64,000 bases of DNA from Catellatospora paridis (lineage in GTDB: Bacteria; Actinomycetota; Actinomycetes; Mycobacteriales; Micromonosporaceae): contig NZ_ML769313.1 of NCBI RefSeq assembly GCF_009720365.1, positions 124,001-188,000 of the forward strand. Direction: 5' to 3'. Numbering within the stretch: position 1 is the stretch's first letter; the number at the start of each line of letters is the position of its first letter. Both the position numbers and the translations under genes were made by a program. Positions 1-64,000 of this stretch are shown here, piece after piece. The notes beneath the pieces were generated by a model. The model was not told the DNA's origin and searched no databases. It worked only from the letters and a program-made list of their open reading frames with translations.

Positions 1-380
1 CCGTGAGCCGGGCCGCGGCTGTGGACGCCCTCATCGGCTTCGACGCGGCACTGGACCGCGCCGCGGTCGGCCGGGAGTTCGGCTGGCTCGGCGCGGCCGG
101 GCTGGTGAAAGCCAAACGGGCCGCCGCCACACTGAACGACGCCGCACGAGCCGGTGCGGTCGCCGGGGTGTGGGAACTGTGCCGGGCCGCGCTACCCGAG
201 CTGCTACGCGCCGATAACCCGCAGCCCGGTGTCGCCGACGTGGTCGAGGTCGCCTGCCGCTGCGCCATGGCGCTGGGCGTACGTGGTCCTATCCCGATGG
301 TCGACGCGACGGCCGCCCGCGGCGGTTCGAGCCGCGTGGTCGTCGAGGCACGTAAACTGGCCGCAGCACTGGCCTGGTAG
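1..380 (+). CDS. C-terminal end of a DUF6493-like protein (5' truncated)
   Basis: Only the last 125 or so residues are visible; the gene enters from the left edge. The Ala/Arg/Leu-rich helical sequence, with short motifs such as GLVKAKRAAATL and the closing RGGSSRVVVEARKL, resembles the C-terminal region of the large helical-repeat DUF6493 family of actinobacteria, often found near WGR-domain proteins. No catalytic motif is visible in this fragment and the function of the family is unknown. The family name is from memory of its C-terminal pattern and is moderately uncertain. The GTG at position 3 should not be taken as the true start. Confidence 0.5.
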   Translation, partial: VSRAAAVDALIGFDAALDRAAVGREFGWLGAAGLVKAKRAAATLNDAARAGAVAGVWELCRAALPELLRADNPQPGVADVVEVACRCAMALGVRGPIPMVDATAARGGSSRVVVEARKLAAALAW

Positions 381-610
381 CCGCTTCGACCCCTCCGATC
401 CGGCGGTCGCGAAGTGATCGGCGCGGGCGGGCAACCGGCACGTGCCGTTTCGAGTCGACGAGGCCGGCAGCTCGGTGAAGCTGATCGGGACATCACGGTC
501 GGCGGTGACAAGCGGATTGCACGGGTCGCCGCTTGTTGACCCGGGCCGTCACCCGGTGCCGAAGGGGCCTGCAAAGCGGCCGCGAGCGCGGCCGGGCTAG
601 CGTGGTGCCC

Positions 611-1105
611 ATGCCGGAACGTCACTCGCACTGCTCCTACTGCGGCAGCGCCTACGCCGCCGACCTGGCCTGGCCACGCCGGTGTGCGGCCTGCGAGCAG
701 GTCAGCTATGTGAACCCGGTGCCGGTGGCCGTTGCTGTGCTGCCGGTCGGTGACGGGCTGCTCGGCGTGCGGCGCATCATCCCGCCCGGGGCGGGCCGGG
801 TGGCGCTGCCCGGCGGTTTCATCGATCTCGGTGAGTCATGGCAGGCGGCGGTGGTCCGGGAGCTGTGGGAGGAGACCGGGACCCGCGCCGATGCGGCCGA
901 CGTGAGCCTGTACGACACGCTCAGCGCTCCGGACGGCACCCTGCTCGTGTTCGGGCTGCTACCGCACCGCGACGTCGCCGACCTGCCCGCGCCGGTCGCG
1001 AACGAGGAGTCGGCCGGCTGGGAGCTGGTCACCGACGCCACGCCGCTCGCCTTCAGCCTGCACACCGCGGTCGCGGCCCGTTACTTCGCCTCGTCGAAGG
1101 CCTGA
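611..1105 (+). CDS. Nudix hydrolase with N-terminal zinc ribbon
   Basis: A 164-residue cytoplasmic pyrophosphohydrolase. Residues 9-31 carry two CxxC pairs (CSYC, CAAC) that make a small zinc ribbon, as in NudC-like and related Nudix proteins. A full Nudix box (G-x5-E-x7-RE-x2-EE-x-G) follows at about residues 62-84, with GGFIDLGE and RELWEETGT containing the Mg-binding glutamates. The substrate, a nucleoside diphosphate derivative, cannot be told from sequence. The ATG at 611 is preferred over upstream in-frame codons (533 and the GTGs at 602 and 605) because the zinc ribbon begins right after it. It converges on the XRE regulator gene on the other strand, 23 bases away. Confidence 0.88.
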   Translation: MPERHSHCSYCGSAYAADLAWPRRCAACEQVSYVNPVPVAVAVLPVGDGLLGVRRIIPPGAGRVALPGGFIDLGESWQAAVVRELWEETGTRADAADVSLYDTLSAPDGTLLVFGLLPHRDVADLPAPVANEESAGWELVTDATPLAFSLHTAVAARYFASSKA

Positions 1106-1128
1106 GTCGTACGCCGCCTGCGGCCGTG

Positions 1129-1983
1129 TCATCCGACCACGAGCCGCAGTGGCTGCGCCCGGGGGCTGTTCAGACGGTCGAGTGCGGCGGATGTCGCGGC
1201 GTCGGCGGGCAGGTGGACGATCAGACGCTGGTCGTCGTCGGCGGACAGTTCGAGCGTCTCGTACGCCAGCCGCAATGTGCCCACCTCGGGGTGGGCCAGC
1301 CGGAGGACGCCGCTGGACTTCGCCAGCGCGGCAACGGCGTCGACCCGCCGGGTGAAGGCGTCGCCAGCCGTGACCGTCAGCTCGTCCGCCAGGGCGGCCA
1401 GGTGCGGGTCTGCCCGGAACGGGCCCTCCTTGAGCCCGGCCACCTGCTCGTCGGCGACGTGGTCCCAGTCGGGGTAGGCGCTGCGTGCGCGGCTGTCGGT
1501 GAACACGAACCGGGCGAGGTTGGGCGCTGCCGCGTCCAGCAGGCCGACCGGCCCGGCCAGCCGGGCGAAGCCCGCGGTGTGGGCGAGGACGTCGCTGAGC
1601 CGGTTGAGCAGCACGGCCGGGGTGGGCTCCAGGCGGTCGAGCAGGGCCTGCACGGTGGGGCGCACGGTGCGCGCCGGGACGGTCTCGCCCCGGCAGTTGT
1701 AGCCGGGGTCGGCCGCCTTGGTGAGGCGGTGCAGGTGCACGCGTTCGCCGGCGGTCAGCCGCAGCGCGTCGGCGAGGGCGGAGAGCACCTGCGGGGACGG
1801 CCGGCGGTCGCGTCCCTGTTCGAGCCGGGTCACGTACTCCACGCTGACGCCCGCCAGGGCGGCCACCTCCGAGCGGCGCAGGCCCGCGGCTCGCCGGCGG
1901 GGTCCGGTGGGCAGCCCGACCGCGGCCGGGGTGACCGCTTCACGGTGCACCCGCAGGAACAGTCCGAGTTCGTTGTCGCTCAC
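1129..1983 (-). CDS. XRE-family regulator with MmyB-like ligand domain
   Basis: A 284-residue transcription factor. The N-terminal helix-turn-helix (about residues 30-80, with LRRSEVAALAGVSVEYVTRLEQGR) is followed by a large MmyB-like domain (about 105-280, PAS-like fold, often fatty-acid binding) with the family patterns LNRLSDVLAHT, YPDWDHVADE and LRLAYETLEL. Such regulators usually control a neighbouring oxidoreductase, and this gene is divergent from a flavoprotein gene across a 135-base gap holding a candidate operator. The local target is inferred from layout; the ligand is unknown. Confidence 0.9.
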   Translation of the reverse strand: MSDNELGLFLRVHREAVTPAAVGLPTGPRRRAAGLRRSEVAALAGVSVEYVTRLEQGRDRRPSPQVLSALADALRLTAGERVHLHRLTKAADPGYNCRGETVPARTVRPTVQALLDRLEPTPAVLLNRLSDVLAHTAGFARLAGPVGLLDAAAPNLARFVFTDSRARSAYPDWDHVADEQVAGLKEGPFRADPHLAALADELTVTAGDAFTRRVDAVAALAKSSGVLRLAHPEVGTLRLAYETLELSADDDQRLIVHLPADAATSAALDRLNSPRAQPLRLVVG

Positions 1984-2085
1984 CGTCCGAACCTAACAGC
2001 GTCGGCGTCCGGGAGCGTGGCCCTGCTGCTACCACCCTCAGCCCGGCCTCCCTGACCGCGTTTTTCCCGGCCAGAGTCATGGCAG

Positions 2086-2097
2086 GAAGTCAACTTC
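2086..2097. promoter_or_regulatory. Candidate operator in the XRE/oxidoreductase intergenic region
   Basis: GAAGT-CA-ACTTC is a perfect 5-base inverted repeat with a 2-base centre, 22 bases before the flavoprotein start codon. It could bind the divergent MmyB-type regulator. It is short, so a chance palindrome is quite possible. Confidence 0.3.
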
Positions 2098-2118
2098 GGT
2101 CTGCGGGAGTGTGCAGTC

Positions 2119-3210
2119 ATGGGTCGTACGGTGGCGGTCATCGGTGGAGGTTACGGGGGTTCGGCGGTCGCCAAGGCGCTGGACGCCGAGGCTGACGTCG
2201 TGCTCATCGATCCGCGGGACGCCTTCGTCAACGCGGCGGCGTCGCTGCGGGCACTGGTCCGGCCCGATTGGGCGGGCAACATGTTCTTTCCCTTCGGCAC
2301 GCTGCTCACGCGGGGCAAGGTGGTCCGGGACCGGGCGGTCTCGGTGGATCCTGGTGGCGTCACCCTGGCCTCGGGCGGACGTGTCGAGGCGGACTACCTG
2401 GTCCTGGCCACCGGCTCCGGCTACGCCTATCCGGCCAAGCCCGACGCCGAGTCCACCGTCGCGGCGCTGGACGAGCTGCGCCGGACCCACAAGGAACTGA
2501 GCGGTGCGCGGCGGGTGCTGATCGTCGGTGCCGGGCCGGTCGGCTTGGAACTGGCCGGGGAGATCAGGGAGGTCTGGCCGGAGAAGCAGGTGACCGTCGT
2601 CGACCCGGTCGAGCAGCTGCTGCCGGGCTTCCAGCCGGAACTGCGCCAGGAGCTGCACCGCCAGCTCGTGGAGGCGGACATCCGGCTGCGGCTGGGGGTC
2701 GGTCTGGCGGCGCTGCCGGCGACCGAGCCGGGGCAGGCGGGCGCCTTCACCGTCACCACCACCGACGGTGACGAGATCACCGCGGACATCTGGTTCCGTG
2801 CCCACGGCGTACGGGTCAACACCGGCTACCTCGCCGACGGCCGCCTCACCACCCGCACCCCGCAGGGGCAGGTCCGCGTCACCGAGTCCCTCAACGTGCA
2901 CGGGCACGACCACGTCTACGCGATCGGCGACATCACCGATGTCGCCGAGGCCAAGATGGCCGCGTACGCGATGCAGCACGCCGAGGTCGTGGCGCAGAAC
3001 ATCACGGCGCGACTGCGAGGCGAGCAGCCGACGGCCTACTACCGCCCGGCACCCGATCCGATGATCCTGCTCCCGCTCGGCACGCAGGGCGGTGTCGGCC
3101 AGTTCCCCACACCCGACGGCCCAGCCGTCGTCCCGGCCGCGACGGTCGCCGAATACAAAGGCGCCGACCTGTTCACGGGCCGCTTCGCCGAGTTGTTCGG
3201 CACGGCCTGA
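2119..3210 (+). CDS. FAD/NAD(P)-dependent oxidoreductase (NDH-2/AIF-like)
   Basis: A 363-residue pyridine-nucleotide-disulfide-type flavoprotein. The N-terminal FAD-binding Rossmann motif is VIGGGYGGSAVAKAL (residues 6-20), a second nucleotide-binding motif IVGAGPVGLELAGEI lies near 135-150, and HDHVYAIGDITD is the typical C-terminal FAD-contact motif. Length and motif order fit the small NDH-2/AIF-like group that moves electrons from NAD(P)H to quinone or another acceptor. No C-terminal membrane anchor is evident, so it is probably soluble or peripheral. It is divergent from the XRE/MmyB regulator, its likely controller. The electron acceptor is unknown. Confidence 0.85.
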   Translation: MGRTVAVIGGGYGGSAVAKALDAEADVVLIDPRDAFVNAAASLRALVRPDWAGNMFFPFGTLLTRGKVVRDRAVSVDPGGVTLASGGRVEADYLVLATGSGYAYPAKPDAESTVAALDELRRTHKELSGARRVLIVGAGPVGLELAGEIREVWPEKQVTVVDPVEQLLPGFQPELRQELHRQLVEADIRLRLGVGLAALPATEPGQAGAFTVTTTDGDEITADIWFRAHGVRVNTGYLADGRLTTRTPQGQVRVTESLNVHGHDHVYAIGDITDVAEAKMAAYAMQHAEVVAQNITARLRGEQPTAYYRPAPDPMILLPLGTQGGVGQFPTPDGPAVVPAATVAEYKGADLFTGRFAELFGTA

Positions 3211-3237
3211 GTCCGCTAGGCGGTCGCGGACGGCGCG

Positions 3238-3265
3238 CGCCGGCCATGAGGTTGCGTGGCCGGCG
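3238..3265. terminator. Hairpin between convergent genes
   Basis: A 9-bp perfect stem (CGCCGGCCA / TGGCCGGCG) with a 10-base loop lies between two convergent genes, suiting a bidirectional terminator. There is no U-tract, as is common in actinobacteria. Confidence 0.55.
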
Positions 3266-3283
3266 GCCGCACCTGCCGGGCGG

Positions 3284-4561
3284 TCACGCGGGGGTGGGGA
3301 CACCTCCGGTGACCGTGCCGGTGGTGCGGGCCTGCTCGGCGGCCCAGACCACGCGGTGGCTGGCCAGGCTCGCGGCGGCGTCGGAGTGCAGCGCGGACGC
3401 GTCGCCGCCAGCGACCGCCTTGAGGAAGGCGTCCATGATGGCGTCGTCGCCGCCGCCGTGGCCGTCCCCGGCGGTGCCGTCGGCCAGGGTGCCGGTGTCG
3501 ATGGTGCGCTGCTCGCCGGTGCGGAAGTCGGTGACGTGCAGCAGGCGGCCGTCGCCGTCGACGTAGCCGTGGGTGCCGAACAGCCGGGTGCGGCGGAGCT
3601 CCATGGGCGTGAACGCGGTCATGGTGAACGTGCAGGTCGCGCCGTCGGGGAACTCCATCGCGACGACCTGGTGGTCGACGACGTTGTTGTCGCTGCCGTA
3701 GACGCAGCGCCCGTACGGTCCGGTGCGCAGCGCGGCGTCGATGCCGGCCTCGGTGTGGTCGGTGGTGACCGCCGACAGCGGCCAGAACTCGCGGGCCGGG
3801 TCGCCCAGGCAGGAGCGGTAGAGGCGGGGCGCGGAGTAGGGGCAGCTCCGTTCGAGCGGGCAGTCCAGGCAGTTGTCGGCTGCTTCGGCCGGGCGCTGCT
3901 CGGCCCGGAAGTGGGCGAGCCCGCCGAACGAGCTGACCCGGCTGGGGGCCGCGCCGATCAGGTAGAGCAGCCAGTCGATGTCGTGGCAGGACTTGGTGAG
4001 CAGCAGGGGCGCGGAGGTCTCGGAGTTGTTCCAGTGCCCGCGCACGAACGAGTGCGCGAAGTGCCACCATCCGATCGGCTCCAGGTGCTGCACGTTGACG
4101 AGCTTGCCGATCGCACCGCCGTCGAGCAGGCCTTTCAGCGCCCGGGTGTAGGGCGTGTAGCGCAGCACATGGCAGACGGCGAGCATGACCCCGGCCGCGT
4201 CGACGGCGGCGGCGATGCGCAGCGCGTCGGGCTCGGTGGTGGCCATCGGCTTTTCCAGGAGTATGTGATAACCCAGCCCGGCGAAGGCCACGGCCGCGTC
4301 GGCGTGCATCCGGTCCTGGGTGGCGATCACCGCGGCGTCGCCGAGCCGTCCGGCGGCGGCGAGTTCGGCCCAGTCGGTGAACACCTGGTCGGCCGGCACG
4401 CCGAACTCGGCGGCGAACGCCGCGCGGCGGTCGGGGTCCGGTTCGGCGACGGCCACCACCTGGGCCGTCCCGCTGGCGGCCGCGCGTCGGGCGTATCCGA
4501 TGCCGCGCAGTCCGGCACCTGCCACGACCAGCCGTACCCCGTCTACAGTCATCTCAGCCAT
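3284..4561 (-). CDS. Gfo/Idh/MocA-family oxidoreductase with cysteine cluster
   Basis: A 425-residue NAD(P)-dependent sugar dehydrogenase-fold protein. An N-terminal Rossmann domain (about residues 8-130) carries GAGLRGIGYA and the hallmark EKP motif in LLEKPMATT; the C-terminal alpha/beta domain has the conserved SCHDIDWLLYL. An insert near residues 230-250 has CLDCPLERSC, a C-x2-C-x5-C arrangement not present in standard family members that may bind metal. It is divergent from the ROK regulator and next to the sugar operon, so it likely acts on the imported sugar. The same fold includes the GH109 NAD-dependent alpha-N-acetylgalactosaminidases, a tempting match to the locus but not shown by any specific motif here. 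MTVDGV (ATG at 4552) is an alternative start. Confidence 0.85.
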   Translation of the reverse strand: MAEMTVDGVRLVVAGAGLRGIGYARRAAASGTAQVVAVAEPDPDRRAAFAAEFGVPADQVFTDWAELAAAGRLGDAAVIATQDRMHADAAVAFAGLGYHILLEKPMATTEPDALRIAAAVDAAGVMLAVCHVLRYTPYTRALKGLLDGGAIGKLVNVQHLEPIGWWHFAHSFVRGHWNNSETSAPLLLTKSCHDIDWLLYLIGAAPSRVSSFGGLAHFRAEQRPAEAADNCLDCPLERSCPYSAPRLYRSCLGDPAREFWPLSAVTTDHTEAGIDAALRTGPYGRCVYGSDNNVVDHQVVAMEFPDGATCTFTMTAFTPMELRRTRLFGTHGYVDGDGRLLHVTDFRTGEQRTIDTGTLADGTAGDGHGGGDDAIMDAFLKAVAGGDASALHSDAAASLASHRVVWAAEQARTTGTVTGGVPTPA

Positions 4562-4572
4562 CCCGTGGAGGA

Positions 4573-4603
4573 GTTACTTTTGAAGGTCTCCATAATTAGT
4601 AAC
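4573..4603. promoter_or_regulatory. Candidate ROK operator between the divergent sugar genes
   Basis: An unusually AT-rich island holds a perfect 6-base inverted repeat (GTTACT at 4573-4578, AGTAAC at 4598-4603) and, inside it, the block GTCTCCATAATTAGT. A closely similar block, GACTCCATTAATACT, sits in the promoter of the downstream operon at 5852-5866. Shared sequence at both intergenic regions flanking the ROK gene suggests it is that protein's binding site. Confidence 0.5.
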
Positions 4604-4635
4604 ATGGCAGCGCGGTGTGCAAAAGGGGGCCGGTG

Positions 4636-5802
4636 GTGACCGAACAGCTCGCAGGTGGGGATCTATCGCGGTTGCGGCAGCTCAACGCCCTGGCCGTGGT
4701 GCACGTGCTGCGCGGCCGACCGGCGTTGACGCTGACCGAGTTGTCGCGCGACACCGGTTTGTCCCGGCCCTCCACCGAGGACGTGGTGCTGCAGCTGCAG
4801 AACCAGGGCTGGCTGGAGGAGGTGCAGCCCGCGGCCGGCGGGATGGGCCGCCCGGCCCGCCGCTACCGGTTCCGGTCCGACGCCGGCTGGGTGCTGGGCG
4901 TCGACATCGGCGGGCACACCATCCGGGTGCTGGCCGCCGACCTGGACGGCGAGGTCAGGCACACCGTGCGCACGCCGGTGGCGATCACCGCGGGCCGGGC
5001 CGAGCGCCTCGGCGCGGTCGACGCCGCGGTCGCCGAGTGCCTGGCCGCGGCCGGGCTGACCGGCGCGGACATCTGGGCGACCACGGTCGGCACCAGCGGC
5101 CTGGTCGACGCGGCGGGCCGGGTCGTGCTGTCGGTGGCGTTCCCGGAGTGGACCGGGGTGCACCTGGCCCAGCACGTAGGTCGCCTGGTCGGCGGCACGG
5201 TGCTGGTGGAGAACGACAGCCGGCTGGCCGCCCTGGCCGAGACCTGGCGCGGCGTGGCCCGGTATGCCCAGCACGTGGTCTACCTGCTGGCGGGCCTGCG
5301 CACGGGCACCGGTCTGATCATCGACGGCAAGCTGCACCGCGGGTTCGCGCAGGCGGCCGGCGAGATCGGGGCGCTGCCCGAGCTGGGCTGGATCCGCGCG
5401 CAGGAGCACCTGCGCTCGTGGACCGGCGCACCGGCCGGGACCGACCCCGACGACCTGGCGGGATACGTCTTCGCCAGCGCCCGCGAGGGCGACCGCAAGG
5501 CGGTGGCCGTGGTGCGCCGGTATGCCAAGGAGCTGGCGCTGGGCGCGTCGGCGCTGGTCCTGGCGCTGGATCCGCAGCTGGTGGTGCTCGGCGGCGGCTT
5601 CTCCCGCTCCGCCGACGTGCTGCTCGACCCGCTGCGCCGCGAGATCGAGAAGCGCTGCGTACGCATCCCGGAGATCCTCACCTCGACGCTCGGCGACGAG
5701 TCGGTGGCGCTCGGCGCGGTGAAACTCTCGCTCGAACATCTGCAGGAGCATCTGTTCGACGTGCGCACCGGCGTGGCAGCACCGCTGCGACCTGCACGTT
5801 GA
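4636..5802 (+). CDS. ROK-family transcriptional regulator
   Basis: A 388-residue NagC/XylR-type regulator. A winged helix-turn-helix at about residues 10-70 (TLTELSRDTGLSRPSTEDVV) precedes a sugar-kinase-like ROK domain with the phosphate-binding motif GVDIGGHTIRVLAADL. The usual ROK zinc site (GH followed by CxCGxxGC) is missing: the region reads GEIGALPELGW with no cysteines, so this is an atypical, probably zinc-free, sensor. The GTG at 4636 is chosen because a purine-rich AAAAGGGGG lies 6 bases upstream; GTGs at 4633 and 4615 are alternatives. It is divergent from the Gfo/Idh gene and directly upstream of the ABC/glycosidase operon, which it probably represses until the sugar arrives. Confidence 0.88.
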   Translation: MTEQLAGGDLSRLRQLNALAVVHVLRGRPALTLTELSRDTGLSRPSTEDVVLQLQNQGWLEEVQPAAGGMGRPARRYRFRSDAGWVLGVDIGGHTIRVLAADLDGEVRHTVRTPVAITAGRAERLGAVDAAVAECLAAAGLTGADIWATTVGTSGLVDAAGRVVLSVAFPEWTGVHLAQHVGRLVGGTVLVENDSRLAALAETWRGVARYAQHVVYLLAGLRTGTGLIIDGKLHRGFAQAAGEIGALPELGWIRAQEHLRSWTGAPAGTDPDDLAGYVFASAREGDRKAVAVVRRYAKELALGASALVLALDPQLVVLGGGFSRSADVLLDPLRREIEKRCVRIPEILTSTLGDESVALGAVKLSLEHLQEHLFDVRTGVAAPLRPAR

Positions 5803-5834
5803 TACTTCGGCATGCCGCGGCCCGCGTTCGGGTC

Positions 5835-5866
5835 TTGACAAACTTATTCAGGACTCCATTAATACT
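5835..5866 (+). promoter_or_regulatory. Promoter of the sugar operon with overlapping operator
   Basis: A perfect TTGACA -35 box (5835-5840) is followed 17 bases later by an ATTAAT -10-like hexamer (5858-5863) in a locally AT-rich stretch. The -10 region overlaps GACTCCATTAATACT, matching the block upstream of the ROK gene, so a repressor bound here would block polymerase. The leader to the first ATG (5980) is roughly 110 bases. Confidence 0.6.
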
Positions 5867-5979
5867 GGGCTAGCACATGTGACACGGGTCTCGGCGGCGC
5901 CGGATGGTGCCACGCCACCGTTCGTCCCACCGCGGCCCGGTGAATCCCCGATGACGGCTTTGCGAGAAGGGTTCCTCAG

Positions 5980-7242
5980 ATGTGGAAAGCAGTGCGGGTA
6001 GGCGCCGCCGCGGTTCTGGCCGCCGCGCTCGCCGTGACCGCCGCGGGTTGCGGGAGCGACGAGCCCGCCGCCAGTGACGAGAAGGTCACCCTGTCGTATG
6101 CGGTGTGGGACAAGAACCAGGTCCCGGTGATGGAGGAGATCGCCGCCGCCTTCACCAAGGACCACCCGAACATCACGATCAACGTCCAGCTCACGCCGTG
6201 GGCCGACTACTGGACCAAGCTGCGGGCCGCCGTCACCGGTGGCGCGGCACCGGACGTGTTCTGGATGAACGGCCCCAACATCCAGCTCTACGCGGACAAC
6301 GGCGTGATCATGCCGCTGTCCGACAAGATCGACCAGGCCAAGCTCGACCTGACCGTCTACCCGAAGGCGCTGGTCGACCTCTACACCTTCGAGGGCAAGG
6401 TCTACGGGCTGCCGAAGGACTTCGACACCGTCGGCGTCTGGTACAACAAGGAACTCTTCGACGCCGCCGCGGTGAAGTACCCCGCCGACGGCTGGACCTG
6501 GGCCGACTTCAAGGCCGCCGCGGCGAAGCTGAGCAACCCGGCCAAGGGCGTCTACGCCGTCGGCGCCAACCTCGCCGGCCAGGAGTACTACTACAACACC
6601 ATCTACCAGGCCGGCGGCAACGTGATCTCGGCCGACGGCAAGAAGTCCGGCTTCGACGACCCGGCCACCGTCGAGGGCCTGCGCTTCTGGACCGACCTCA
6701 TCAAGAACAAGCAGTCGCCGGACCTCAAGACGATGACCGACACCGCCCCGCTCCAGCTGTTCGAGTCGGGCAAGCTCGCCATGTACTGGGGCGGCTCCTG
6801 GAACGTCTCGGAGTTCGGCAAGAACGAGTACACCAAGACCCGGGTCGACGCGGCCCCGCTGCCGACCGGCGTCAAGCAGGCCACCATCATCCACGGCCTG
6901 GCCAACGTGGTCTCGGCCAAGACGAAGGCCCCCGCGCAGGCCTGGGAGTTCGTGAAGTTCCTCGGCTCCAAGCCCGCCGCCGACATCCTCGGTAAGAAGG
7001 GCCCGATCCCGGCGTACACCGGCACCCAGGACGCCTGGCTGGCCGCCAACGCGCAGTTCAAGGGCAAGGTCTTCCTCGACGCGGTGAGCTACGCGGTGCC
7101 CTACCCGGTGTCGCGCAACACCGCGGCCTGGAACGACGAGGAGTTCAAGCAGCTCACCAAGGCGTACACCGGTGAGGTGACCGTCGAGGCGGCCGCCAAG
7201 GAACTCGCCACGCAGATGAACGCCCTGCTGGCGAAGGAGTAG
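5980..7242 (+). CDS. Sugar ABC transporter substrate-binding lipoprotein (CUT1)
   Basis: A 420-residue extracellular solute-binding protein of family 1. The signal peptide ends in a lipobox-like AVTAAGC with Cys24 as the lipidation site, so the mature protein is anchored outside the membrane. Typical motifs are the N-terminal strand VTLSYAVWDKNQ, WADYWTKLRAAVTGGAAPDVFWMN, and GKVYGLPKDFDTVGVWYNK. It is the first gene of an operon that continues into two permeases and two secreted glycosidase-like proteins, so its ligand is likely an oligosaccharide released by them. AGAAGG at 5965-5970 is the ribosome-binding site. Confidence 0.92.
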   Translation: MWKAVRVGAAAVLAAALAVTAAGCGSDEPAASDEKVTLSYAVWDKNQVPVMEEIAAAFTKDHPNITINVQLTPWADYWTKLRAAVTGGAAPDVFWMNGPNIQLYADNGVIMPLSDKIDQAKLDLTVYPKALVDLYTFEGKVYGLPKDFDTVGVWYNKELFDAAAVKYPADGWTWADFKAAAAKLSNPAKGVYAVGANLAGQEYYYNTIYQAGGNVISADGKKSGFDDPATVEGLRFWTDLIKNKQSPDLKTMTDTAPLQLFESGKLAMYWGGSWNVSEFGKNEYTKTRVDAAPLPTGVKQATIIHGLANVVSAKTKAPAQAWEFVKFLGSKPAADILGKKGPIPAYTGTQDAWLAANAQFKGKVFLDAVSYAVPYPVSRNTAAWNDEEFKQLTKAYTGEVTVEAAAKELATQMNALLAKE

Positions 7243-7248
7243 CACCGC

Positions 7249-8226
7249 ATGACAGCAACCGTGACGGGCGCCGCGGACGACGTCCGCACCGCGGTGCCCG
7301 CCCCGGTGCCCGCCCGGCGGCGACGTCGCTGGCGCCACCGGGGAGCCGAAGCCGCCTGGGGATACCTGCTCATCGCCCCCACCGGGCTGGGCCTGGCCGT
7401 GTTCTACCTGTGGCCGGTGCTGCAGACCGGCTACTTCTCCTTCACCGAATGGGGCCCGTTCGGCGGGCACGAATGGGTCGGGCTGGACAACTACCGCACC
7501 CTGGCCGCCGACGACGAGGTGCTGACATCGCTGCGCAACACCGTGGCGTACACCCTGCTCGGGCTGCTCGGCATCCCGCTGGCGGTGCTGTTCGCGGCGC
7601 TGCTCAACCGGCCCCGGCTGCGCGGCGTGTCGGCATACCGGGCGCTGTTCTTCCTGCCCGTGGTCACCATGCCGGTGGCCGTGGCGATGGTCTGGCGCTG
7701 GCTCTACAACGGCGACTACGGCCTGATCAACTACCTGCTGTCGCTGGTGGGCGTCGAGGGCCCGCACTGGATCGCCGACCCCGCGACCGCGCTGTACGCG
7801 CTGGTCGCCGTCGGAATCTGGACCAGCCTCGGCTACAACATCGTCATCTTCCTGGCCGGCATGCAGGCGATCCCGCGCGAGTACTACGAGGCCGCGGCGA
7901 TCGACGGGGCCGGGGCGCTGGCGCAGTTCCGCCGGATCACGCTGCCGCTGCTGTCACCGTCGCTGTTCTTCGTGTCGGTGCTGTCGGTCATCGGCTCGCT
8001 GCAGCTGTTCGACCTGGTGTACGTGATGGGCGGCAGCGGCCAGTCGGCGCGCGCCAACCCGGCCTTCCCGCGCATCCAGACCGTCGTGCACCTGTTCTAC
8101 GACAAGGCGTTCTACACCAACGACCGGGGATACGCCGCCGCGATCGTGATGGCGCTGCTGGTGCTCATCGTGACGCTGACGGCGATCCAGTTCCGGCTGC
8201 AGAAACGGTGGGTGCACTATGGCTGA
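7249..8226 (+). CDS. Sugar ABC transporter permease, MalF type
   Basis: A 325-residue inner-membrane permease with about six transmembrane helices after a positively charged cytoplasmic N-terminus. The EAA loop that contacts the ATPase is EYYEAAAIDGAGALAQFRRI. It begins 6 bases after the binding-protein gene, with GAAGGAG overlapping that gene's end, and its stop overlaps the next permease start. It pairs with the MalG-type protein to form the channel. No ATPase is encoded in the locus, so a shared MsiK-like ATPase elsewhere is presumably used. Confidence 0.92.
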   Translation: MTATVTGAADDVRTAVPAPVPARRRRRWRHRGAEAAWGYLLIAPTGLGLAVFYLWPVLQTGYFSFTEWGPFGGHEWVGLDNYRTLAADDEVLTSLRNTVAYTLLGLLGIPLAVLFAALLNRPRLRGVSAYRALFFLPVVTMPVAVAMVWRWLYNGDYGLINYLLSLVGVEGPHWIADPATALYALVAVGIWTSLGYNIVIFLAGMQAIPREYYEAAAIDGAGALAQFRRITLPLLSPSLFFVSVLSVIGSLQLFDLVYVMGGSGQSARANPAFPRIQTVVHLFYDKAFYTNDRGYAAAIVMALLVLIVTLTAIQFRLQKRWVHYG

Positions 8227-9046
8227 TCCCGCACGCCGCGGTGGGCGCACCGCGACCCACGTCACGCTGCTGGTCGGCGCGGCGGTCATGGTCGGCCCGT
8301 TCCTGTGGCAGTTCCTGACGTCGCTGAAGACCCTCACCAACGCCACCCGGGTGCCGCCCACGTTCGTGCCCGACTGGCGCTGGTCCAACTACGCCGACGT
8401 GTTCGAGCTGCTGCCCTTCGGCCACCAGATCCTCAACACCGTGCTGATGACCGCCGCCCGCACCGCCGGGCAACTGCTGTTCTGCTCCATGGCCGCGTAC
8501 GCGTTCGCGCGGCTGCGCTTCCCCGGCCGCGGCCTGCTGTTCGGGATCTTCCTGTCGGTGCTGATGGTGCCGCCGCCGCTGTTCGTCATCCCGCAGTACG
8601 AGATCATGGCCGACCTCGGCTGGCTCAACAGCCTGACCGCGCTCATCGTGCCCGGCCTGTTCTCCGCGTTCGGCGTGTTCCTGCTCCGGCAGTTCTTCCT
8701 CGGCCTGCCCAAGGAACTCGACGAGGCAGCCCGGCTCGACGGGGCCGGCCCGCTGCGCATCTACTGGTCGGTCATGCTGCCGCTGGCCAAACCCGGCCTG
8801 CTCGCGCTGGGCATCCTGACCGTGCTGTGGTCCTGGAACGACCTGTTCTGGCCGCTGATCGTCAACACCGACCCGGAGCAGATGACCCTGTCGGCGGGCC
8901 TCGCCTCGCTGCAGGGCCAGTTCCAGACCGACTACCCGGTGCTCATGGCCGGTTCCCTGCTCGCCTCGCTGCCCGTCATCGTGCTGTTCACCGTGATGCA
9001 GCGCCACTTCATCCAAGGCATCGCCTTCAGCGGCAACAAGGGCTGA
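8219..9046 (+). CDS. Sugar ABC transporter permease, MalG type
   Basis: A 275-residue carbohydrate permease with six predicted membrane segments and the EAA-loop motif ELDEAARLDGAGPLRIYWSV. It overlaps the MalF-type gene by 8 bases, a sign of coupled translation in fixed stoichiometry. The C-terminal part (QRHFIQGIAFSGNKG) is typical of CUT1 MalG-like subunits. It belongs with the binding protein at 5980 and forms the second half of the membrane channel. Confidence 0.92.
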   Translation: MADPARRGGRTATHVTLLVGAAVMVGPFLWQFLTSLKTLTNATRVPPTFVPDWRWSNYADVFELLPFGHQILNTVLMTAARTAGQLLFCSMAAYAFARLRFPGRGLLFGIFLSVLMVPPPLFVIPQYEIMADLGWLNSLTALIVPGLFSAFGVFLLRQFFLGLPKELDEAARLDGAGPLRIYWSVMLPLAKPGLLALGILTVLWSWNDLFWPLIVNTDPEQMTLSAGLASLQGQFQTDYPVLMAGSLLASLPVIVLFTVMQRHFIQGIAFSGNKG

Positions 9047-9073
9047 CACAACCCCAGATCGGAGACTACGACC

Positions 9074-10909
9074 ATGCTGCATCGGCATGGCCGCGGACGC
9101 CTGCACCTCCGGGCGGCGGCCGTACTCGTCACACTGCTCACCGTCGCATCCGGCGCAGCACCCGCGCAGGCCGTCGCCCGCCCGCCCGACGGCATCGCCC
9201 AGCAGCTCGCGGTGCCCGCGTACTTCTACCCGGGCGGCGACGGCGCCGCCCTCTGGCAGCAGCTGAACACCCCTGGCGTCGGGATCGCGGTCGCGAACCC
9301 GTTCTCCGGCCCCGGCAAGACCCGCGACCCCAACTACGCCGCCGCCATCAGCGCCGCCAAAGCCGCGGGCGTACGCGTGCTCGGCTACGTCGCCACCGGC
9401 TACCTCGGCACCACCGGCCGCGCGACCAGGCTCAACGAGACCATCCCGGCCGCCTGGGCGGCACAGGTCCAGCAGGACATCGCCACCTGGTACCGCCTCT
9501 ACGGCGCCGACGGGCTCGCCGGGATCTTCTTCGACGAGGTGCAGAACGTCTGCGGCCCACAGGACACCTACATCGACACCTACCGGATGCTCGACCGGCA
9601 CACCAAGCGCGCCAACCCCGGCGCGTTCACCGTCATCAACCCGGGCATCGACACCGAGCCCTGCTACGCCGACGCCGCCGACGTCATCCTCACCTTCGAG
9701 GGCACCTACGAGACCTACCTCGGCTGGCAGCCGCCGGCCTGGCACCGGGCGCTCGACCCGCGCAAGCTGTGGCACCTGGTGCACGCCACCGACACCACCG
9801 CCCAGCTCGCGAACGCGGTCGCGCTGAGCGAGCAGCGCAACGCGGGCTACCTGTACGTCACCCCGGACGTGCTGGCCAACCCCTGGGACTCGCTGCCGCC
9901 GCAGGACTACTGGACGCAGCAGCTTGCCGCCGCGTCGACTGGTGGCGGGGACACGGCCGCGCCGCGCGTGTTCGGCACGCCGTTCCCGGTCCGGACCGGC
10001 CCGACCGAGGCCGTCGTCGCCTGGCTGCCCGCCGCCGACCCGCACGGCCGGGTCACCGGCTACGACGTGCACGTCGACGGCGTGCGAGTGGCGGGCTCGG
10101 CCAGTGCGCTGCCGGTCGCCACGCTGCACGGACTCAGCCCGAACCGGACCTACCGGATCACGGTCACCGCGCACGACGCGGCGGGCAACGTCTCCGCGCC
10201 GGGCCGTGCGCTGAGCCTGACCACGGCGCGTGCCGACGCGTCGGCGCCTGCCGCGCCCGCCGGGCTGCACGCCGCCGAGACCAAGGTCGCCAGCGTACGG
10301 CTGGCCTGGACCGCGTCCGCCGAGGCGGACCTCGCGGGCTATGACGTCGAGGTCGACGGGCAGCCGCTGCTGTCGCTGCCGTCGTCGCTGGTCACGCAGG
10401 GGACCACGGTCACCGTGCCGGTCAGCGGGCTGGAGCCGGGCACGGCGTACACGTTCACGGCGTACGCCCGCGATCGCAGCGGGAACCGCTCGGCCGCCGC
10501 CGGGCCGCTCACCGTGAGCACGACGGCGCCCTCGGGCGACCCGATCAGCGACGCGTCCGGTGCCATCGCCACCGCCGACGTCACCTACCAGGCGCAGTAC
10601 AACCTGCCGTTCGACTTCCACCACCTGTTCATCGACGTCGACAACGACGCGAGCACCGGGTTCGCGACCGCGGGCATCGGGGCGGACCTGCTCATCGAGA
10701 ACGCCTGGTTCTACCGCCACACCGGCACCGGCTGGAGCTGGGCCCCGGTCGACGGACCGAGCCCGCTCGTGTCCAGCGACGACGACCGCTACGTCTGGCG
10801 GGTGCCCGCCGACGTGCTCGGCGGCGTGCCGGTCGGCCCGCACCGGGTGGTGTTCCACGGCTCCGGCAGCTCGCCGGAGACCTACACCGCAGTGATCACC
10901 GTCAGCTGA
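9074..10909 (+). CDS. Secreted Spherulin-4 (GH135-like) glycosidase with FN3 domains
   Basis: A 611-residue secreted protein. A signal peptide (about 1-33, ending APAQA) precedes a Spherulin-4 TIM-barrel (about 45-290): VPAYFYPGG, GVRVLGYVATGYLG, GIFFDEVQN and LTFEGTYETY. The Asp154-Glu155 pair and Glu209 match in spacing the acidic residues I recall for the fungal member Sph3 (GH135), a galactosaminogalactan hydrolase. Two fibronectin type III domains (about 300-390 and 395-485) and a C-terminal beta-sandwich (about 490-611) follow; the last resembles modules in the next gene (FIDVDNDASTGF...LIENAWFYRHTG.GWSW). It lies 27 bases after the permease and 26 before the GH114-like gene. Activity on galactosamine polymers is inferred. 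Confidence 0.8.
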   Translation: MLHRHGRGRLHLRAAAVLVTLLTVASGAAPAQAVARPPDGIAQQLAVPAYFYPGGDGAALWQQLNTPGVGIAVANPFSGPGKTRDPNYAAAISAAKAAGVRVLGYVATGYLGTTGRATRLNETIPAAWAAQVQQDIATWYRLYGADGLAGIFFDEVQNVCGPQDTYIDTYRMLDRHTKRANPGAFTVINPGIDTEPCYADAADVILTFEGTYETYLGWQPPAWHRALDPRKLWHLVHATDTTAQLANAVALSEQRNAGYLYVTPDVLANPWDSLPPQDYWTQQLAAASTGGGDTAAPRVFGTPFPVRTGPTEAVVAWLPAADPHGRVTGYDVHVDGVRVAGSASALPVATLHGLSPNRTYRITVTAHDAAGNVSAPGRALSLTTARADASAPAAPAGLHAAETKVASVRLAWTASAEADLAGYDVEVDGQPLLSLPSSLVTQGTTVTVPVSGLEPGTAYTFTAYARDRSGNRSAAAGPLTVSTTAPSGDPISDASGAIATADVTYQAQYNLPFDFHHLFIDVDNDASTGFATAGIGADLLIENAWFYRHTGTGWSWAPVDGPSPLVSSDDDRYVWRVPADVLGGVPVGPHRVVFHGSGSSPETYTAVITVS

Positions 10910-10935
10910 TCCACTTTTAACAGAGGCGAGGTGCC

Positions 10936-13900
10936 ATGAACGACAGAGCTCATCCGCACCGCACCACTTCAGCGAAACGCCGTGTCCGGGCCAGGCTGCT
11001 GGCCGGGGCGCTGGCCGCCGTCACCGCGCTGACCGCCGGGATCGTCGCCGTCACGGCGGCCCCGGCGGCCGCGGCCGGCTTCGAGATCGGCCGGACCCCG
11101 TTCTACGGCAAGGTCCCCACGCTCGGCGCGAACAGCCGCACCGCGTTCTGGTACGGCGCGCTCGACCAGGCGAAAGTCAACCAGCTCAAGGCGTACGACC
11201 TGGTGGTCCTGGAACCCACCCTGCGGGTGCTGAACGTGACCGCCGACCACTTCTACTTCGAGTCGGTCACCTCCGCGCAGGTCCAGGAGATCAAACGTGG
11301 GGTCGACGGGGTGCTCGGCAGCGCCGACGACGCGATCGTGCTCGGCTACCTGTCGGTCGGCGAGATGCTGCCGACGATCATCCCCGGCCACAGCGGGCAC
11401 ATGACGATCCAGAAGGGCATCGACCTGGGCCTGCTCCCGGCGGGCTACAGCGGCCCGTCGGGTCCGCTGCACGGCCCGAACCCGTGGAACTACAACGCCG
11501 CCGGCTCCTACCTCAACGTCGAGGGCGGCGCGACCCCTGACGGCACCTACGCCGACGGCTACGCCAACTACGCGGGCACCTCGATCGGCGCCAACTACTC
11601 CTCCTGGGGCAACCGCCTGACCTGGCGCAACAGCGGCGTCATGCCCTGGTACCTCGACCAGCAGGGCACCTGGGTCAACGACAGCCGCTACCTGTACGGC
11701 GGCTACTGGAAGGACGGCGACGGCACCGTCGACGTCAACCCGACCTACGGCGGCGGCTACATCAACGGCGGCGACCCGGCCTGGCAGAAGTTCGTCACGT
11801 ACCAGGTCGACAAGATCGTGCACGACGGCGACTACGACGGGGTCTTCCTCGACACCGTCGACACCCCCGACCCGGTCGGCGGCGCGGGGCCGGGCATCTC
11901 CTGGGGGCCGCGCGGCAACTTCGGCTTCACCGCGGGCGGCATGGTCGACCTCGTAGAGAAGATCAAAGCGGTCGACCCGAGCAAGGTCGTGGCCTCCAAC
12001 CGGGGCTACTGGTATTTCAACCCCGACGAGGGCACCTCGCAGTTCGCCTCCCGGTACCGGCACGCGATCAACATCTTCGTGACCGAGTCCTGGTACTACA
12101 ACACGTACATCCCGGGCTTCTACGACACCAGCCCCGGCTTCGAGGCCAACTGGAACACCAATCCGGCCTCGCCGACCTACCGCAGCCGCGACAACTTCGG
12201 CGGCTTCTGGAAGGAGTACGTCAACGCCCAGGCCAACCAGGCCGACGGCTTCAACGTCGCCATCATCGACTTCCGGGTGCCCGCCGCGAGCACCCAGAAG
12301 TGGATGAACGAGGTCGTCGTCAACTCCGGCTACCTCGGCTACGACGTGTCGGGTGCGAACCACTTCAACTCCGCGGTGTACGACGACGCCAAGAACTGGC
12401 TCGACGCGCAGGGGCGGGCCGCGCCCAGCCAGGCCGGGGCCCACCCGACGGATCTCTACGGCGGTTTCGTGGCCGACGGGACCGTGGGGGAGTGGTCCGC
12501 GGAGACGCCGATCTTCAGCGATCCCGCGGGCGCCAACGCCAAGGGCATCACCAAGGTGTACGTGAAGTTCGTGGGCAACCGGTTCTTCATGATGGCCGAG
12601 GCTAAGCAGACGATCAGCCTGGCCCAGGAGATGATCTACTTCGACTACGACAAGGACGGGCCGTCCGGGTGGCAGCCGTCCTGGCCGACGTCGCCCGACT
12701 CGCGCCTCTACCTGGAGAACCTGAACCAGGCCTACCTGCTGCCGCACGCCGGGGCGGGCCAGGGCGACGTGTTCAAGTTCGGCAGCCCCAGCGCGCCGAC
12801 CAACCGCGGCTGGCCGGTGCGGGTGGTGCAGTCCGGTACCCGGGCCGAGTTCGAGTTCGACCGCGACTACGTGTTCCCGGCCTCGATGGCGGGCACCGAG
12901 GTGTGGACGTGGCTACGGGTCGCCAACTTCGGCGGGTCCTCGGTCAAGTTCACCGTGCCCGGCGGCGGCACACCCCCGTCGCCGTCCCCGACACCGTCCA
13001 GCTCGCCGCCCCCGGCGCAACCGCCGGTGATCTCGAACGTGCAGTACGCGAACGTGACCAGCACGGGCGCGACGGTCACCTGGACCACGGACGTGGCGTC
13101 GTCGTCGGTGGTGGAGTACGGCACTTCGACCGCCTACGGTGCCACGGCGACCGGGGCGAGCAACGTGACCAGCCACTCGGTGACGCTGTCCGGACTGTCT
13201 CCGGGCACGGCGTACCAGTTCCGGGCGCGTTCGGTCTCGGCCGGCGGCACCACGAACAGCCCCAACGGCACGTTCACCACGGCCTCGTCCGGCGGCGGTT
13301 CCTATCCGGCGATCACCGTCGACGGATCCGTGGGCGACTGGGGGAGCATCACGCCCGCCATGACCGGCAGCACCACCGTGCAGTCGGTGTCGGTGGCCAA
13401 CAACGCCACCAACCTCTACCTGCTCGCCCGGGGCACGGGACTCGACGTGTTCGGGCAGTTCTTCCTCAACACCGACAACAACCCCGCCACCGGGTACAGC
13501 GCCACCGGCTGGAGCAACCCGTCCGGCGCGGACTACATGCTGGAGAACGGCAACCTGTACCGGCACGCCGGCGGCGGCTGGGCCTGGACGTCGCTGGGCG
13601 CGGTCACCTTCGTCCGCAACGACACCGCCGTCGAAGCGGCGATCCCGCTGTCCACGCTCGGCCTGAGCCCCGGCGGGCAACTGCGGGCGGGCTACCTGAA
13701 GAACAACTCCGCCACCGACCGGCTCCCGGCCGCGAGCGGCACGTTCCCGGTGGTGAGCCTGCTCAACGGCTCCGGCGGCGGAGGCGGCGCGCCCGTCGTC
13801 AGCAACGTCCAGTACGCCAACGTGACCAGCACCGGCGCGACGGTCACCTGGACAACGGACGTGGCGTCGTCGTCGGTGGTCGAGTACGGCACTTCGACCG

Positions 13901-14532
13901 CCTACGGCTCCACGGCGACCGGGGCGAACAACGTCACCGGCCACTCGGTGACGTTGTCAGGGCTGTCTTCGGGCACGGCGTACCAGTTCCGGGTCCGCTC
14001 GGTCTCGGCCGGTGGCACGACGAACAGCCCCAACGGCACCTTCACCACGGCGTCGTCCGGCGGCGGCTACCCGGCGATCACCGTCGACGGGTCGGCCGGT
14101 GACTGGGCGAGCGTGACACCGGTGCTGTCGGGCGGCACCGGCGTGCAGTCGGTGTCGGTCACCAACAACGGCACGACGCTCTACCTGTGCGTCAAAGGCA
14201 CCAGCCTGAACGTGCTCGGCCAGTTCTTCCTCAACACCGACAACAACACCGGCACCGGCTACAACGCCGCAGGCTGGACCAACCCGTCCGGCGGCGACTA
14301 CATGCTGGAGAACGCCAACCTGTACGACCACGGCGGCAGCGGCTGGTCCTGGACCCCGCTGGGCGCGATGACCTTCGTCCGCAACGACACCGTCATCGAA
14401 GCCGCCATCCCCCTGTCCAGCCTGGGCCTGACCCCCGGCACCCAGTTCCGCCTCGGCTACATCAAAAACAACACCACCGACCGCCTCCCGACCGCAGGCG
14501 GCACCTTCCCGGCCGTGACCCTCCTACCCTGA
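10936..14532 (+). CDS. Large secreted GH114-like glycosidase with repeated FN3/beta-sandwich modules
   Basis: A 1198-residue secreted multidomain protein. After a signal peptide (about 1-47, APAAAA) comes a GH114-type TIM barrel (about 50-500) with YDLVVLEP, AIVLGYLSVGE, the DGVFLDTVD motif (Asp306, Asp309) and Glu384 in VTESWYYN. GH114 includes the fungal endo-alpha-1,4-galactosaminidase Ega3. Then follow a beta-sandwich module (about 508-680), a Pro/Ser/Thr linker (about 683-695) and two copies of an FN3 plus beta-sandwich unit (about 697-944 and 953-1198). The sandwich modules share the pattern TDNN..TGY...GADYMLEN.NLY.H.G.GW.WT. It is the last gene of the operon. The substrate is inferred from the family, and the modules are probably carbohydrate-binding. 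Confidence 0.8.
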   Translation: MNDRAHPHRTTSAKRRVRARLLAGALAAVTALTAGIVAVTAAPAAAAGFEIGRTPFYGKVPTLGANSRTAFWYGALDQAKVNQLKAYDLVVLEPTLRVLNVTADHFYFESVTSAQVQEIKRGVDGVLGSADDAIVLGYLSVGEMLPTIIPGHSGHMTIQKGIDLGLLPAGYSGPSGPLHGPNPWNYNAAGSYLNVEGGATPDGTYADGYANYAGTSIGANYSSWGNRLTWRNSGVMPWYLDQQGTWVNDSRYLYGGYWKDGDGTVDVNPTYGGGYINGGDPAWQKFVTYQVDKIVHDGDYDGVFLDTVDTPDPVGGAGPGISWGPRGNFGFTAGGMVDLVEKIKAVDPSKVVASNRGYWYFNPDEGTSQFASRYRHAINIFVTESWYYNTYIPGFYDTSPGFEANWNTNPASPTYRSRDNFGGFWKEYVNAQANQADGFNVAIIDFRVPAASTQKWMNEVVVNSGYLGYDVSGANHFNSAVYDDAKNWLDAQGRAAPSQAGAHPTDLYGGFVADGTVGEWSAETPIFSDPAGANAKGITKVYVKFVGNRFFMMAEAKQTISLAQEMIYFDYDKDGPSGWQPSWPTSPDSRLYLENLNQAYLLPHAGAGQGDVFKFGSPSAPTNRGWPVRVVQSGTRAEFEFDRDYVFPASMAGTEVWTWLRVANFGGSSVKFTVPGGGTPPSPSPTPSSSPPPAQPPVISNVQYANVTSTGATVTWTTDVASSSVVEYGTSTAYGATATGASNVTSHSVTLSGLSPGTAYQFRARSVSAGGTTNSPNGTFTTASSGGGSYPAITVDGSVGDWGSITPAMTGSTTVQSVSVANNATNLYLLARGTGLDVFGQFFLNTDNNPATGYSATGWSNPSGADYMLENGNLYRHAGGGWAWTSLGAVTFVRNDTAVEAAIPLSTLGLSPGGQLRAGYLKNNSATDRLPAASGTFPVVSLLNGSGGGGGAPVVSNVQYANVTSTGATVTWTTDVASSSVVEYGTSTAYGSTATGANNVTGHSVTLSGLSSGTAYQFRVRSVSAGGTTNSPNGTFTTASSGGGYPAITVDGSAGDWASVTPVLSGGTGVQSVSVTNNGTTLYLCVKGTSLNVLGQFFLNTDNNTGTGYNAAGWTNPSGGDYMLENANLYDHGGSGWSWTPLGAMTFVRNDTVIEAAIPLSSLGLTPGTQFRLGYIKNNTTDRLPTAGGTFPAVTLLP
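13024..14532 (+). repeat. Intragenic tandem duplication (FN3 + beta-sandwich unit)
   Basis: Two units of about 745 bases (13024-13767 and 13792-14532) repeat with a period near 768 bases at high nucleotide identity. For example, both contain AACGTGACCAGCAC and TACGGCACTTCGACCGCCTA. The FN3 parts are nearly identical and the sandwich parts diverge more. The similarity at synonymous sites points to a fairly recent duplication or gene conversion. Confidence 0.9.
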
Positions 14533-14545
14533 CCCTCTCACCGCG

Positions 14546-14616
14546 ACGATCTTGCGCGAGCTGTGGGTGCGACACGCTCATATCGGGTGTATCGGCAACA
14601 GTCCGCGCAAGATCGT
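14546..14616. terminator. Long hairpin between convergent genes, possible repeat element
   Basis: Arms ACGATCTTGCGCGAGCTGT (14546-14564) and ACAGTCCGCGCAAGATCGT (14598-14616) pair at 17 of 19 positions around a 33-base loop. It sits between two convergent genes and can act as a bidirectional terminator. Its arm length, loop length and GATC-containing ends resemble the two hairpin elements at 32.4 and 39.9 kb, although the internal sequence differs. Confidence 0.6.
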
Positions 14617-14640
14617 TGCTTGGGGAGTGACCGTTCCGGG

Positions 14641-15789
14641 CTACGCCTGTGTGATCTGCGGCGGCGTCCAGTCGGCGTGCCGGGCCATTGAGCGCAGCGC
14701 GGTCCGCGGCGGGGTCAGTCGCATCAGTGTGTTGCGCAGCTCGACGGCCACGGGGTTCGACAGCTGTTGGCCGATCCGGCCGAGCTGTTCCGCGGCGCGG
14801 GCGATCTGCTGCGACCGTGGGCGGCGCTGCCGGTCGTACCCGGCCAGGGCGGCGGGGATGTCGTCGTCCGGTCCGCACACCGAGGCGAGCACCACGGCGT
14901 CCTCGATCGCCTGGTTGGCGCCCTGGCCGAGGTTCGGGGTCATGGCATGGGCGGCGTCGCCCAGCAGCGCGACGCGGCCGTGTACATAGGACGGCAGGGC
15001 GGTGGCGAGGTGACGCAGCTCGGTGCGGATGACCGCGGCCGGGTCGGTGGCGTCGAGCAGGTCGGGCACCGGCGCGTGCCAGCCGCCGAACCGCGCCCGA
15101 ACCGCGGCCGTATCGTCGTCGACGTACCGCCCCGCGGGCGCGTTGACCGCGGCGAACCAGTAGACGCGGCCGTCGCCGAGCGGCACCATGCCGAACTCCG
15201 CGCCCTGCCCCCAGCTGATCGCGGCCATGCGCTCGCCGTCCCAGGGACCGGTGACGCCGAGCCAGGCGGTCGAGCCTGAGTGGACGGGCCCCGGGTGGCC
15301 GGGCCACAGCCGTGCGCGCACCGTGCTGTCGATGCCGTCGGCGGCGACCACGAGCGAGGCGGCCCTGGTCACCGTCTCGCCGTCGTGCCGGTAGACGACC
15401 TGCCCCCCGATGTCGGTCACCTCGGCACCGGTGACGATCGTGTCGGCCGGCAGCGCCGCGCGCAGGATTTCGTGCAGGGACGCCCGGTGAATGCCCAGCG
15501 CGGAGGTGCCCAGCAGTCGGGTCATGGCCGCGCCGTCGATGCGCGAGATCCACCGGCCGGAGGCGGTGCGTATGCCGCCCGGTGTGTCGGGGTGGCCCGC
15601 AGCGCGGACCCTGTCGCCGACGCCCAGCGCGTCGAGCCCGCGCAGCCCGTTGGCCATCAGCGTCAGGCCCGCGCCGACCTCGCCGAAGCGCGCCGTCCGC
15701 TCCAGGACGGTGACCTGCCAGCCGCGCCTACGCAGCCCGATGGCGGCGCAGAGCCCGCCGATGCCCGCGCCGATGACGATCGCGTCCAT
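14641..15789 (-). CDS. FAD-dependent monooxygenase
   Basis: A 382-residue class A flavoprotein hydroxylase (salicylate hydroxylase/PHBH-like). The FAD-binding GxGxxG motif is IVIGAGIGGLCAAIGL at the N-terminus, the mid-protein DG motif is VVAADGIDSTVR, and GRVALLGDAAHAMTPNLGQG is the conserved second FAD/ribityl motif. These enzymes hydroxylate aromatic or polyketide-like compounds with NAD(P)H and oxygen. The gene is divergent from a TetR regulator, and its start codon lies 11 bases from a perfect TetR-type palindrome, so it is very likely induced by a substrate-like ligand. The substrate is unknown. Confidence 0.9.
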   Translation of the reverse strand: MDAIVIGAGIGGLCAAIGLRRRGWQVTVLERTARFGEVGAGLTLMANGLRGLDALGVGDRVRAAGHPDTPGGIRTASGRWISRIDGAAMTRLLGTSALGIHRASLHEILRAALPADTIVTGAEVTDIGGQVVYRHDGETVTRAASLVVAADGIDSTVRARLWPGHPGPVHSGSTAWLGVTGPWDGERMAAISWGQGAEFGMVPLGDGRVYWFAAVNAPAGRYVDDDTAAVRARFGGWHAPVPDLLDATDPAAVIRTELRHLATALPSYVHGRVALLGDAAHAMTPNLGQGANQAIEDAVVLASVCGPDDDIPAALAGYDRQRRPRSQQIARAAEQLGRIGQQLSNPVAVELRNTLMRLTPPRTALRSMARHADWTPPQITQA

Positions 15790-15799
15790 GTCGCTCCCG

Positions 15800-15838
15800 T
15801 TCTACACCTGTAGAAGCGGCATACTACAGGCGTAGAAA
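15800..15838. promoter_or_regulatory. Paired TetR operators
   Basis: TTCTACA-CC-TGTAGAA (15800-15815) is a perfect 7-base inverted repeat. A second site, CTAC-AGGC-GTAG followed by AAA (15824-15838), repeats the CTAC(A/G)..GTAG core about 23 bases away. They fill the gap between the divergent monooxygenase and TetR genes, each close to one gene, and should repress both. Confidence 0.8.
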
Positions 15839-15850
15839 GCGAGGGTCCAC

Positions 15851-16471
15851 GTGGTCACTCGGTACGCCGTCATCACCGACGCCGCCATCGAGCTCGTCGC
15901 CGAGCACGGCATGCGCGGCCTGACCCACCGCGCCGTCGACGCGCGGGCCGCTTTGCCGGCCGGCACGACCTCCGCGTACTACCGCACCCGGAAGGCGCTG
16001 ATCGAAGCACTCGTGCAGCGGCTCGCCGATCTCGATGCGGCCGACCTCGAAGCAGGCGGCCTCCCGGACGACGACGTGCCGGCATACCCCCGGAGTCTGC
16101 CCTTGACCGAAACGGACCTGGACGGGATCGCGGCCGCGACCGGCGCGCTGCTGGACCGGTGGCTCACCGACGGCCGCACCCGCGCCCTGGCCCGGTACGC
16201 CTGCGTGCTGGAGGCGACCCACCATCCCGAATTGCGCGACATCCTCGGCCACGGTGCCGCCTCACGAGTGCAGGCCCGCGCCATGCTGGCCGCGGCGGGA
16301 GCCGCGGACCCCGACCGGGCCGGCGACCACTTCGTGGCCTGCGTCGACGGGCTGCTGTTCGACCGCCTAGCCGGTGCCGGCGCGCTGACCGCCCCGCCGC
16401 CGGGCACGGCCGCGAGCAGAGCGGACCTCACCAAGGCCGTGCGTGCCCTGCTGCGTGCCATGGCAGTCTGA
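15851..16471 (+). CDS. TetR-family transcriptional regulator
   Basis: A 206-residue repressor. The N-terminal TetR helix-turn-helix is at about residues 5-50 (AAIELVAEHGMRGLTHRAVD, then TTSAYYRTRKAL). The C-terminal helical ligand domain ends in a TetR_C-like segment with ATHHPELRDIL. Translation starts at GTG 15851, 12 bases after the second operator. The divergent monooxygenase and the two shared palindromes indicate autorepression plus control of the enzyme. The inducer is unknown but probably resembles the monooxygenase substrate. Confidence 0.92.
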   Translation: MVTRYAVITDAAIELVAEHGMRGLTHRAVDARAALPAGTTSAYYRTRKALIEALVQRLADLDAADLEAGGLPDDDVPAYPRSLPLTETDLDGIAAATGALLDRWLTDGRTRALARYACVLEATHHPELRDILGHGAASRVQARAMLAAAGAADPDRAGDHFVACVDGLLFDRLAGAGALTAPPPGTAASRADLTKAVRALLRAMAV

Positions 16472-16551
16472 CGCCGCCTGGCGGTCGGCGCCGCGGTCGG
16501 GGGACCCCAACCTCTCGCGAGGTGGCTGCGTTCTGGTGGTGGAGGTGTCCT

Positions 16552-18153
16552 TTGAACAGGTACGAGGGTTTCCAGGAGTTCGTGGTCGCGCGGGGCGGCG
16601 CCCTGTCGCGCACGGCTTTCCTGCTGACCGGCGAGCATCATGCGGCCGAGGACCTGGTGCAGTCCGCATTGGCCAAGGCTGCGACCCGGTGGCGGCAGAT
16701 CCGCGACGGCGGCCAGCCGGAAGCCTATGTGCGCCGCATTATGATCAACGAGCAGATCTCCTGGTGGCGCCGGCGGCCCGCCCGGCCGGTCGCCGAGGTC
16801 CCCGACCGGCCCGGCCCGGACAGCGGGCAGCGGGTGCTGGACCGGCTCGTGCTCGATCGCGCGCTGGACCAGCTGTCGCCGCGCCAGCGCGCCACGGTGG
16901 TGCTGCGCTTCTACGAGGACCTGTCCGAAGCCGACACCGCGTCGGCACTGGACTGCTCGGTCGGGGCGGTCAAGCGCTACACCCACGACGGCCTGGCCAG
17001 GCTGCGCGAATCCCTGCCCATGCTGGCCGAACACGCCGGGCAGTACGCCGACGCCGGCGCGGCGGTCGCGAAGGCGAAGCGCCGCCGGACCGGCCGGCTC
17101 GCCGCCACGGCGGCGGCGAGCCTGGCGCTGGTGGCAGCATTACTGGCGCTCGTTCTGCCGGGCCCGTCCGGATCGGGTCCCGTGCCGCCGTTGAACTCGC
17201 CATCGCCGTCGCCGTACGTCCCTTCGGAGTTGGCACCGCTGCCCGTCGGTCTCACCGATCGCAGCGGCGAGGCCCAGCCGCTGCCGCGCGACCGGGCCAT
17301 CGGCCGCGCGATGCTGCTGCTGGAGGGGCGCGACGTCCGTGACGGCTACATCGTGGCGCTCGACGGCACGTGGTGGCATCGCCCGAAGGCGGACTCCGGC
17401 GCGTACACCCTGTCGCCGGACGGGCGGTGGCTGGCCCGCAAGGACAGGGACGGGGTCGTGGTGCGGGACCTGACCGGCACGGCCGAGCACACGCTGCCCG
17501 CGGCGACCGGGCTCATCTGGGCGCCCTCCGGCGGCTGGCTGTACGGCATGAACCTGCACGGTCCCGGGTGGCTGGTGTCGCCGGGCACCTGGTCGCCGCG
17601 AGAGATCACCGAGGACAGGGGGTCCGTCCTCGCGGTGACCGACGCGGGCGAGCTGGTGTGCACCGACGTCGGCACCAGCCGGACCCGGCTGACGCTGCGG
17701 ATCGTCTCGCCGGCGACCGGCGGTGTGCGGCACATCGCCGTCGACACGGCCGCTCAGCTCGGGGTCGACGAGAGGCTGGCCCAGGTGTCTATGGCCGACG
17801 TCGTGGGCGGGTTCGTGACCGAGATCGAGGTGGCGGCCGACGGGATCGCCGCAGTCGAGTTCTTCCGCCACGATCCACTGCAGGACTGGGTCAGGGAGGC
17901 CACGGGAATCATCGAGTTCTCCCTGGTCGATGGACGCGTGCTGCGGCGCGTCAACCTGATCGGCGTGGACCAGCGCCAGGGCGACGTGCTGTGCTACCGC
18001 GATGGCGGCATGCTCTGGACCGACCGCCGCACGCTCCGGGGAGTACGAGCCGGAACCACGCAGTTGTACGCGATCATGCCGCTGTCGTACCTGCAATGGA
18101 TCTACCAACTCGCCGGGTGCGGGGCCAGCGTCATGCCTGACCAACGACGGTGA
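16552..18153 (+). CDS. SigE-family sigma factor fused to a membrane-anchored extracytoplasmic domain
   Basis: A 533-residue chimera. Residues 1-160 form a complete SigE-type ECF sigma factor: region 2 with GEHHAAEDLVQSALAKAATRW and region 4 with LSPRQRATVVLRFYEDLSEA...CSVGAVKRY. A basic stretch (KAKRRRTGR) leads to a single transmembrane helix at about 183-203, then a Pro/Ser linker and a roughly 320-residue outside domain with WD/propeller-like strands (SPDGRWLARKDRDGVVVRDL). The start is TTG at 16552, with GGAGG at 16541-16545 six bases ahead; no ATG fits. Normally the sigma factor and the membrane protein are separate genes, so the fused form implies a sigma factor tethered to the membrane or released by proteolysis. 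The signal is unknown. Confidence 0.85.
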   Translation: MNRYEGFQEFVVARGGALSRTAFLLTGEHHAAEDLVQSALAKAATRWRQIRDGGQPEAYVRRIMINEQISWWRRRPARPVAEVPDRPGPDSGQRVLDRLVLDRALDQLSPRQRATVVLRFYEDLSEADTASALDCSVGAVKRYTHDGLARLRESLPMLAEHAGQYADAGAAVAKAKRRRTGRLAATAAASLALVAALLALVLPGPSGSGPVPPLNSPSPSPYVPSELAPLPVGLTDRSGEAQPLPRDRAIGRAMLLLEGRDVRDGYIVALDGTWWHRPKADSGAYTLSPDGRWLARKDRDGVVVRDLTGTAEHTLPAATGLIWAPSGGWLYGMNLHGPGWLVSPGTWSPREITEDRGSVLAVTDAGELVCTDVGTSRTRLTLRIVSPATGGVRHIAVDTAAQLGVDERLAQVSMADVVGGFVTEIEVAADGIAAVEFFRHDPLQDWVREATGIIEFSLVDGRVLRRVNLIGVDQRQGDVLCYRDGGMLWTDRRTLRGVRAGTTQLYAIMPLSYLQWIYQLAGCGASVMPDQRR

Positions 18154-18242
18154 CCTCGGGTCGGGTCGCCCGCTTGGGTGGCCCGACCTCGAGCGGCGCG
18201 GCCCCGCCGCGGTACGGGCGGGTTGACGGGCTTGACGGATCA

Positions 18243-18276
18243 GCATATCGTTTTTCGAGATGCATATCGTTTTTCG
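18243..18276. promoter_or_regulatory. Tandem operator upstream of DUF2975/XRE pair
   Basis: GCATATCGTTTTTCG occurs twice (18243-18257, 18262-18276) with a 19-base period. Each copy reads ATATCG-N5-CG..AT, an imperfect palindrome. It is immediately upstream of a two-gene operon ending in a small XRE regulator, its probable ligand. Confidence 0.65.
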
Positions 18277-18296
18277 GTATGGCCGGGGAGGCTGTC

Positions 18297-18899
18297 GTGG
18301 AGGAAGGCAAGCGGCTCACCAAGTGGCTGCGGCGACTGCGGGGGACAGCGGAGTTCGTCTACATCGCGTCGCTGTGCGTCGGTGTGGCCATGCTCGTGGT
18401 CGCGTTCATTCCCAGGTCACCCGTGGTGCTGGCGCTGCCCACCACGCTGCTGACCGGGCTCGACCGGATCGGCGGCGTCGCGACAGGCGTCGTGGCTTAC
18501 CCCATGGGCGAGGTCGTCTTCGAGGTCACCGACCCGACGCTGGCGCAGCGGATGCTCTACCTGGCCACGATCCTGCCCGGCGTGCTGCTGATCGCCGAGG
18601 TCGCCCGCCGACTAGCGCGGCTCCTCAAATCCGCGCAGGACACCGACCCGTTCACCACCCACACCGTCAGCGAACTGACCCTGGTCGCGAAGATCACCGC
18701 CTTCGGCGGGCTCGGCGTGTACGCGGTCGGCAACCTCGCCATGTGGCTGCTGGCCTCGACCATGCTCAGCTCCGGAGCGAGGGTCGACCCGAAGCAGTCG
18801 CCGTTCGGCTGGCTCGCGGTCGGGTTCATCTTCGCCGCGTTCGCGCAGCTCATTGCGCGGGGCGTGGCCATGCGCGCAGAACTGGACGCCGTCATCTGA
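18297..18899 (+). CDS. DUF2975 membrane protein
   Basis: A 200-residue integral membrane protein with four predicted transmembrane helices (near residues 20-40, 75-95, 135-155 and 165-185) and the DUF2975 pattern RRLARLLKSAQDTDPFTTHTVSEL. Proteins of this family are nearly always paired with a small XRE regulator, as here; their role is unknown but they resemble membrane partners that control the regulator. GTG 18297 is chosen as start because GGGGAGG lies 5 bases upstream. An ATG at 18279 would be nearly inside the operator repeats and lacks a ribosome-binding site. Confidence 0.8.
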   Translation: MEEGKRLTKWLRRLRGTAEFVYIASLCVGVAMLVVAFIPRSPVVLALPTTLLTGLDRIGGVATGVVAYPMGEVVFEVTDPTLAQRMLYLATILPGVLLIAEVARRLARLLKSAQDTDPFTTHTVSELTLVAKITAFGGLGVYAVGNLAMWLLASTMLSSGARVDPKQSPFGWLAVGFIFAAFAQLIARGVAMRAELDAVI

Positions 18900-19123
18900 T
18901 GGGGGAGCCGACCGAACACCGGATCACGGTGCATCTTGACGAACTGCTGGCCGCACGCGGTATGACGCTGGTGGAGCTGTCCGCCCGGGTCGGGGTCACC
19001 GCGGCCAACCTGTCCGTCCTGAAGAACGGCCACGCCCGCGCGATCCGCTTCAGCACCCTGACCGCCCTCTGTGACGTGCTCGACTGCACCCCGGGCGAGC
19101 TGCTCGGCCTCGACGGCCCGTGA
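18899..19123 (+). CDS. Small XRE-family regulator (YozG-like)
   Basis: A 74-residue protein that is almost only a Cro/C1-type helix-turn-helix: ITVHLDELLAARGMTLVELS, then GVTAANLSVLKNGHARAIRF and LCDVLDCTPGELL. Its ATG overlaps the stop codon of the DUF2975 gene (TGATG), showing translational coupling. It most likely binds the tandem ATATCG repeats upstream of the pair and regulates its own operon. Confidence 0.88.
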   Translation: MGEPTEHRITVHLDELLAARGMTLVELSARVGVTAANLSVLKNGHARAIRFSTLTALCDVLDCTPGELLGLDGP

Positions 19124-19288
19124 GCACGGGCCGACGCCCACCGTACGCAGCGCGTCCCGCACCGCGGCCGATGAAGGCTCGGACAACCAGCGCATGGTCG
19201 CCATGAGACCAGGCCGATTGCCCGCCGGGCCGGTCACCCGGTTCGCATTCGCGAACCGGAGGGCCGCCGACGGCGGCACAATGAGCCC

Positions 19289-19777
19289 GTGCTGACCGAC
19301 GACGCCCAGCTTTGGCAGTTGCTGCGATCCCTGGACGACCCCGATCTCCTGGAGCATCCCGTCGGCTACGACCACCGCGGCGAGCGCGCACGGTTCGAGC
19401 AGTTGGCGCAGCGGCTCGACGCCGCGTTCGGCTGCCGGTGCGAGGTGGACCGCCATGTGGAAGACGCCAGCTTCCACGGCCGCATCGACATCCCCGCAAC
19501 TGCCACCGCGACCGGGCATCCGCTCGTCGTTGTCGTCAGCAACTTCGGAGGACTGGCCGTCCTTGCCGTGGACAACCCGGGTGTCTGGACCGACGACGAG
19601 GTGGCCGACCTGCTGCACACCGGCGACCGCGACCGCGTGAGCGCGGCTCTCGGCGAACTCGGCTACACCCACATCCCGGAAGGTCCGCTCTGGCGGCGCT
19701 ACGACGGCACGTGGGATCCTGATGTCTTCTCGCCCGGGGAGAACACCTGGTGGGTTCGATACTTCGACTACCTTTAG
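19289..19777 (+). CDS. Hypothetical protein
   Basis: A 162-residue acidic soluble protein that I do not recognise. It starts at GTG 19289. Visible features are an N-terminal helical stretch (DDAQLWQLLRSLDDPDLLEH), a central alternating strand pattern with LVVVVSNFGGLAVLAV, and a Trp/Asp-rich C-terminus (WRRYDGTWDPDVFSPGENTW). There is no signal peptide or membrane helix. Regular third-position GC and absence of stops support it as real. It resembles the many immunity-like or SMI1-like small proteins of actinobacteria in size only; that is not a claim of function. Confidence 0.65.
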   Translation: MLTDDAQLWQLLRSLDDPDLLEHPVGYDHRGERARFEQLAQRLDAAFGCRCEVDRHVEDASFHGRIDIPATATATGHPLVVVVSNFGGLAVLAVDNPGVWTDDEVADLLHTGDRDRVSAALGELGYTHIPEGPLWRRYDGTWDPDVFSPGENTWWVRYFDYL

Positions 19778-19811
19778 AGCGACTCGTAGCCAGGCGCGGT
19801 CCCTCGCCGGC

Positions 19812-20411
19812 TCAGGCGCCCTCGCGTTCGATCCGTTCCTGGCGCCGCGCCAACACCGTGCTCAGGCTGAGCTCCACGGTCTGCATGCGGTAGTGATCCA
19901 TGGCGTCCTGCCGGAGCAGTTGCAGGCATCCCAGGATCAGCAGGGCCAGTTCGGCCGTGGTCAATACGCTGCGTACGCCGGGATGCCAGGCCGGTAGGAG
20001 GCCGAGTTCGGTGAGCGCCCACCAGCGTTGCATCCCGTCGGTCGGAGCCGTGTAGTCGGAGTTGACGGTGACAGCGCAGGAGAGCACGAAGAGGGCGACC
20101 GAACCGACGATCCACACCAGGTTGCGGGCGATCGCATACGGGCGGCGGATGAGCAGGCCCAGCACGCCGAAGGCCACCAGCATCGCCGCGGCGATCACGG
20201 CATGCCACCGCAGGTCCTGTTCGACGGTCTCCACGACCAGCTGCGGGTCGGCGACCTGCTGGGCGAGTCCCGACGCCAGGAACCTCGGTCCCGCGTCGTC
20301 GAGCCGGATCAGGCCGACTGCCGAGACGACGACATCGGTCAGGGCGACCGCCGCCAGGGCGATCAGCAGGTACGAGGCGAGCGAAACCGGGCGGGGCAGG
20401 CGTTGCGCCAT
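19812..20411 (-). CDS. Four-helix membrane protein, unknown function
   Basis: A 199-residue protein with four predicted transmembrane helices (about residues 12-32, 73-92, 97-115 and 145-165). A short basic cytoplasmic tail ends it (LARRQERIEREGA). The loop between helices 1 and 2 is extracytoplasmic and rich in polar residues. The hydrophobic pattern resembles DUF2975-type four-helix proteins such as the one at 18297, but similarity is too weak to assign. It is a single gene converging on the hypothetical gene to its left. Confidence 0.65.
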   Translation of the reverse strand: MAQRLPRPVSLASYLLIALAAVALTDVVVSAVGLIRLDDAGPRFLASGLAQQVADPQLVVETVEQDLRWHAVIAAAMLVAFGVLGLLIRRPYAIARNLVWIVGSVALFVLSCAVTVNSDYTAPTDGMQRWWALTELGLLPAWHPGVRSVLTTAELALLILGCLQLLRQDAMDHYRMQTVELSLSTVLARRQERIEREGA

Positions 20412-20577
20412 GCGAGTGCCTTTCGCGTGGAGGCGTGGCAGTGGACGCTAACCATCCGTACGACGCCGGGCAAGCGCATTCGCGAAGCGTGCACCACGGA
20501 CTCGGCGAGACCTGCCGGTGTCCGGGCGCCTCCCGGACCGCGGCGCCGTCACCGCCACGTCGGCGACGGTGGGCGGC

Positions 20578-21036
20578 CTACCGGATCGGCTGCTCCTTGC
20601 CGTGGTCTTCGGGCGGCCGCGGCCCGAAGATCGTCCGCTCCGACTCGGCGATCGGCACGTCGTTGATGCTGGCCTCCCGGCGGCGCATCAGGCCGTGCTC
20701 GTCGAACTCCCACAGCTCGTTGCCGTAGCTGCGCCACCACTGCCCGGCGGCATCGTGGGACTCGTACTGGAAGCGCACCGCGATCCGGTCGCCGCCGAAC
20801 GTCCACAGGTTCTTGCGCAGCGCGTAGTCCAGCTCGCGCGCCCATTTGTCACTCAGGAACTCGATGATCGCCGGGCGTCCGGTGAGGAACATGTCCCGGT
20901 TGCGCCACACGGAGTCCTCGGTGTACGCCAGCGCGACACGTTCCGGGTCGCGGGTGTTCCACGCGTCCTCAGCGGCCTGCACCTTCATCAGCGCCGTGGT
21001 GTGGTCGAACGGGGGTAGCGGCGGTTTGTCGGCCAT
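20578..21036 (-). CDS. DUF1348 (SnoaL/NTF2-like) protein
   Basis: A 152-residue protein of the DUF1348 family, an NTF2-like alpha+beta cone fold. Recognisable stretches are [47 protein letters not shown], and [18 protein letters not shown]. The start is ATG 21036, behind CAGGAG on the minus strand, although the frame stays open further upstream. Members are small cytoplasmic proteins of unknown function, some annotated as NTF2-like isomerase or hydrolase folds. It is divergent from a short hypothetical gene. Confidence 0.85.
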
Positions 21037-21261
21037 GGCGGATTCTCCTGAACACGTCACGCGGCGAGTGCGGCCTGTCGCCGGCAGCTGTCTTCGCTGC
21101 TTACGGCGCTCCCGCACCACTGTGGCACGGCAGGCGGCTCTCCGGAGCGGTTCCGGCGCGATCGACGTCCTGCCCGTTTTCGACCGTATTCCAGTGGTCT
21201 CCGGACGGGGGAGCGGGCGTATGACGCACGCTGCCGACAGATCCTTCGGTAATCTGAGTCC

Positions 21262-21492
21262 ATGACCACGGTGACGGGGAACGATGTGCGCGTGCTCGCC
21301 CGGTCCCGAGACGTCGATCCCGTCCTCGCCCTGGTCGGCGACGAGGTCGTGGTGGTCCCCAGGGCCGAGCTGGGCGAGGGTGCCAGGGTGCTGTGCACCC
21401 AGGAAACGCTGGTTCGCGAGCTGGGCGGCGAGGTCGACGACATCGAGGCGCAGCTGTTCGCGGGGCGCTTGACCAGCCTGATCGGCGAGTAA
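21262..21492 (+). CDS. Small hypothetical protein
   Basis: A 76-residue acidic protein starting at ATG 21262. The sequence has alternating hydrophobic strands ([32 protein letters not shown]) followed by a helix ([18 protein letters not shown]). No signal peptide or membrane segment. It is not recognised. The position between two other single genes, the compact composition and the lack of an overlapping better candidate make it plausible but not certain. Confidence 0.5.
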
Positions 21493-21573
21493 CGTCTCCT
21501 GGCGCACCGCCCGCGCGGGCGGTCCGCCGCAGCACGCAGGTAGGGCGGACGCCTGGTCCGGTTCCTGCCGTGG

Positions 21574-22131
21574 TCACGCCTCGAAGTCGATGTATCCGTA
21601 CCCGAGGTTGCCGGCCTCGTCCGGCGCCTGTTCGGCGGCGGCGTCCGCCTCGGCGTCGGTGACCAGCGGGCCGCCGAAGATCACGAGGTCGCCGGGCAGG
21701 GCGGCCTCGCCGCGCAGGGCGGTCGCGTCGATGCCGGCCCAGTCGACGGTCACCGTGGTCACCTGTTCGAGCGCGCCCATGAAGAACAGGTCGGACAGGC
21801 TGCCGTCATCGACGTCGCGTTCTTCGTCGGAGCTGAAGTCGTGCCCGACGGGCAAGCCCGGTCCGGTGAACGTGATCCGGGGATAGCCCTCGACCTCGAT
21901 GGCCAGGAACGGGTGCAGGTCGATCGACCGGGTGAGGCAGCCGTGCTGGTAGACGTCGAGCGCCAGGTCAGCGCCGTACCAGCAGAGCAGGTAGTGGTTC
22001 ATGCCGTCGGCCAGTTCGGCGGCCAGGTCCGCCTTGACCTCGTCGAGGCTGCCCCGGATGTAGTGCGTGTCCTTGCGCGCTCCGCCCGCGGCGACCCCGA
22101 AGCGGAGGTCGTAGAAGCTCTTTCGGCTCAC
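21574..22131 (-). CDS. Hypothetical protein
   Basis: A 185-residue acidic protein not matched to a family. Landmarks are SRKSFYDLRFGVAAGGARKD near the N-terminus, LLCWYGADLALDVYQHGC, and YPRITFTGPGLPVGHDFSSD. It looks globular and cytoplasmic with mixed strands and helices and a very acidic tail. The start is uncertain: GTG 22131 (VSRKSF) is chosen because conserved-looking sequence begins there, but no good ribosome-binding site precedes it and the frame is open to 22245. It may be translated from a leaderless message. Confidence 0.6.
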   Translation of the reverse strand: MSRKSFYDLRFGVAAGGARKDTHYIRGSLDEVKADLAAELADGMNHYLLCWYGADLALDVYQHGCLTRSIDLHPFLAIEVEGYPRITFTGPGLPVGHDFSSDEERDVDDGSLSDLFFMGALEQVTTVTVDWAGIDATALRGEAALPGDLVIFGGPLVTDAEADAAAEQAPDEAGNLGYGYIDFEA

Positions 22132-22358
22132 GGCGGGCAGTGTACGGCGCAAGCCCGACGTCGTCGTGTCGCATCTGCCGATCCAAGATCGTTTGAGTGA
22201 GTGGCCGGGTCGCGATGGGCAGGCCCTCGGCCCTGCTCGTGCCACGGCAGCTCAGTTTTGCCACGGATTTCCAACCCAACGCGGAGCCACCGTCGTGAAG
22301 GGATGTGGGCCTACGGCTCGCCCTGAGCGCAGGCCCGTCCATGGGGAGGAAGTCCACA

Positions 22359-25300
22359 ATGTTCAGAGGTAGACCACGCGGCCTGCTGGCCGTCGCAGTG
22401 ACCATCGGGCTGCTGGCCGTCGCGCCCGGCCTCGGTGCCACCGTCGCCGCGGCGCCGCCGCAGGCGGTGACAGCAGCCGTCGAAACGTCCCCGGTGCTGC
22501 CCGCCGGGCGGACCTACACGGTGACGTTGCTGACCGGTGACGTCGTGACCGTCCACACCGGCAAAGCCCGGTGCCCGGTGGTGAGCGTGAAACCGGCCGG
22601 GATCGGCGGCGTACAGCGCCGCAGCTGCGGACCGGACGGGCACGTTCGGGTCGTCCCGGGCCAGGTCGCCGGGCTGATCGGCGCGACGCTGGACGAGTCG
22701 CTGTTCGACGTGACGGGCCTGATCCAGCAGGGCTACGACGACACGCGGACCAAGGACCTCCCGCTGATCGTGCGTCCGGCCGGATCCGGTGAGCCGGGCG
22801 CGCGGGCGCTGTCGGCCGACCCGCTCACGGCCAGGTTGCGACGGCCCACGGCACTGCCCAGCATCGGCGCGGTCGCCGGGTGGCAGTCCAAGGCGTCGGG
22901 TCCGGAACTGCTGCGCGACCTGTCCACGAGCAGGCCGGCCGCGCCCGCGCAGGCACGCACCGCCCCGGCGGCGGCGAAGGTGTGGCTGGACCGCCGGGTC
23001 CGCACCACCGCGGCGGCCCCGACTCCCGCCGAACCCGCCCTGCGGACCGCCGGCTGGGACGCCAACCTTCGCCAGGTCTCCGCACCGCAGGCGTGGGCGG
23101 CCGGCTACGACGGGCAGGGCAGCCGGGTCGCGGTGCTGGACACCGGGGCCGACTTCACCCACCCCGACCTGCAGGGCCGGATCGCCGAATGGGCCGACTT
23201 CAACGATGCGCAAGGCGACGGCGTCGACCATCACGGCCACGGCACCCACGTCGCGGCGACGATCGCGGGCACCGGCGCGGCGGCCGGCGGGCAGCGCCGC
23301 GGCGTCGCCCCCGGCGCCCGACTGGTCATCGGCAAGGTGCTCGACGACGAGGGCTACGGCTCCGAGTCGACGGTCATCGCGGGCATGCAGTGGGCCGCGT
23401 CGCGGGCCGATGTGGTCAACATGAGCCTCGGCGGCTGGGAGACCAACGACGGCGACGACCCGATGTCGGTGGCCGTCAACACGCTGACCGCGCAGTACGG
23501 CACGCTGTTCGTGCTCTCGGCGGGCAACGACGGCCCGTACGACGGGCTCGTCTTCGCTCCGGCCGCAGCCGCGTCGGCGCTGACCGTCGGCGCGGTGGAC
23601 CGCACCGACACGCTCGCCGAGTTCTCCAGCCGCGGTCCGCTGCTCAGCACCCGGGCTGCCAAGCCCGAGCTGGTGGCACCCGGGGTCGACATCGTCGCCG
23701 CGCGCGCCGCGGGCACCGGCATGGGCCGCGTCGTCGACGAGCGGTACACCGCGTCCTCGGGCACGTCGATGGCGGCGCCGCACGTCGCGGGGGCGGCGGC
23801 GCTGCTGGTGCAGCGGCACCCGGACTGGAACGCGGCTCAGCTCAAGGCCGCGCTGGTCGGCGCAGCCGATCCGCTGCCCGGGGCCGACGCGTATGCGGTG
23901 GGCTCCGGACGGCTGAACGCCGCACGGGCGCTGCACGGCGTCGTCAGCGGGCAGGGCCTGGTGAACCTGGGCACCCTGGCCTACCCGCAGACCGGCGCCA
24001 CCACGACGGGCCTGTCGTGGACGAACACCGGCACGGGTCCGGCCGCGGTCGTGCTCAGCGCCGCGGTGACCGACCGGCACGGCGTGCCGGCCGCGCCGGG
24101 TGTGGCCACGCTGTCGCAACGCTCGGCGGTCATCGCCGCGGGCGCGACGGCCGAGCAGACCCTGCGCGTGGACCAGTCCCGGCTGGCGGGCGCGCCCGGC
24201 CTGTACACGGCCGTGATCACCGCCCGTACGGTCCTCGGCGGGTTCGTGTCGAGCACCACCGTCGTGTTCTATGTCGAGCCGCCGAGCCACGACCTGACGG
24301 TCGGCGGGACGGCACTGCCTGACACCAGCGCCGCCGACGACCCGTACCTGTTCGTGCAGATCGCCAACATCGACGACGTGGCGCTCTTCTCGCGGTACGT
24401 GGCCTTCGCGCCGGGCGAGACCCGGACGTTGCGGGTGCCCGCCGGCCGGTACAGCGTGATGGGCCAGCTGATGGAGTTCGGCGACCGGCAGCGGATGGCG
24501 CTGGGCGGCGACCCGGACGTCACGGTCGGCGCCGACACGACCGTGCTGGTGGACGCGGCGCACGCGACCCCGGTTTCGGCGACGGTGCAGGGCGTGGCGA
24601 CGCAGGCGAGTTCCGTGGGCATCCTCTACGTGCAGACCCCGCGGCACGGCCCGAGCTGGAGCGACTTCGCTTTCGCCTGGGGCGAGACGGCCAGCGCCGA
24701 AAGCGTGTACGCCGTGCCGGTCGCGGGCGCCGGGCCCGGTTCGTTCCAGGCGTACGGCGTCTTCGGGCTGCACGCTCCGGGCGAGCCAGGACGGAGCCCG
24801 TTCCTGTACGACCTGATCGAGCCGCTGGCAGGCGGCATCCCGCAGGACCTGTCCCACGAGGTCACCGCGGCGGAGCGGGCCACCCTGGCCCGCATCGACC
24901 AGCGCTTCCACCGGCTGGACATGGCCGGCGGCGGCACCGGCCACAAGCGGTACGGGTTCAGCCCGGAGGGCTTCTTCCTGGCCGAGAACTCCATCGACGG
25001 TGTCGGCGGCGACCGCGCCGACTACATCTCCTCCGGCTTCGCCTGGCTCGACGAGGCGTTCTACGACACCCTCGCCGACTCCGGCGTGGTGACCCAGGAA
25101 TCGCTGCGGCGCTACGCCCCCGGCAGCACGCAGCAGAAGGTGTGGGTGCGCCAGCCGCTGCGGCCCGACTGGTACGACGACCCGACTTCGTCGACCAGCG
25201 GCTGCGCGCCCACGCCGCCCAGCCGCACCCGCGGCAGCCTGCACATCGAGCTGGTGGACCTGGCCGACCAGCACCAGCGCTTCGACTGCCTGGGGTGGGG

Positions 25301-25841
25301 CGACGCCTGGTCGTTCGAGACCGTCCGGTCACTGACCCTGCACCGTGACGGTGTACTGGTCGGCAAGGTGCCCGAGTCGTTCGGCGACTTCGCGATCGGG
25401 GCGGCCGCGGCCGACTACCGGCTCACCTATGACCTGGACGCCGGTGCGATGCTGCCGGTGTCGACGAAGGTCAGCACCGCGTGGACGTTCCGCTCGGCGG
25501 CACCGGCGGGCACGGGCAGCGCACCGCTGCCGCTGCTGTCGGTGGACTACGCGCTGCCGCTGGACACGGCCAACCGGCCGGCCGGGGGGCCGGCCGGCTT
25601 CACGGTGCGCCAGGCGCACGGGGTCGCGGCGCAGCGGGTGACCGCGTTCCGGCTGTGGACCTCCACCGACGGCGGGAGCACCTGGACGCCCGTGACGGTA
25701 CGCAGCGGCGCCGATGGCACGTACCGTGCGCAGCTGCCCGACGCCACGGCCGGGCAGGCGGTGTCGCTGCGGGTGAAGGTCGACGCCTCCGCCGGCAGCG
25801 GTTTCGAGCAGACCATCATCGGCGCCTACCGGCACTCCTGA
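22359..25841 (+). CDS. Large secreted S8 (subtilisin-like) peptidase
   Basis: A 1160-residue secreted serine protease. After a signal peptide (about 1-30) comes a propeptide region with TYTVTLLTGDVVTVHTG, typical of the large actinobacterial subtilases. The catalytic domain (about 245-530) carries the triad Asp261 (AVLDTGADF), His294 (HGHGTHVAA) and Ser470 (GTSMAAPHVAGAA), and the oxyanion Asn in LSAGNDGPY. The C-terminal 600 residues are beta-rich, probably several accessory domains for substrate binding. ATG 22359 is chosen because GGGGAGGA lies 8 bases upstream. It is a single gene closed by a strong terminator and probably degrades extracellular protein for nutrition. Confidence 0.92.
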   Translation: MFRGRPRGLLAVAVTIGLLAVAPGLGATVAAAPPQAVTAAVETSPVLPAGRTYTVTLLTGDVVTVHTGKARCPVVSVKPAGIGGVQRRSCGPDGHVRVVPGQVAGLIGATLDESLFDVTGLIQQGYDDTRTKDLPLIVRPAGSGEPGARALSADPLTARLRRPTALPSIGAVAGWQSKASGPELLRDLSTSRPAAPAQARTAPAAAKVWLDRRVRTTAAAPTPAEPALRTAGWDANLRQVSAPQAWAAGYDGQGSRVAVLDTGADFTHPDLQGRIAEWADFNDAQGDGVDHHGHGTHVAATIAGTGAAAGGQRRGVAPGARLVIGKVLDDEGYGSESTVIAGMQWAASRADVVNMSLGGWETNDGDDPMSVAVNTLTAQYGTLFVLSAGNDGPYDGLVFAPAAAASALTVGAVDRTDTLAEFSSRGPLLSTRAAKPELVAPGVDIVAARAAGTGMGRVVDERYTASSGTSMAAPHVAGAAALLVQRHPDWNAAQLKAALVGAADPLPGADAYAVGSGRLNAARALHGVVSGQGLVNLGTLAYPQTGATTTGLSWTNTGTGPAAVVLSAAVTDRHGVPAAPGVATLSQRSAVIAAGATAEQTLRVDQSRLAGAPGLYTAVITARTVLGGFVSSTTVVFYVEPPSHDLTVGGTALPDTSAADDPYLFVQIANIDDVALFSRYVAFAPGETRTLRVPAGRYSVMGQLMEFGDRQRMALGGDPDVTVGADTTVLVDAAHATPVSATVQGVATQASSVGILYVQTPRHGPSWSDFAFAWGETASAESVYAVPVAGAGPGSFQAYGVFGLHAPGEPGRSPFLYDLIEPLAGGIPQDLSHEVTAAERATLARIDQRFHRLDMAGGGTGHKRYGFSPEGFFLAENSIDGVGGDRADYISSGFAWLDEAFYDTLADSGVVTQESLRRYAPGSTQQKVWVRQPLRPDWYDDPTSSTSGCAPTPPSRTRGSLHIELVDLADQHQRFDCLGWGDAWSFETVRSLTLHRDGVLVGKVPESFGDFAIGAAAADYRLTYDLDAGAMLPVSTKVSTAWTFRSAAPAGTGSAPLPLLSVDYALPLDTANRPAGGPAGFTVRQAHGVAAQRVTAFRLWTSTDGGSTWTPVTVRSGADGTYRAQLPDATAGQAVSLRVKVDASAGSGFEQTIIGAYRHS

Positions 25842-25854
25842 CCTGGAGCCCTGA

Positions 25855-25898
25855 GCCGGTCACACCGACGTCGCCGCAGCGGCGTCGGTGTGACCGGC
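25855..25898. terminator. Strong bidirectional terminator
   Basis: A perfect 16-bp stem (GCCGGTCACACCGACG at 25855-25870, complement at 25883-25898) with a 12-base loop lies between the convergent subtilase and sensor-protein genes. Confidence 0.85.
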
Positions 25899-25924
25899 CC
25901 TGCCCGTGCCGCCCGCGGCCGGGC

Positions 25925-26668
25925 TCAGCCGACCGTGCCCTGAGCCGGCCCGCGGTCGATGAAGGTCAGCGGGCTGCCCTGCCCGAGCGCGACGCCGGAC
26001 ACGCCGTCGACGCTGACCTTCAGCGCCCGGCCGTCGACCACCACCTCGTAACGTGGGGCCTGGCCACGCAGGACGACGTGCTGGTCGTCACGAGACGCGT
26101 CACACGCCTGGACGGCGAACCGGTCGCCGTCCGCCGTCACACAGCCGGGCTCGCCCCATGACGCGGCCGTGCCGGTCTTGAGCAGGTACACCTTCGCGCC
26201 GGGGGAGGTCGGAACGAGCGCGAACCAGGCCTGTTCCGTCGCGGCGTCCTCTCCCACCGCGGAAATGGAGTTGTCCGGCAGGGCGGTCAGCAGCGGGTAG
26301 CCGCTGGTGGTGGTCGCCTGCAGCCACACCGCCCGGTCTGGGGCCGGTATGCCGGTGCCGGGCACCGCGGACGGGTCGGCCTTCGGCGTGACCGAGGGGG
26401 CGGCCGACGCGGACGGAGGTCGAGTCTCCGTTCCCACCGGCACGTCCTTGGTGCCGAGGCCACCCTGCGTCGTGTACACCCCGACGAACACCGCGACCAC
26501 GGCCAGGCCGCTCGCGGCCGTCGCGAGCCGGGTATGGCGACGTCGCCGCTCGCCCCGGCGGCGGACCTGGTCGGTAGGGGCCAGTCGACCGATCCGGGCA
26601 CCGTGGTCGGCGAGCGCGGCCAGGTGCTGTCCCACCAGCGCCTCGTCCTCGCCGGGCTGCTCAGCCAT
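25925..26668 (-). CDS. Membrane protein with sensor-like C-terminal domain; likely anti-sigma partner
   Basis: A 247-residue single-pass protein. A basic N-terminal cytoplasmic part of about 45 residues (QVRRRGERRRRHTR) precedes a transmembrane helix (about 48-66), a Pro/Ser/Thr linker, and an outside domain from about residue 108. That domain is paralogous to the lipoprotein at 27208: both have PDRA...LQA, a central LVP.SPGAK.Y.L, then GEP.C and a conserved Cys near ACDA. Its start overlaps the sigma-factor gene by 8 bases, the usual arrangement for sigma and its membrane regulator. No classical zinc anti-sigma motif is seen, so the anti-sigma role is inferred from position and topology. Confidence 0.7.
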   Translation of the reverse strand: MAEQPGEDEALVGQHLAALADHGARIGRLAPTDQVRRRGERRRRHTRLATAASGLAVVAVFVGVYTTQGGLGTKDVPVGTETRPPSASAAPSVTPKADPSAVPGTGIPAPDRAVWLQATTTSGYPLLTALPDNSISAVGEDAATEQAWFALVPTSPGAKVYLLKTGTAASWGEPGCVTADGDRFAVQACDASRDDQHVVLRGQAPRYEVVVDGRALKVSVDGVSGVALGQGSPLTFIDRGPAQGTVG

Positions 26669-27197
26669 TCGTGGACTCCGTTCTTGTGGTCGGCTGGTGC
26701 GGGATGTGGGCCGGGTCGGGCAGATCGTCGAGCCAGCCGGCCAGCGCCCGCCGCCCGCGCAGCAACCTGGCCTTGATCGTGCCCTGAGGTGCGCCGACCT
26801 CGGCGGCGACCTCGGCGACGCTCAGCCCGACCAGGTGGTGCAGCACGATCGCCCGGCGCTGCTCGGCAGGGATCTGGCGCAGCGCGTGGACCAGCGCGAC
26901 GTGGTCCGGCCCGAGTCCGGCCAGTTCCTGGTCGGGGGTGGCCCGGTGGTGGGCGCGCATCCGGTTGATCGCCTTGCGCCAGGCGCTGATCGCGATCCGC
27001 GACGCCGTACGCCGCACCCACGCCTCGGGGCTGTCGCACTCACGCACCTGCCGCCAGCGCTGCCAGGCCCGCGCGTACGCCTCGGCCACCGCGTCCTCGG
27101 CCTCGGCCCGGCTGCCGGTCATGGTCCACAGCTGGCCCAGCACCCGCCACGACGTGTCGGCGTAGAAGGCGTCGAACTCCTCGACGTCGGACATCAA
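26661..27197 (-). CDS. ECF (SigE-family) RNA polymerase sigma factor
   Basis: A 178-residue sigma factor. Region 2 includes LWTMTGSRAEAEDAVAEAYARAWQRW and the -10-binding segment AWVRRTASRIAISAWRK. Region 4 includes ALRQIPAEQRRAIVLHHLVG and the helix-turn-helix SVAEVAAEVGAPQGTIKARL. It is the middle gene of a three-gene set, 10 bases after the lipoprotein and overlapping the membrane protein, and probably responds to an extracytoplasmic signal relayed by them. Confidence 0.92.
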   Translation of the reverse strand: MMSDVEEFDAFYADTSWRVLGQLWTMTGSRAEAEDAVAEAYARAWQRWRQVRECDSPEAWVRRTASRIAISAWRKAINRMRAHHRATPDQELAGLGPDHVALVHALRQIPAEQRRAIVLHHLVGLSVAEVAAEVGAPQGTIKARLLRGRRALAGWLDDLPDPAHIPHQPTTRTESTNG

Positions 27198-27207
27198 CGC
27201 TGCACCG

Positions 27208-27885
27208 TCACGGCCTCGGCCCGGCCGTGCCCGCGGGGACGAACCGGAAGCGCGTCCCGGCCGGCGCGCTGCCCTGCTTCTTCAGCGACACCTTGCCATC
27301 CTTGCTGACCTCCACCTGGTAACCCCCGACGACCAGGTCGAACGTAGCCGCCTCCGAGGCGTCCTTGCCACGTGCGACCAGCGTCACCCGCTGCGTCGAG
27401 GCGGCCGCGTCGCACGCCACGGCGTGCAGCACACCGGTCTTGATCCCGGCGCACCACGGCTCCCCGCCAATCCGCAGCTGGGCGGTCATGAGCTGGTAGG
27501 TCTTCGCGCCCGGCGACAGCGGCACCAGCATGAACCGCTCGCGGTCGCCGGTGTCCGCGCCGCCGGGGTAGGTGCCGATCCGCCCGCTCGCGGTCACGGT
27601 CAGCACCGGGTCCTCGATCCGGTCGACGGCCTGCAGCAGGAAGGCCCGGTCGGGCTGGGGAACGACCAGGCCGGCTGTCGCGGCCGCCGACGGCGCGGGG
27701 CTGCTCGACGCGCTCGCCGACACCACGGGCGAGGGCGTGGCCGACGTCAGCGCAGCGGTCTGGGACGCCGGCTGCATCCCACCCGCGCCGTTCTGCCCCG
27801 GCGGCGTCGCGCACCCGCCGGCTCCCGCCAGCACGACGACGCCCAACGAGCATCGCGCGATCCACCGAGCCCTCGTGTTTTCCAT
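27208..27885 (-). CDS. Lipoprotein paralogous to the sigma-linked membrane sensor
   Basis: A 225-residue predicted lipoprotein. The signal peptide MENTRARWIARCSLGVVVLA leads to GAGGC with Cys25 as the lipid site. After a Ser/Ala/Pro linker, the domain from about residue 85 (PQPDRAFLLQAVDRIEDPVL ... LVPLSPGAKTYQL ... GEPWCAG ... AVACDAAA) matches the outer domain of the protein at 25925. ATG 27885 is preferred to the longer open frame because GGAAGG sits 6-7 bases upstream and the lipobox follows. First gene of a set with the sigma factor and the membrane protein. A ligand-binding or competitor role toward the membrane sensor is plausible but unproven. Confidence 0.75.
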   Translation of the reverse strand: MENTRARWIARCSLGVVVLAGAGGCATPPGQNGAGGMQPASQTAALTSATPSPVVSASASSSPAPSAAATAGLVVPQPDRAFLLQAVDRIEDPVLTVTASGRIGTYPGGADTGDRERFMLVPLSPGAKTYQLMTAQLRIGGEPWCAGIKTGVLHAVACDAAASTQRVTLVARGKDASEAATFDLVVGGYQVEVSKDGKVSLKKQGSAPAGTRFRFVPAGTAGPRP

Positions 27886-28162
27886 TTCTGTTCCTTCCGC
27901 CGTCGACGCGCTCCGTCCGGAGCGCACCAATGACGTCCGACCCGACCGTTCGGACGCATCCGGCCGAGTGCCACACGTCACACCGCCGACACCGCATCGC
28001 CCGGCTGCGCGCGGATCGAGTGGCGGTAGGGCAGGTGGGTACGTCGACCACCCCGAGGACCGTGCCCGCATCGGCACCCAGGCCGAACACGACCGGCTCG
28101 TGTCGGCGCTCAGCTGAGCCGCCCGGTCACGACGACGAGACCCGACGCGCCGTGCCCTTCCC

Positions 28163-29176
28163 TCAGGCGGACTCGCGGGTGACGAGTTCGGTGGACAGGA
28201 CCAGGGACTCGACGGTTTCGGCGCCGTCGATCAGTTCCAGGAGCAGGCGCACGGTTTCGGTGGCGACCTGTTCGAGGGGCTGGCGGACGGTGGTGAGTTT
28301 GGGGTGGGTGGAGCCTGCGATGGCGGAGTCGTCGAAGCCGCCGACGGCGACGTCCTCGGGGACGCGGCGGCCGCGTTCGCGCAGGACGGCGAGGGCCCCG
28401 GCCGCCATCAGGTCGGAGCCGACGAAGACGGCGTCGAGGTCCGGGACGCGGTCGAGGAGTTCACGCATGGCGGCTTCGCCGCTGTGGCGGGAGTAGTCGC
28501 CGTGCGCGATGAGTTTCTTGACCGCCTTGCGGCCGAGCACGTCGCAGAAGCCTTCCAGGCGGTTCAGGCCGCCGGGGGTGTCGAGCGGGCCGGTGATCGT
28601 GGCGATCTTCTTGCGGCCCTGGTCGACGAGGTACTGCGCCATCTGGCGGGCGCCTTCGCGGTCGTCGGCGGCGGCGTACGGGATGACGCCTTCGCGGCCG
28701 AGGACCGCGCCGCAGGCCACGGCCGGGATGGCGAGGGTTTCGAGTTCGGCGAGCAGCGGGTCGCCGGAGTGGGCGGACAGCAGCAGCACCCCGTCGGCGT
28801 GCCCGCCGCGCAGGTAGCGGACCACGCGCTCGCGGTCGCCGTCGTCGCCGGCGACCATCATGACCAGGGCGACGTCGCGCTGGGCGAGCCGCCGGGTGGC
28901 CACGCGCAGCAGCACGCTGAAGTTCGGGTCCTCGAACAGCTTCTCCTGCGGCTCGGAAAGCACCATGACCACGGTGCCGGTGCGCTGGGTGACCAGGCTG
29001 CGCGCGGCGCGGTTGACGACGTACCCGGTCTCGGCGACGGCGCGGCGGACCGCGGCGAGCGCGGCGGTGCTCACGTAGGGGTCGCCGTTGAGGGCGCGGG
29101 ACACCGTGCCCCGGGAGACTCCCGAGGCACGGGCCACGTCGTGGATCGTGGGACGCCGCTTGTTGGTCACGGGCAT
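28163..29176 (-). CDS. LacI-family regulator of the galactan regulon
   Basis: A 337-residue repressor. The N-terminal helix-turn-helix is TIHDVARASGVSRGTVSRAL, followed by the hinge helix and a periplasmic-binding-protein-like sensor domain with VLLLSAHSGDPLLAELETL, DREGARQMAQYLVDQGRKKI, and AVFVGSDLMAAGAL. The start overlaps the permease stop by one base (TGATG), making it the last gene of the binding-protein/permease operon. The five TGTGA/TCACA palindromes nearby, including a perfect CTGTGAACGTTCACAG, have the LacI/GalR-type symmetric CG centre, so it presumably represses the transporter, the GH42 and the GH53 genes until a galacto-oligosaccharide binds. The role parallels GanR of Bacillus. 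Confidence 0.9.
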   Translation of the reverse strand: MPVTNKRRPTIHDVARASGVSRGTVSRALNGDPYVSTAALAAVRRAVAETGYVVNRAARSLVTQRTGTVVMVLSEPQEKLFEDPNFSVLLRVATRRLAQRDVALVMMVAGDDGDRERVVRYLRGGHADGVLLLSAHSGDPLLAELETLAIPAVACGAVLGREGVIPYAAADDREGARQMAQYLVDQGRKKIATITGPLDTPGGLNRLEGFCDVLGRKAVKKLIAHGDYSRHSGEAAMRELLDRVPDLDAVFVGSDLMAAGALAVLRERGRRVPEDVAVGGFDDSAIAGSTHPKLTTVRQPLEQVATETVRLLLELIDGAETVESLVLSTELVTRESA

Positions 29177-30024
29177 CAGGATTTCACAGACCCGCCGGAC
29201 AGGTCCGTACGCCAGTACCGCTGCATGGTCAGGAACAGCGCGATCAGGGGGATGATCGACAGCAGCGCGCCGGTGATGACGAGGTTGTACAGGGCGGGCT
29301 GGTTGGCGCCGGTGGCCAGCAGCGTGTAGAGGCCGACGGTGAGCGGGAAGCGCTCGTCGTCGGCGAGCATGATGAACGGCAGCAGGAAGTTGTTCCAGAT
29401 CGCGACGAACTGGAACAGGAAGATCGTCACCATGCCGGGCAGCATCAGCGGCACCGCCACGACCCGCAGCAGCCGGTTTTCGCCTGCCCCGTCGATGCGG
29501 CCGGCCTCCAGCAGCGCGTCCGGGATCGCCGCGGAGGCGTAGATGCGGGCAAGGTAGATGCTGTACGGGTGCAGGATGCTCGGCAGCAGCACGGCCCAGT
29601 ACGTGTTGGCGAGTCCGGCCTTGGCCAGCAGCAGGTACTGCGGCACCGCGAGGACCACCGCGGGGACCAGGATGCCGCCGATCAGCACGTTGAAGATCAT
29701 GTTGCGGCCGAAGAACCGGAACTTCGCCAGAGCGTATCCGGCCAGCACCGACACGGCCGTCGACAGCAGCGCGCCGACGCCGGCGTACAGCGCGGTGTTG
29801 GCCATCCACTGCCAGAAGATCCCGTCGCGGTATGCCGACAGGTCGGCGATGTTGCTGAACAGGCCGGTGCCCGGGGCGAACGCGTTGGTGGTGAACAGCT
29901 CGCCGCGCGTCTTGGTCGACGCGGCGAGCACCCAGCACACTGGCAGCAGGCAGTACAGCGCCCCGAGCAGCAGCACCGCGGTGGGCGCGAGCCCGAGTGG
30001 TCTGCGTACCCCCTTGGTCGTCAT
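29176..30024 (-). CDS. Sugar ABC transporter permease, MalG type (galactan system)
   Basis: A 282-residue CUT1 permease with six predicted membrane helices. The EAA loop is PDALLEAGRIDGAGENRLLR and the C-terminus carries TMQRYWRTDLSGGSVKS. It overlaps the MalF-type gene by 4 bases and the LacI gene by 1, so all are co-translated. It forms the channel with the permease at 30021 for galacto-oligosaccharide import. The ATPase must come from elsewhere in the genome. Confidence 0.92.
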   Translation of the reverse strand: MTTKGVRRPLGLAPTAVLLLGALYCLLPVCWVLAASTKTRGELFTTNAFAPGTGLFSNIADLSAYRDGIFWQWMANTALYAGVGALLSTAVSVLAGYALAKFRFFGRNMIFNVLIGGILVPAVVLAVPQYLLLAKAGLANTYWAVLLPSILHPYSIYLARIYASAAIPDALLEAGRIDGAGENRLLRVVAVPLMLPGMVTIFLFQFVAIWNNFLLPFIMLADDERFPLTVGLYTLLATGANQPALYNLVITGALLSIIPLIALFLTMQRYWRTDLSGGSVKS

Positions 30025-30947
30025 CTTTCCTCCCCGAAGGCCTGGCGGCGCACCAGGCGCATGAACAGCAGCGACGGCACGACCGAGATCGCGGCGATGA
30101 CCAGCGACGTGGCCGCGGCGCTGTAGAGGTCGCCGGTGACGAACGCGTCGCGGTACACCTTCATCAGCGGGCTCCAGGTGGAGCTGACCGCGTTCGAGAT
30201 GGGCCGCAGCGTCATCGGCTCGGTGAACACCTGGATCGTCGCGATGATGGAGAACACCGTGGTCAGCACGATCGCCGGGGCCAGGATCGGCACCTTGACC
30301 CGCAACGCGATGGCGAGTTCGCCCGCGCCGTCGATGCGGGCGGCCTCGTAGTAGTCGCGGGGGATGGCCCGCAGTTGGGTGTAGAGGACCAGCATGTTGA
30401 AGCCGGTGCCGCCCCAGATCGCGACGTTGACCATGGAGAACATGACCGTGCTCGGGCTGAGCAGGTCGACGTTGTCGAACCCGAACGCGCGCAGCGTGGC
30501 GTGGATCGGGCTGAGGCTGGGCAGGTAGAGGAAGCCCCAGAGCAGGGTGGCGACCACGCCCGGCACCGCGTACGGCAGGAAGATCGCGATGCGGGAGAAG
30601 CGGGCCAACCGCACCCTCGCCGAGTCCAGCAGCAGCGCGAACACCAGGGCCAGCCCCAACATCAGAGCCAACACCAGGGTGGCGTATCCGAGCACCCGCA
30701 GCCAGCCGGCCCAGAACTCCCCGTCGGCGACCGCGGTGCGGTAGTTGTCCAGCCCGACGAAGATCTCGGTGCGCGACTTCTTACCGAGGCCCAGCCCGGA
30801 GAACTGCACCCGGCGCAGGCTCAGGTACGCGGTGTACCCGATGGGCGCGGCGATGAACAGGGTGAACAGCGCCACCGCGGGAGCCAGGTAGAGGTAGGGG
30901 GTGGCGCCCGCGCTGTGCACGCGGGCGCCCCGGTTTGCCTTGGCCAT
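30021..30947 (-). CDS. Sugar ABC transporter permease, MalF type (galactan system)
   Basis: A 308-residue CUT1 permease. The first helix is in PYLYLAPAVALFTLFIAAPI, and the ATPase-contact EAA loop is DYYEAARIDGAGELAIALRV. It starts 3 bases from the end of the binding-protein gene and overlaps the MalG-type gene by 4 bases. It corresponds functionally to GanP of Bacillus-type galactan systems. Confidence 0.92.
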   Translation of the reverse strand: MAKANRGARVHSAGATPYLYLAPAVALFTLFIAAPIGYTAYLSLRRVQFSGLGLGKKSRTEIFVGLDNYRTAVADGEFWAGWLRVLGYATLVLALMLGLALVFALLLDSARVRLARFSRIAIFLPYAVPGVVATLLWGFLYLPSLSPIHATLRAFGFDNVDLLSPSTVMFSMVNVAIWGGTGFNMLVLYTQLRAIPRDYYEAARIDGAGELAIALRVKVPILAPAIVLTTVFSIIATIQVFTEPMTLRPISNAVSSTWSPLMKVYRDAFVTGDLYSAAATSLVIAAISVVPSLLFMRLVRRQAFGEER

Positions 30948-30950
30948 CTA

Positions 30951-32246
30951 TCAGCTCGCCAGCGTGAAGCCGGACTTCTTCATGTCGGCGACGGTCGCGT
31001 CATGCATCGCGCCCAGCGCGTCCGTGAAGGAGGACTTGTTCTGCAGCGCCTTGTCGAAGGCGTCCTTGTACGCGCTGTACGCGACGTTCACGTTGGGGCC
31101 GAAGGTGAAGCCCCGCGCGGTGCCGGCGATGTTCGTCGCCTGCTGCCAGAAGTCGGCCTGGTTGGCGAAGTACTCCGGCGCGGTGGTCATCAGGGCCTGG
31201 CCGCTCTTGGCCGCCGGGTAGATCGCGGCCTCCTTGATGAGCAGGTCGAGCGCCTTGGCGTCGGTGTTCAGCCAGGACGCGAACTGCGCCGCGGCCTGCT
31301 TGTGCTTGCTGCCCTCGGCGATGGCGATGGACGAGCCGCCCCAGAAGCCGGAGTAGTTCTCGCCGGCGCTCCACTGCGGCAGCGGCGCGATGGCCCACTT
31401 GCCCTTGCCGTCAGGGGCGTTGCTGCTCAGCACACCGGGTGCCCAGACCGCCGACGCCCAGCTCATGATCTTGCCGCCGTTGAGTGCCGCATTCCACTCC
31501 GGCGTCCACGGGGCCTGCGTGTCGATGACGCCGTCCTTGGCCAGGCCGCCCCAGAAGTCGGCGACCTTCTTGGTCGGGCCGTCGTTGATGCCGACCTTCC
31601 AGGCCTCGCCGGTGATGGACCACCACTGGCCGCCGGCCTGCTGGGAGAGCCCGGCGAACCAGCCCGGGTCCTTGCTGGAGAAGCCGCCCAGGTAGACGGT
31701 CTTGTCCTTGGCGTGCACGGTGCGGGCCGCGGCCGCGTACTCGTCCCAGGTCTTGGGGACCGCGATGCCGTACTTGGTGAACAGGTCGGTGCGGTAGTAG
31801 AACATCATCGGGCCGCTGTCCTGCGGCAGGCCGTAGACGCCGTCGGTGCCCAGGGTGACCAGGTTCCAGATCCCGTCGGAGAACTGGTCGCGCACGCCGG
31901 CGACCTCGCCCTTGATGTCGGCGACGGCCTCGGCGGCCACGAACGACGGCAGCATCTGGTATTCGGCCTGCACCAGGTCGGGCGCGTTGCCCGCCTTGGC
32001 CGCGGTCAGGAACTTCGCCGCCGCCTCGTCGCCGCCCGCCTGCTTGCTGACGGTGACCTTGATGTCGGGGTGCGCCGTGTTCCACACCGCCGCGATCTTG
32101 TCCATGTTGGGAGCCCACGTCCAGAACGTCAGCTCGACCGGGCCGGTCTCCTGCGGGGTCTCCTCCTGCCCACCGCTCGAACAGCCCGCTGCCAGCGCGC
32201 CGACCAGCACTGCGGACATCACCAACCTGAGCCGCTTCGTACGCAT
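30951..32246 (-). CDS. Sugar ABC substrate-binding lipoprotein (galactan system)
   Basis: A 431-residue extracellular family-1 binding protein. The signal peptide ends at LAAGC (Cys22), so it is a lipoprotein. Motifs include VELTFWTWAPNMDKIAAVWN, APDLVQAEYQMLPSF, and GVYGLPQDSGPMMFYYR. ATG 32246 is set by GGAGG six bases upstream; the frame is open further. First gene of the operon SBP-MalF-MalG-LacI, and the perfect LacI palindrome lies about 25 bases before its start. The neighbouring GH42 and GH53 enzymes indicate that the ligand is a beta-1,4-galacto-oligosaccharide. Confidence 0.92.
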   Translation of the reverse strand: MRTKRLRLVMSAVLVGALAAGCSSGGQEETPQETGPVELTFWTWAPNMDKIAAVWNTAHPDIKVTVSKQAGGDEAAAKFLTAAKAGNAPDLVQAEYQMLPSFVAAEAVADIKGEVAGVRDQFSDGIWNLVTLGTDGVYGLPQDSGPMMFYYRTDLFTKYGIAVPKTWDEYAAAARTVHAKDKTVYLGGFSSKDPGWFAGLSQQAGGQWWSITGEAWKVGINDGPTKKVADFWGGLAKDGVIDTQAPWTPEWNAALNGGKIMSWASAVWAPGVLSSNAPDGKGKWAIAPLPQWSAGENYSGFWGGSSIAIAEGSKHKQAAAQFASWLNTDAKALDLLIKEAAIYPAAKSGQALMTTAPEYFANQADFWQQATNIAGTARGFTFGPNVNVAYSAYKDAFDKALQNKSSFTDALGAMHDATVADMKKSGFTLAS

Positions 32247-32271
32247 AGGTCCTCCGTCAAAGGCGAATTCT

Positions 32272-32287
32272 CTGTGAACGTTCACAG
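32272..32287. promoter_or_regulatory. LacI operator 1 (transporter operon)
   Basis: CTGTGAACGTTCACAG, a perfect 16-base palindrome, 25 bases before the binding-protein start. Confidence 0.9.
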
Positions 32288-32368
32288 TGCGGCACAGTCT
32301 GCTCGCCCGGAAACGCACCCGTCAAGACCTCGTTTCCGAGGCGTTACACGGGCCGCGTGGCAACCCTA

Positions 32369-32443
32369 GATCGTCCGACTTGCCTGGCGATCGTGCGTAT
32401 CTTGAGCACCTTTTCGCCCACCTGCCAGGCAAGTTGGACGATC
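32369..32443. repeat. Hairpin repeat element, copy A
   Basis: Arms GATCGTCCGACTTGCCTGGC (32369-32388) and GCCAGGCAAGTTGGACGATC (32424-32443) pair at 19 of 20 positions around a 35-base loop. The loop carries GTGCGTATCTTGAGC and TTCGCCCACCT, which recur in the copy at 39888-39966. Arms and loop are both conserved, so this is a mobile or amplified intergenic element of REP/MITE type. It has no coding capacity. Confidence 0.85.
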
Positions 32444-32504
32444 ATGACCGGGTCCGCCGGGTCGGTCCATGCCCGGCTCTTTTCGCGCGCCTGGTGGTCG
32501 GTTA

Positions 32505-32520
32505 CTGTGCACGTTCACAG
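32505..32520. promoter_or_regulatory. LacI operator 2 (beta-galactosidase)
   Basis: CTGTGCACGTTCACAG matches operator 1 at 15 of 16 positions and lies 26 bases before the GH42 start. It overlaps a TACTGT -10-like hexamer (32503-32508), so binding would block initiation. Confidence 0.88.
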
Positions 32521-32546
32521 ACGTACCGTGCTTGTCAGGGGGATCC

Positions 32547-34535
32547 GTGTCCGAGTCCGATCATGTGGTGCCGCGCCTGCGCGGGCTGGCCTTCGGCGGC
32601 GACTACAACCCGGAGCAGTGGCCCCGCGAGGTGCAGGAAGAGGACGTCGCGCTGATGCGGCAGGCCGGGGTCAACCTGGTCAGCCTCGGCATCTTCGCGT
32701 GGGCGCTGCTGGAACCGGAACAGGGCCGCTACGACTTCGGCTGGCTCGACGAGATCATCGACCGGCTGCACGCCAACGGGGTCAGCGTCGACCTCGCCAC
32801 GCCCAGCGCCGCCCCGCCCGCCTGGTTCGCCCGCAGGTACCCGCACACCCTGCCGGTCAACCGCGACGGTGTGCGCATCGGCTTCGGCAGCCGCGAGACC
32901 GCCTGCCCCAGCTCGCCCGAATACCGCCACGCCACCGTCGAACTGGCCCACCGGCTCGCCGAGCACTACCGCGACCACCCGGGCGTGGTCATGTGGCACG
33001 TGCACAACGAGTACGGCGCGCCGCTGGGCGAGTGCTACTGCGAGGTCAGCGTGCAGGCCTTCCGGGGCTGGCTGCGCGAGACCTACCACGATCTCGACGC
33101 GCTCAACGCCGCCTGGGGCACCACGTTCTGGAGCCAGCGCTACGGCGACTGGGACGAGATCGACGCGCCGCGCGCCAACCACACCGTGGTCAACCCGGCG
33201 CAGCGGCTCGACTTCGCCCGCTTCAGCTCCGCGGAGAACCTCGCCTGCTTCACCCTGCAGCGCGACGTGCTCCGCGCGGCCACCCCGCACCTGCCGGTGA
33301 CCACCAACTTCATGGTCACCAACTGCAAGTCCATGGACCTGTGGCGCTGGGCGCCGGAGGTCGACGTGGTCTCCAACGACCACTACCTCAACGCCGAGCA
33401 GCCCGACAACCACATCGACCTGGCGATGGCCGCGGACCTGAGCCGTTCGCTGGGCGGGGGCCGGCCGTGGCTGCTGATGGAGCACTCGCCCGGCGCGGTC
33501 AGCTGGCAACCCCGCAACATCGCCAAGCGCCCGGGGGAGATGCGCCGCAACAGCCTCGCGCACGTGGCCCGAGGCTCGGACTCGGTGCTGTTCTTCCAGT
33601 GGCGGGCCTCGCGCGCCGGGGCGGAGAAGTTCCACTCGGCGATGCTGCCGCAGGCCGGCACCGACTCGGACCTGTGGCGCGACGTGGTCGCGCTGGGCGG
33701 CGAGGTCGACAGGCTTTCGGGGGTACGCGGCACGCGGGTGGCCGCCGATGTCGCCGTGGTCTGGGACTGGGAGTCCTGGTGGGCGCTGGACCTGGAGTGG
33801 CGTCCGAGCGTGGACCTGAACTTCCGGGAGCGCGTCGAGGCGTACTACGCCGCGCTGTGGCGCGAGCACGCCACCGTCGACTTCGTCCACCCGGCCGCGG
33901 ACCTGTCGGCGTACAAGCTGGTCGTCGCCCCCAGCGCCTACCTGCTCGGGGAGGCCGCGGCGAAGAACCTGCGCTGTTTCGTCGAGTCGGGCGGGCACCT
34001 GCTGGTGTCGTACTTCTCCGGAATCGTCGACGAGCACGACGCCGTGCATCCGGGGGCATTCCCGGGCGTGCTGCGCGACGTGTTGGGACTGTCCGTCGAG
34101 GAGTTCCACCCGCTGCGCGAGCACGAGACGGTCGCGCTGTCCGACGGCGGCACGGCCCGGGTCTGGTCGGAGCGGGTCCGCCCGAAGGGAGCGGTGACGG
34201 TGACCGAGTTCGCCGCGGGCCCCGACGCCGGGCACCCCGCGGTCACCCGGCACGAGCTGGGCCGGGGCACCGCCTGGTATGTCGCCAGCAGCGTGGACGG
34301 GCTGCGGCCGCTGCTGTCGGCGGCCCTGGACGCGGCCGGGGTGTCGCGCCCGCGCGGCCTGCCGGAGACCGTCGAGGTGGTGCGTCGCGGCGGCCACCTG
34401 TTCCTGCTGAACCACGGCGACGAGCCGGTGGTCGTGCCGGACGCGGCCGGAGTGGACGTGCTCGACGGGACGTCGTTCGCGGCCGGCGTGACCGTGCCGG
34501 CGGGCGGCGTGCGGGTGATCGACGTCGGCTGCTGA
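32547..34535 (+). CDS. GH42 beta-galactosidase
   Basis: A 662-residue cytoplasmic beta-galactosidase. The GH42 TIM barrel begins with FGGDYNPEQWPREVQEEDVA. The acid/base Glu155 is in WHVHNEYG and the nucleophile Glu312 in LLMEHSPGAVSWQ. A trimerisation domain (about 390-600) and a small C-terminal beta domain follow. No signal peptide. GTG 32547 is preferred, with CAGGGGGA (32535-32542) 4 bases upstream, over the longer open frame. It should cleave terminal galactose from imported beta-1,4-galacto-oligosaccharides released by the GH53 enzyme, as GanA does in Bacillus. Preceded by a LacI operator. Confidence 0.93.
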   Translation: MSESDHVVPRLRGLAFGGDYNPEQWPREVQEEDVALMRQAGVNLVSLGIFAWALLEPEQGRYDFGWLDEIIDRLHANGVSVDLATPSAAPPAWFARRYPHTLPVNRDGVRIGFGSRETACPSSPEYRHATVELAHRLAEHYRDHPGVVMWHVHNEYGAPLGECYCEVSVQAFRGWLRETYHDLDALNAAWGTTFWSQRYGDWDEIDAPRANHTVVNPAQRLDFARFSSAENLACFTLQRDVLRAATPHLPVTTNFMVTNCKSMDLWRWAPEVDVVSNDHYLNAEQPDNHIDLAMAADLSRSLGGGRPWLLMEHSPGAVSWQPRNIAKRPGEMRRNSLAHVARGSDSVLFFQWRASRAGAEKFHSAMLPQAGTDSDLWRDVVALGGEVDRLSGVRGTRVAADVAVVWDWESWWALDLEWRPSVDLNFRERVEAYYAALWREHATVDFVHPAADLSAYKLVVAPSAYLLGEAAAKNLRCFVESGGHLLVSYFSGIVDEHDAVHPGAFPGVLRDVLGLSVEEFHPLREHETVALSDGGTARVWSERVRPKGAVTVTEFAAGPDAGHPAVTRHELGRGTAWYVASSVDGLRPLLSAALDAAGVSRPRGLPETVEVVRRGGHLFLLNHGDEPVVVPDAAGVDVLDGTSFAAGVTVPAGGVRVIDVGC

Positions 34536-34593
34536 GCGGCCGTCGGCCGCGCGGCGCGGTGACGCGTCGATGTCGGACATGTTGCCGATGTGT

Positions 34594-34609
34594 CTGTGAG
34601 CGTTCACAT
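34594..34609. promoter_or_regulatory. LacI operator-like site between convergent genes
   Basis: CTGTGAGCGTTCACAT matches operator 1 at 14 of 16 positions. It lies downstream of both the GH42 and GH53 genes, an unexpected place for an operator; it may help looping or be a decoy. Confidence 0.6.
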
Positions 34610-34645
34610 ACTCGCAACAGTCGCGTCGGCTGTCAACGGCGGCGT

Positions 34646-34669
34646 CGCCGGGTGCCCTACCACCCGGCG
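34646..34669. terminator. Hairpin after the GH53 gene
   Basis: A perfect 9-bp stem (CGCCGGGTG / CACCCGGCG) with a 6-base loop, just beyond the GH53 stop codon and between convergent genes. Confidence 0.7.
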
Positions 34670-34679
34670 GCGTCGCTCT

Positions 34680-36239
34680 TTACATGGAGCCGTACACCGA
34701 CATCGCGGTCAGCGCGCGGGAGTTGTAGTCGAACAGGGCCTGGTTCTCCCAGCCGTTGCCCGACGACGGGTTGGCCGGGTCCCAGCCCGAACCGGCCTGC
34801 GCGGTCCACGCCGGCTCCCAGTAGAAGACGCCCATGCCGCGGCCGTTGGGCACGTTCTTCACGATGTTCACCACGGCCTGGAACGCGTCGCGCTGCCCGG
34901 TCGCGCTGGCCGGGTAACCGCAGGTGTTCGCCAGGGACGAGGTGAAGATGTTCGTCTCGCCGTCGTCCTGCGCGGTGGTGAACCCGTAGGCCGTCTCGGC
35001 CACGATCACCGGCTTGCCGTACCGGGAGGCCATGTCGTTGAGGTTGCTCTGCAGCCCCGACAGCGGACCGTGCCAGTAGCAGTAGTACGACGCCCCGATC
35101 ACGTCGAACGGCACCCCGTACGCGACGGCCTGGTCGAACCACCAGCGGAAGGTGGCGTTGTCGCCGCCCTCGGCCAGGTGCAGCATCACCAGCGTCGAGG
35201 AGTTGACCGCCTTGACCGCGTTGACGCCCGACTTGAGCAGCTGGGACAGGTTGCCCCAGTTGGACGTGCTGCCGGTCGGCAGCAGCATGCCCGGGTTGAT
35301 CTCGTTGCCGACCTGCACCATGTCCGCCGTCGTGCCCTGCGCCTTGAGCGCGTTGAGCACGTCGTAGGTGTGGTTGTAGACCGCGGTGTTCAGCTGCGCC
35401 AGCGAGTAACTCGCCCACGCGGCGGGCTTGACCTGCTTGCCCGGGTCGGCCCAGGAGTCGGAGTAGTGGAAGTCGACCAGCAGCTTCAGGCCCTGCGCCT
35501 TGATCCGCTGCGCCATGGTCAACACCCGGGCCTTGTTGTTGTAGCCGTCGGCCGGGTTCACCCACACCTTGAGCCGGGCGTAGTTCATGCCCGCGTTCTT
35601 CAGGATGGCGATGGCGTCGCCCTGCGTCCCGGAGCTGGTGTAGTACAGCGCGCCGAAGTCCTCGTTCTTCTTCAGCGACGACAGGTCACCGCCCTTGACC
35701 TGCAGCGATGTGCCGCCACCGGTGGTGCCCTTCACGAACGTCACGTCGTCCACGTTGATCCACTGGTTGGCGGCGGCGCTGGAATAGACGCTCAGCGTGC
35801 ACGACGTCGAGCTGACGTTGGCCGTCACCGACACCTGCACCCAGGTGCTGCTGCTGGTCGGGATGTTGACCTGCGCCTGCGCGCCGCCGCAGTTCTTCAT
35901 CGCCAGGTACGCCGCCGACTGCCCGCCACCCGAGCGCACCCACGCGCTCAGCGTGTACGAGCCGGTGCTCAGGCCGGTCAGGGTCTGGTACGTCTCGACG
36001 GCGTACGCCGAAGCCGACCAGTGCGTGCCGTGGTAGCTGCCGCTTCGCCCGCCCGCCTCGCTCTTCGACGCCGCGACGGTGCCCGACTCCGACCAGCCGG
36101 TCGGGGTCTGGCTCGCCCCGTTGGACTCGAACCCGGGGTTGGTGACCGTCGACGCCGCCGCGGCCGGCAGCGCGGGCGCGGCCAGCGCCGCCGCGACGGC
36201 GATTGCCGCCGTCGCGAGCAGTGCCTTTGCTCTGTGCAT
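34680..36239 (-). CDS. Secreted GH53 endo-beta-1,4-galactanase with N-terminal CBM-like domain
   Basis: A 519-residue secreted enzyme. The signal peptide is about residues 1-29 (ALPAAAA). A beta-sandwich of CBM4/9 or CBM61 type spans about 30-170 (TVTNPGFESN ... INVDDVTFV). The GH53 TIM barrel (about 178-519) has KGGDLSSLKKNEDFG, LLVDFHYSDSWADPGKQ, acid/base Glu313 in VQVGNEINPGML and nucleophile Glu415 in VIVAETAYGF. It cuts the galactan side chains of pectin (type I arabinogalactan) outside the cell. AGGAGGA precedes ATG 36239, and two LacI-type palindromes lie upstream. It works with the ABC transporter and GH42 enzyme. Confidence 0.93.
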   Translation of the reverse strand: MHRAKALLATAAIAVAAALAAPALPAAAASTVTNPGFESNGASQTPTGWSESGTVAASKSEAGGRSGSYHGTHWSASAYAVETYQTLTGLSTGSYTLSAWVRSGGGQSAAYLAMKNCGGAQAQVNIPTSSSTWVQVSVTANVSSTSCTLSVYSSAAANQWINVDDVTFVKGTTGGGTSLQVKGGDLSSLKKNEDFGALYYTSSGTQGDAIAILKNAGMNYARLKVWVNPADGYNNKARVLTMAQRIKAQGLKLLVDFHYSDSWADPGKQVKPAAWASYSLAQLNTAVYNHTYDVLNALKAQGTTADMVQVGNEINPGMLLPTGSTSNWGNLSQLLKSGVNAVKAVNSSTLVMLHLAEGGDNATFRWWFDQAVAYGVPFDVIGASYYCYWHGPLSGLQSNLNDMASRYGKPVIVAETAYGFTTAQDDGETNIFTSSLANTCGYPASATGQRDAFQAVVNIVKNVPNGRGMGVFYWEPAWTAQAGSGWDPANPSSGNGWENQALFDYNSRALTAMSVYGSM

Positions 36240-36253
36240 GATTCCTCCTGATG

Positions 36254-36269
36254 TGTGAGTCGCTCACAG
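36254..36269. promoter_or_regulatory. LacI operator-like site proximal to GH53
   Basis: TGTGA-GTCGC-TCACA is a perfect 5-base inverted repeat sharing the half-sites of the regulon, but with a 5-base instead of a 4-base centre. It lies directly upstream of the GH53 ribosome-binding site. Confidence 0.65.
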
Positions 36270-36307
36270 ACACATCGGAGGAGCATCCACAGCAGACCGG
36301 GCGGCAG

Positions 36308-36323
36308 CTGTGAACGTTCACAG
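36308..36323. promoter_or_regulatory. LacI operator distal to GH53
   Basis: CTGTGAACGTTCACAG, identical to the palindrome upstream of the transporter operon, 69 bases before the GH53 start. With the proximal site it could allow cooperative binding. Confidence 0.9.
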
Positions 36324-36345
36324 AAAACATCGACGCGCGTGCGTT

Positions 36346-36381
36346 GTCAAGTCCGGCTTGACCTCAAGTGATCTTTAACTT
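36346..36381. promoter_or_regulatory. Promoter/operator of the MarR-FMN reductase operon
   Basis: GTCAAG-TCCGG-CTTGAC (36346-36362) is a perfect 6-base inverted repeat overlapping a TTGACC -35 box (36358-36363). A second inverted pair, AAGT...ACTT, follows at 36366-36381, and TAGCGT (36383-36388) may be the -10 box. It fits autoregulation by the winged-helix gene just downstream. Confidence 0.5.
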
Positions 36382-36426
36382 CTAGCGTGGCCCGTATCCG
36401 TGCAGCCGATCGACAGGAACAGCCAC

Positions 36427-36882
36427 GTGGTCATGAAGAACTATTCCCAGCAGGAGCTCGCCACCCAGCCCATCGGCTACTGGAGCGGCGAGGCATACCG
36501 GCGCGTCGTCGGAAGCCTGCGGGCCGAGCTGGCCGTGGAAGGTCTCACCCAGCCGCACTGGTGGACGCTGAACCACGTCGCCGGCTCACCCGGAAAGTGG
36601 GACCGCGCGGCACTCACCCAACGGCTGACCCCGTTCGACGACCTCGACACCGACTTCGCAGCGGTGTTCGACGACCTGACCGCCCGCGGCTGGATGACCC
36701 AGGACGCCGCGACGCTGACGCTCACCGACGCGGGGCAGGCCGGGCTCGTGCGGGCGCGAGAGCGCAACGCCAAGGCGCACGCCCGGATGCACGAAGGCAT
36801 CAGCACTGATGAATACGTCGCGGCGCTCAACGTACTGCGCCGCATGATCGACAACCTGGGCGGCAGCAGCGACCTTCCCTGA
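36427..36882 (+). CDS. MarR-like winged-helix protein
   Basis: A 151-residue protein with the layout of a MarR/HTH regulator: an N-terminal dimerisation helix (QPIGYWSGEAYRRVVGSLRA), a winged-helix middle (VFDDLTARGWMTQDAATLTLTDAG) and a C-terminal helix (YVAALNVLRRMIDNLGG). The start is uncertain: GTG 36427 follows AGGAA by 7 bases, while ATG 36433 (MKNYSQ) is also possible. It lies 81 bases upstream of an FMN reductase gene, in a probable operon, with an inverted-repeat operator ahead. It likely controls the reductase in response to a redox or electrophile signal. Confidence 0.78.
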   Translation: MVMKNYSQQELATQPIGYWSGEAYRRVVGSLRAELAVEGLTQPHWWTLNHVAGSPGKWDRAALTQRLTPFDDLDTDFAAVFDDLTARGWMTQDAATLTLTDAGQAGLVRARERNAKAHARMHEGISTDEYVAALNVLRRMIDNLGGSSDLP

Positions 36883-36963
36883 CCGACCCGCCCGCATCGA
36901 TCACCTCGGCGTCGGCCGACGGACCGCAGTCGCCCTCGCGCAAAGACTTTCTCAGGAGAACAC

Positions 36964-37518
36964 GTGCCCAACACAAAGATCAGGCTTGCCGTCGTCATCG
37001 GCAGCGTCCGTCCCGAACGATTCGGCCCGACGGTGGCCCACTGGTTCGTCGGTGAGACGCGCCAACGCGACGACGTCCAGGTGGATCTGATCGACCTGGC
37101 AGCCGACCCGACCAGCCCCACCACGGAATCATCCGGACTCGCCCACCGGCTCGCGGCCGCGGATGCGTTCGTCGTGGTGACCCCGGAGTACAACCACAGC
37201 TACCCGGCCGCGCTGAAGAACATGATCGACTCGCACGGCCGGGAGTTCCACGCCAAGCCCGTCGCGTTCGTGTCGTACGGCGGTCTCTCCGGCGGCCTGC
37301 GGGCCGTGGAGCACCTGCGACCGGTCTTCGCGGAACTGCACACCGTCACCACCCGGGACACGGTCAGCTTCCACGGCGCGTGGAAGCAGTTCGACGGCGC
37401 CGGGCAGCCCAAGGACCCGGCAGCGCCCGCCGCCGCGGCCGGCAGACTCCTCGACCAGCTGACCTGGTGGGCGCGGGCGTTGCAGGCCGCCAAGGCGACC
37501 TCGCCGTACCCCGCTTGA
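36964..37518 (+). CDS. NADPH-dependent FMN reductase
   Basis: A 184-residue flavodoxin-fold reductase. The FMN phosphate loop is GSVRPERFGPTVAHW near the N-terminus, and TPEYNHSYPAALKNMIDSHG is the family signature. SYGGLSGGLRAVEHLRPVF completes the fold. Such enzymes reduce FMN, quinones, azo dyes or chromate with NAD(P)H in the cytoplasm. It starts at GTG 36964 after CAGGAG and is followed by a strong terminator. It probably forms an operon with the MarR-like gene. Confidence 0.92.
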   Translation: MPNTKIRLAVVIGSVRPERFGPTVAHWFVGETRQRDDVQVDLIDLAADPTSPTTESSGLAHRLAAADAFVVVTPEYNHSYPAALKNMIDSHGREFHAKPVAFVSYGGLSGGLRAVEHLRPVFAELHTVTTRDTVSFHGAWKQFDGAGQPKDPAAPAAAAGRLLDQLTWWARALQAAKATSPYPA

Positions 37519-37537
37519 CCAGGTCACCAGGACCTAC

Positions 37538-37567
37538 GCGGCCGTCCCGGCGCACCGGGACGGCCGC
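37538..37567 (+). terminator. Terminator after the FMN reductase
   Basis: A perfect 13-bp stem (GCGGCCGTCCCGG / CCGGGACGGCCGC) closed by a CGCA tetraloop, 19 bases after the stop codon. Confidence 0.85.
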
Positions 37568-37616
37568 GGCCGCCAGTGGATCATCGGACTCCGGCCGGTG
37601 TTGCTACAGTGCGCCG

Positions 37617-38348
37617 ATGCAGGCAACGCTGCGGAAACTCGCAGGACGGGTGTGGTGGTACCCGCACGATGACGACCACGACAACATCCAAGGCGGCGTC
37701 GCGGTCATCGCCGACGAATCCGGCAGCACGCTGGTCGACGCCGGCAACAGCCCCGCGGCGGCCCTGCGCATCTCGGCGGCGATCCAGGCGGCAGGCCTGC
37801 CGGCACCGCGTCGGCTGGTCTACACCCATCACCACTGGGACCACGTATGGGGCGCCTGCGCCTGGCCCGACGTGGAGGTCATCGGGCACCAGTCGGGAGC
37901 ACGCCTGCTCGAAGCAGAGGCCCGACGTCCCTGGAGCCACCGTTACCTGCGAGAACAGGCCGCCGCCAACCCTCGGCTCGTACCCAGCTTCCGGGCCCGG
38001 GCCTGGGCGATGGCCGACTGGGATGGCTTCGCCGTCGTACCACCGCACACCGAGTTCGCCGACACGCTGACGCTGCGCGGCGGGATCGAGGTCCACCATG
38101 TCGGCGGTCGACACGCCGAGGACTCGACAGTCGTCGCGGTGCCCGACTCAGGCGTGCTGCTGACCGGGGACTGCTTCTACCCGCCGCCCCACCACCTGCG
38201 ACAGCCTGGCGACACCCACGACGATCAGCTGATCCGGTCGCTGCTCGACGAGGACACCTTCGGACGCTTCGACTGGTATGTCGACAGCCACCACCAGCCC
38301 CGCACCGACCGTGACCTGCGTGACCTGCTCACCACCCCTTCTGGCTGA
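37617..38348 (+). CDS. MBL-fold metallo-hydrolase
   Basis: A 243-residue metallo-beta-lactamase-fold enzyme. The metal motif HxHxDH appears as THHHWDHVWG (about residues 70-79), with further ligands in the HVGGRHAEDSTVV and LLTGDCFYPPPH segments. A C-terminal SHHQPRTDRDL supplies the last histidine. The substrate is not determinable. ATG 37617 is chosen because homologous sequence begins there (the frame is open upstream through the reductase terminator). Single gene. Confidence 0.88.
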   Translation: MQATLRKLAGRVWWYPHDDDHDNIQGGVAVIADESGSTLVDAGNSPAAALRISAAIQAAGLPAPRRLVYTHHHWDHVWGACAWPDVEVIGHQSGARLLEAEARRPWSHRYLREQAAANPRLVPSFRARAWAMADWDGFAVVPPHTEFADTLTLRGGIEVHHVGGRHAEDSTVVAVPDSGVLLTGDCFYPPPHHLRQPGDTHDDQLIRSLLDEDTFGRFDWYVDSHHQPRTDRDLRDLLTTPSG

Positions 38349-38462
38349 CCGCAGGCCGAGTGCCGACATGGGCGGCGACGGGAATTACGTCATCGCCATA
38401 GGGCACCATGATGCCGCCACGACCGATCGCCCGTCGTGCGACTGCCCGGATGGAGTACCAGG

Positions 38463-39281
38463 GTGAACACAGCACGGCCACCACACGCCGACCAGGACGG
38501 ACACGACGCCGCGCGAATGATCGCCTTTCTACGTGCGTCGATGCGCTCGCAGGCGGAGCGGATCGTCGACACCCCGGCCGGATTCGCCGTGTTCAGCGAC
38601 ACCTACCGGCACTCCTACGACCACAACAAGTTCGTGGTCACCCACGCCGACGACCTCCGCAACGTGTCGGACACCGCCGAGCGGCTGCTCGCGGCCGAGG
38701 GCTGCATGCACCGCAGCATCGTCGTCCACGACGAGCGGCCGGGCGACCTGCTCGCCCCGCAGCTGCTCGACACCGGCCACCTCCACGAGCGCGACGTGCT
38801 CATGCGCCACGACGGTCAGGCGGCCGACCGGCCCGCCGACACCGCCGTCACCGTCGACGAGATCGCCCTGGACGAGCTGCGGGACTCCGACCGCGACACC
38901 TGGCAGACCCGGCTTCCCCAGGCGTCGGCCGAAGTGATCGAGCAGCTCGTCGACCGCCGGGTGACCCGGCTGCGGGCCGCGCCGCAGGTGACGTTCCTCG
39001 GCGTACGCGACGAGAACGACCGGGTCGTCGCACACGCCGACCTCTACCTCGACGCTGCGGCGGGCATCGCGCAGATCGAGGATGTGCAGACCCGACCGGC
39101 TCACCAGGGCCGGGGCCTGGCCCGCGCGGTGCTCGACACGGCCCTGCGCCGCGCCCGGCACGCCGGCTGCGACCTGGTGTTCCTGGAGGCGAGCGCCGAT
39201 GACTGGCCTCGGCGGTTCTACGCCAGGCTCGGCTTCCGCGAGATCGCCGTGGCCCACCTCTTCACCCGCCTGCCCGCCTGA
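38463..39281 (+). CDS. GNAT-family N-acetyltransferase
   Basis: A 272-residue protein. The C-terminal GNAT domain has the acetyl-CoA loop VQTRPAHQGRGLARAVLDTA (Q/RxxGxG/A type) and the closing FYARLGFREIAVAHLF. The N-terminal 120 residues resemble a second, degenerate GNAT domain (ERLLAAEGCMHRSIVVHDER), giving a tandem architecture found in actinobacteria. The acceptor is unknown. GTG 38463 follows GGAG at a spacing of 6. Its stop codon lies within the stem of a terminator. Confidence 0.88.
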   Translation: MNTARPPHADQDGHDAARMIAFLRASMRSQAERIVDTPAGFAVFSDTYRHSYDHNKFVVTHADDLRNVSDTAERLLAAEGCMHRSIVVHDERPGDLLAPQLLDTGHLHERDVLMRHDGQAADRPADTAVTVDEIALDELRDSDRDTWQTRLPQASAEVIEQLVDRRVTRLRAAPQVTFLGVRDENDRVVAHADLYLDAAAGIAQIEDVQTRPAHQGRGLARAVLDTALRRARHAGCDLVFLEASADDWPRRFYARLGFREIAVAHLFTRLPA

Positions 39282-39320
39282 GCCCGCTGCGGCCAGGCGA
39301 ACGGCCGCGGCCCGGGCTCA
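39279..39320. terminator. Hairpin between GNAT and DoxX genes
   Basis: TGAGCCCG pairs with CGGGCTCA and, inside, GCGGCC with GGCCGC, forming a long interrupted stem that starts at the GNAT stop codon between two convergent genes. Confidence 0.7.
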
Positions 39321-39348
39321 GGGCTGCACCGGCCATGCCGGGCCGGGA

Positions 39349-39696
39349 TCAGGCGGCGGAGGCCAGGACCATCGAGGCGACGACCGGGCCCAGGTAGAGC
39401 AGCGGGAACGGGACGTGAGCGTATGACCTGGCGCGCAGCACGGTGATCACCGCGCCGGTGAAGTAGAGCACCAGCCCGATCCCGGCCAGCACACCGAGCA
39501 GTGGGATGAACAGCCCCACCAGCAGGCCCAGCGCTCCTGCGGCCTTGGCCACGCCGAGCCAGGTCCACCACGAACGGGGCACGCCGTAGTCGGCCAGCGG
39601 CTCGACGACCCACTTGGCCCCGGCGAATATGGATCCGGCGGAGAAGCCGACCCAGGCGGCGGCGATGACGGTGACGACGGTGTAGGCGGTGGCCAT
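39349..39696 (-). CDS. DoxX-family membrane protein
   Basis: A 115-residue membrane protein with four predicted helices. Features are AAAWVGFSAGSIFAGAKWVV, RSWWTWLGVAKAAGALGLLV, and the IPLLGVLAGIGLVLYFTGAV helix, typical of the short DoxX-like (DUF1304/DoxX_2-type) proteins. AAGGAGC precedes ATG 39696 by 5 bases. The family is associated with redox or quinone functions, but no specific role can be given. A similar protein is encoded at 51161. Confidence 0.82.
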   Translation of the reverse strand: MATAYTVVTVIAAAWVGFSAGSIFAGAKWVVEPLADYGVPRSWWTWLGVAKAAGALGLLVGLFIPLLGVLAGIGLVLYFTGAVITVLRARSYAHVPFPLLYLGPVVASMVLASAA

Positions 39697-39887
39697 CAGA
39701 TGCTCCTTAACGTGCTGCGATGTGCCTTCACCGGTATGACTCGGCCCGCCGCCAGAACGTGACAGCCCAACCAGATCTTCTTCGGACACGCGCGGCACTC
39801 CGGCGGCCAGGTTCGCGACTTGGCGCAGCGGCCGGCCGATGCTGCGCCCGCCGCCTCCCTGCCTGACCGGCCTGTCGGGTCCGTCCC

Positions 39888-39966
39888 AAGATCGGCCGAC
39901 TTGCCCGGCACCTGTGCGTATCTTGAGCGCGCATTCGCCCACCTGCCAGGCAAGTCGAACGATCTT
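39888..39966. repeat. Hairpin repeat element, copy B
   Basis: Arms at 39888-39910 and 39944-39966 (AAGATCGGCCGACTTGCCCG... paired with TGCCAGGCAAGTCGAACGAT...) match at 20 of 23 positions around a 33-base loop. The loop again has GTGCGTATCTTGAGC and TTCGCCCACCT. Compensating and shared changes relative to copy A at 32369 show that the stem is maintained. It lies between the LAL regulator's 3' end and the DoxX gene. Confidence 0.85.
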
Positions 39967-39987
39967 GGGCGTGGCGTGGCGTGGCGG

Positions 39988-42729
39988 TCAGCGGGTGAGG
40001 GCGGTAGTGACCTCGGTGCGGGAGGCGACGCCCAGTTTGCGCAGGATGCTGGAGACGTGCACGGCCGCGGTCTTCGGTGAGATGTACAGCCGCCGGGCCA
40101 GCTCGGCGTTGGTCAGGCCGTCGGCGACCAGCAGCGCGACCTCGCGCTCGCGGGTCGTCAGTGCGGAGACGCCGGTGACCGTCTGGCGGCCGTCGGCGGG
40201 AGCGAGACCGAGCTGGGCCCGTAGCTGCCCGAGCTGCTCCACCCGCCAGCCGGTCCAGCGGCGCAGCAGTTCACCGGCGCGCTCGACACAGCCGGCCGCC
40301 TCGGCGTCGCGGCCCAGTGCCAGCAGGCAGCGGGCCGCGCCGAGGTGGGCGGTGCCGCGTACGGCCAGGGCCAGCATCGGCGACTCGGCGACCGAGCGGT
40401 AGCCGTCCAGGGCCGCCGAGTCCTGCCCGCACACTTCGGCGAGCTGCGCCTCGACCAGCGCCCGCCAGTGGTCCCAGACCTGCCCGTCGAGCAGCTCTGC
40501 GGCGAGTTGGCGCAGCCGGGGCAGCGGCAGTCCGGCGTGCAGCGCCGCCGACAGCAGGTCGTGTGCCTGCTCGCCGCTGCGCCACGCCTGCTGGCGCAGA
40601 CCGTCGAGCACCCGGTCGAGCAGCGCGTCGGCGCCGTCGAGGTCGCCGCGGCGGCAGGCCAGGTGGAAGCCGAGGCCGTCGAGCACCATCGGGTCGACCT
40701 TCTCGATGCCCGACAGGTCGCTGATCAGGCGCTGCACCCGGTCGAGGGTGCCCGACTCCAGGCACAGCCCGGCCAGGAACACCGCGTGGAAGTCGGCGCG
40801 GCGGCCGGAGTAGAGGTAGCCGCGGTCACGGGCGCGGCCTTCGTCGAGCGCGCCTATCGCGGCCTGCAGGTCGCCTTCGCGCATGGCCAGCCGGGCCAGG
40901 CCCTGGAAGTATGCCGCGACGGCCAGCGATTCGAATCCGGCCCGTTCGGCGTCGCCGCGCATCCGTTCCAGCAGTTCGGCCTGCTCGGTCAGCGACGACG
41001 TCTGCGGCATGTTCACCAGCCGGTTCAGCGCCCGCGCGGCCAGCACCCACTCGCCGATCTTCTCGGCCTCGTCGACGAGTCCGGACAGCGTGGCCCGGCC
41101 CTCCTCGGACCGGTCGGGGTGGCCGGTCAGCACGATGCCCTTCTCGACCAGGGCGGCGAGCCGGATCTGGGGCAGGTCGAACTCGGCTGCCAGCGCGAGG
41201 GCGCGGTCGGCCCACTCGAGGGCTTCGTCGTCGTGGTCGCGCAGCATCGCCGACTGCGCCACGGCGGTCATCGCCCTGGCCTTGTCCGCGCCGGGCGGCA
41301 GCTGGGCGATGAGCCGTTCGATGTCGGCGGTGACCCGTTCCAGCCACGGCTCGTCGTCGGTCTCCCACGCGAGCCGGATCAGCAGGTAGAGGGCGTCGGC
41401 GCGGTCGGCGGGCCCGTCGGCGAGGTCGCGCCAGCGCTGGGCGTATCCGGCGGCGTCGCCGAGCAGCCCGGCCAGCCAGGCGGCGCGCGCCGCCGCCGAT
41501 AGGAGAGTCAGGTCTTCGGGGTCCTCGGCCATGCCCATCTCGGCCAGCTGCAGTGCCTGGTACGCCGACCCGATCGCCAGGTACAGCACCGCGCCGCGGC
41601 GGGCGGCGGACACCATGTCGGCGTACCGCCCGGCGGCCTGCGCGTGGTGGGCGATCAGGGCCGGGTCGGCGTCGCCGCCGTCGAGCAGCGCCTCCAGGGC
41701 GCTCTCGTGCAGGCGGCGACGCTGGCGGCCCAGCATCTGCCCGGTGATGGCCTCGCGGACCAGCGCGTGCCGGAAGCTGAACTCGTCCTCGCCGGCCTCC
41801 ACCAGCACCCCGCGCACGACCAGGTCGCGCAGGACGCTGATCAGCTCGTTCTCGCTGGCCCCAGTGACGGTCGCCAGCAGGTCGAACGGGGCTCGGCGGC
41901 CGAGCACCGCGGCGGCCTCGACCACGCGCTGCGCGTCGGCGTCGAGGCTGGCGACCTGGCGGCGCAGCACCTCGGCGAGGCTCCACGGCAGTGGCTGCTC
42001 GACCAGGGCGTCGAGGTCGTCGGGCTGACAGGAGCCGAGCAGCTCCTCCAGGAAGAACGGGTTGCCGCCGGTGCGGTGATACAGCGCGGCGGCGGTGCGG
42101 TAAGACACGGGCTTGCCGGTGACCGTGGCCAGTAGTGCCGCGGTCTCGGCCTCGGTCAGCCGCTCCAGCCGCAGGTGCGCCACGGCGTGCCGGCGTTCCA
42201 TCCGCTCCAGCAGTGACGCCAGGGGGTGCCGGCTGCTGACCTCGTCCGGCCGGTACGTGCCGATGAGCAGGCGGGGGCCGTCGGTGTCGGCCAGGCGCTC
42301 GAACAGGGCCGCACTTTCGGAGTCGGCCCAGTGCAGGTCCTCGAACACGATCACCGAGGGGCCGTCGCCGACCAGGTCGGCGACCAGCGCCAGCCCGCTG
42401 TGCAGGCGCTCGACGGGGCTGCGGCGCGCGTCGGTCAGCGCGGCCAGCCGCTCGGCGTCGACCTGCACGCCGTCGGCGCCGTCGACCGCGTCGAGCAGCA
42501 GCTCGTACGGGCGGGCCAGGGAGTCGGGCTCGGCCTGGCCGACCAGCACCACGGCCTGCTCGGGCAGGGTCGGCAGCAGCTCCCGGACCAGCCGGGTCTT
42601 GCCGATGCCGGGCTCGCCGCCGACGAACACCACGGCCGGCCGGCGTGACGCCACCAGCTGCGTCAACTGCCGCAGCTCGCGGTCACGCCCGACCATCGTG
42701 GAGCTCGCCCCACCTCGCTGACTTCCCAC
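39988..42729 (-). CDS. LAL-type LuxR regulator with AAA ATPase domain
   Basis: A 913-residue large ATP-binding LuxR regulator. The N-terminal ATPase has Walker [16 protein letters not shown] (about residues 37-51) and Walker [17 protein letters not shown] long helical TPR-like region senses the signal. The C-terminal LuxR helix-turn-helix (about 850-913) reads [20 protein letters not shown], then [21 protein letters not shown] later ATG (MVGRD, at 42696) may be the true start. LAL proteins activate pathways such as polyketide synthesis or sugar use. Here no cluster is adjacent, so its target is unknown. Confidence 0.92.
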
Positions 42730-42801
42730 GCGCGACAGCGTACCGGCGCAGCCGGACAGGCCCGGGGCCCTTTTCGGGCTCCCGGGCCTGTGTGCTCGCT
42801 C

Positions 42802-42948
42802 TCATCGGGGTACGCGCTTGCGTGCCTTGCCGCCGATCCGGCGGTGCCACAGCGCGCACGCCGCGACCCGCTCCCGGGCGGCCTCGTCGATGAGTTCCTT
42901 GTGGTGCATCTTGGCGATATCGAAGTAGAGTTCCGGCGATCCGAACAT
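42802..42948 (-). CDS. 48-residue small protein
   Basis: A short open frame: MFGSPELYFDIAKMHHKELI, then a basic helix ending RRIGGKARKRVPR. GAGGAG lies 5 bases before ATG 42948, an excellent ribosome-binding site, and the sequence is an amphipathic helix of the kind seen in conserved small actinobacterial proteins with a FDIAKxHHxEL-like core. It lies upstream of the LAL regulator on the same strand. Function unknown. Confidence 0.7.
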   Translation of the reverse strand: MFGSPELYFDIAKMHHKELIDEAARERVAACALWHRRIGGKARKRVPR

Positions 42949-43109
42949 CGCAGACTCCTCGTCTGTGCGGTTGTCCTGCTGACAACATCCATGTTCGTCT
43001 TGCCGGGACGGCTCTCCATCCGCATCGGCGGCCTATCTTGACCGGCCTCGACCCTCCTAGTCGGCGGTCGGGGATGGTCTAGGCATACCTACGGGGACGT
43101 CGGGCAGTG

Positions 43110-43889
43110 TCAGTGCGTCTGCTTCGGCATGGTGAGGATCTCGGCTCCGTCGTCGGTGATGGCGATCGTGTGCTCGCTGTGTGCGGTGCGGCAGCCGGTC
43201 GCGCTGCGCAGCGTCCAGCCGTCGGCGTCGGTGACGAGTTCGGCGGTGTCCGCCATGACCCACGGCTCCAGCGCGAGCAGCAGCCCGGGGCGCAGTTTGT
43301 AGCCACGACCGGGCCGTCCGGTGTTCGGCACGTGCGGGTCCTGGTGCATCGTTGAGCCGACGCCGTGACCTCCGAACTGGGTGTTGACCGTATATCCCGC
43401 GTCGGTGAGGACCGAGCCGATGGCGTGGGAGATGTCGCCGATGCGAGCCCCCGGCCCGGCAGCCGCTATCCCTGCCTGCAGCGCGCGTTCGGTCGCGCTG
43501 ATCAGCGCGACGCTCTCCTGGGGTTTCGCGTCGCCCACGAGGAAGCTGACAGCGGAGTCGGCGACGACGCCGTCCTTGGAGACGGCTAGGTCGAGTGACA
43601 GCAGGTCGCCGTCGGCGAGCGCGTAGTCGTAGGGGAGCCCGTGGAGCACGGCGTCGTTGACCGATGTGCAGATGTAGTGGCCGAACGGCCCGCGTCCGAA
43701 GGAGGGCGCGTAGTCGACGTAGCAGGACAGCGCCCCGGCCTCGGCGATCATCTGCTTGGCCCACCGGTTGATGTCCAGCAGGTTGGTGCCCACCGCGCTG
43801 CGGCTCTTCAGCGTCTGCAGAATGTCGGCGACCAGGGCGCCTGCCGCCTTGGCTCGGGGCAGTTCGGCGGGGTCCAGGATCTCGATCAT
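43110..43889 (-). CDS. map: Type I methionine aminopeptidase
   Basis: A 259-residue cytosolic metalloprotease that removes N-terminal methionine. Metal ligands are Asp100 (SLDLAVS), Asp111 (VADSAVSF), the His in FGGHGVGSTMH, the Glu in LALEPWVM and the last Glu in AHSEHTIAI. CTSVNDAVLHG is the substrate-binding segment. GAGAAAGG precedes ATG 43889. It is not in the ribosomal-protein operon, where the housekeeping map usually is, and is divergent from a small XRE regulator, so this is probably an accessory copy under its own control. Confidence 0.93.
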   Translation of the reverse strand: MIEILDPAELPRAKAAGALVADILQTLKSRSAVGTNLLDINRWAKQMIAEAGALSCYVDYAPSFGRGPFGHYICTSVNDAVLHGLPYDYALADGDLLSLDLAVSKDGVVADSAVSFLVGDAKPQESVALISATERALQAGIAAAGPGARIGDISHAIGSVLTDAGYTVNTQFGGHGVGSTMHQDPHVPNTGRPGRGYKLRPGLLLALEPWVMADTAELVTDADGWTLRSATGCRTAHSEHTIAITDDGAEILTMPKQTH

Positions 43890-43914
43890 GCGACGCCTTT
43901 CTCAGGAACCAATA

Positions 43915-43950
43915 ACTATCCCGGCCATATTATCCCGGTACTATAATCCG
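43915..43950 (+). promoter_or_regulatory. Promoter with TATCCCGG repeats; leaderless start
   Basis: TATCCCGG occurs at 43917-43924 and 43931-43938, a 14-base period, and a degenerate third copy TATAATCCG lies at 43942-43950. A perfect TATAAT -10 box (43942-43947) ends only 6 bases before the XRE ATG (43954), so transcription should start at or near the A of the ATG. The repeats overlap the promoter and are likely the XRE operator, shared with the divergent map gene. Confidence 0.7.
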
Positions 43951-43953
43951 ACC

Positions 43954-44256
43954 ATGGTCAGGTTGCCGCTCACCGCGGCGGAGGTCGAGCGCGGACGCCG
44001 CCTCGGTGCCCTGCTGCGTCGCGCCAGGAGAGAGCGCTCGATGCTCGAGACCGCGCTCGACGCACGCGTCTCCCCGGAGACGCTCCGGAAGATCGAGTCG
44101 GGCCGCGTGGCGACTCCTGCCTTCCCGACCATAGCGGCGATCGCCGACGTCCTCGGCCTCTCCCTCGATGCCGTATGGGCCGAGATCAACCAGCCTGAGC
44201 CCGGTGTCGAACCGATCGGCTCCGGCCGTGGCGCACGTGAGCGGTTGGCCGCGTAA
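43954..44256 (+). CDS. XRE-family regulator
   Basis: A 100-residue Cro/C1-type regulator. The helix-turn-helix is in LGALLRRARRERSMLETALD, then RVSPETLRKIESGRVATPAF and AIADVLGLSLDAVWAEI. The C-terminal 20 residues are disordered. It is divergent from map across 64 bases that carry the repeat operator. The ATG is probably translated from a leaderless message, since the -10 box leaves no room for a 5' UTR. Confidence 0.9.
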   Translation: MVRLPLTAAEVERGRRLGALLRRARRERSMLETALDARVSPETLRKIESGRVATPAFPTIAAIADVLGLSLDAVWAEINQPEPGVEPIGSGRGARERLAA

Positions 44257-44572
44257 GTCCGCAATGCCCTGACGGACCTGCCGTGCCGGGCGGTGGAGCC
44301 ATGCCCGGTGGGTACACCGCATCCGTTGTCACGCCGGCCGGTTGCGATTCCTTCAGCGGCGATCCAGCCCAACGTATCCATTTCATTGAATACCCGCACG
44401 TCGCGCTGTCGATCACCTGGATAGGTCGCGGAGTCGCTTTCGGACGGCGGGTTCGTGCGGCGTGTGGCGGGTGGGTGACTTGGGTCACCTATGGGCTTCC
44501 CGGTGATCGCTAGCTCGGTTAGCCTTACCTAACTTTAGGCAGCCCTTTCTTCAGTGAGAACGGAAATCCCTC
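44257..44572. other. 316-base gap ending in the iron-uptake promoter region
   Basis: The left 240 bases show nothing I can identify: no open frame with a plausible start, no strong hairpin. The right end carries the iron box and the leader of the siderophore-binding protein gene. Confidence 0.5.
44517..44532 (+). promoter_or_regulatory. DtxR/IdeR-type iron box
   Basis: GGTTAGCCTTACCTAA; its reverse complement TTAGGTAAGGCTAACC matches the classical iron box TTAGGTTAGGCTAACC at 15 of 16 positions. It is 40 bases before the binding-protein start and indicates repression by iron-loaded DtxR, IdeR or DmdR. Confidence 0.88.
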
Positions 44573-45577
44573 ATGCGCATCTGGCGCCCGATCGTTGCCG
44601 CTGCGGCGCTGAGCCTGACGCTCGCCGCCTGCGGCTCGACCGATACTCCCGAAACGACGCCGACGTCCGCCGGTCCCTGGCAGTTCACCGACGGTTCCGG
44701 CGAGGTCGTCAAGGCCGACAAGACCCCGACCCGGATCATCGCGCACGCCGGTGAGGCCGCCGCGCTGATGTCCTTCGGCATCAAGCCCGTCGGCGTCTAC
44801 GCCGACGAGTCGGTCAAGACCGATCCCAACCTCAAGGGCCTGGACCTCACCGGCATCGAGATCCTCGGCGAGGAGTGGGGCAAGATCGACGTCGAGAAGG
44901 CCGCGTCGCTGCGGCCCGACCTGATCGTCGGCGACTACTGGCCCGCCGAGAAGGCCCACAGCGGCCTCGAGGAGGGCGTCGACGAGAAGAGCAAGAAGCT
45001 CAAGGAGTTGGCCCCGGTCGTCGGCGTCTCGCAGGGCAAGTCGATCGTCGACCTGGCCGAGGGCTACGAGGCCCTCGCCAAGAGCCTCGGCGCCAAGGTG
45101 GACGCCCCGGAGATCGCCGCGTCGAAGAAGAAGTTCGAGGACGCCGTCACCGCGTTCAAGGCCGCCGTCGCGACCAAGCCCAACCTGACCGTGCTGGCCA
45201 TGTCCCCGGCCGACGACAAGGTCTACGTCGCCAACCCCGAATTCGCGCCGGAGCTGCTGGACTTCCAGAAGTGGGGCCTGAAGGTCGTCAACCCCGACAA
45301 GCCCGACCCCGGCTTCCCGTACTGGGAGAACCTCAGCTGGGAGAACGCCGACAAGTACCAGCCCGACCTGATCCTGTGGGACGGCCGCTCCTACACCGAC
45401 ACCGCCAACGCCGAGTGGGGCAAGAAGCAGCCGACCTGGTTCGCGATCAAGGCCGCGAAGGCCAACGCGGTCGTCTCCTGGCCCGCGTACTGGCTGCACA
45501 CCTACGGCCACTTCGCCGCCGAGCTGGACAAGCTCACCACGGCGATCAAGGCCGCGGACGAGAACGTCGGCAGCTGA
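44573..45577 (+). CDS. Iron-siderophore ABC substrate-binding lipoprotein
   Basis: A 334-residue FecB/FhuD-type binding protein. The signal peptide ends at SLTLAAC (Cys20), so it is a lipoprotein. The class III binding-protein pattern is seen in TRIIAHAGEAAALMSFGIKP, VEKAASLRPDLIVGD, and YQPDLILWDGRSYTD. The ligand-binding Trp/Tyr residues cluster near the C-terminus (WPAYWLHTYGHFAAELDKL). It heads a four-gene import operon behind an iron box. No siderophore synthesis gene is nearby, so it may take up a foreign siderophore or one made elsewhere. Confidence 0.92.
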   Translation: MRIWRPIVAAAALSLTLAACGSTDTPETTPTSAGPWQFTDGSGEVVKADKTPTRIIAHAGEAAALMSFGIKPVGVYADESVKTDPNLKGLDLTGIEILGEEWGKIDVEKAASLRPDLIVGDYWPAEKAHSGLEEGVDEKSKKLKELAPVVGVSQGKSIVDLAEGYEALAKSLGAKVDAPEIAASKKKFEDAVTAFKAAVATKPNLTVLAMSPADDKVYVANPEFAPELLDFQKWGLKVVNPDKPDPGFPYWENLSWENADKYQPDLILWDGRSYTDTANAEWGKKQPTWFAIKAAKANAVVSWPAYWLHTYGHFAAELDKLTTAIKAADENVGS

Positions 45578-45587
45578 TCCACCGCAC

Positions 45588-46616
45588 ATGAGCAGCTCAA
45601 CAGTGCGAGCACGGCGAGCGCTGGCCCTCGGGCCCGGGCTCGCCGTGCTCGGCGTGATCCTCGCCCTGGTCGCCTTCCTCAGCATCACGCTCGGCTCGCG
45701 GGACATCGGCCTGTCCGACGTGCTGCGCGCCCTGGCCGGGCTGGACGGTGACGGCTCCATCGAGCACACCGTCACCGTCGACATGCGCGTGCCGCGGACT
45801 CTTCTGGGTGTCCTCGTCGGCGCGGCCCTCGGCGTCGCCGGCGCGGTCCTGCAGGGCGTCACCCGCAACCCGCTGGCCGACACCGGCATCATGGGCGTCA
45901 ACTCCGGCGCGGCCGCCTTCGTCGTCCTGGCCATCACCGTGCTGGGCGTACGCGGCGTCGGCGTCTACATCTGGTTCGCGTTCGCCGGCGCCATCCTGGC
46001 CACCCTGCTCGTCTACGCGATCGCGTCCCTGGGCCGCGAAGGCGCCACACCGGTCAAACTCGCCCTCGCCGGAGCGGCCGTCACCGCGGGCATGGGCTCG
46101 CTCACCACCGGCATCGTCATGACCAACGTCGACGCCCTCAACGAGCTCAGGTTCTGGCAGGTCGGCTCACTCGCAGGCCGGTACGCGCCCATCCTCACCG
46201 GCGTCGCGCCGTTCCTGGTCATCGGCCTCGTCGCGTCGCTGGCCTGCGGCCGGGCGCTCAACGGCCTGGCCCTCGGCGAGGACACCGCCCGCGGCCTCGG
46301 CCAGCGCGTCGGGCTCACCCGCGCCGCCGCGTTCGCCATCGTCGCGGTGCTCGCCGGCGCCGCGACCGCCGCCTGCGGCCCCATCGTGTTCGTCGGCCTG
46401 GTCGTGCCGCACCTGGCCCGGTTCATCTGCGGACCGGACTACCGCTGGATCCTGCCGTACTCGATGCTGCTGTCACCGATCGTGCTGCTGCTCGCCGACA
46501 TCGTCGGCCGGGTCGTCGCCCGCCCCGGGGAACTGCAGGTCGGCGTCGTGCTCGGCGTCCTGGGCGCGCCCGTGTTCATCGGCATCGTCCGCTACGGCCG
46601 ATTGTCGGAGGCATGA
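45588..46616 (+). CDS. FecCD-family siderophore permease 1
   Basis: A 342-residue permease of the BtuC/FecCD type with about nine to ten membrane helices. Signature parts are MRVPRTLLGVLVGAALGVAG, ILQ-type loop GAVLQGVTRNPLADTGIMGV, and the C-terminal GPIVFVGLVVPHLARFICGP. It begins 10 bases after the binding-protein gene and is followed by the second permease one base later. The two permeases form a heterodimeric channel for the ferri-siderophore. Confidence 0.93.
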   Translation: MSSSTVRARRALALGPGLAVLGVILALVAFLSITLGSRDIGLSDVLRALAGLDGDGSIEHTVTVDMRVPRTLLGVLVGAALGVAGAVLQGVTRNPLADTGIMGVNSGAAAFVVLAITVLGVRGVGVYIWFAFAGAILATLLVYAIASLGREGATPVKLALAGAAVTAGMGSLTTGIVMTNVDALNELRFWQVGSLAGRYAPILTGVAPFLVIGLVASLACGRALNGLALGEDTARGLGQRVGLTRAAAFAIVAVLAGAATAACGPIVFVGLVVPHLARFICGPDYRWILPYSMLLSPIVLLLADIVGRVVARPGELQVGVVLGVLGAPVFIGIVRYGRLSEA

Positions 46617-46617
46617 C

Positions 46618-47676
46618 ATGACAGCTACCGCCACCCGCACCAGCTCCGCCACCGCGGCCGCGCTGCGCGCCACCCGCCGCCATCGCGCCGTGCGCGCCTT
46701 CGCCGCGACGACCGGCCTCACCGCCGCCGTGGCAGCCCTGTTCGTGCTGACCATGATGGTCGGCAGCTTCCGGCTCACCGCCGGTGAGGTCATCACCTCC
46801 GTGCTGCACCTGGCCGACACCCCCAGCGTCGACTTCGTCGTACGCGGCCTGCGGCTGCCGACCGCGCTGTCCGCGCTCACCGTCGGCCTGGCCCTCGGGG
46901 CGTCCGGCACCGTGTTCCAGCAGCTGCTGCGCAACCCGCTCGCGTCACCGGACTTCGTCGGCATCACCTCCGGCGCGAGCCTGGCAGCCGTCAGCGGCAT
47001 CGTGCTGTTCCAGGTCGGCGGCCTCGCCGTCTGCGCGCTGGCACTCGGCGGTGCGATCACCGCAGCCGTGGTCATGTATCTGCTGGCCTGGCGAGACGGC
47101 GTCAGCGGCTACCGCTTCATCCTCATCGGCATCGGCGTCGCCGTGTTCTTCGAAGGCCTCACCGGATACATGCTCATCAAGGCTGAGCTGTTCGAAGCCC
47201 GGCAGGCCATGCACTGGCTGACCGGCTCGGTCGGCCAGGCCAGCGACGACGAGCTCCAACTGCTCGGCGGCGCGCTCGTCGTGCTGCTGCCCCTGGCCGT
47301 GATCCTGTCCCGCAAACTGCGCGTGCTCGAACTCGGCGACGACACCGCCCGCGCCCTCGGCTCGCGCGTCGAGATCACCCGCGCCGCCCTGCTGGCCACC
47401 GCGGTGCTGCTCGTCGCACTGGCGGTCGCGGTCGCCGGGCCGATCGTGTTCGTCGCACTGGTCGCCGGCCCGATCGCCAACCGGCTGCTCGGCCCCGCGA
47501 CCGGCAGCATCGCCGCGGCCGCACTCGTCGGCGCGGTCCTGGTGCTCAGCGCCGACCTCGTCGCCGTCCACCTGCTGCCCACGCCGCTGCCGACCGGTGT
47601 GGTCACCGGCGCGGTCGGCGCACCGTATCTGCTGTGGCTGCTCGCCACGACCAACCGAAGGGGAGCCGGCGGATGA
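46618..47676 (+). CDS. FecCD-family siderophore permease 2
   Basis: A 352-residue partner permease. It has the same signatures: LRLPTALSALTVGLALGASG, VFQQLLRNPLASPDFVGITS, and AGPIVFVALVAGPIANRLLG. It starts 1 base after the previous stop and overlaps the ATPase gene by 4 bases. It forms the heterodimer with the permease at 45588. Confidence 0.93.
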   Translation: MTATATRTSSATAAALRATRRHRAVRAFAATTGLTAAVAALFVLTMMVGSFRLTAGEVITSVLHLADTPSVDFVVRGLRLPTALSALTVGLALGASGTVFQQLLRNPLASPDFVGITSGASLAAVSGIVLFQVGGLAVCALALGGAITAAVVMYLLAWRDGVSGYRFILIGIGVAVFFEGLTGYMLIKAELFEARQAMHWLTGSVGQASDDELQLLGGALVVLLPLAVILSRKLRVLELGDDTARALGSRVEITRAALLATAVLLVALAVAVAGPIVFVALVAGPIANRLLGPATGSIAAAALVGAVLVLSADLVAVHLLPTPLPTGVVTGAVGAPYLLWLLATTNRRGAGG

Positions 47677-48449
47677 GCCGACTGCGCGCCGAGGGCCTCA
47701 CCCTCGGCTACGACGCCGAGCCGATCGTCCGCGACCTCGACGTCACCGTGCTCGACGGCAAGGTGACCGCGATCGTCGGCGCCAACGCCTGCGGCAAGTC
47801 CACGCTGCTGCGCGGCCTGGCCCGGCTGCTGCGCCCGCGCGCGGGCAACGTGCTGCTCGACGGCAAGGCCATGGCCGACCTCAGCACCCTGGACGTCGCC
47901 AAGGTGCTCGGCCTGCTGCCGCAGGCCCCGCTCGCCCCCGACGGCATCACCGTCGCCGACCTCGTCTCCCGCGGCCGCTACCCGCACCAGGGCTGGTTCC
48001 GCACCTGGAACGACCGCGACCACGATGCCGTCGCCCGCGCCCTCGACGCGACCGACACCGCCGACCTGGTGAACCGGCCGCTGCGGCAGCTGTCCGGCGG
48101 CCAGCGCCAGCGGGTCTGGATCGCGATGGCCCTGGCCCAGGACACCGACCTGCTGCTGCTGGACGAGCCCACCACGTTCCTGGACATCAACCACCAGGTC
48201 GAGCTGCTTCGCCTGCTGCGCACCCTGAACGCGCAGGGCGGCAAGACGATCGTCGCCGTGCTGCACGACATCAACCTCGCCAGCCGTTATTGCGATCACA
48301 TCATCGCGATGGCGGACGGGGCCATCGTCGCCGAGGGCGCGCCGCGCGACGTCATCACCGCCGAGCTGATCGAGAAGGTGTTCGGGCTGGCCTGCGTGAT
48401 CGTGGCCGATCCGGTGGCAGGCACCCCGATCATCGTGCCGGCCGATTAG
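47673..48449 (+). CDS. Siderophore ABC transporter ATP-binding protein
   Basis: A 258-residue FepC/FecE-type ATPase. Walker A is VGANACGKSTLL, the signature motif LSGGQRQRVWIAMAL, and Walker B LLLLDEPTTFLDI, followed by the switch histidine in VLHDINLASRYCDH. The ANAC form of Walker A is common in siderophore ATPases of actinobacteria. ATG 47673 overlaps the permease stop (ATGA). It powers the importer and completes the four-gene operon. Confidence 0.93.
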   Translation: MSRLRAEGLTLGYDAEPIVRDLDVTVLDGKVTAIVGANACGKSTLLRGLARLLRPRAGNVLLDGKAMADLSTLDVAKVLGLLPQAPLAPDGITVADLVSRGRYPHQGWFRTWNDRDHDAVARALDATDTADLVNRPLRQLSGGQRQRVWIAMALAQDTDLLLLDEPTTFLDINHQVELLRLLRTLNAQGGKTIVAVLHDINLASRYCDHIIAMADGAIVAEGAPRDVITAELIEKVFGLACVIVADPVAGTPIIVPAD

Positions 48450-48479
48450 CCGGCCAGGCCGTCGGGAGTAGGGTGGATC

Positions 48480-49199
48480 ATGGTCTTGGACAGGTCCCGA
48501 TGGCCGGCAGGGTTCGCGGTCGTGTTCGCGGTCGCGGGCACCGCCGCGGTGATGTACGCGCTCGGCGTGCTGCCCGAGCCGTGGACGCGCGGCTACATCA
48601 GCGAGGGCGGTGTGGCCACCAGCCCGCGGGACGGGATCTACCGGACCGGCATCCTGGCCCTGGCCGGCTCGCTGGCCCTGCTCGGGGCGGCGTTGCGGCG
48701 GCTGGTGCCGTTCGTGTGCGCGATGCTGGTGGCCGCGGCCGTCTTCGGCGTGCTCTCGTCGGCGGTGTCGTGCACCCCCGGGTGCCCGCTGCCGCCCTAC
48801 GAGCCGTCGACGGCGCCGGATCTGGTGCACGCCGGGGCGAGCGTGCTCGCCGTCGGGCTGGCGGTGGTGGCGATGGTCGCCGTGGCGCTGATCGCGTTGC
48901 AGCCGGCGCTGCGGCGTACCGCGCGGGTGTTCTCCGGGGTGACCGTGCCCCTGGCATTGTTGCTGGTGATCGGGCTGCTGGCGATCGGACGGGGGTTGTT
49001 CACGAGCGTGCTGGAGCGGGTGGCGCTGGTGCCCGTGGTGGGCTGGGTCGTGGTGACCGGAGTGCTGCTGTGCCGCCTGCCCAAGGCGGTCGTGCCGGCT
49101 CAGGCGCAGTTCGCGGGACGGTCGAAGGCGGCGTCCGGGATCGCGCTGGCCGACGGTGCATCCGACGCGCAGGCAGCGGAGCGGGCCACGGCCGGATAG
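48480..49199 (+). CDS. DUF998 membrane protein
   Basis: A 239-residue protein with about six predicted membrane helices, matching the DUF998 pattern with ISEGG near residue 40 and a Cys pair in SCTPGCPLPP. It starts 30 bases after the ATPase gene and could be read through from the iron operon, but no functional link is known. Its C-terminal 30 residues are Ala-rich and cytoplasmic. Function unknown. Confidence 0.8.
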   Translation: MVLDRSRWPAGFAVVFAVAGTAAVMYALGVLPEPWTRGYISEGGVATSPRDGIYRTGILALAGSLALLGAALRRLVPFVCAMLVAAAVFGVLSSAVSCTPGCPLPPYEPSTAPDLVHAGASVLAVGLAVVAMVAVALIALQPALRRTARVFSGVTVPLALLLVIGLLAIGRGLFTSVLERVALVPVVGWVVVTGVLLCRLPKAVVPAQAQFAGRSKAASGIALADGASDAQAAERATAG

Positions 49200-49254
49200 C
49201 CGAAAGACTCGGCTGCGGTTCCCCTCTCGCGGCAGATCATCGGTCTGCTGCACT

Positions 49255-49749
49255 ATGTCGTCCGTGGACATTCTTGGACCGGTGCTCGGATTCCTCGGCG
49301 GCGCGCTGGCCGTCGGGCTCGGCTTCCTGCAGTGGCGGCGCACCGAGCGCAACCGCCGCACCCGGGAGCTGAGCCAGCGCAGCGCGGGGGCGATCGAGGA
49401 GCTGCAGTCGCGTCTGCGGCAGCTGCAGATCCTGTCCCGGGGCGGGGCGATCTCGGCGGAGGCGCTGGGGGAGCAGACCCGGCACCTCAACATCTTCCTG
49501 ATCGAGAAGCGCAGCGTGCTGGACGCGGAGATCGAGACTGCCGCGCGCGACTATCTCGCCGCCCTGGGCGATATCCACCGCGAGATCGCCGAGGCGGCCG
49601 CCGCGACGCAGGACGACTGGGCGAACACGCTGGCTCGCCCGCAGAGCGAGACCGAGGCGCTGCGCCACGCCGTCGAGCGGATGGAGGCGGCCGAGACGGC
49701 CCTGACCGGCCGCCTGCATCGGGCCTGGGAGAACATGCCCGCCGCCTGA
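49255..49749 (+). CDS. Membrane-anchored coiled-coil protein
   Basis: A 164-residue protein with a single N-terminal transmembrane helix (about 4-22, ILGPVLGFLGGALAVGLGFL) and a long charged helical region predicted as coiled coil (RTRELSQRSAGAIEELQSRL ... IETAARDYLAALGDIHREIA). No family recognised. ATG 49255 is chosen because the membrane segment follows at once. It could be a scaffold or cytoskeleton-like protein at the membrane, but that is speculation. It ends before a terminator. Confidence 0.68.
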   Translation: MSSVDILGPVLGFLGGALAVGLGFLQWRRTERNRRTRELSQRSAGAIEELQSRLRQLQILSRGGAISAEALGEQTRHLNIFLIEKRSVLDAEIETAARDYLAALGDIHREIAEAAAATQDDWANTLARPQSETEALRHAVERMEAAETALTGRLHRAWENMPAA

Positions 49750-49770
49750 CCACGGGCGGCGGAGCACGCG

Positions 49771-49797
49771 GGTCCGGCGGGGTGCTGCCGCCGGACC
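49771..49797. terminator. Bidirectional terminator
   Basis: A perfect 10-bp stem (GGTCCGGCGG / CCGCCGGACC) with a 7-base loop, between the convergent coiled-coil and MFS genes. Confidence 0.8.
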
Positions 49798-49812
49798 TCG
49801 CGGGTGCCCGCG

Positions 49813-51081
49813 TCAGCCGACGTGCACCGCCACCGCCTCGACGGGGACGTCGTCGAACCGGGCCGTGCGCACCACCAGCAGCGCGATCGCCAGTGCGGCC
49901 GTCATCCCGGCGAGGATCACCGCGGTCATCGCCATCGCGTCCGCGCCGAGCAGCCCGACCATCGGCGCGGCCACCGCGCCGACGCCGAACTGGACCGCGC
50001 CCAGCAGGGCCGCGGCGGTCCCGGCCGCTTCGCCGTGGCGGGACATGGCCAGGGCGGGCGCGTTGGGCAGGGCGAGGCCGCTGGCGGCCAGGACCGCCCA
50101 CAGGCCGCAGAGCAGGGCGGGCAGGCCACCGACGCCGGTCGCGGCGAGCGTGACGAGGACGGCCGCGGCGGCAGCACCGGCGACCAGCGCGCCGACGAGG
50201 ATCCGCTGCGGGGTGTAGCGGCGCAGCAGGCGCACGTTGAGCTGGGTCGCGCCGATGAGCCCGGCCGCGCCGGCGCCGAACGCGATCGCGAACTGCTGCT
50301 CGTCCAGGCCGTACTGCTCTTGCAGCACGAACGAAGAACCGGCGACGTATGCGAACAGCCCGGCCATGGCCAGGCCCGCCACGAACACCAGCCCGACGAA
50401 CGTGCGGTCCCGCAGCAGCGCGCGGTACATGCGCAGCGTGCCGGCGGTGCCGCCGGTGCGCCGCCGCTCCGGGGGCAGCGTCTCGCGCAGGCCGAACACG
50501 GCCACCAGGGTCAGCGCGATGCCGAATCCGGCCAGCACCACGAACACGCCCCGCCACTGCGTCCAGCGCAGCACCGCCCCGCCGAGCGTGGGTGCGAGCA
50601 CGGGCGCGGCGCCCATGACGAGCATCAGCCGGGAGAAGAGGCGGGCGAACGCGGTGCCGTTGAACAGGTCCCGAACGACGGCCATGGCCACGACCGAGGA
50701 CGCGGCGACGCCGAGCCCTTGCAGGACGCGTAGCGCGCCGAGGGTGAGCACGTCGGGGGCGATGACGCACAGGGCGGAGGCGAGCACGTGCACCAGGAGT
50801 CCGAGGATCAGCGGCTTGCGGCGGCCGTACGCGTCGGAGAGCGGGCCGATGACGAGCTGGCCGAGGCCCAGGCCGGCGAGCGTGCCGGTGAGGGTGAGCT
50901 GCACCGCGGTGGAGGTCGTGGCGAGGTCATCGGTGATCGCGGGCAGGGCCGGAAGGTACATGTCGATGGTCAGCGGGCCGATCGCGATCAGCGAACCGAG
51001 GACGAGTACCAGCCGCAGCTGCTGCGCGCCGCTCATGAGGTCGCCGGGCGTGCGCGTGGCTGTGGCGGGAGGTGTGGTCAC
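49813..51081 (-). CDS. MFS exporter, Bcr/CflA family
   Basis: A 422-residue inner-membrane drug:proton antiporter with twelve predicted helices. The Bcr/CflA pattern is visible in LVLGSLIAIGPLTIDMYLPA, LPAITDDLATTSTAVQLTLT, and the motif A-like GPLSDAYGRRKPLILGLLVH. It probably expels bicyclomycin-, sulfonamide- or chloramphenicol-like compounds, though the real substrate is unknown. It is a single gene. Confidence 0.92.
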   Translation of the reverse strand: MTTPPATATRTPGDLMSGAQQLRLVLVLGSLIAIGPLTIDMYLPALPAITDDLATTSTAVQLTLTGTLAGLGLGQLVIGPLSDAYGRRKPLILGLLVHVLASALCVIAPDVLTLGALRVLQGLGVAASSVVAMAVVRDLFNGTAFARLFSRLMLVMGAAPVLAPTLGGAVLRWTQWRGVFVVLAGFGIALTLVAVFGLRETLPPERRRTGGTAGTLRMYRALLRDRTFVGLVFVAGLAMAGLFAYVAGSSFVLQEQYGLDEQQFAIAFGAGAAGLIGATQLNVRLLRRYTPQRILVGALVAGAAAAAVLVTLAATGVGGLPALLCGLWAVLAASGLALPNAPALAMSRHGEAAGTAAALLGAVQFGVGAVAAPMVGLLGADAMAMTAVILAGMTAALAIALLVVRTARFDDVPVEAVAVHVG

Positions 51082-51160
51082 GCTGACAACAACTGGATAC
51101 CGGCGGGTATGTTCCCCGTCGGCGGCGAGATGGTGCAGATCACACGCCGGATCGCGGTGG

Positions 51161-51523
51161 CTACCCGAGCACGAAGCTGTACATCGTCGTCGCGACGGTG
51201 AGGGTCAGCATGCCGGTGGCGTTGACGAAGAGGTAGCGCCCGAAGTCGCGGGCGGCGATGTGCATGGTGATCGCCACGACGAAGTAGGCGACCAGTGCCA
51301 CGCAGGTCAGCGCACCGAGCAGGGGCACCCAGACCCCTGCGATCAGACCGGCGGCGGCGGCGAACTTCAGTGGTGGCAGCAGCCGCCACCACCGTCGTGG
51401 AAAGCGCACGGCTTCGAGGCACGCGGCGACGAAGCGCGCCGGTTTGACGCACAGCACCCCGTCGGCCACCTGGATCAACGCGAGGACGACCACCGGCCAG
51501 GCCGGGTCGGGCAGCGTGGACAC
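51161..51523 (-). CDS. DoxX-like membrane protein
   Basis: A 120-residue membrane protein with four predicted helices (VVVLALIQVADGVLCV; WRLLPPLKFAAAAGLIAGVW; LGALTCVALVAYFVVAITMH; FVNATGMLTLTVATTMYSFV). It has the same layout as the DoxX-like protein at 39349. GTG 51523 has GGAGG seven bases upstream. It lies 41 bases after the asparagine synthetase gene on the same strand, so they may be co-transcribed. Role unknown. Confidence 0.82.
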   Translation of the reverse strand: MSTLPDPAWPVVVLALIQVADGVLCVKPARFVAACLEAVRFPRRWWRLLPPLKFAAAAGLIAGVWVPLLGALTCVALVAYFVVAITMHIAARDFGRYLFVNATGMLTLTVATTMYSFVLG

Positions 51524-51564
51524 GGATGCCTCCGATATCAACCGTTTTGGTGCGGGACGGGCGA

Positions 51565-53502
51565 TCAGGAACGGGCGAGGCGGGATGTGGCGGGCACGTC
51601 GTTGCCGTCGAAGGGGTTCATTGTGCCGGTGACGAATACGGCATGCCAGAGGCAGAAGATGAGGACGGTCCAGATCTTCCGTGAGTGGTCGGCCTCGCCG
51701 GCCCGGTGCGCCCGCAGCAGGCCGTCCACGTATGGCAGGTTGACCAGGTCGCCGGCACCGGAGGTGTGCAGGATCTGGCGGGCCCAGTCGTACATCGGGC
51801 CGGCCAGCCAGACCCGGGTCGGGGTGGGGAAGCCCATCTTCGGACGGTCGACGATGGCGGGCGGCACGATCCGGCGCAGCGCCTGCCGCAGGGCGTACTT
51901 GGTGGACTGGCCTTGCCGGGGGAGTTTGAGTTCGAGGGGGATGCGGCGCGCCACCGCGAACACCTCCCGGTCCAGGAACGGCACCCGCAACTCCAGCGAG
52001 TGGGCCATGGACATGCGATCGGCCTTGGTCAGGATGTCGCCGGGCAGCCAGGTGTTGAGGTCGATGAACTGCATGGCCGTCGAGTCGTCCAGGCCGGCCG
52101 CGGTCGCCTGCTCGTACAGCGGCGCGGTGATGTCGGTGAACCTCGCCGCGGTGTCGTCGCGCAGGAGCAGGCGGGCGAGCTCGGCGTCGTCGGCGAAGAT
52201 CCGGGCGTTGCCGTTGAACCGCTCGCGCAGGGGTTTGGTGCCCCGTTCCAGGAAACCGCGCCCCTTGACCCCTTCGGGCACCGCCCGGGAGACGGCCCGC
52301 AGGCCGCGCCGCAGCGGGTCGGGCAGCCTGGTCAGCGGCCGCAACGACAGGGGTTCGCGGTAGATGGCGTACCCGCCGAACAGCTCGTCGGCGCCTTCCC
52401 CGGACAGCACCACGGTGACGTGCTGGGCCGCCGACCTGGCCAGGAAGTACAGCGGCACCAGGGACGGATCGGCGACCGGGTCGTCCAGGTGCCAGACGAT
52501 CAGCGGCAGCGCCGCCATCACCTCCTGCGCGGTGACGACGGTCGGGATGGTGCGCACGCCCAGAGCCTGTGCGGACTCGCGGGCGACGTCGGTCTCGGAG
52601 TAGCCGGCGATGTCGAAGCCCACGGTGAAGGTCTTCAGGTCCGGGTGGGATTCGCGGGCCAGCGCCACGATCGCGGTGGAGTCGATGCCGCTGGACAGGA
52701 ACGCGCCGACCGGCACGTCCGCGCGCAGGTGCATCCGGACACTGTCGCGCAGCGCTTCGGCGATCTGCTCGTACAGCCGTTGCGGGGCGGGCTCGGGCGC
52801 CGGTGCGAACTGGGGCCGCAGGTAGCGGCGTCGGCGGATCCCCTGGGCCGGTGTCCAGGTGAAGCACTCGGCGGCGGCCAGCCGCTCCACGCCGAGGTCG
52901 AGGGTGCGCGGCTCCGGCACGTACTGGTACGTCATGAAGTACTTGAGGCTGGTCGGGTCGATGCGCTGTGGGGCGGTCGCGGTGCGGTCCAGGAACGGCA
53001 GCAGCGCCTTCTTCTCGCTGGCCAGGTAGAGCCCGGTCCGGTCCTGCATGAGGTACATCGGCTTGATGCCGAACTGGTCGCGGGCCCCGAACGCCTGCCT
53101 GGCCTGGCGATCCCAGATCACGAACGCGTACATGCCGCGAAGCCGGTCCAGCACCGTCTCGCCCCAGTAGTGGTAGCCGGCCACGATGACCTCGGCGTCA
53201 CCGTCGGTGCTGAATTCGGCCCCGCAGTCGCGCCGCAGTTCCTCGCGCAGCTCCAGGTAGTTGTAGATCTCACCGTTGAAGGTGAGCACGTAACGGTCGT
53301 CGCGGTAGTACAGCGGTTCGTGTGATCCGGCCGGGTCGATGACGGCGAGTCGGTTGTGGCCGAAGACCGCGTCGCCGTCGATGAGCACCACCCCGGTGTC
53401 GTCCGGGCCTCGGTGGTGCAGTCCGTGCAGCGAAGCCGTGATCGCGTCGACACATGTGCCGGCGGTTCCGTCCGCGCTGAAGTGAGCCAAGATTCCGCAC
53501 AT
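51565..53502 (-). CDS. asnB: Asparagine synthetase (glutamine-hydrolysing) family
   Basis: A 645-residue class II amidotransferase. Cys2 of MCGILAHFSADG is the N-terminal nucleophile of the glutaminase domain (about 1-210), with LTFNGEIYNYLELREELR and RDQFGIKPMYLM. The synthetase domain has the pyrophosphate loop FLSSGIDSTAIVALAR and the ATP motif VVLSGEGADELFGGYAIYR. The loop reads SSGIDS, as in many secondary AsnB paralogs rather than SGGLDS, so the amidated substrate might not be aspartate. Start is ATG 53502 since Cys must follow Met. It is paired with a DoxX-like gene. Confidence 0.9.
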   Translation of the reverse strand: MCGILAHFSADGTAGTCVDAITASLHGLHHRGPDDTGVVLIDGDAVFGHNRLAVIDPAGSHEPLYYRDDRYVLTFNGEIYNYLELREELRRDCGAEFSTDGDAEVIVAGYHYWGETVLDRLRGMYAFVIWDRQARQAFGARDQFGIKPMYLMQDRTGLYLASEKKALLPFLDRTATAPQRIDPTSLKYFMTYQYVPEPRTLDLGVERLAAAECFTWTPAQGIRRRRYLRPQFAPAPEPAPQRLYEQIAEALRDSVRMHLRADVPVGAFLSSGIDSTAIVALARESHPDLKTFTVGFDIAGYSETDVARESAQALGVRTIPTVVTAQEVMAALPLIVWHLDDPVADPSLVPLYFLARSAAQHVTVVLSGEGADELFGGYAIYREPLSLRPLTRLPDPLRRGLRAVSRAVPEGVKGRGFLERGTKPLRERFNGNARIFADDAELARLLLRDDTAARFTDITAPLYEQATAAGLDDSTAMQFIDLNTWLPGDILTKADRMSMAHSLELRVPFLDREVFAVARRIPLELKLPRQGQSTKYALRQALRRIVPPAIVDRPKMGFPTPTRVWLAGPMYDWARQILHTSGAGDLVNLPYVDGLLRAHRAGEADHSRKIWTVLIFCLWHAVFVTGTMNPFDGNDVPATSRLARS

Positions 53503-53796
53503 CGTGCTGCCCCCGTTCCTCTGTGGACGCACCGCGGCCGCACCGAAACGCAGCAGCGCTACGTCGGTGCGGTCGCGTTCACGGCCACGCCGGTCCCTGC
53601 TCGACGAGCACGCGTTCCACCTCCGTCCGCGCGTGCCGTGCGTAGGCGCTGAACTCGGTCAGCACTCGCATCTCTTCTTTTTAAACGGAGGTTTCCCGGC
53701 CGAAGGTTGTATCGCCGCCGCGATTCGTCCCGCGTAACGGTGCGAGCTGCCCGCATCGGGCCACCCGTACGTCCGTGACGTCGGCAGTCGGGATGC
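53503..53796. other. 294-base region upstream of asnB
   Basis: It contains a possible 30-codon frame (53579-53671, minus strand) and a TTTAAA-rich patch on the minus strand at 53675-53685 that may be the asnB promoter. Nothing else recognisable is present. Confidence 0.4.
53579..53671 (-). CDS. Possible 30-residue peptide upstream of asnB
   Basis: The frame encodes MRVLTEFSAYARHARTEVER followed by ten more residues ending GPAWP. The upstream AAAGAAGAG is a weak ribosome-binding site and touches the ATG. It could be a leader peptide for asnB or a small protein, but it may also be chance. No RiPP maturation genes are nearby. Confidence 0.3.
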   Translation of the reverse strand: MRVLTEFSAYARHARTEVERVLVEQGPAWP

Positions 53797-55251
53797 TCAT
53801 GGCGCGCGCCCGGGCGAGGCGCTGAGGCGGGCGTCGATGGCGTCGGGTGACTGCGGCCTGCCGTACACGTATCCCTGGAACACGTCACAGCCGAGCCGCC
53901 GCAGCAGCTGCGCCTGCGCCTGCGATTCCACCCCTTCGGCGATGACGCCGAGGCCGAGGCTGTGGGCGAGCCGGACGACCGTTTCGACCAGGACGCAGTC
54001 GACCTGCTCGGCGAACTCGTCGACGGGCGCGGTCACGAACTGCCGGGGTATTTTGAGGTGGTGCACCGGCATTGACCGCAGGTTGGTGAGGTTGGCGTAG
54101 CCGGTGCCGAAGTCGTCGATGGCGATACGCACGCCGAGGCCGGCGAGGGTCCGCAGGGTGTCGAGGGCAGGTCCGGCGGTCGGCATCATGCTGCTCTCGG
54201 TGATCTCCAACTGGAGCATGGCCGGGTCGATGCCGTGCTGTGCCAGCAGGCCGGCCACCAGGACGGGCAACGCGGGGTCGTCGGTCTGCGCCGGAGCGAG
54301 GTTGACGCTCATGACGAGCCGGCGCCCCGGATGGCGGGTGTGCCACACGCCGGCCTGCGCGCAGGCGGTGCGCAGCACGAACCGGCCGACCTCGCCGATC
54401 ATCCCGTGTTCCTCGGCCACGGGGATGAACTGCGCCGGTGCGACCAGGCCGAGCCGGGGATGCCGCCACCGGGCCAGTGCCTCGACACCGTGCAGCTCGC
54501 CGTCGTCGGCCCGCACCATCGGCTGGTACTCCACGAACAGCTCGCCGCGTGCCAACGCCTGCGGCAGCGCCCAGGCGATCTCGTGCCGTGCCTGCTGACG
54601 GGCGTGCAGGTCCGGGTCGAACCGACGGTAGCGGTCGCGGCCCGCGGCCTTCGCCTGCGCGAGGGCGGATTCGGCGGCGCTCATCAGCTCGGCGGCGGAA
54701 TAGAGGTGTGGCGAGCAGGCGACCACGCCGATGCTGGCCGTCACGTGCAGCCGTCGTCCGGCCAACCGCACCGGCTGCCGGATCGCCTGCAGGATCGCCT
54801 CTGCGGTGTCGCCGACGTCGGCGGTGCGCGCGGACGCGGTGACCAGGACGGAGAATTCGTCGCTGCCGGTACGGGCGAGCAGGCATCCGTCGCCGAGCCG
54901 GTGGGAGATGCGTCGGGCGATCGTCTGCAGCAGCTGGTCGCCGACGTCGTGTCCGAGGATGTGGTTGATCGCGGCGAACCCGTCGACGTCCACGTGGCAC
55001 AGCCCGATCGGGCGCTGCGCGGCCGCGGGTGACAGGGCGGCGAACAGGGCCTGCTTGAGCATGATGCGGTTGGGCAGCCCGGTCAGCGGGTCGTACATGG
55101 AGTGCTGGCGCGACGGGTGCGGGTGATGCGGTGCCTGCGAGGGGTAGAACTCGTCGCCGGGGCGTTCGGCGAGGTATGCGCTCAGCGTGATGTCGCCGGG
55201 GTTCGCGGTGTCACGTGGGCTGCGGCCGATATCGATCTCTGGAAGATTCAC
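53797..55251 (-). CDS. GGDEF-EAL protein, likely c-di-GMP phosphodiesterase
   Basis: A 484-residue cytoplasmic protein. A GGDEF domain (about 50-215) has the degenerate active-site motif ARTGSDEFSVL in place of GGDEF. The EAL domain (about 225-484) keeps the catalytic set: EYQPMV, EALARWRHP, NLAPAQ, EITESS, DDFGTGYANL, IAEGVES and FQGYVYGRP; the conserved KIDR is KIPR here. This suggests c-di-GMP hydrolysis with a regulatory GTP-binding GGDEF. The start is GTG 55251 behind GGAGGG; a nearby ATG is out of frame. No membrane helix or PAS domain is seen. It is a single gene. Confidence 0.9.
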   Translation of the reverse strand: MNLPEIDIGRSPRDTANPGDITLSAYLAERPGDEFYPSQAPHHPHPSRQHSMYDPLTGLPNRIMLKQALFAALSPAAAQRPIGLCHVDVDGFAAINHILGHDVGDQLLQTIARRISHRLGDGCLLARTGSDEFSVLVTASARTADVGDTAEAILQAIRQPVRLAGRRLHVTASIGVVACSPHLYSAAELMSAAESALAQAKAAGRDRYRRFDPDLHARQQARHEIAWALPQALARGELFVEYQPMVRADDGELHGVEALARWRHPRLGLVAPAQFIPVAEEHGMIGEVGRFVLRTACAQAGVWHTRHPGRRLVMSVNLAPAQTDDPALPVLVAGLLAQHGIDPAMLQLEITESSMMPTAGPALDTLRTLAGLGVRIAIDDFGTGYANLTNLRSMPVHHLKIPRQFVTAPVDEFAEQVDCVLVETVVRLAHSLGLGVIAEGVESQAQAQLLRRLGCDVFQGYVYGRPQSPDAIDARLSASPGRAP

Positions 55252-55499
55252 GTTCTCATGCCCTCCGGGGGGTGGCGCCTGTGCAGGCTCGCCATGGGGA
55301 AGTCGGGCGGTCGTCGCGCCGACTGGATCCACAGTCGCTGAGAAGGTCCCTCGTCGCCCCCGGGCCACCCCCGGGGTCGCGCCCTTGGGAGGGACCCCGG
55401 GCGCTCAGGACGCTGTGGAAGTCGAGTGATTCGTGGCCGTGAGTCACCTGATGGGGCGGGTGTCCGATTCCGGGTGTCGGCGCGATGATGTCGGCCGCG

Positions 55500-58280
55500 T
55501 CACGCCGGTTTCGGGGCGAGAAGCACTGAACGCAGCTCTTTGCGGGAGCTGACCCCCAGCTTCGTGAAGACGTTGCCCAAGTGCCATTCCACCGTGCGTG
55601 GGCTGATGAACAGCTGGGCGGCGATCTCGGAATTGGTGTTGCCGTCCCTGGCCAGTCTGGCGATCTGGGCTTCCTGGCTGGTGAGCTCGGCGATGGCGCT
55701 GACCGTCCGCTTGCGGACCGTCTCCCCGGTCGCCTGCAACTCCCTGCGGGCGCGTTCGGCGAAGCCGGCGGCCCCGATCCGGCTGAACGTCTCGTACGCG
55801 GTACGCAGGTGCTCCCGGGCCTCCTGTCGGCGGTTCTGGCGGCGCAGCCACTCGCCGTACAGCAGGCGGGCGCGGGCCAGGTGTACGGTCATCCGGCAGC
55901 GTCCAAGATGGTCGATCGCTTCCCTGTAGAGCGCATCGGCATGCTGGTCGTCGCTCAGCAGCGCGCGCGAGCAGGCTTCCACGCCGGCGGCCCAGGCGGT
56001 TCCGCTGGCGTGGGTGCGTTCGGTGAGCTTCTCGAGCGCCGCCGCGGCAACCTCGGGCTGCCCGCTGCGGGCGGCCGCCTCGATCAGTTCGACCAGTGCC
56101 CAGCCGAAGATGCCCAGATCCAGGTACTCGCATGCGCGCGCCGCGGCGGCCAGCGCGGCGTCGTAGCGGCCCAGGCCGTTGTACAGCACCGCGGTCGCAT
56201 ACTCGGCCAGGCCGAGGGCGCGTCCTTCACCCCGGGCGCCCACGTCCTTGATGCTGGCCTCGACGAGGTCCATGGCCTGGGATTCCTGTGCCTGCCAGGC
56301 GCTGAGCACCAGGGACGGGTAGGTCAGGGGTGCGCTGCCCAACGCCTCCGATATCGCTGTGGCCTCGTCGATCAGGGCGGAGGCGGTGTCGAAGTCGCCG
56401 GCGTGCACGTGGAAGCACGCCTGATAGGTCAGCGCCATCGGGAGTACGCCGAGTGCCCCCGCTTCGCGGGCGATGCGCACGGCACCGGTCACCAGCTCGT
56501 GCCAGGCCTCGTCGTCCCACAACTCCGGGGCGAGCGGCTCCGGGGTCACCGGGCACGCCAGCCACAGCCAGCGTTTGTCCGTCCCGCTCGTGCCGGACCG
56601 CTGCTCCTGCCGGACGGCGTGCAGGGCGCGTCGGAGGGCGTCGACACTGCCGGGGTAGCCGTCGATCACCAGGCTGGTGACGCTGTCGAGCACGACGTCG
56701 ACCGACCGCGGGGGCGACGGTGGCGGCGGTCCGGCGCGCGCGGCCTCGGCCACCTCCCGCAGCCCGGGCCTGTCGCCGAGACGGCCGGCGAAGATCGCCG
56801 CACCGGCGGCTTCCAGTAGCGCGTCACGGGCGGTGGCGGTGTCCAGGGGCGCCAGGCGTTGGGCGGCGTCGAGCAGCAGCCGGGGCGCGTCGCTGCCGCG
56901 GACCTGGGCGAACAGCAGCCGGGCGCGCAGCCGTTCGAGCCGGGCGCGCTGCAGGTCGTCGAGCGGGCCGGCCTCGGCGAGCGCCAGCATGTCGTATGCC
57001 TGGTCGGCTCCACCGGCGTCGATGCCGGCCCGGGCGGCGGCCAGCGCGCGGGGGATCCGGCGGGCGGGATCGGGCGTCAGCTCGGCCGACCGCTGCAGGA
57101 ACGAGGCTGCCGCGGCGGCTCCGCCCCTACCCCGGGCGCGGTCGGCTGAGCGTTCCAGGTCGGCGGCGACGTCTTCGTCGGGCCAGGTGGCGGCGAGGGC
57201 ACGGTGCCAGGCCCGGCGATCTGGATCAAGTCGGGGGTCGGTGGCTTCGGCCAGCGCCCGGTGTGCCGCCCGGCGATCCTGCGCGGAGGCCCGCTGGTAG
57301 ACGGCCGAGCGCACGAGAGGGTTGTGGAACCGCACCCTCGTGCCGAAGGCGACCAGCCCTGCGGCCTCGGCGGGCGCCGCGGCGTCCATCGATGTCTCCT
57401 GCAGTCCGGCCGCGCGCCACAGCAGTTCCACGTCGCCGGTCGGATCGGCCGCGGCAGTCAGCAGCAGCCGCCGGCTGTCCTCCGGGAGCGATCGGAACTG
57501 CTGGTAGAAGGTGTTCTCGAGGAAGCTCGCCAGGGGGCGCCGGTCGGGCACCCAGAAACCGCACGCGAGCTCCGCCGGTGTCAGCGCGCGGGGCAGCTGC
57601 AGCAGGGCCATCGGGTTGCCGTGCGCCTCGGCCACGATCCGGTCCCGTACCAGCGGGTCGAGTGGCACGCGGACGTTCGAGGCCAGCAGTCCGCGTGCGT
57701 CAGGCTCGCTGAGGCCCTCGACGATCAACTCCGGCAGTCCGGCCAGGTCACGGCCCTCGTCAGGCTCCCGCACCGCGAATATCAAGACCACGGGCTCGGC
57801 CTGCAGCCGCCTGGCTACGAAAGCCAGCACCTGCGTGGACGCGTCGTCGAGCCACTGCGCGTCATCGACCAGGCATACCAGCGGGTGGTCCCGGGCGGTG
57901 TCCGCGAGCAGGCTGAGCACGGCCAGGCCGACCAGGAAACGGTTCGGCGCCTCGCCGTCGTGCAGTCCGAACGCGACGGAAAGGGCGGCACGCTGCGGCC
58001 CGGGCAGCTGACCCAGCCGGCCGAGCATGGGCGCACAGAGCTGGTGAAGGCTCGCGAACGCGAGCTCGAGTTCCGATTCGACGCCGACCACCGACGTCTT
58101 GTGGAAGCCGATCGCCTGCCTGGCGGCATGTTCCAGCAATGCCGTCTTGCCGATGCCCGCCTCACCGCGCAGGACCAGGACCGCGCTGCCACCCGACCTC
58201 GCGCCGGCCAGCGCCCGTTCCAGCGACGCCAGCTCTCGGCGCCGGCCCCGCAGCTCGCCCCGCGCGCCTACGACGGACAC
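55500..58280 (-). CDS. LAL-type LuxR regulator with AAA ATPase domain
   Basis: A 926-residue large LuxR regulator. Walker A is LRGEAGIGKTALLEHAARQA and Walker B LVCLVDDAQWLDDAS. TPR-like repeats fill the middle. The C-terminal helix-turn-helix is LTSQEAQIARLARDGNTNSE, then LFISPRTVEWHLGNVFTKLG. GTG 58280 is chosen as start since GGAGG lies 7 bases upstream; ATG 58286 would sit only one base from that site. It is divergent from an epoxide hydrolase gene across a 467-base gap with nested inverted repeats, so that enzyme is a plausible target. Confidence 0.9.
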   Translation of the reverse strand: MSVVGARGELRGRRRELASLERALAGARSGGSAVLVLRGEAGIGKTALLEHAARQAIGFHKTSVVGVESELELAFASLHQLCAPMLGRLGQLPGPQRAALSVAFGLHDGEAPNRFLVGLAVLSLLADTARDHPLVCLVDDAQWLDDASTQVLAFVARRLQAEPVVLIFAVREPDEGRDLAGLPELIVEGLSEPDARGLLASNVRVPLDPLVRDRIVAEAHGNPMALLQLPRALTPAELACGFWVPDRRPLASFLENTFYQQFRSLPEDSRRLLLTAAADPTGDVELLWRAAGLQETSMDAAAPAEAAGLVAFGTRVRFHNPLVRSAVYQRASAQDRRAAHRALAEATDPRLDPDRRAWHRALAATWPDEDVAADLERSADRARGRGGAAAAASFLQRSAELTPDPARRIPRALAAARAGIDAGGADQAYDMLALAEAGPLDDLQRARLERLRARLLFAQVRGSDAPRLLLDAAQRLAPLDTATARDALLEAAGAAIFAGRLGDRPGLREVAEAARAGPPPPSPPRSVDVVLDSVTSLVIDGYPGSVDALRRALHAVRQEQRSGTSGTDKRWLWLACPVTPEPLAPELWDDEAWHELVTGAVRIAREAGALGVLPMALTYQACFHVHAGDFDTASALIDEATAISEALGSAPLTYPSLVLSAWQAQESQAMDLVEASIKDVGARGEGRALGLAEYATAVLYNGLGRYDAALAAAARACEYLDLGIFGWALVELIEAAARSGQPEVAAAALEKLTERTHASGTAWAAGVEACSRALLSDDQHADALYREAIDHLGRCRMTVHLARARLLYGEWLRRQNRRQEAREHLRTAYETFSRIGAAGFAERARRELQATGETVRKRTVSAIAELTSQEAQIARLARDGNTNSEIAAQLFISPRTVEWHLGNVFTKLGVSSRKELRSVLLAPKPA

Positions 58281-58747
58281 GCCCATACCTCCATTCTCCC
58301 CGTCCGGGACCCGGCCCGCTGCGGCCGGAACGACCTGACGTCGGCGGATGTCGCATCTCGGCCTGCTCGGGTGCTTTCGGCGGGCTTCGCACGCACCGGC
58401 ACGCCGCCTGGCCGCGGGGCGGTGACGCGGGCCGAATGCCCCAAACCGCACGGGACACCGCGTTCCGGCGGCCCGGGCACCGGCCCCCGGTGCCGACCCC
58501 GGGGGTATGCAGGTGGCGGACCCAGGGGCTACCTCCGTCCGCCGAAGCGATGGTTTACCGGACGGCGGGACACGCGGTCACCGGCCGACCCGGCCGCGAT
58601 CGGCCGCTTCACCACCCGGATCCGCACTACGCTGAGATAGAAGGGCCTATTTATGTCGTATTAGTGCAAATCGCTCAGCGTCGGTCGAAGATGCCGACGT
58701 CAGCTCAAGCCCTGTTTTCTCGTACGAGCATCAGCAAGGAAATCCAC
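58281..58747. other. 467-base divergent regulatory region
   Basis: It separates the LAL regulator from the epoxide hydrolase. Most of it is GC-rich without features. An AT-rich island at 58637-58672 is bounded by inverted 7-mers (CGCTGAG at 58630-58636, CTCAGCG at 58674-58680) and contains a nested ATAG...CTAT. It is likely the promoter and operator area of the hydrolase. No additional gene seen. Confidence 0.5.
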
Positions 58748-59965
58748 ATGTCTGCCACACCCGAAACGCCCACGATCCGGCCGTTCACGGTCGAGATTCC
58801 CGACGTGGAACTCAAGGGGCTGCGCGAGCGCATCATGCACACGCGCTGGCCCGACAAGGAGACCGCCACCGACCAGTCGCAGGGCCCGCAGCTCGCCACG
58901 ATCCAGGAACTCGCGCGCTACTGGGCCGAAGAATACGACTGGCGCCGATGCGAGGCGCGGCTGAACTCCTTCCCGCAGTTCATCACCGAGATCGACGGGC
59001 TGGACATCCACTTCGTCCACGTCCGGTCCAAACACGAGGACGCGCTGCCGCTCGTCGTACTGCACGGCTGGCCGGGTTCGATCATCGAGCAGCTGAAGCT
59101 CATCGAGCCGCTGACCGACCCGACCGCGCACGGCGGCAGCGCGGCCGACGCCTTCCACGTCGTGATCCCGTCGATGCCCGGCTACGGCTTCTCGGGCAAG
59201 CCGACGACCACCGGCTGGGGCCCCGACCGCATCGGCCGTGCCTACGTACAGCTGATGAAGCGCCTCGGCTACGACGAGTTCGTGGCGCAGGGCGGCGACT
59301 GGGGCGCGATCATCGCGGACGTGATGGCCGCGGAGTCGCCGGAAGGGCTGCTCGGCATCCACACCAACCTGGCGGGCACGGTGCCGGCCGAGATCGACCG
59401 GCTGTTCCAGCAGAACATCGTCGGAGCCGCCGATGCACTCGGGTCCCTGCCGTCCGATCTGCCCGCCGAGGAGCGGCGCGCGTGCGAGCAGCTCGACTTC
59501 CTCTGGCAGCACGTCGCGATGTTCCTGCTACTGGGCTCGCGCCCGCAGGCCCTGACCGCGCTGGCGGATTCGCCTGTCGGTCTGGCGACCTTCGTCCTCG
59601 ACCACGATCCGAAGAGCATGGCCCTGATCTCCCGGGCCTTCGCCGGGCAGCCCGAAGGCCTGACCCGCGACGACGTGCTCGACAACATCACGCTGTTCTG
59701 GCTGACGAACACCGCGGTCTCCGCGGGTCGGCTGTACGCGGAGAACAGGTTCTCGTTCCTGGGCGTCAAGGGCGTCACGATCCCGGTCGCGGTGAGCGTC
59801 TTCCCGGACGAGGTCTACCAGCCTCCGAAGAGCTGGACCGAGCGGGCATACCCGAATCTGATCCACTACAACCGGCTCGACAAGGGCGGGCACTTCGCGG
59901 CGTGGGAGCAGCCGCAACTGCTCGTCGAGGAGGTGCGCACCGGCCTGCGGTCGCTGCGCAGCTAG
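58748..59965 (+). CDS. Epoxide hydrolase-family protein
   Basis: A 405-residue alpha/beta-hydrolase of the epoxide hydrolase group. An EHN N-terminal domain (about 8-115) has the pattern VEIPDVELKGLRERIMHTRW. The core has the oxyanion motif LHGWPGSIIEQ, nucleophile Asp184 in AQGGDWGAIIAD, and His in DKGGHFAAWEQ near the C-terminus. It opens epoxides to diols; the substrate is unknown. ATG 58748 is preceded by AAGGAAA. It is divergent from the LAL regulator and ends at a terminator. Confidence 0.92.
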   Translation: MSATPETPTIRPFTVEIPDVELKGLRERIMHTRWPDKETATDQSQGPQLATIQELARYWAEEYDWRRCEARLNSFPQFITEIDGLDIHFVHVRSKHEDALPLVVLHGWPGSIIEQLKLIEPLTDPTAHGGSAADAFHVVIPSMPGYGFSGKPTTTGWGPDRIGRAYVQLMKRLGYDEFVAQGGDWGAIIADVMAAESPEGLLGIHTNLAGTVPAEIDRLFQQNIVGAADALGSLPSDLPAEERRACEQLDFLWQHVAMFLLLGSRPQALTALADSPVGLATFVLDHDPKSMALISRAFAGQPEGLTRDDVLDNITLFWLTNTAVSAGRLYAENRFSFLGVKGVTIPVAVSVFPDEVYQPPKSWTERAYPNLIHYNRLDKGGHFAAWEQPQLLVEEVRTGLRSLRS

Positions 59966-59982
59966 ACGACGGCGGCAGTGCC

Positions 59983-60018
59983 GCGACCGGGCGGCTCGAC
60001 ACCGAGTCGCCCGGTCGC
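59983..60018. terminator. Bidirectional terminator
   Basis: A 16-bp stem (GCGACCGGGCGGCTCG at 59983-59998 with 60003-60018, one wobble) closed by a 4-base loop, between two convergent hydrolase genes. Confidence 0.85.
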
Positions 60019-60044
60019 CCGAGCCATGTGGTCCGGGGGCGGGG

Positions 60045-60863
60045 TCACGCGTTCACCGGTGAGCCTGCCAGGAACCTGGACAGGGGCCTCACGAACTCGT
60101 CGTGGGCGATGGTAGGGGCGTCATGGTCCGCTCCCGGGATGATGATCGCCTGCCCGTGGGGGATCGCCTCGGCCAGCGCCCGGCAGCGTTCGGCGAAGTA
60201 CTCCGGGCTGCGGGCGCCCGCGGTGAGCAGGACCTCGGCGGCGATGGCGGCGTAGTCGCCGGGCGGTCCGTCGTGCTCGTGGATGCTCCGGAACTCCGCG
60301 GCCACGGTGGGCAGCAGGTCCGCCAGGGCACGGTTGCCGGGTCGGCGCAGCAGCATCCGGTTGAGTCGCAGGGCGAGGCTGAACGGGAGCTTGGCGGCCG
60401 GCCCGTCGGGGTGCGTGGCCCGGTTCCGCAGGGTCAGCGCGCGGGCCTGGTCACCGGCGTGCAGTGCCTGCTCGAACGAGTCGAGGAAGTCGCCGCCGGG
60501 GACGGACAGGATCGGGTCGTACACCGCGACGCGGTACAGGGGCAGGCTCAGGGCCGCACGCAGGGCGAGGAAGCCGCCGCTGCCGTGCCCGAGGATGCTG
60601 CGGGCGCCGGTGTGCTTGAGCACCGCGGACAGGTCGGCGAGATCGGTCGCGATGGTCTCGGCGCCCTCCAGCGGGGCCGCGTCCGGCAGGCCGCGGCGGT
60701 GGTAGAGGTGGATCGTGAACCGGTGTTCCAGCGCCTCCGCCAGCCGGTGGTAGTGCTGCTGCGGAATACCGCCACCGTGCAGGACGACGACCGCCGGCCC
60801 GGTGCCGGTGGTATGCACCGCGATCGGCGCGCCATCGGCCGAGGTGATCCTGTCGACCCGCAT
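60045..60863 (-). CDS. Alpha/beta hydrolase
   Basis: A 272-residue alpha/beta-fold hydrolase. It has an oxyanion HGGG-type motif VVLHGGGIPQQHYH, the nucleophile elbow LGHGSGGFLAL, a Asp in the VAVYDPIL strand and the catalytic His in GADHDAPTI. No signal peptide, so it acts in the cytoplasm. It could be an esterase, lactonase or non-heme peroxidase-like enzyme; the substrate is not known. Single gene. Confidence 0.88.
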   Translation of the reverse strand: MRVDRITSADGAPIAVHTTGTGPAVVVLHGGGIPQQHYHRLAEALEHRFTIHLYHRRGLPDAAPLEGAETIATDLADLSAVLKHTGARSILGHGSGGFLALRAALSLPLYRVAVYDPILSVPGGDFLDSFEQALHAGDQARALTLRNRATHPDGPAAKLPFSLALRLNRMLLRRPGNRALADLLPTVAAEFRSIHEHDGPPGDYAAIAAEVLLTAGARSPEYFAERCRALAEAIPHGQAIIIPGADHDAPTIAHDEFVRPLSRFLAGSPVNA

Positions 60864-60928
60864 CGAGCCCTCCTCCAGCGGCGAACCGTGACCCGCAATG
60901 CTAGAACGCCGAAGGTGGGCGTGCCGGG

Positions 60929-61393
60929 TCAGGCCTGCGGCCGAAGGGCGGCGAGGATGTCAGCGGCGTGCGTGTAGTCGGCCGGGTCGGCGGCCGTGGC
61001 CAGTGCCCGCTCGGCGGCGGCGGTCGGGGTCGACGGCGGCACCACGAGCAGGTCCAGTTGCTCGTCACGGGCCGTGAGAGCGATGGCCAGCGCCGGGTCC
61101 TGGGTCGCGAACCACCCGATGCGCACCGCCTGCGAGCCGACGGTGAGCCGCCGGACGTGATCCGGCCACACGGTGTCGTTGAGCATGAGATGGCGGATCG
61201 GGCCGTATCGCTGTGCCAGCGCCGTGACCAAGGCGGGGAGTTCTTCGGCCGGGTTCCAGGTGCGCGGCCACCAGCCGCCGTCGAGAACCGCCTGGTCGGC
61301 CCGGTGGGGTGTGAGAGCCAGTCGGGCCGCGGGCGACGCGGCGGCGGTGGTCGGGACGGTGACGGGTCTGTCGGTGTCCACGGTGCTGTGCAT
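60929..61393 (-). CDS. DUF5994 family protein
   Basis: A 154-residue protein with the DUF5994 signature: RLALTPHRADQAVLDGGWWP, then LMLNDTVWPDHVRRLTVGSQ, and IGWFATQDPALAIALT. The family is restricted largely to actinobacteria and its function is unknown. ATG 61393 is chosen over upstream in-frame codons, with AAAGGACGG about 7 bases before. It looks cytoplasmic and ends in an Ala-rich helix. Confidence 0.85.
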   Translation of the reverse strand: MHSTVDTDRPVTVPTTAAASPAARLALTPHRADQAVLDGGWWPRTWNPAEELPALVTALAQRYGPIRHLMLNDTVWPDHVRRLTVGSQAVRIGWFATQDPALAIALTARDEQLDLLVVPPSTPTAAAERALATAADPADYTHAADILAALRPQA

Positions 61394-61623
61394 GATCGAC
61401 CGTCCTTTGCTGAGCCGGTTTGGTGGTCCACAGGCGGCCGACAGCGATGATCCGTCCAGCCGATCGTCTACGCCGAATGCGTCGAGCAACCTCGACAGCG
61501 GCGCCCGCGCTGACGCGCTGGCAGCCACCGGGGTCCGGAGCGGCAACTTCAGCCTACGCCGTCCGAGCATGATCAGCCCTGCCCCGAGACGGCGATCTCG
61601 GGTGGGCGGTCTCGGCAGGGCCG

Positions 61624-63096
61624 TCAGGACTCCCGCATGGCGTCGAGGAGACCGGCGACGCCGACGGTGGCGAAACCCACCCGCGCGTCGCTCGCGCCGT
61701 AGGGCATCCACAGCGTGCCCTGGTGCATCAGCCCGCCGCAGGAGTAGACGACGTTGGGCACGTATCCGTCGCGGTCGCCCGCCGCCGGAGCCAGCAGCAC
61801 CCCCGGCAGCTCCGCGATGACCCGTTCCGGCCGGTGCAGGTCCAGCAGGATCGCCCCGATGGCGTACTGCCGCATGGGTCCCACGCCGTGCGTGAGCACC
61901 AGCCACCCCGCGTCGGTCTCCAGCGGCGAGCCGCAGTTGCCGACCTGGATCAGGCTCCAGGTGCGCCCGGGCCGCAGCAGCGGCACGGGTTCACCCCAGC
62001 GGTTGTCGCCGTCGAGGACGGTCAGCCCGAGGGTCTCGCCGTCGGACCGGCAGAGGGCCACGTGGCGGCCCTCGATCGTGCGGGGGAACAGCGCCACCCC
62101 TTTGTTGCGTGCACCGGGCCCGCGCATGGGCGTCACCTCGAAGCGGGTGAGGTCGGCGCTGTCGAGCATCCGCGAGGCGATCTGCCGTCCGTCGTAGGCC
62201 GTGTAGGTCGCCCGGTAGCTCGCCTCGCCGTCGTCGCCGGCGACCCGGACGAAGCGGGCGTCCTCCATGCCGTTGCTCTCCGAAGGGTTGTTCGGCCACA
62301 GCACCCGCCGGCTGAGCGGCACGTCGTCTGGGAAGACGACCGAGTAGCTGTCGGCGATGGTGCGGCGCAGCTGTTCCACGGTGCGCTGCGCGGTGGCCCG
62401 ATGCAGCAGGTCGGACGGGATCCGGGCCAGCGTCTGCTCGAACTGCTGGTCGTCGAAGCGTTCCGGCAGCAGGCCCAGCACGGTCGCCGAGACCTCGTCG
62501 TCGTACGCCTCCTCGTTCAGCCCGGCGGCGAGCAGGTCACGCCGGTGTACCGGGCTGACGCGCGTGCCGACGGTCAGCGGGCCGGGTCGCGGCGCCAGGG
62601 TCAGGTCCCCGCCGGGTCCGAGGACCGCGGCCGCGAACCCGATGGACGACAGGTGTCCTTCGCCGATCTGGCGCAGGCTGATCGCCGCGCGCAGCTGCCC
62701 GTCGGCCAGTCCGGACTGGTCGGGGTGGGCGACCATGGACGGATTGCACAGGGCCGCGGCCTCGACGGCGTACTCGTGGCTGAAGAACGCGCCGATCAGC
62801 GTCCGCATCGTGGGCGGCAGCTCGCGTACGGGGCTTACCCGGTGCCTGACCAGGTCGAAGTGGTGGCGGAAGGTGTCCGCGAGCTCGTGATGGCGGCTGC
62901 CGAAGCCGTGCATGACCTCGTCCAGCAGCCGTGCGGCGGCGTCGTCGTCGAGTGCGGTGATGCGCTCGACCAACCCGGAGGCCCTGGTTCGTGCCATGAC
63001 CGCGTCCTCGCCGGGCACGAACAGTTTCACGATCACCCGCTGCGGGTCTGGCTCCAGCGTCACATCATGCCTGACGGCGAGCTCGCCGATGGTCAT
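61624..63096 (-). CDS. GH130-family glycosidase/phosphorylase
   Basis: A 490-residue member of the GH130 group, five-bladed beta-propeller enzymes that phosphorolyse or hydrolyse beta-mannosides. An N-terminal helical extension (about 1-140) precedes the propeller with NPSMVAHPDQSG, GMEDARFVRVAGDDGEASYR, FEVTPMRGPGARNKGVALFP, and GNCGSPLETDAGWLVLTHGV. No signal peptide. Its ATG overlaps the stop of the upstream gene by 4 bases, so both are co-translated. The partner is an (alpha/alpha)6 protein, a pairing often seen with GH130, possibly for mannan or mannoside turnover. Exact reaction unknown. Confidence 0.88.
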   Translation of the reverse strand: MTIGELAVRHDVTLEPDPQRVIVKLFVPGEDAVMARTRASGLVERITALDDDAAARLLDEVMHGFGSRHHELADTFRHHFDLVRHRVSPVRELPPTMRTLIGAFFSHEYAVEAAALCNPSMVAHPDQSGLADGQLRAAISLRQIGEGHLSSIGFAAAVLGPGGDLTLAPRPGPLTVGTRVSPVHRRDLLAAGLNEEAYDDEVSATVLGLLPERFDDQQFEQTLARIPSDLLHRATAQRTVEQLRRTIADSYSVVFPDDVPLSRRVLWPNNPSESNGMEDARFVRVAGDDGEASYRATYTAYDGRQIASRMLDSADLTRFEVTPMRGPGARNKGVALFPRTIEGRHVALCRSDGETLGLTVLDGDNRWGEPVPLLRPGRTWSLIQVGNCGSPLETDAGWLVLTHGVGPMRQYAIGAILLDLHRPERVIAELPGVLLAPAAGDRDGYVPNVVYSCGGLMHQGTLWMPYGASDARVGFATVGVAGLLDAMRES

Positions 63097-64000
63097 ACCG
63101 GCACCACCGTCCGCGCGTGCTGCAACGTGGACAGCAGCGCCAAGGTGGACTCCGCGCCCTGGTTGAGGTTGGGCCCGTACGGAGTCAACCCGTCGTAGCC
63201 GCCGCCGGTGCTCTCGTCCCACATGACCGCGTTGGCATCGTTGGCACCGAGGAACCAGGCGACGGTCCGATCGAGATCGGCCTGCCAGGCCGGGTCCCCG
63301 GTCACCGCCGCGGCGGTGGCGAACGCGTCGGCGAGCGCGGCGACCTCGATGGGCTGCTGGTCGCGCTCGGCGCGTGCCTCGCCGCGGGCCCAGCCACCGG
63401 CCGGTACGACGCGCAGGCCGTGCGGGCCGGACTGGACGTCGCGCAGCCAGGTGAGCAGGCGCAGGCCGGTGTCGAGGGCGGCGTCGTCGCCACGTGCCGC
63501 GGCGTCGGCGATGACGACCTCGGCGAGCGCGGCGTTGGCGTAGGTAAGCCGGGGCAGGGGCCACGGCCAGTCCGGATCCGCGCCCGGTGGGCCGACTGCC
63601 GTGGCGGCGTCGGCCAGCAGCGCGGCCGCGTCGACGTCGCCCGGGTCGGCGCGCAGCACCTCGGCCGCGCCCAGCCCGGCGAACGCCATGGCGTGCGGGT
63701 AGGCGGAGCGCTGTGACGTGCCGAGCCGGAAGGCGGTCAGCGCGGAGTCGCGTATCCATGCCGCCGGGTGACGCGCCGCCGCGGTGCCCAGGCCCCACAG
63801 CGCCCGTCCCCACCAGTCGCCGAGTCCGGCCTGGTCCTCCCAGCGCCGGTCGTGGCCGAGCCGGTTGTGGAACGCCCCGGTCTTGGACTGGGCGTGGTTG
63901 AGGAAGGTCAGGTAGCACTCGGACAGTCGGAGCAGCTCCGCCGAGGGGTCGGCTTCGCGGCTGGTGACGACGAGCCCGCGGGCGACGTCGTCGGTGCAGT
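63093..64000 (-). CDS. C-terminal part of an (alpha/alpha)6-barrel protein, glycosyltransferase-linked (truncated)
   Basis: The gene runs off the right edge; about 301 residues of its C-terminus are visible. The visible part begins CTDDVARGLVVTSREADPS and contains AFHNRLGHDRRWEDQAGLGD, WWGRALWGLG, RLTYANAALAEVVIADAA, and GYDGLTPYGPNLNQGAESTL. This is the helical-barrel domain that accompanies GT4-type glycosyltransferases next to GH130 genes. The N-terminal glycosyltransferase, if present, lies outside the window. Its stop overlaps the GH130 start. Confidence 0.7.
   Translation of the reverse strand, partial: CTDDVARGLVVTSREADPSAELLRLSECYLTFLNHAQSKTGAFHNRLGHDRRWEDQAGLGDWWGRALWGLGTAAARHPAAWIRDSALTAFRLGTSQRSAYPHAMAFAGLGAAEVLRADPGDVDAAALLADAATAVGPPGADPDWPWPLPRLTYANAALAEVVIADAAARGDDAALDTGLRLLTWLRDVQSGPHGLRVVPAGGWARGEARAERDQQPIEVAALADAFATAAAVTGDPAWQADLDRTVAWFLGANDANAVMWDESTGGGYDGLTPYGPNLNQGAESTLALLSTLQHARTVVPV

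Follow-up and report, generated by a model that had tools for sequence, protein, structure and literature searches.

A stretch of 64,000 nucleotides from the soil actinomycete Catellatospora paridis (hereafter the window; position 1 is its first letter) contains an operon in which a CUT1 importer is combined with two secreted enzymes, as an earlier note on this DNA had claimed and as gene coordinates and Pfam matches corroborate. All genes lie where they had first been placed, and the residues named at that time are present as well. Genes and candidate operators are arranged as follows.

3284..4561, minus strand: Gfo/Idh/MocA oxidoreductase, divergent (Pfam PF01408, GFO_IDH_MocA, 1.3e-17)
4576..4600, plus strand: candidate ROK operator 1, ACTTTTGAAGGTCTCCATAATTAGT, conserved in the aligned intergenic regions of six loci
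4615..5802, plus strand: ROK family regulator with N-terminal HTH (PF00480, 3.6e-31; HTH_IclR, 2.3e-7)
5842..5866, plus strand: candidate ROK operator 2, ahead of the solute-binding protein gene, one base past a TTGACA
5980..7242, plus strand: CUT1 solute-binding lipoprotein, SBP (PF01547, SBP_bac_1, 4.7e-44)
7249..8226, plus strand: CUT1 permease 1 (PF00528, BPD_transp_1, 9.4e-18)
8219..9046, plus strand: CUT1 permease 2 (PF00528, BPD_transp_1, 3e-19)
9074..10909, plus strand: secreted Spherulin-4/GH135-type enzyme (PF12138, 5.5e-41; fn3)
10936..14532, plus strand: secreted second enzyme, putative member of the GH114/GH166/GH191 superfamily (hhalign 99.1% and 99.8%; Foldseek PelA and GH191)

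The intergenic gaps from gene 1 through gene 7 measure 53, 177, 6, -8, 27 and 26 bp. Scans of positions 4400-6100 and 14400-14800, in which a promoter spacing of 16-18 was allowed, called neither a promoter nor a terminator. A TTGACA followed 19 bases on by TAATAC, that is at a spacing outside this range, is visible in the scanned region. For GC-rich loci, genes were called with a codon-usage caller trained on nine genes of the window.

Importer, regulator and Gfo/Idh/MocA protein

A family 1 SBP together with two permeases, as detected by Pfam, places the importer in the CUT1 class of ABC transporters, which usually share an ATPase encoded at another genomic site. The SBP matches Lmo0181 in the PDB (5f7v, 1.7e-40); homologues of the SBP bind many different sugars, and it is not specific in this respect. 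In the ROK regulator, Pfam detects both the ROK domain and the HTH; the NagC model scores 65.3 bits on it, with a cut-off of 650. Judging by relatives, the ROK gene possibly starts at 4636. A GH109-like role, as suggested previously for the Gfo/Idh/MocA protein, found no support: none of its 56 PDB matches at E <= 0.001 is named a glycosidase, and membership in GH109, as judged by the closest solved relatives, was rejected on this basis. The protein probably acts in the pathway as a sugar dehydrogenase, and its orthologue adjoins the ROK gene in all six operon loci compared (L008-L011, L013 and L083). No amino-sugar enzyme is encoded within the operon; elsewhere in the genome, AgaS reaches 39.8 bits, far below its cut-off of 529.2, and NagA exceeds its cut-off.

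The two secreted enzymes

The first secreted enzyme is, by sequence, a true Spherulin-4/GH135 protein, in agreement with the original call. It matches PF12138 with 141.1 bits (cut-off 30.2) over virtually the whole model (2-238 of 239) and fungal Sph3 at 3.9e-10 (5c5g) and 3.6e-10 (5d6t). Its catalytic domain (about 9194-9940) is combined with two fn3 domains and one C-domain, a module described below. The Sph3-like placement of an Asp-Glu pair and a later Glu likewise holds, D154, E155 and E209 aligning with the D-E and the E of Sph3. In a Spherulin-4 alignment of 44 rows, repeat fetches included, the Asp is present in 43 and Glu occupies the E209 column in 42; the E155 column holds Glu in only 17 of these rows.

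The second enzyme consists of a catalytic domain (about 11083-12440), fn3 and three C-domain copies. Its catalytic domain, of about 450 aa, carries a long insertion that is kept among its own relatives. The residues formerly attributed to a GH114 pattern, the motif DGVFLDTVD with D306 as well as E384, are indeed there, and in a 13-row alignment (A2) the active-site Asp is present in every row and the Glu in 12. However, the GH114 family model (PF03537) gave no match at E <= 0.1, and the catalytic domain is without any Pfam GH match; the GH114 model does match two other genes of the same genome. TIGR01370 (GH191/MJ1477-TM1410) scored 15.9 bits against a cut-off of 181.25 (E 0.0052). No meaningful PDB relative of the domain was found by phmmer with the single sequence or by profile, and assignment to GH166 (PelA) by direct sequence match was therefore rejected, the link running via relatives only.

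More distant comparisons point to a superfamily relationship. Profile alignment by hhalign linked the second enzyme to PelA/GH114-like proteins (99.1%, 91 columns) and, over 294 columns, to an intermediate family (99.8%). A structure model of moderate quality (pLDDT 66.3, pTM 0.74), built from an alignment that included three PelA/GH114-like rows, had as its top Foldseek matches PelA (5tsy/5tcb) and Env-GH191 (9ep5) at 1.5e-7 each, with an rmsd of 8-11 A; GH168 fucanases and GH66 barrels matched as well. The best predicted fold matches are the PelA hydrolase domain (GH166) and GH191 (Env-GH191, TmGH191), with which the enzyme has in common the Asp of a DG.FLDT motif and a later Glu, although its sequence is too distant for their family models. 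As judged from profile comparison, active-site Asp and Glu and predicted fold, the second enzyme represents a branch of the GH114/GH166/GH191 superfamily that belongs to no classified family. The former designation as GH114-like should be corrected accordingly.

A common CBM-like module

The C-domain is present in both enzymes:

10511..10876, plus strand: copy in the GH135-type enzyme (iterated HMM, 9.8e-29)
12463..12912, plus strand: divergent copy in the second enzyme, partial match (HMM 1.2e-20, model 2-90 of 136)
13309..13716, plus strand: copy in the second enzyme, predicted CBM-like beta sandwich (HMM 4.4e-53)
14074..14481, plus strand: copy in the second enzyme (HMM 4.5e-52)

A structure model of the copy at 13309..13716 (pLDDT 95.4) matched CBM74 (5.1e-4) and CBM9 (2.5e-3) in Foldseek, and a PDB search by profile returned only two nanobodies (0.12 and 0.48). 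This unclassified CBM-like module is found on GH135, second-enzyme and DUF4832 proteins. For another enzyme with the C-domain, at 15173-16648 of L020, searches yielded no meaningful PDB match and no Pfam match.

Candidate operators and a second linked locus

Conservation of the candidate operator across the six loci is loosest in L013 and L083. Allowing up to three mismatches, three sites occur in the 8.97 Mb genome, as compared to none for the reversed control; for the window, shuffles predict an expectation of zero. Two of them are those of the operon. The third is flanked on one side by a second importer with GH36 and on the other by four DUF4832-type genes, three of which match weakly, yet exceed the cut-off. 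GH36-type enzymes are usually galactose-directed.

Relatives of the operon and Pel-type genes elsewhere

The whole gene order is repeated in Nonomuraea soli (L013) and in the four further named loci from Catellatospora (L008-L011), and the operon is therefore not a product of chance. In the orthologous operon of G033 (L083), GH135 is accompanied by a DUF4832 enzyme in place of the second enzyme. Second enzyme and close GH135 are missing from four of 11 Catellatospora genomes, and one of these (G001) retains just the genes for Gfo and ROK. Of 18 named loci that carry the second enzyme, 15 have the SBP and both permeases of a CUT1 importer, 5 have GH135, 11 have DUF4832 (counted with a custom profile; Pfam confirms the domain in L012, L013 and L015) and one, L025, has a PelA-like enzyme (PelA 5tcb, 1.4e-22). 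The importer is absent from L019, L020 and L023 and a partner enzyme from L019 and L023, the latter locus stopping at a contig end. Paenibacillus and clostridia carry looser relatives of the operon. In the Bacillota loci, the importer belongs to a different CUT1 system, which lies no more than 10 kb away and, in L015-L018, L021 and L024, is on the opposite strand from the enzyme. For the DUF4832 protein of the Paenibacillus locus L012, no solved relative was found in the PDB; a GH66 gene is also present there. P. glycanilyticus, a degrader of cyanobacterial polysaccharide, is among the carriers. Within the same order, another, different CUT1 locus (L084) has GH4, a Glucosamine_iso-family protein and a GH135 gene together.

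The C. paridis genome has two further Spherulin-4 genes, each directly followed by a GH114 match, which in the C7 pair is confined to model positions 1-119 of 231. A glycosyltransferase of the PelF type (185.8 bits against a cut-off of 100) adjoins one of the pairs (L089). In another genome of the phylum (L086), Spherulin-4 occurs together with PelF, PelG and an Agd3-type deacetylase. The assignment of PelF was model-based in L086 and L089 and made by eye for the other PelF-like neighbours; of the seven Spherulin-4 proteins thus located, six (L085, L087, L088, L089, L093 and L094) have Gln or Arg in the E155 column, L086 being the one with Glu. The operon family and L084 keep Glu.

Proposed function

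Genome context, profile comparison and predicted fold support the importer system for an alpha-1,4-galactosamine polymer that had been suggested for this DNA: the operon probably serves the utilisation of a Pel- or galactosaminogalactan-type polymer of alpha-1,4-linked galactosamine/N-acetylgalactosamine. For substrate, division of labour between the enzymes, regulation and import, we infer the following. The two secreted endo-enzymes would cleave the polymer extracellularly. Like Sph3, the GH135-type enzyme would probably cut acetylated stretches, and the GH166/GH191-like second enzyme, like PelA and Env-GH191, probably partly or fully deacetylated ones. The repeated C-domains would keep both enzymes on the polymer. 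Oligosaccharides would enter the cell through the CUT1 importer, served by an ATPase encoded at another genomic site, and the ROK protein may detect a breakdown product and then leave the two operators in the operon. The second operator-linked locus, with its importer, GH36-type enzyme and row of four DUF4832-type enzymes, may complete breakdown.

It is also conceivable, though rather unlikely, that the substrate is self-made, that is, that the bacterium recycles or remodels its own Pel- or galactosaminogalactan-like exopolysaccharide rather than eating that of others. The PelF-type gene beside Spherulin-4 and GH114 in the same genome would fit, but this cluster already has its own Spherulin-4 and GH114, and PelF-adjoining Spherulin-4 proteins mostly lack the Glu that the operon family keeps. 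Moreover, the patchy presence of second enzyme and GH135 in the genus, including the genome reduced to Gfo and ROK genes, fits an optional food better than housekeeping. We regard it as unlikely that the enzymes attack some other alpha-linked polysaccharide, such as a galactan, a fucan, an alpha-glucan or a cyanobacterial sheath polymer, and merely have their folds in common with galactosaminidases. The Foldseek matches to GH168 and GH66 enzymes, the GH66 gene in Paenibacillus, the non-specific SBP and the GH36-type enzyme would agree with this reading. However, the families that recur at these loci, GH135, PelA-like and DUF4832, are each tied to alpha-1,4-galactosamine polymers by published work, and GH36 is compatible with galactosaminogalactan because this polymer includes alpha-1,4-galactose (PMC3213105). 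Finally, the enzymes might serve as a weapon stripping fungal hyphal or biofilm coats to open prey or competitors, with uptake as a by-product. Published work does report that PelA and Sph3 break up Pel-dependent aggregates, but the conserved order with importer and sugar-type regulator in Catellatospora, N. soli and G033 makes this highly improbable.

The favoured reading, a utilisation locus, has to be set against known systems. The fungal galactosaminogalactan cluster (Sph3 GH135, Ega3 GH114, Agd3 CE18) likewise pairs a GH135-type with a galactosaminidase-superfamily enzyme; it makes the polymer, whereas the Catellatospora operon has an importer and neither synthase nor deacetylase. Bacterial Agd3/Pel-type operons (PMC7229062, PMC7112168) contain the same enzyme families, Actinobacteria included. 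They are biosynthetic, whereas the Catellatospora operon combines a CUT1 importer and a ROK regulator without a glycosyltransferase. The earlier assertion that no bacterial locus of this kind had been described was too strong, because bacterial operons for biosynthesis that include GH114, in some Actinobacteria also Spherulin-4, are described (PMC7229062); an importer-coupled utilisation locus for a galactosamine polymer did not turn up in the open-access literature, searched mostly at listing level. An endogalactosaminidase of Streptomyces griseus from 1975 is also cited. From the Pel operon of Streptococcus intermedius, PMC12345266 reports a TIM-barrel/DUF4832 hydrolase (SIR_1591) breaking aggregates that PelA also breaks; this family recurs in the related and second operator-linked loci, although, unlike in the S. 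intermedius operon, no DUF4832 enzyme lies within the first 24 kb of the window.

Actinobacterial CUT1 operons for glycan utilisation have ROK or LacI regulators, and the Catellatospora operon resembles them in its SBP, two permeases, secreted hydrolases and, presumably, a shared ATPase. For the galactosamine-polymer substrate class, no such operon was found described in the open-access literature searched. It appears evenly balanced whether these loci represent a Pel/galactosaminogalactan feeding system in at least Actinomycetota and Bacillota, with a CUT1 importer and interchangeable endo-enzymes (GH135, the undescribed GH114/GH166/GH191-superfamily family, PelA-like GH166 and DUF4832), mostly with one undescribed CBM-like module, and in which a small set of ROK operators joins two loci in Catellatospora.

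Galactosamine polymers hold together the biofilms of Aspergillus and Pseudomonas, and the few enzymes with a known ability to cleave them are under study for breaking up biofilms. From soil bacteria, the operon family suggests candidate enzymes, namely a new catalytic branch and additional proteins of the GH135 and DUF4832 types, as well as a new binding module, and makes the recycling of galactosamine polymers as food in soil testable. If true, bacterial biofilm matrix and fungal hyphal coat would be nutrients with dedicated loci, like chitin.

Gene content of the operon and a second locus linked by a candidate operator

Inspection of the operon bore out the earlier note in its gene calls and their order, all of which are in place. 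The operon and a second locus, both located in the 8.97 Mb genome holding the window, are composed as follows:

Window 3284-14532: operon with divergent Gfo/Idh/MocA gene, ROK regulator, SBP, permease, permease, Spherulin-4 protein (first enzyme, 9074-10909) and second large secreted protein (second enzyme, 10936-14532)
G000:C2:334000-362000 (same genome): second locus with ROK paralogue, CUT1 importer, GH36-type enzyme, four DUF4832-type secreted genes and third candidate operator site

From the SBP gene onward, the intergenic gaps measure 6, -8, 27 and 26 bp. An ATPase gene is absent from the operon, which is common for CUT1 operons of this class, and no amino-sugar catabolic gene was found within it; in the genome, AgaS stays far below its cut-off and NagA lies above its own. 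The matches of the SBP are binding proteins for a wide variety of sugars. The nearest named relatives for the operon are Catellatospora species, with 94-98% identity in the catalytic domain of the second enzyme. The window also holds another importer-like set at 28163-34535 (LacI-like regulator, permeases and SBP, with a large enzyme on the opposite strand), as judged solely by eye from the N-termini of the gene calls.

As a candidate operator, the intergenic regions of the operon contain a 25-base near-palindrome, which is nearly identical across Catellatospora and recognisable in Nonomuraea soli (L013) and in L083, a locus of another genus of the family (genome G033). Allowing up to three mismatches, three sites were detected in the genome and none with the reversed control pattern; sites were found in 11/11 genomes of the genus, the control giving 0 in every one. 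Both operon sites occur without mismatch in seven of these 11 genomes, and all 11 share one identical three-mismatch site. Besides that one, G001 has a single site with one mismatch; its operon retains just the Gfo and ROK genes and a single site. The surroundings of the three-mismatch site were examined in the window's genome (L099, L123, L124) and in G001 (L126). The site sits between a CUT1 transporter, followed by the GH36-type enzyme (Melibiase, 2.2e-15) and the second ROK regulator, and the four DUF4832-type secreted genes; in the Pfam analysis, confined to the window's genome, three of the four DUF4832 matches are weak, though above the cut-off. The two ROK proteins are 53-54% identical. 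From these sequence comparisons, it is likely that the two loci are co-regulated, or at least that their ROK regulators are akin. The GH36 enzyme is one candidate for the intracellular step.

The first enzyme is a Spherulin-4 protein

The first enzyme matches Pfam Spherulin4 with 5.5e-41, spanning positions 2-238 of the 239-position model. Among solved structures, the nearest are 5d6t (3.6e-10) and 5c5g (3.9e-10), both Spherulin-4 entries and the latter representing Sph3 of Aspergillus clavatus, and D154-E155 and E209 line up with the D-E and E of these entries. The Sph3 residues we take to be Asp166, Glu167 and Glu222. Section 3.4 of PMC12054363 names Glu222 and prints Asp196. Over 44 aligned Spherulin-4 rows, about a dozen being repeat fetches of the same genes, the D154 column is conserved in 43 and the E209 column is E in 42, and the E155 column holds Q (18), E (17), R (7) or another residue (2). 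Here, E is present in the operon-family proteins (window, genus relatives, L083, L013), in L084 and also in L071, L072 and L086. Q or R is present in L085, L087, L088, L089, L093 and L094, all near PelF-like genes, whose N-terminus was recognised by eye only in each of these loci except L089. This split by PelF context is not clean, since the L086 protein keeps E despite adjoining PelF and PelG. A CUT1 importer lies nearby in L085 too.

The second enzyme may represent a new branch of a known superfamily

The placement of the second enzyme in GH114 was not borne out, as no Pfam GH family matches the protein. TIGR01370 reached an E-value of 0.0052 only, and neither the single sequence nor a 12-row profile retrieved a solved GH. 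Genome searches with the second-enzyme profile yielded distant relatives, from which two five-row alignments were built, A4 (PelA-like and GH114-like proteins) and A5 (an unclassified Paenibacillaceae family). Comparison by hhalign related the second-enzyme alignment to A4 at 99.1% (91 columns around the Asp motif) and to A5 at 99.8% (294 columns), and A4 to A5 at 99.6%, all being small alignments with rough E-values. Every row of the mixed alignment A2 has the Asp (D306), and 12 of its 13 rows have the Glu (E384). The related Paenibacillaceae proteins (L040, L041, L042, L043, L046) comprise about 585-720 aa, and no Pfam GH family matched in the two members scanned (L040, L041).

The structure model of the second enzyme (pLDDT 66.3, pTM 0.74) retrieved in Foldseek PelA (5tsy and 5tcb) and Env-GH191 (9ep5) as first matches, with 1.5e-7 each, TM-scores on target of 0.62-0.63 and rmsd values of 8-11 A; GH168 fucanases ranked fourth and TmGH191 ninth. 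As the alignment used for the model contained three PelA/GH114-like rows, the fold match does not count as fully independent. On the basis of profiles and model, we read the second enzyme as a putative undescribed branch of the GH114/GH166/GH191 superfamily, marked by a long insertion that hardly varies.

The second enzyme is rare and has exchangeable partners

A pattern scan, which detects close relatives only, returned 18 second-enzyme loci from a genome collection in which each species is represented once. Partners were called by similarity to single sequences (SBP, permeases, GH135, PelA-like) or with a self-built profile from six proteins (DUF4832). The SBP and both permeases are present in 15 loci (not L019, L020, L023) and GH135 in five (four Catellatospora and N. 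soli). Eleven loci encode a DUF4832 enzyme, namely N. soli and ten of Paenibacillaceae, one of which, the Paenibacillus locus L012, has it twice; a single locus, L025 of Clostridiaceae, has a separate PelA-like enzyme. Neither L019 nor L023 showed any partner, and a contig end truncates L023. All five actinobacterial loci with GH135 carry an orthologous importer as part of the operon; a different CUT1 system (24-41% identity) is found in the Bacillota loci, where the raw neighbourhood places it in line with the second enzyme (L014, L022, L025) or on the opposite strand (L015-L018, L021, L024). A GH66 gene (19316-21139, minus strand, 2.4e-191) also lies near the second enzyme in L012.

In the genomes sampled, the second enzyme is uncommon: it occurs in 7/61 genomes of the relatives set, every one within the genus, and the only one of 396 genomes in the phylum sample to have it is that of the window. 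Among 344 genomes of the order to which L012 belongs, 16 gave any match, nine of these near full length, and in the class of L025 4/291 did so, two weakly. The L025 copy (10001-10567) lacks the first ~264 catalytic-domain residues right after the signal peptide, which would reflect a deletion or an assembly error; the nearby PelA-like protein matches PelA 5tcb (1.4e-22) and Pfam GH114 (1.7e-12). G033 has the same operon order and GH135, but a DUF4874-DUF4832 enzyme replaces the second enzyme, and in N. soli GH135, the second enzyme and a DUF4832 enzyme are consecutive. Thus, the enzymes act like interchangeable components of a single system.

These enzymes frequently share a repeated module, the C-domain. 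An iterated profile located four copies in the window, one in the GH135 protein and three, one of them partial, in the second enzyme; further copies occur on DUF4832 proteins (L012, L013, L014, L015, L020, L083) and on the GH114-like protein of L045. The module is common, not universal: the L025 PelA-like protein ends in other domains (F5/8 type C), and CBM6/CBM35 or fn3 takes its place in the DUF4832-type genes at the second locus. Apart from Spherulin4, Pfam reports fn3-like and other Ig-like families on the two window enzymes. In Foldseek, the C-domain model (pLDDT 95.4) matched CBM74 best (5.1e-4, the sole match below 0.001), followed by CBM9 (2.5e-3), and we tentatively regard the module as CBM-like. 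A secreted protein of L020 (15173-16648, minus strand) combines the C-domain with a barrel-like motif, has no Pfam or meaningful PDB match, and is possibly another enzyme family of the same system.

Galactosamine polymers as the probable substrate

According to published work, endo-galactosaminidases fall into GH135, GH114, GH166 and GH191 (PMC12054363), DUF4832 proteins are encoded in pel clusters of streptococci and clostridia (PMC7112168), and SIR_1591, a DUF4832 protein, breaks up the aggregates of a Pel producer, like PelA (PMC12345266). The genome has two further Spherulin-4 genes, at C6 (L089:3451-9781) and C7 (L090:6723-7941); a GH114 match comes immediately after both, the one at C7 being short (model 1-119 of 231). 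The pair at C6 adjoins a glycosyltransferase of the PelF type (185.8 bits, cut-off 100) and a protein that matches CBM87_Agd3 below the threshold; in L086, Spherulin-4 occurs together with PelF (506.8 bits), PelG and a deacetylase of the Agd3 type. A separate CUT1 locus from the same order, L084 (4843-14665), combines a D/E/E GH135 gene with GH4, PfkB, GntR/UTRA and class II aldolase genes and a Glucosamine_iso-family protein (1.7e-9), a predicted gene set that suits an amino-sugar route. A polymer of another type is possible, because one carrier of the second enzyme, P. glycanilyticus, degrades Nostoc polysaccharide.

PMC7229062 describes biosynthetic loci that contain GH114 and, in some cases, Spherulin-4, correcting the view that no bacterial precedent had been described. 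The role proposed for the Gfo/Idh/MocA protein, likened to GH109 GalNAcases, was likewise corrected. Subject to these two corrections and that on GH114 membership, the original interpretation is strengthened by the three enzyme families, the shared module and the candidate operator set. Taken together, we consider it probable that the operon is a locus for the utilisation of an alpha-1,4-galactosamine polymer of the Pel or galactosaminogalactan type.
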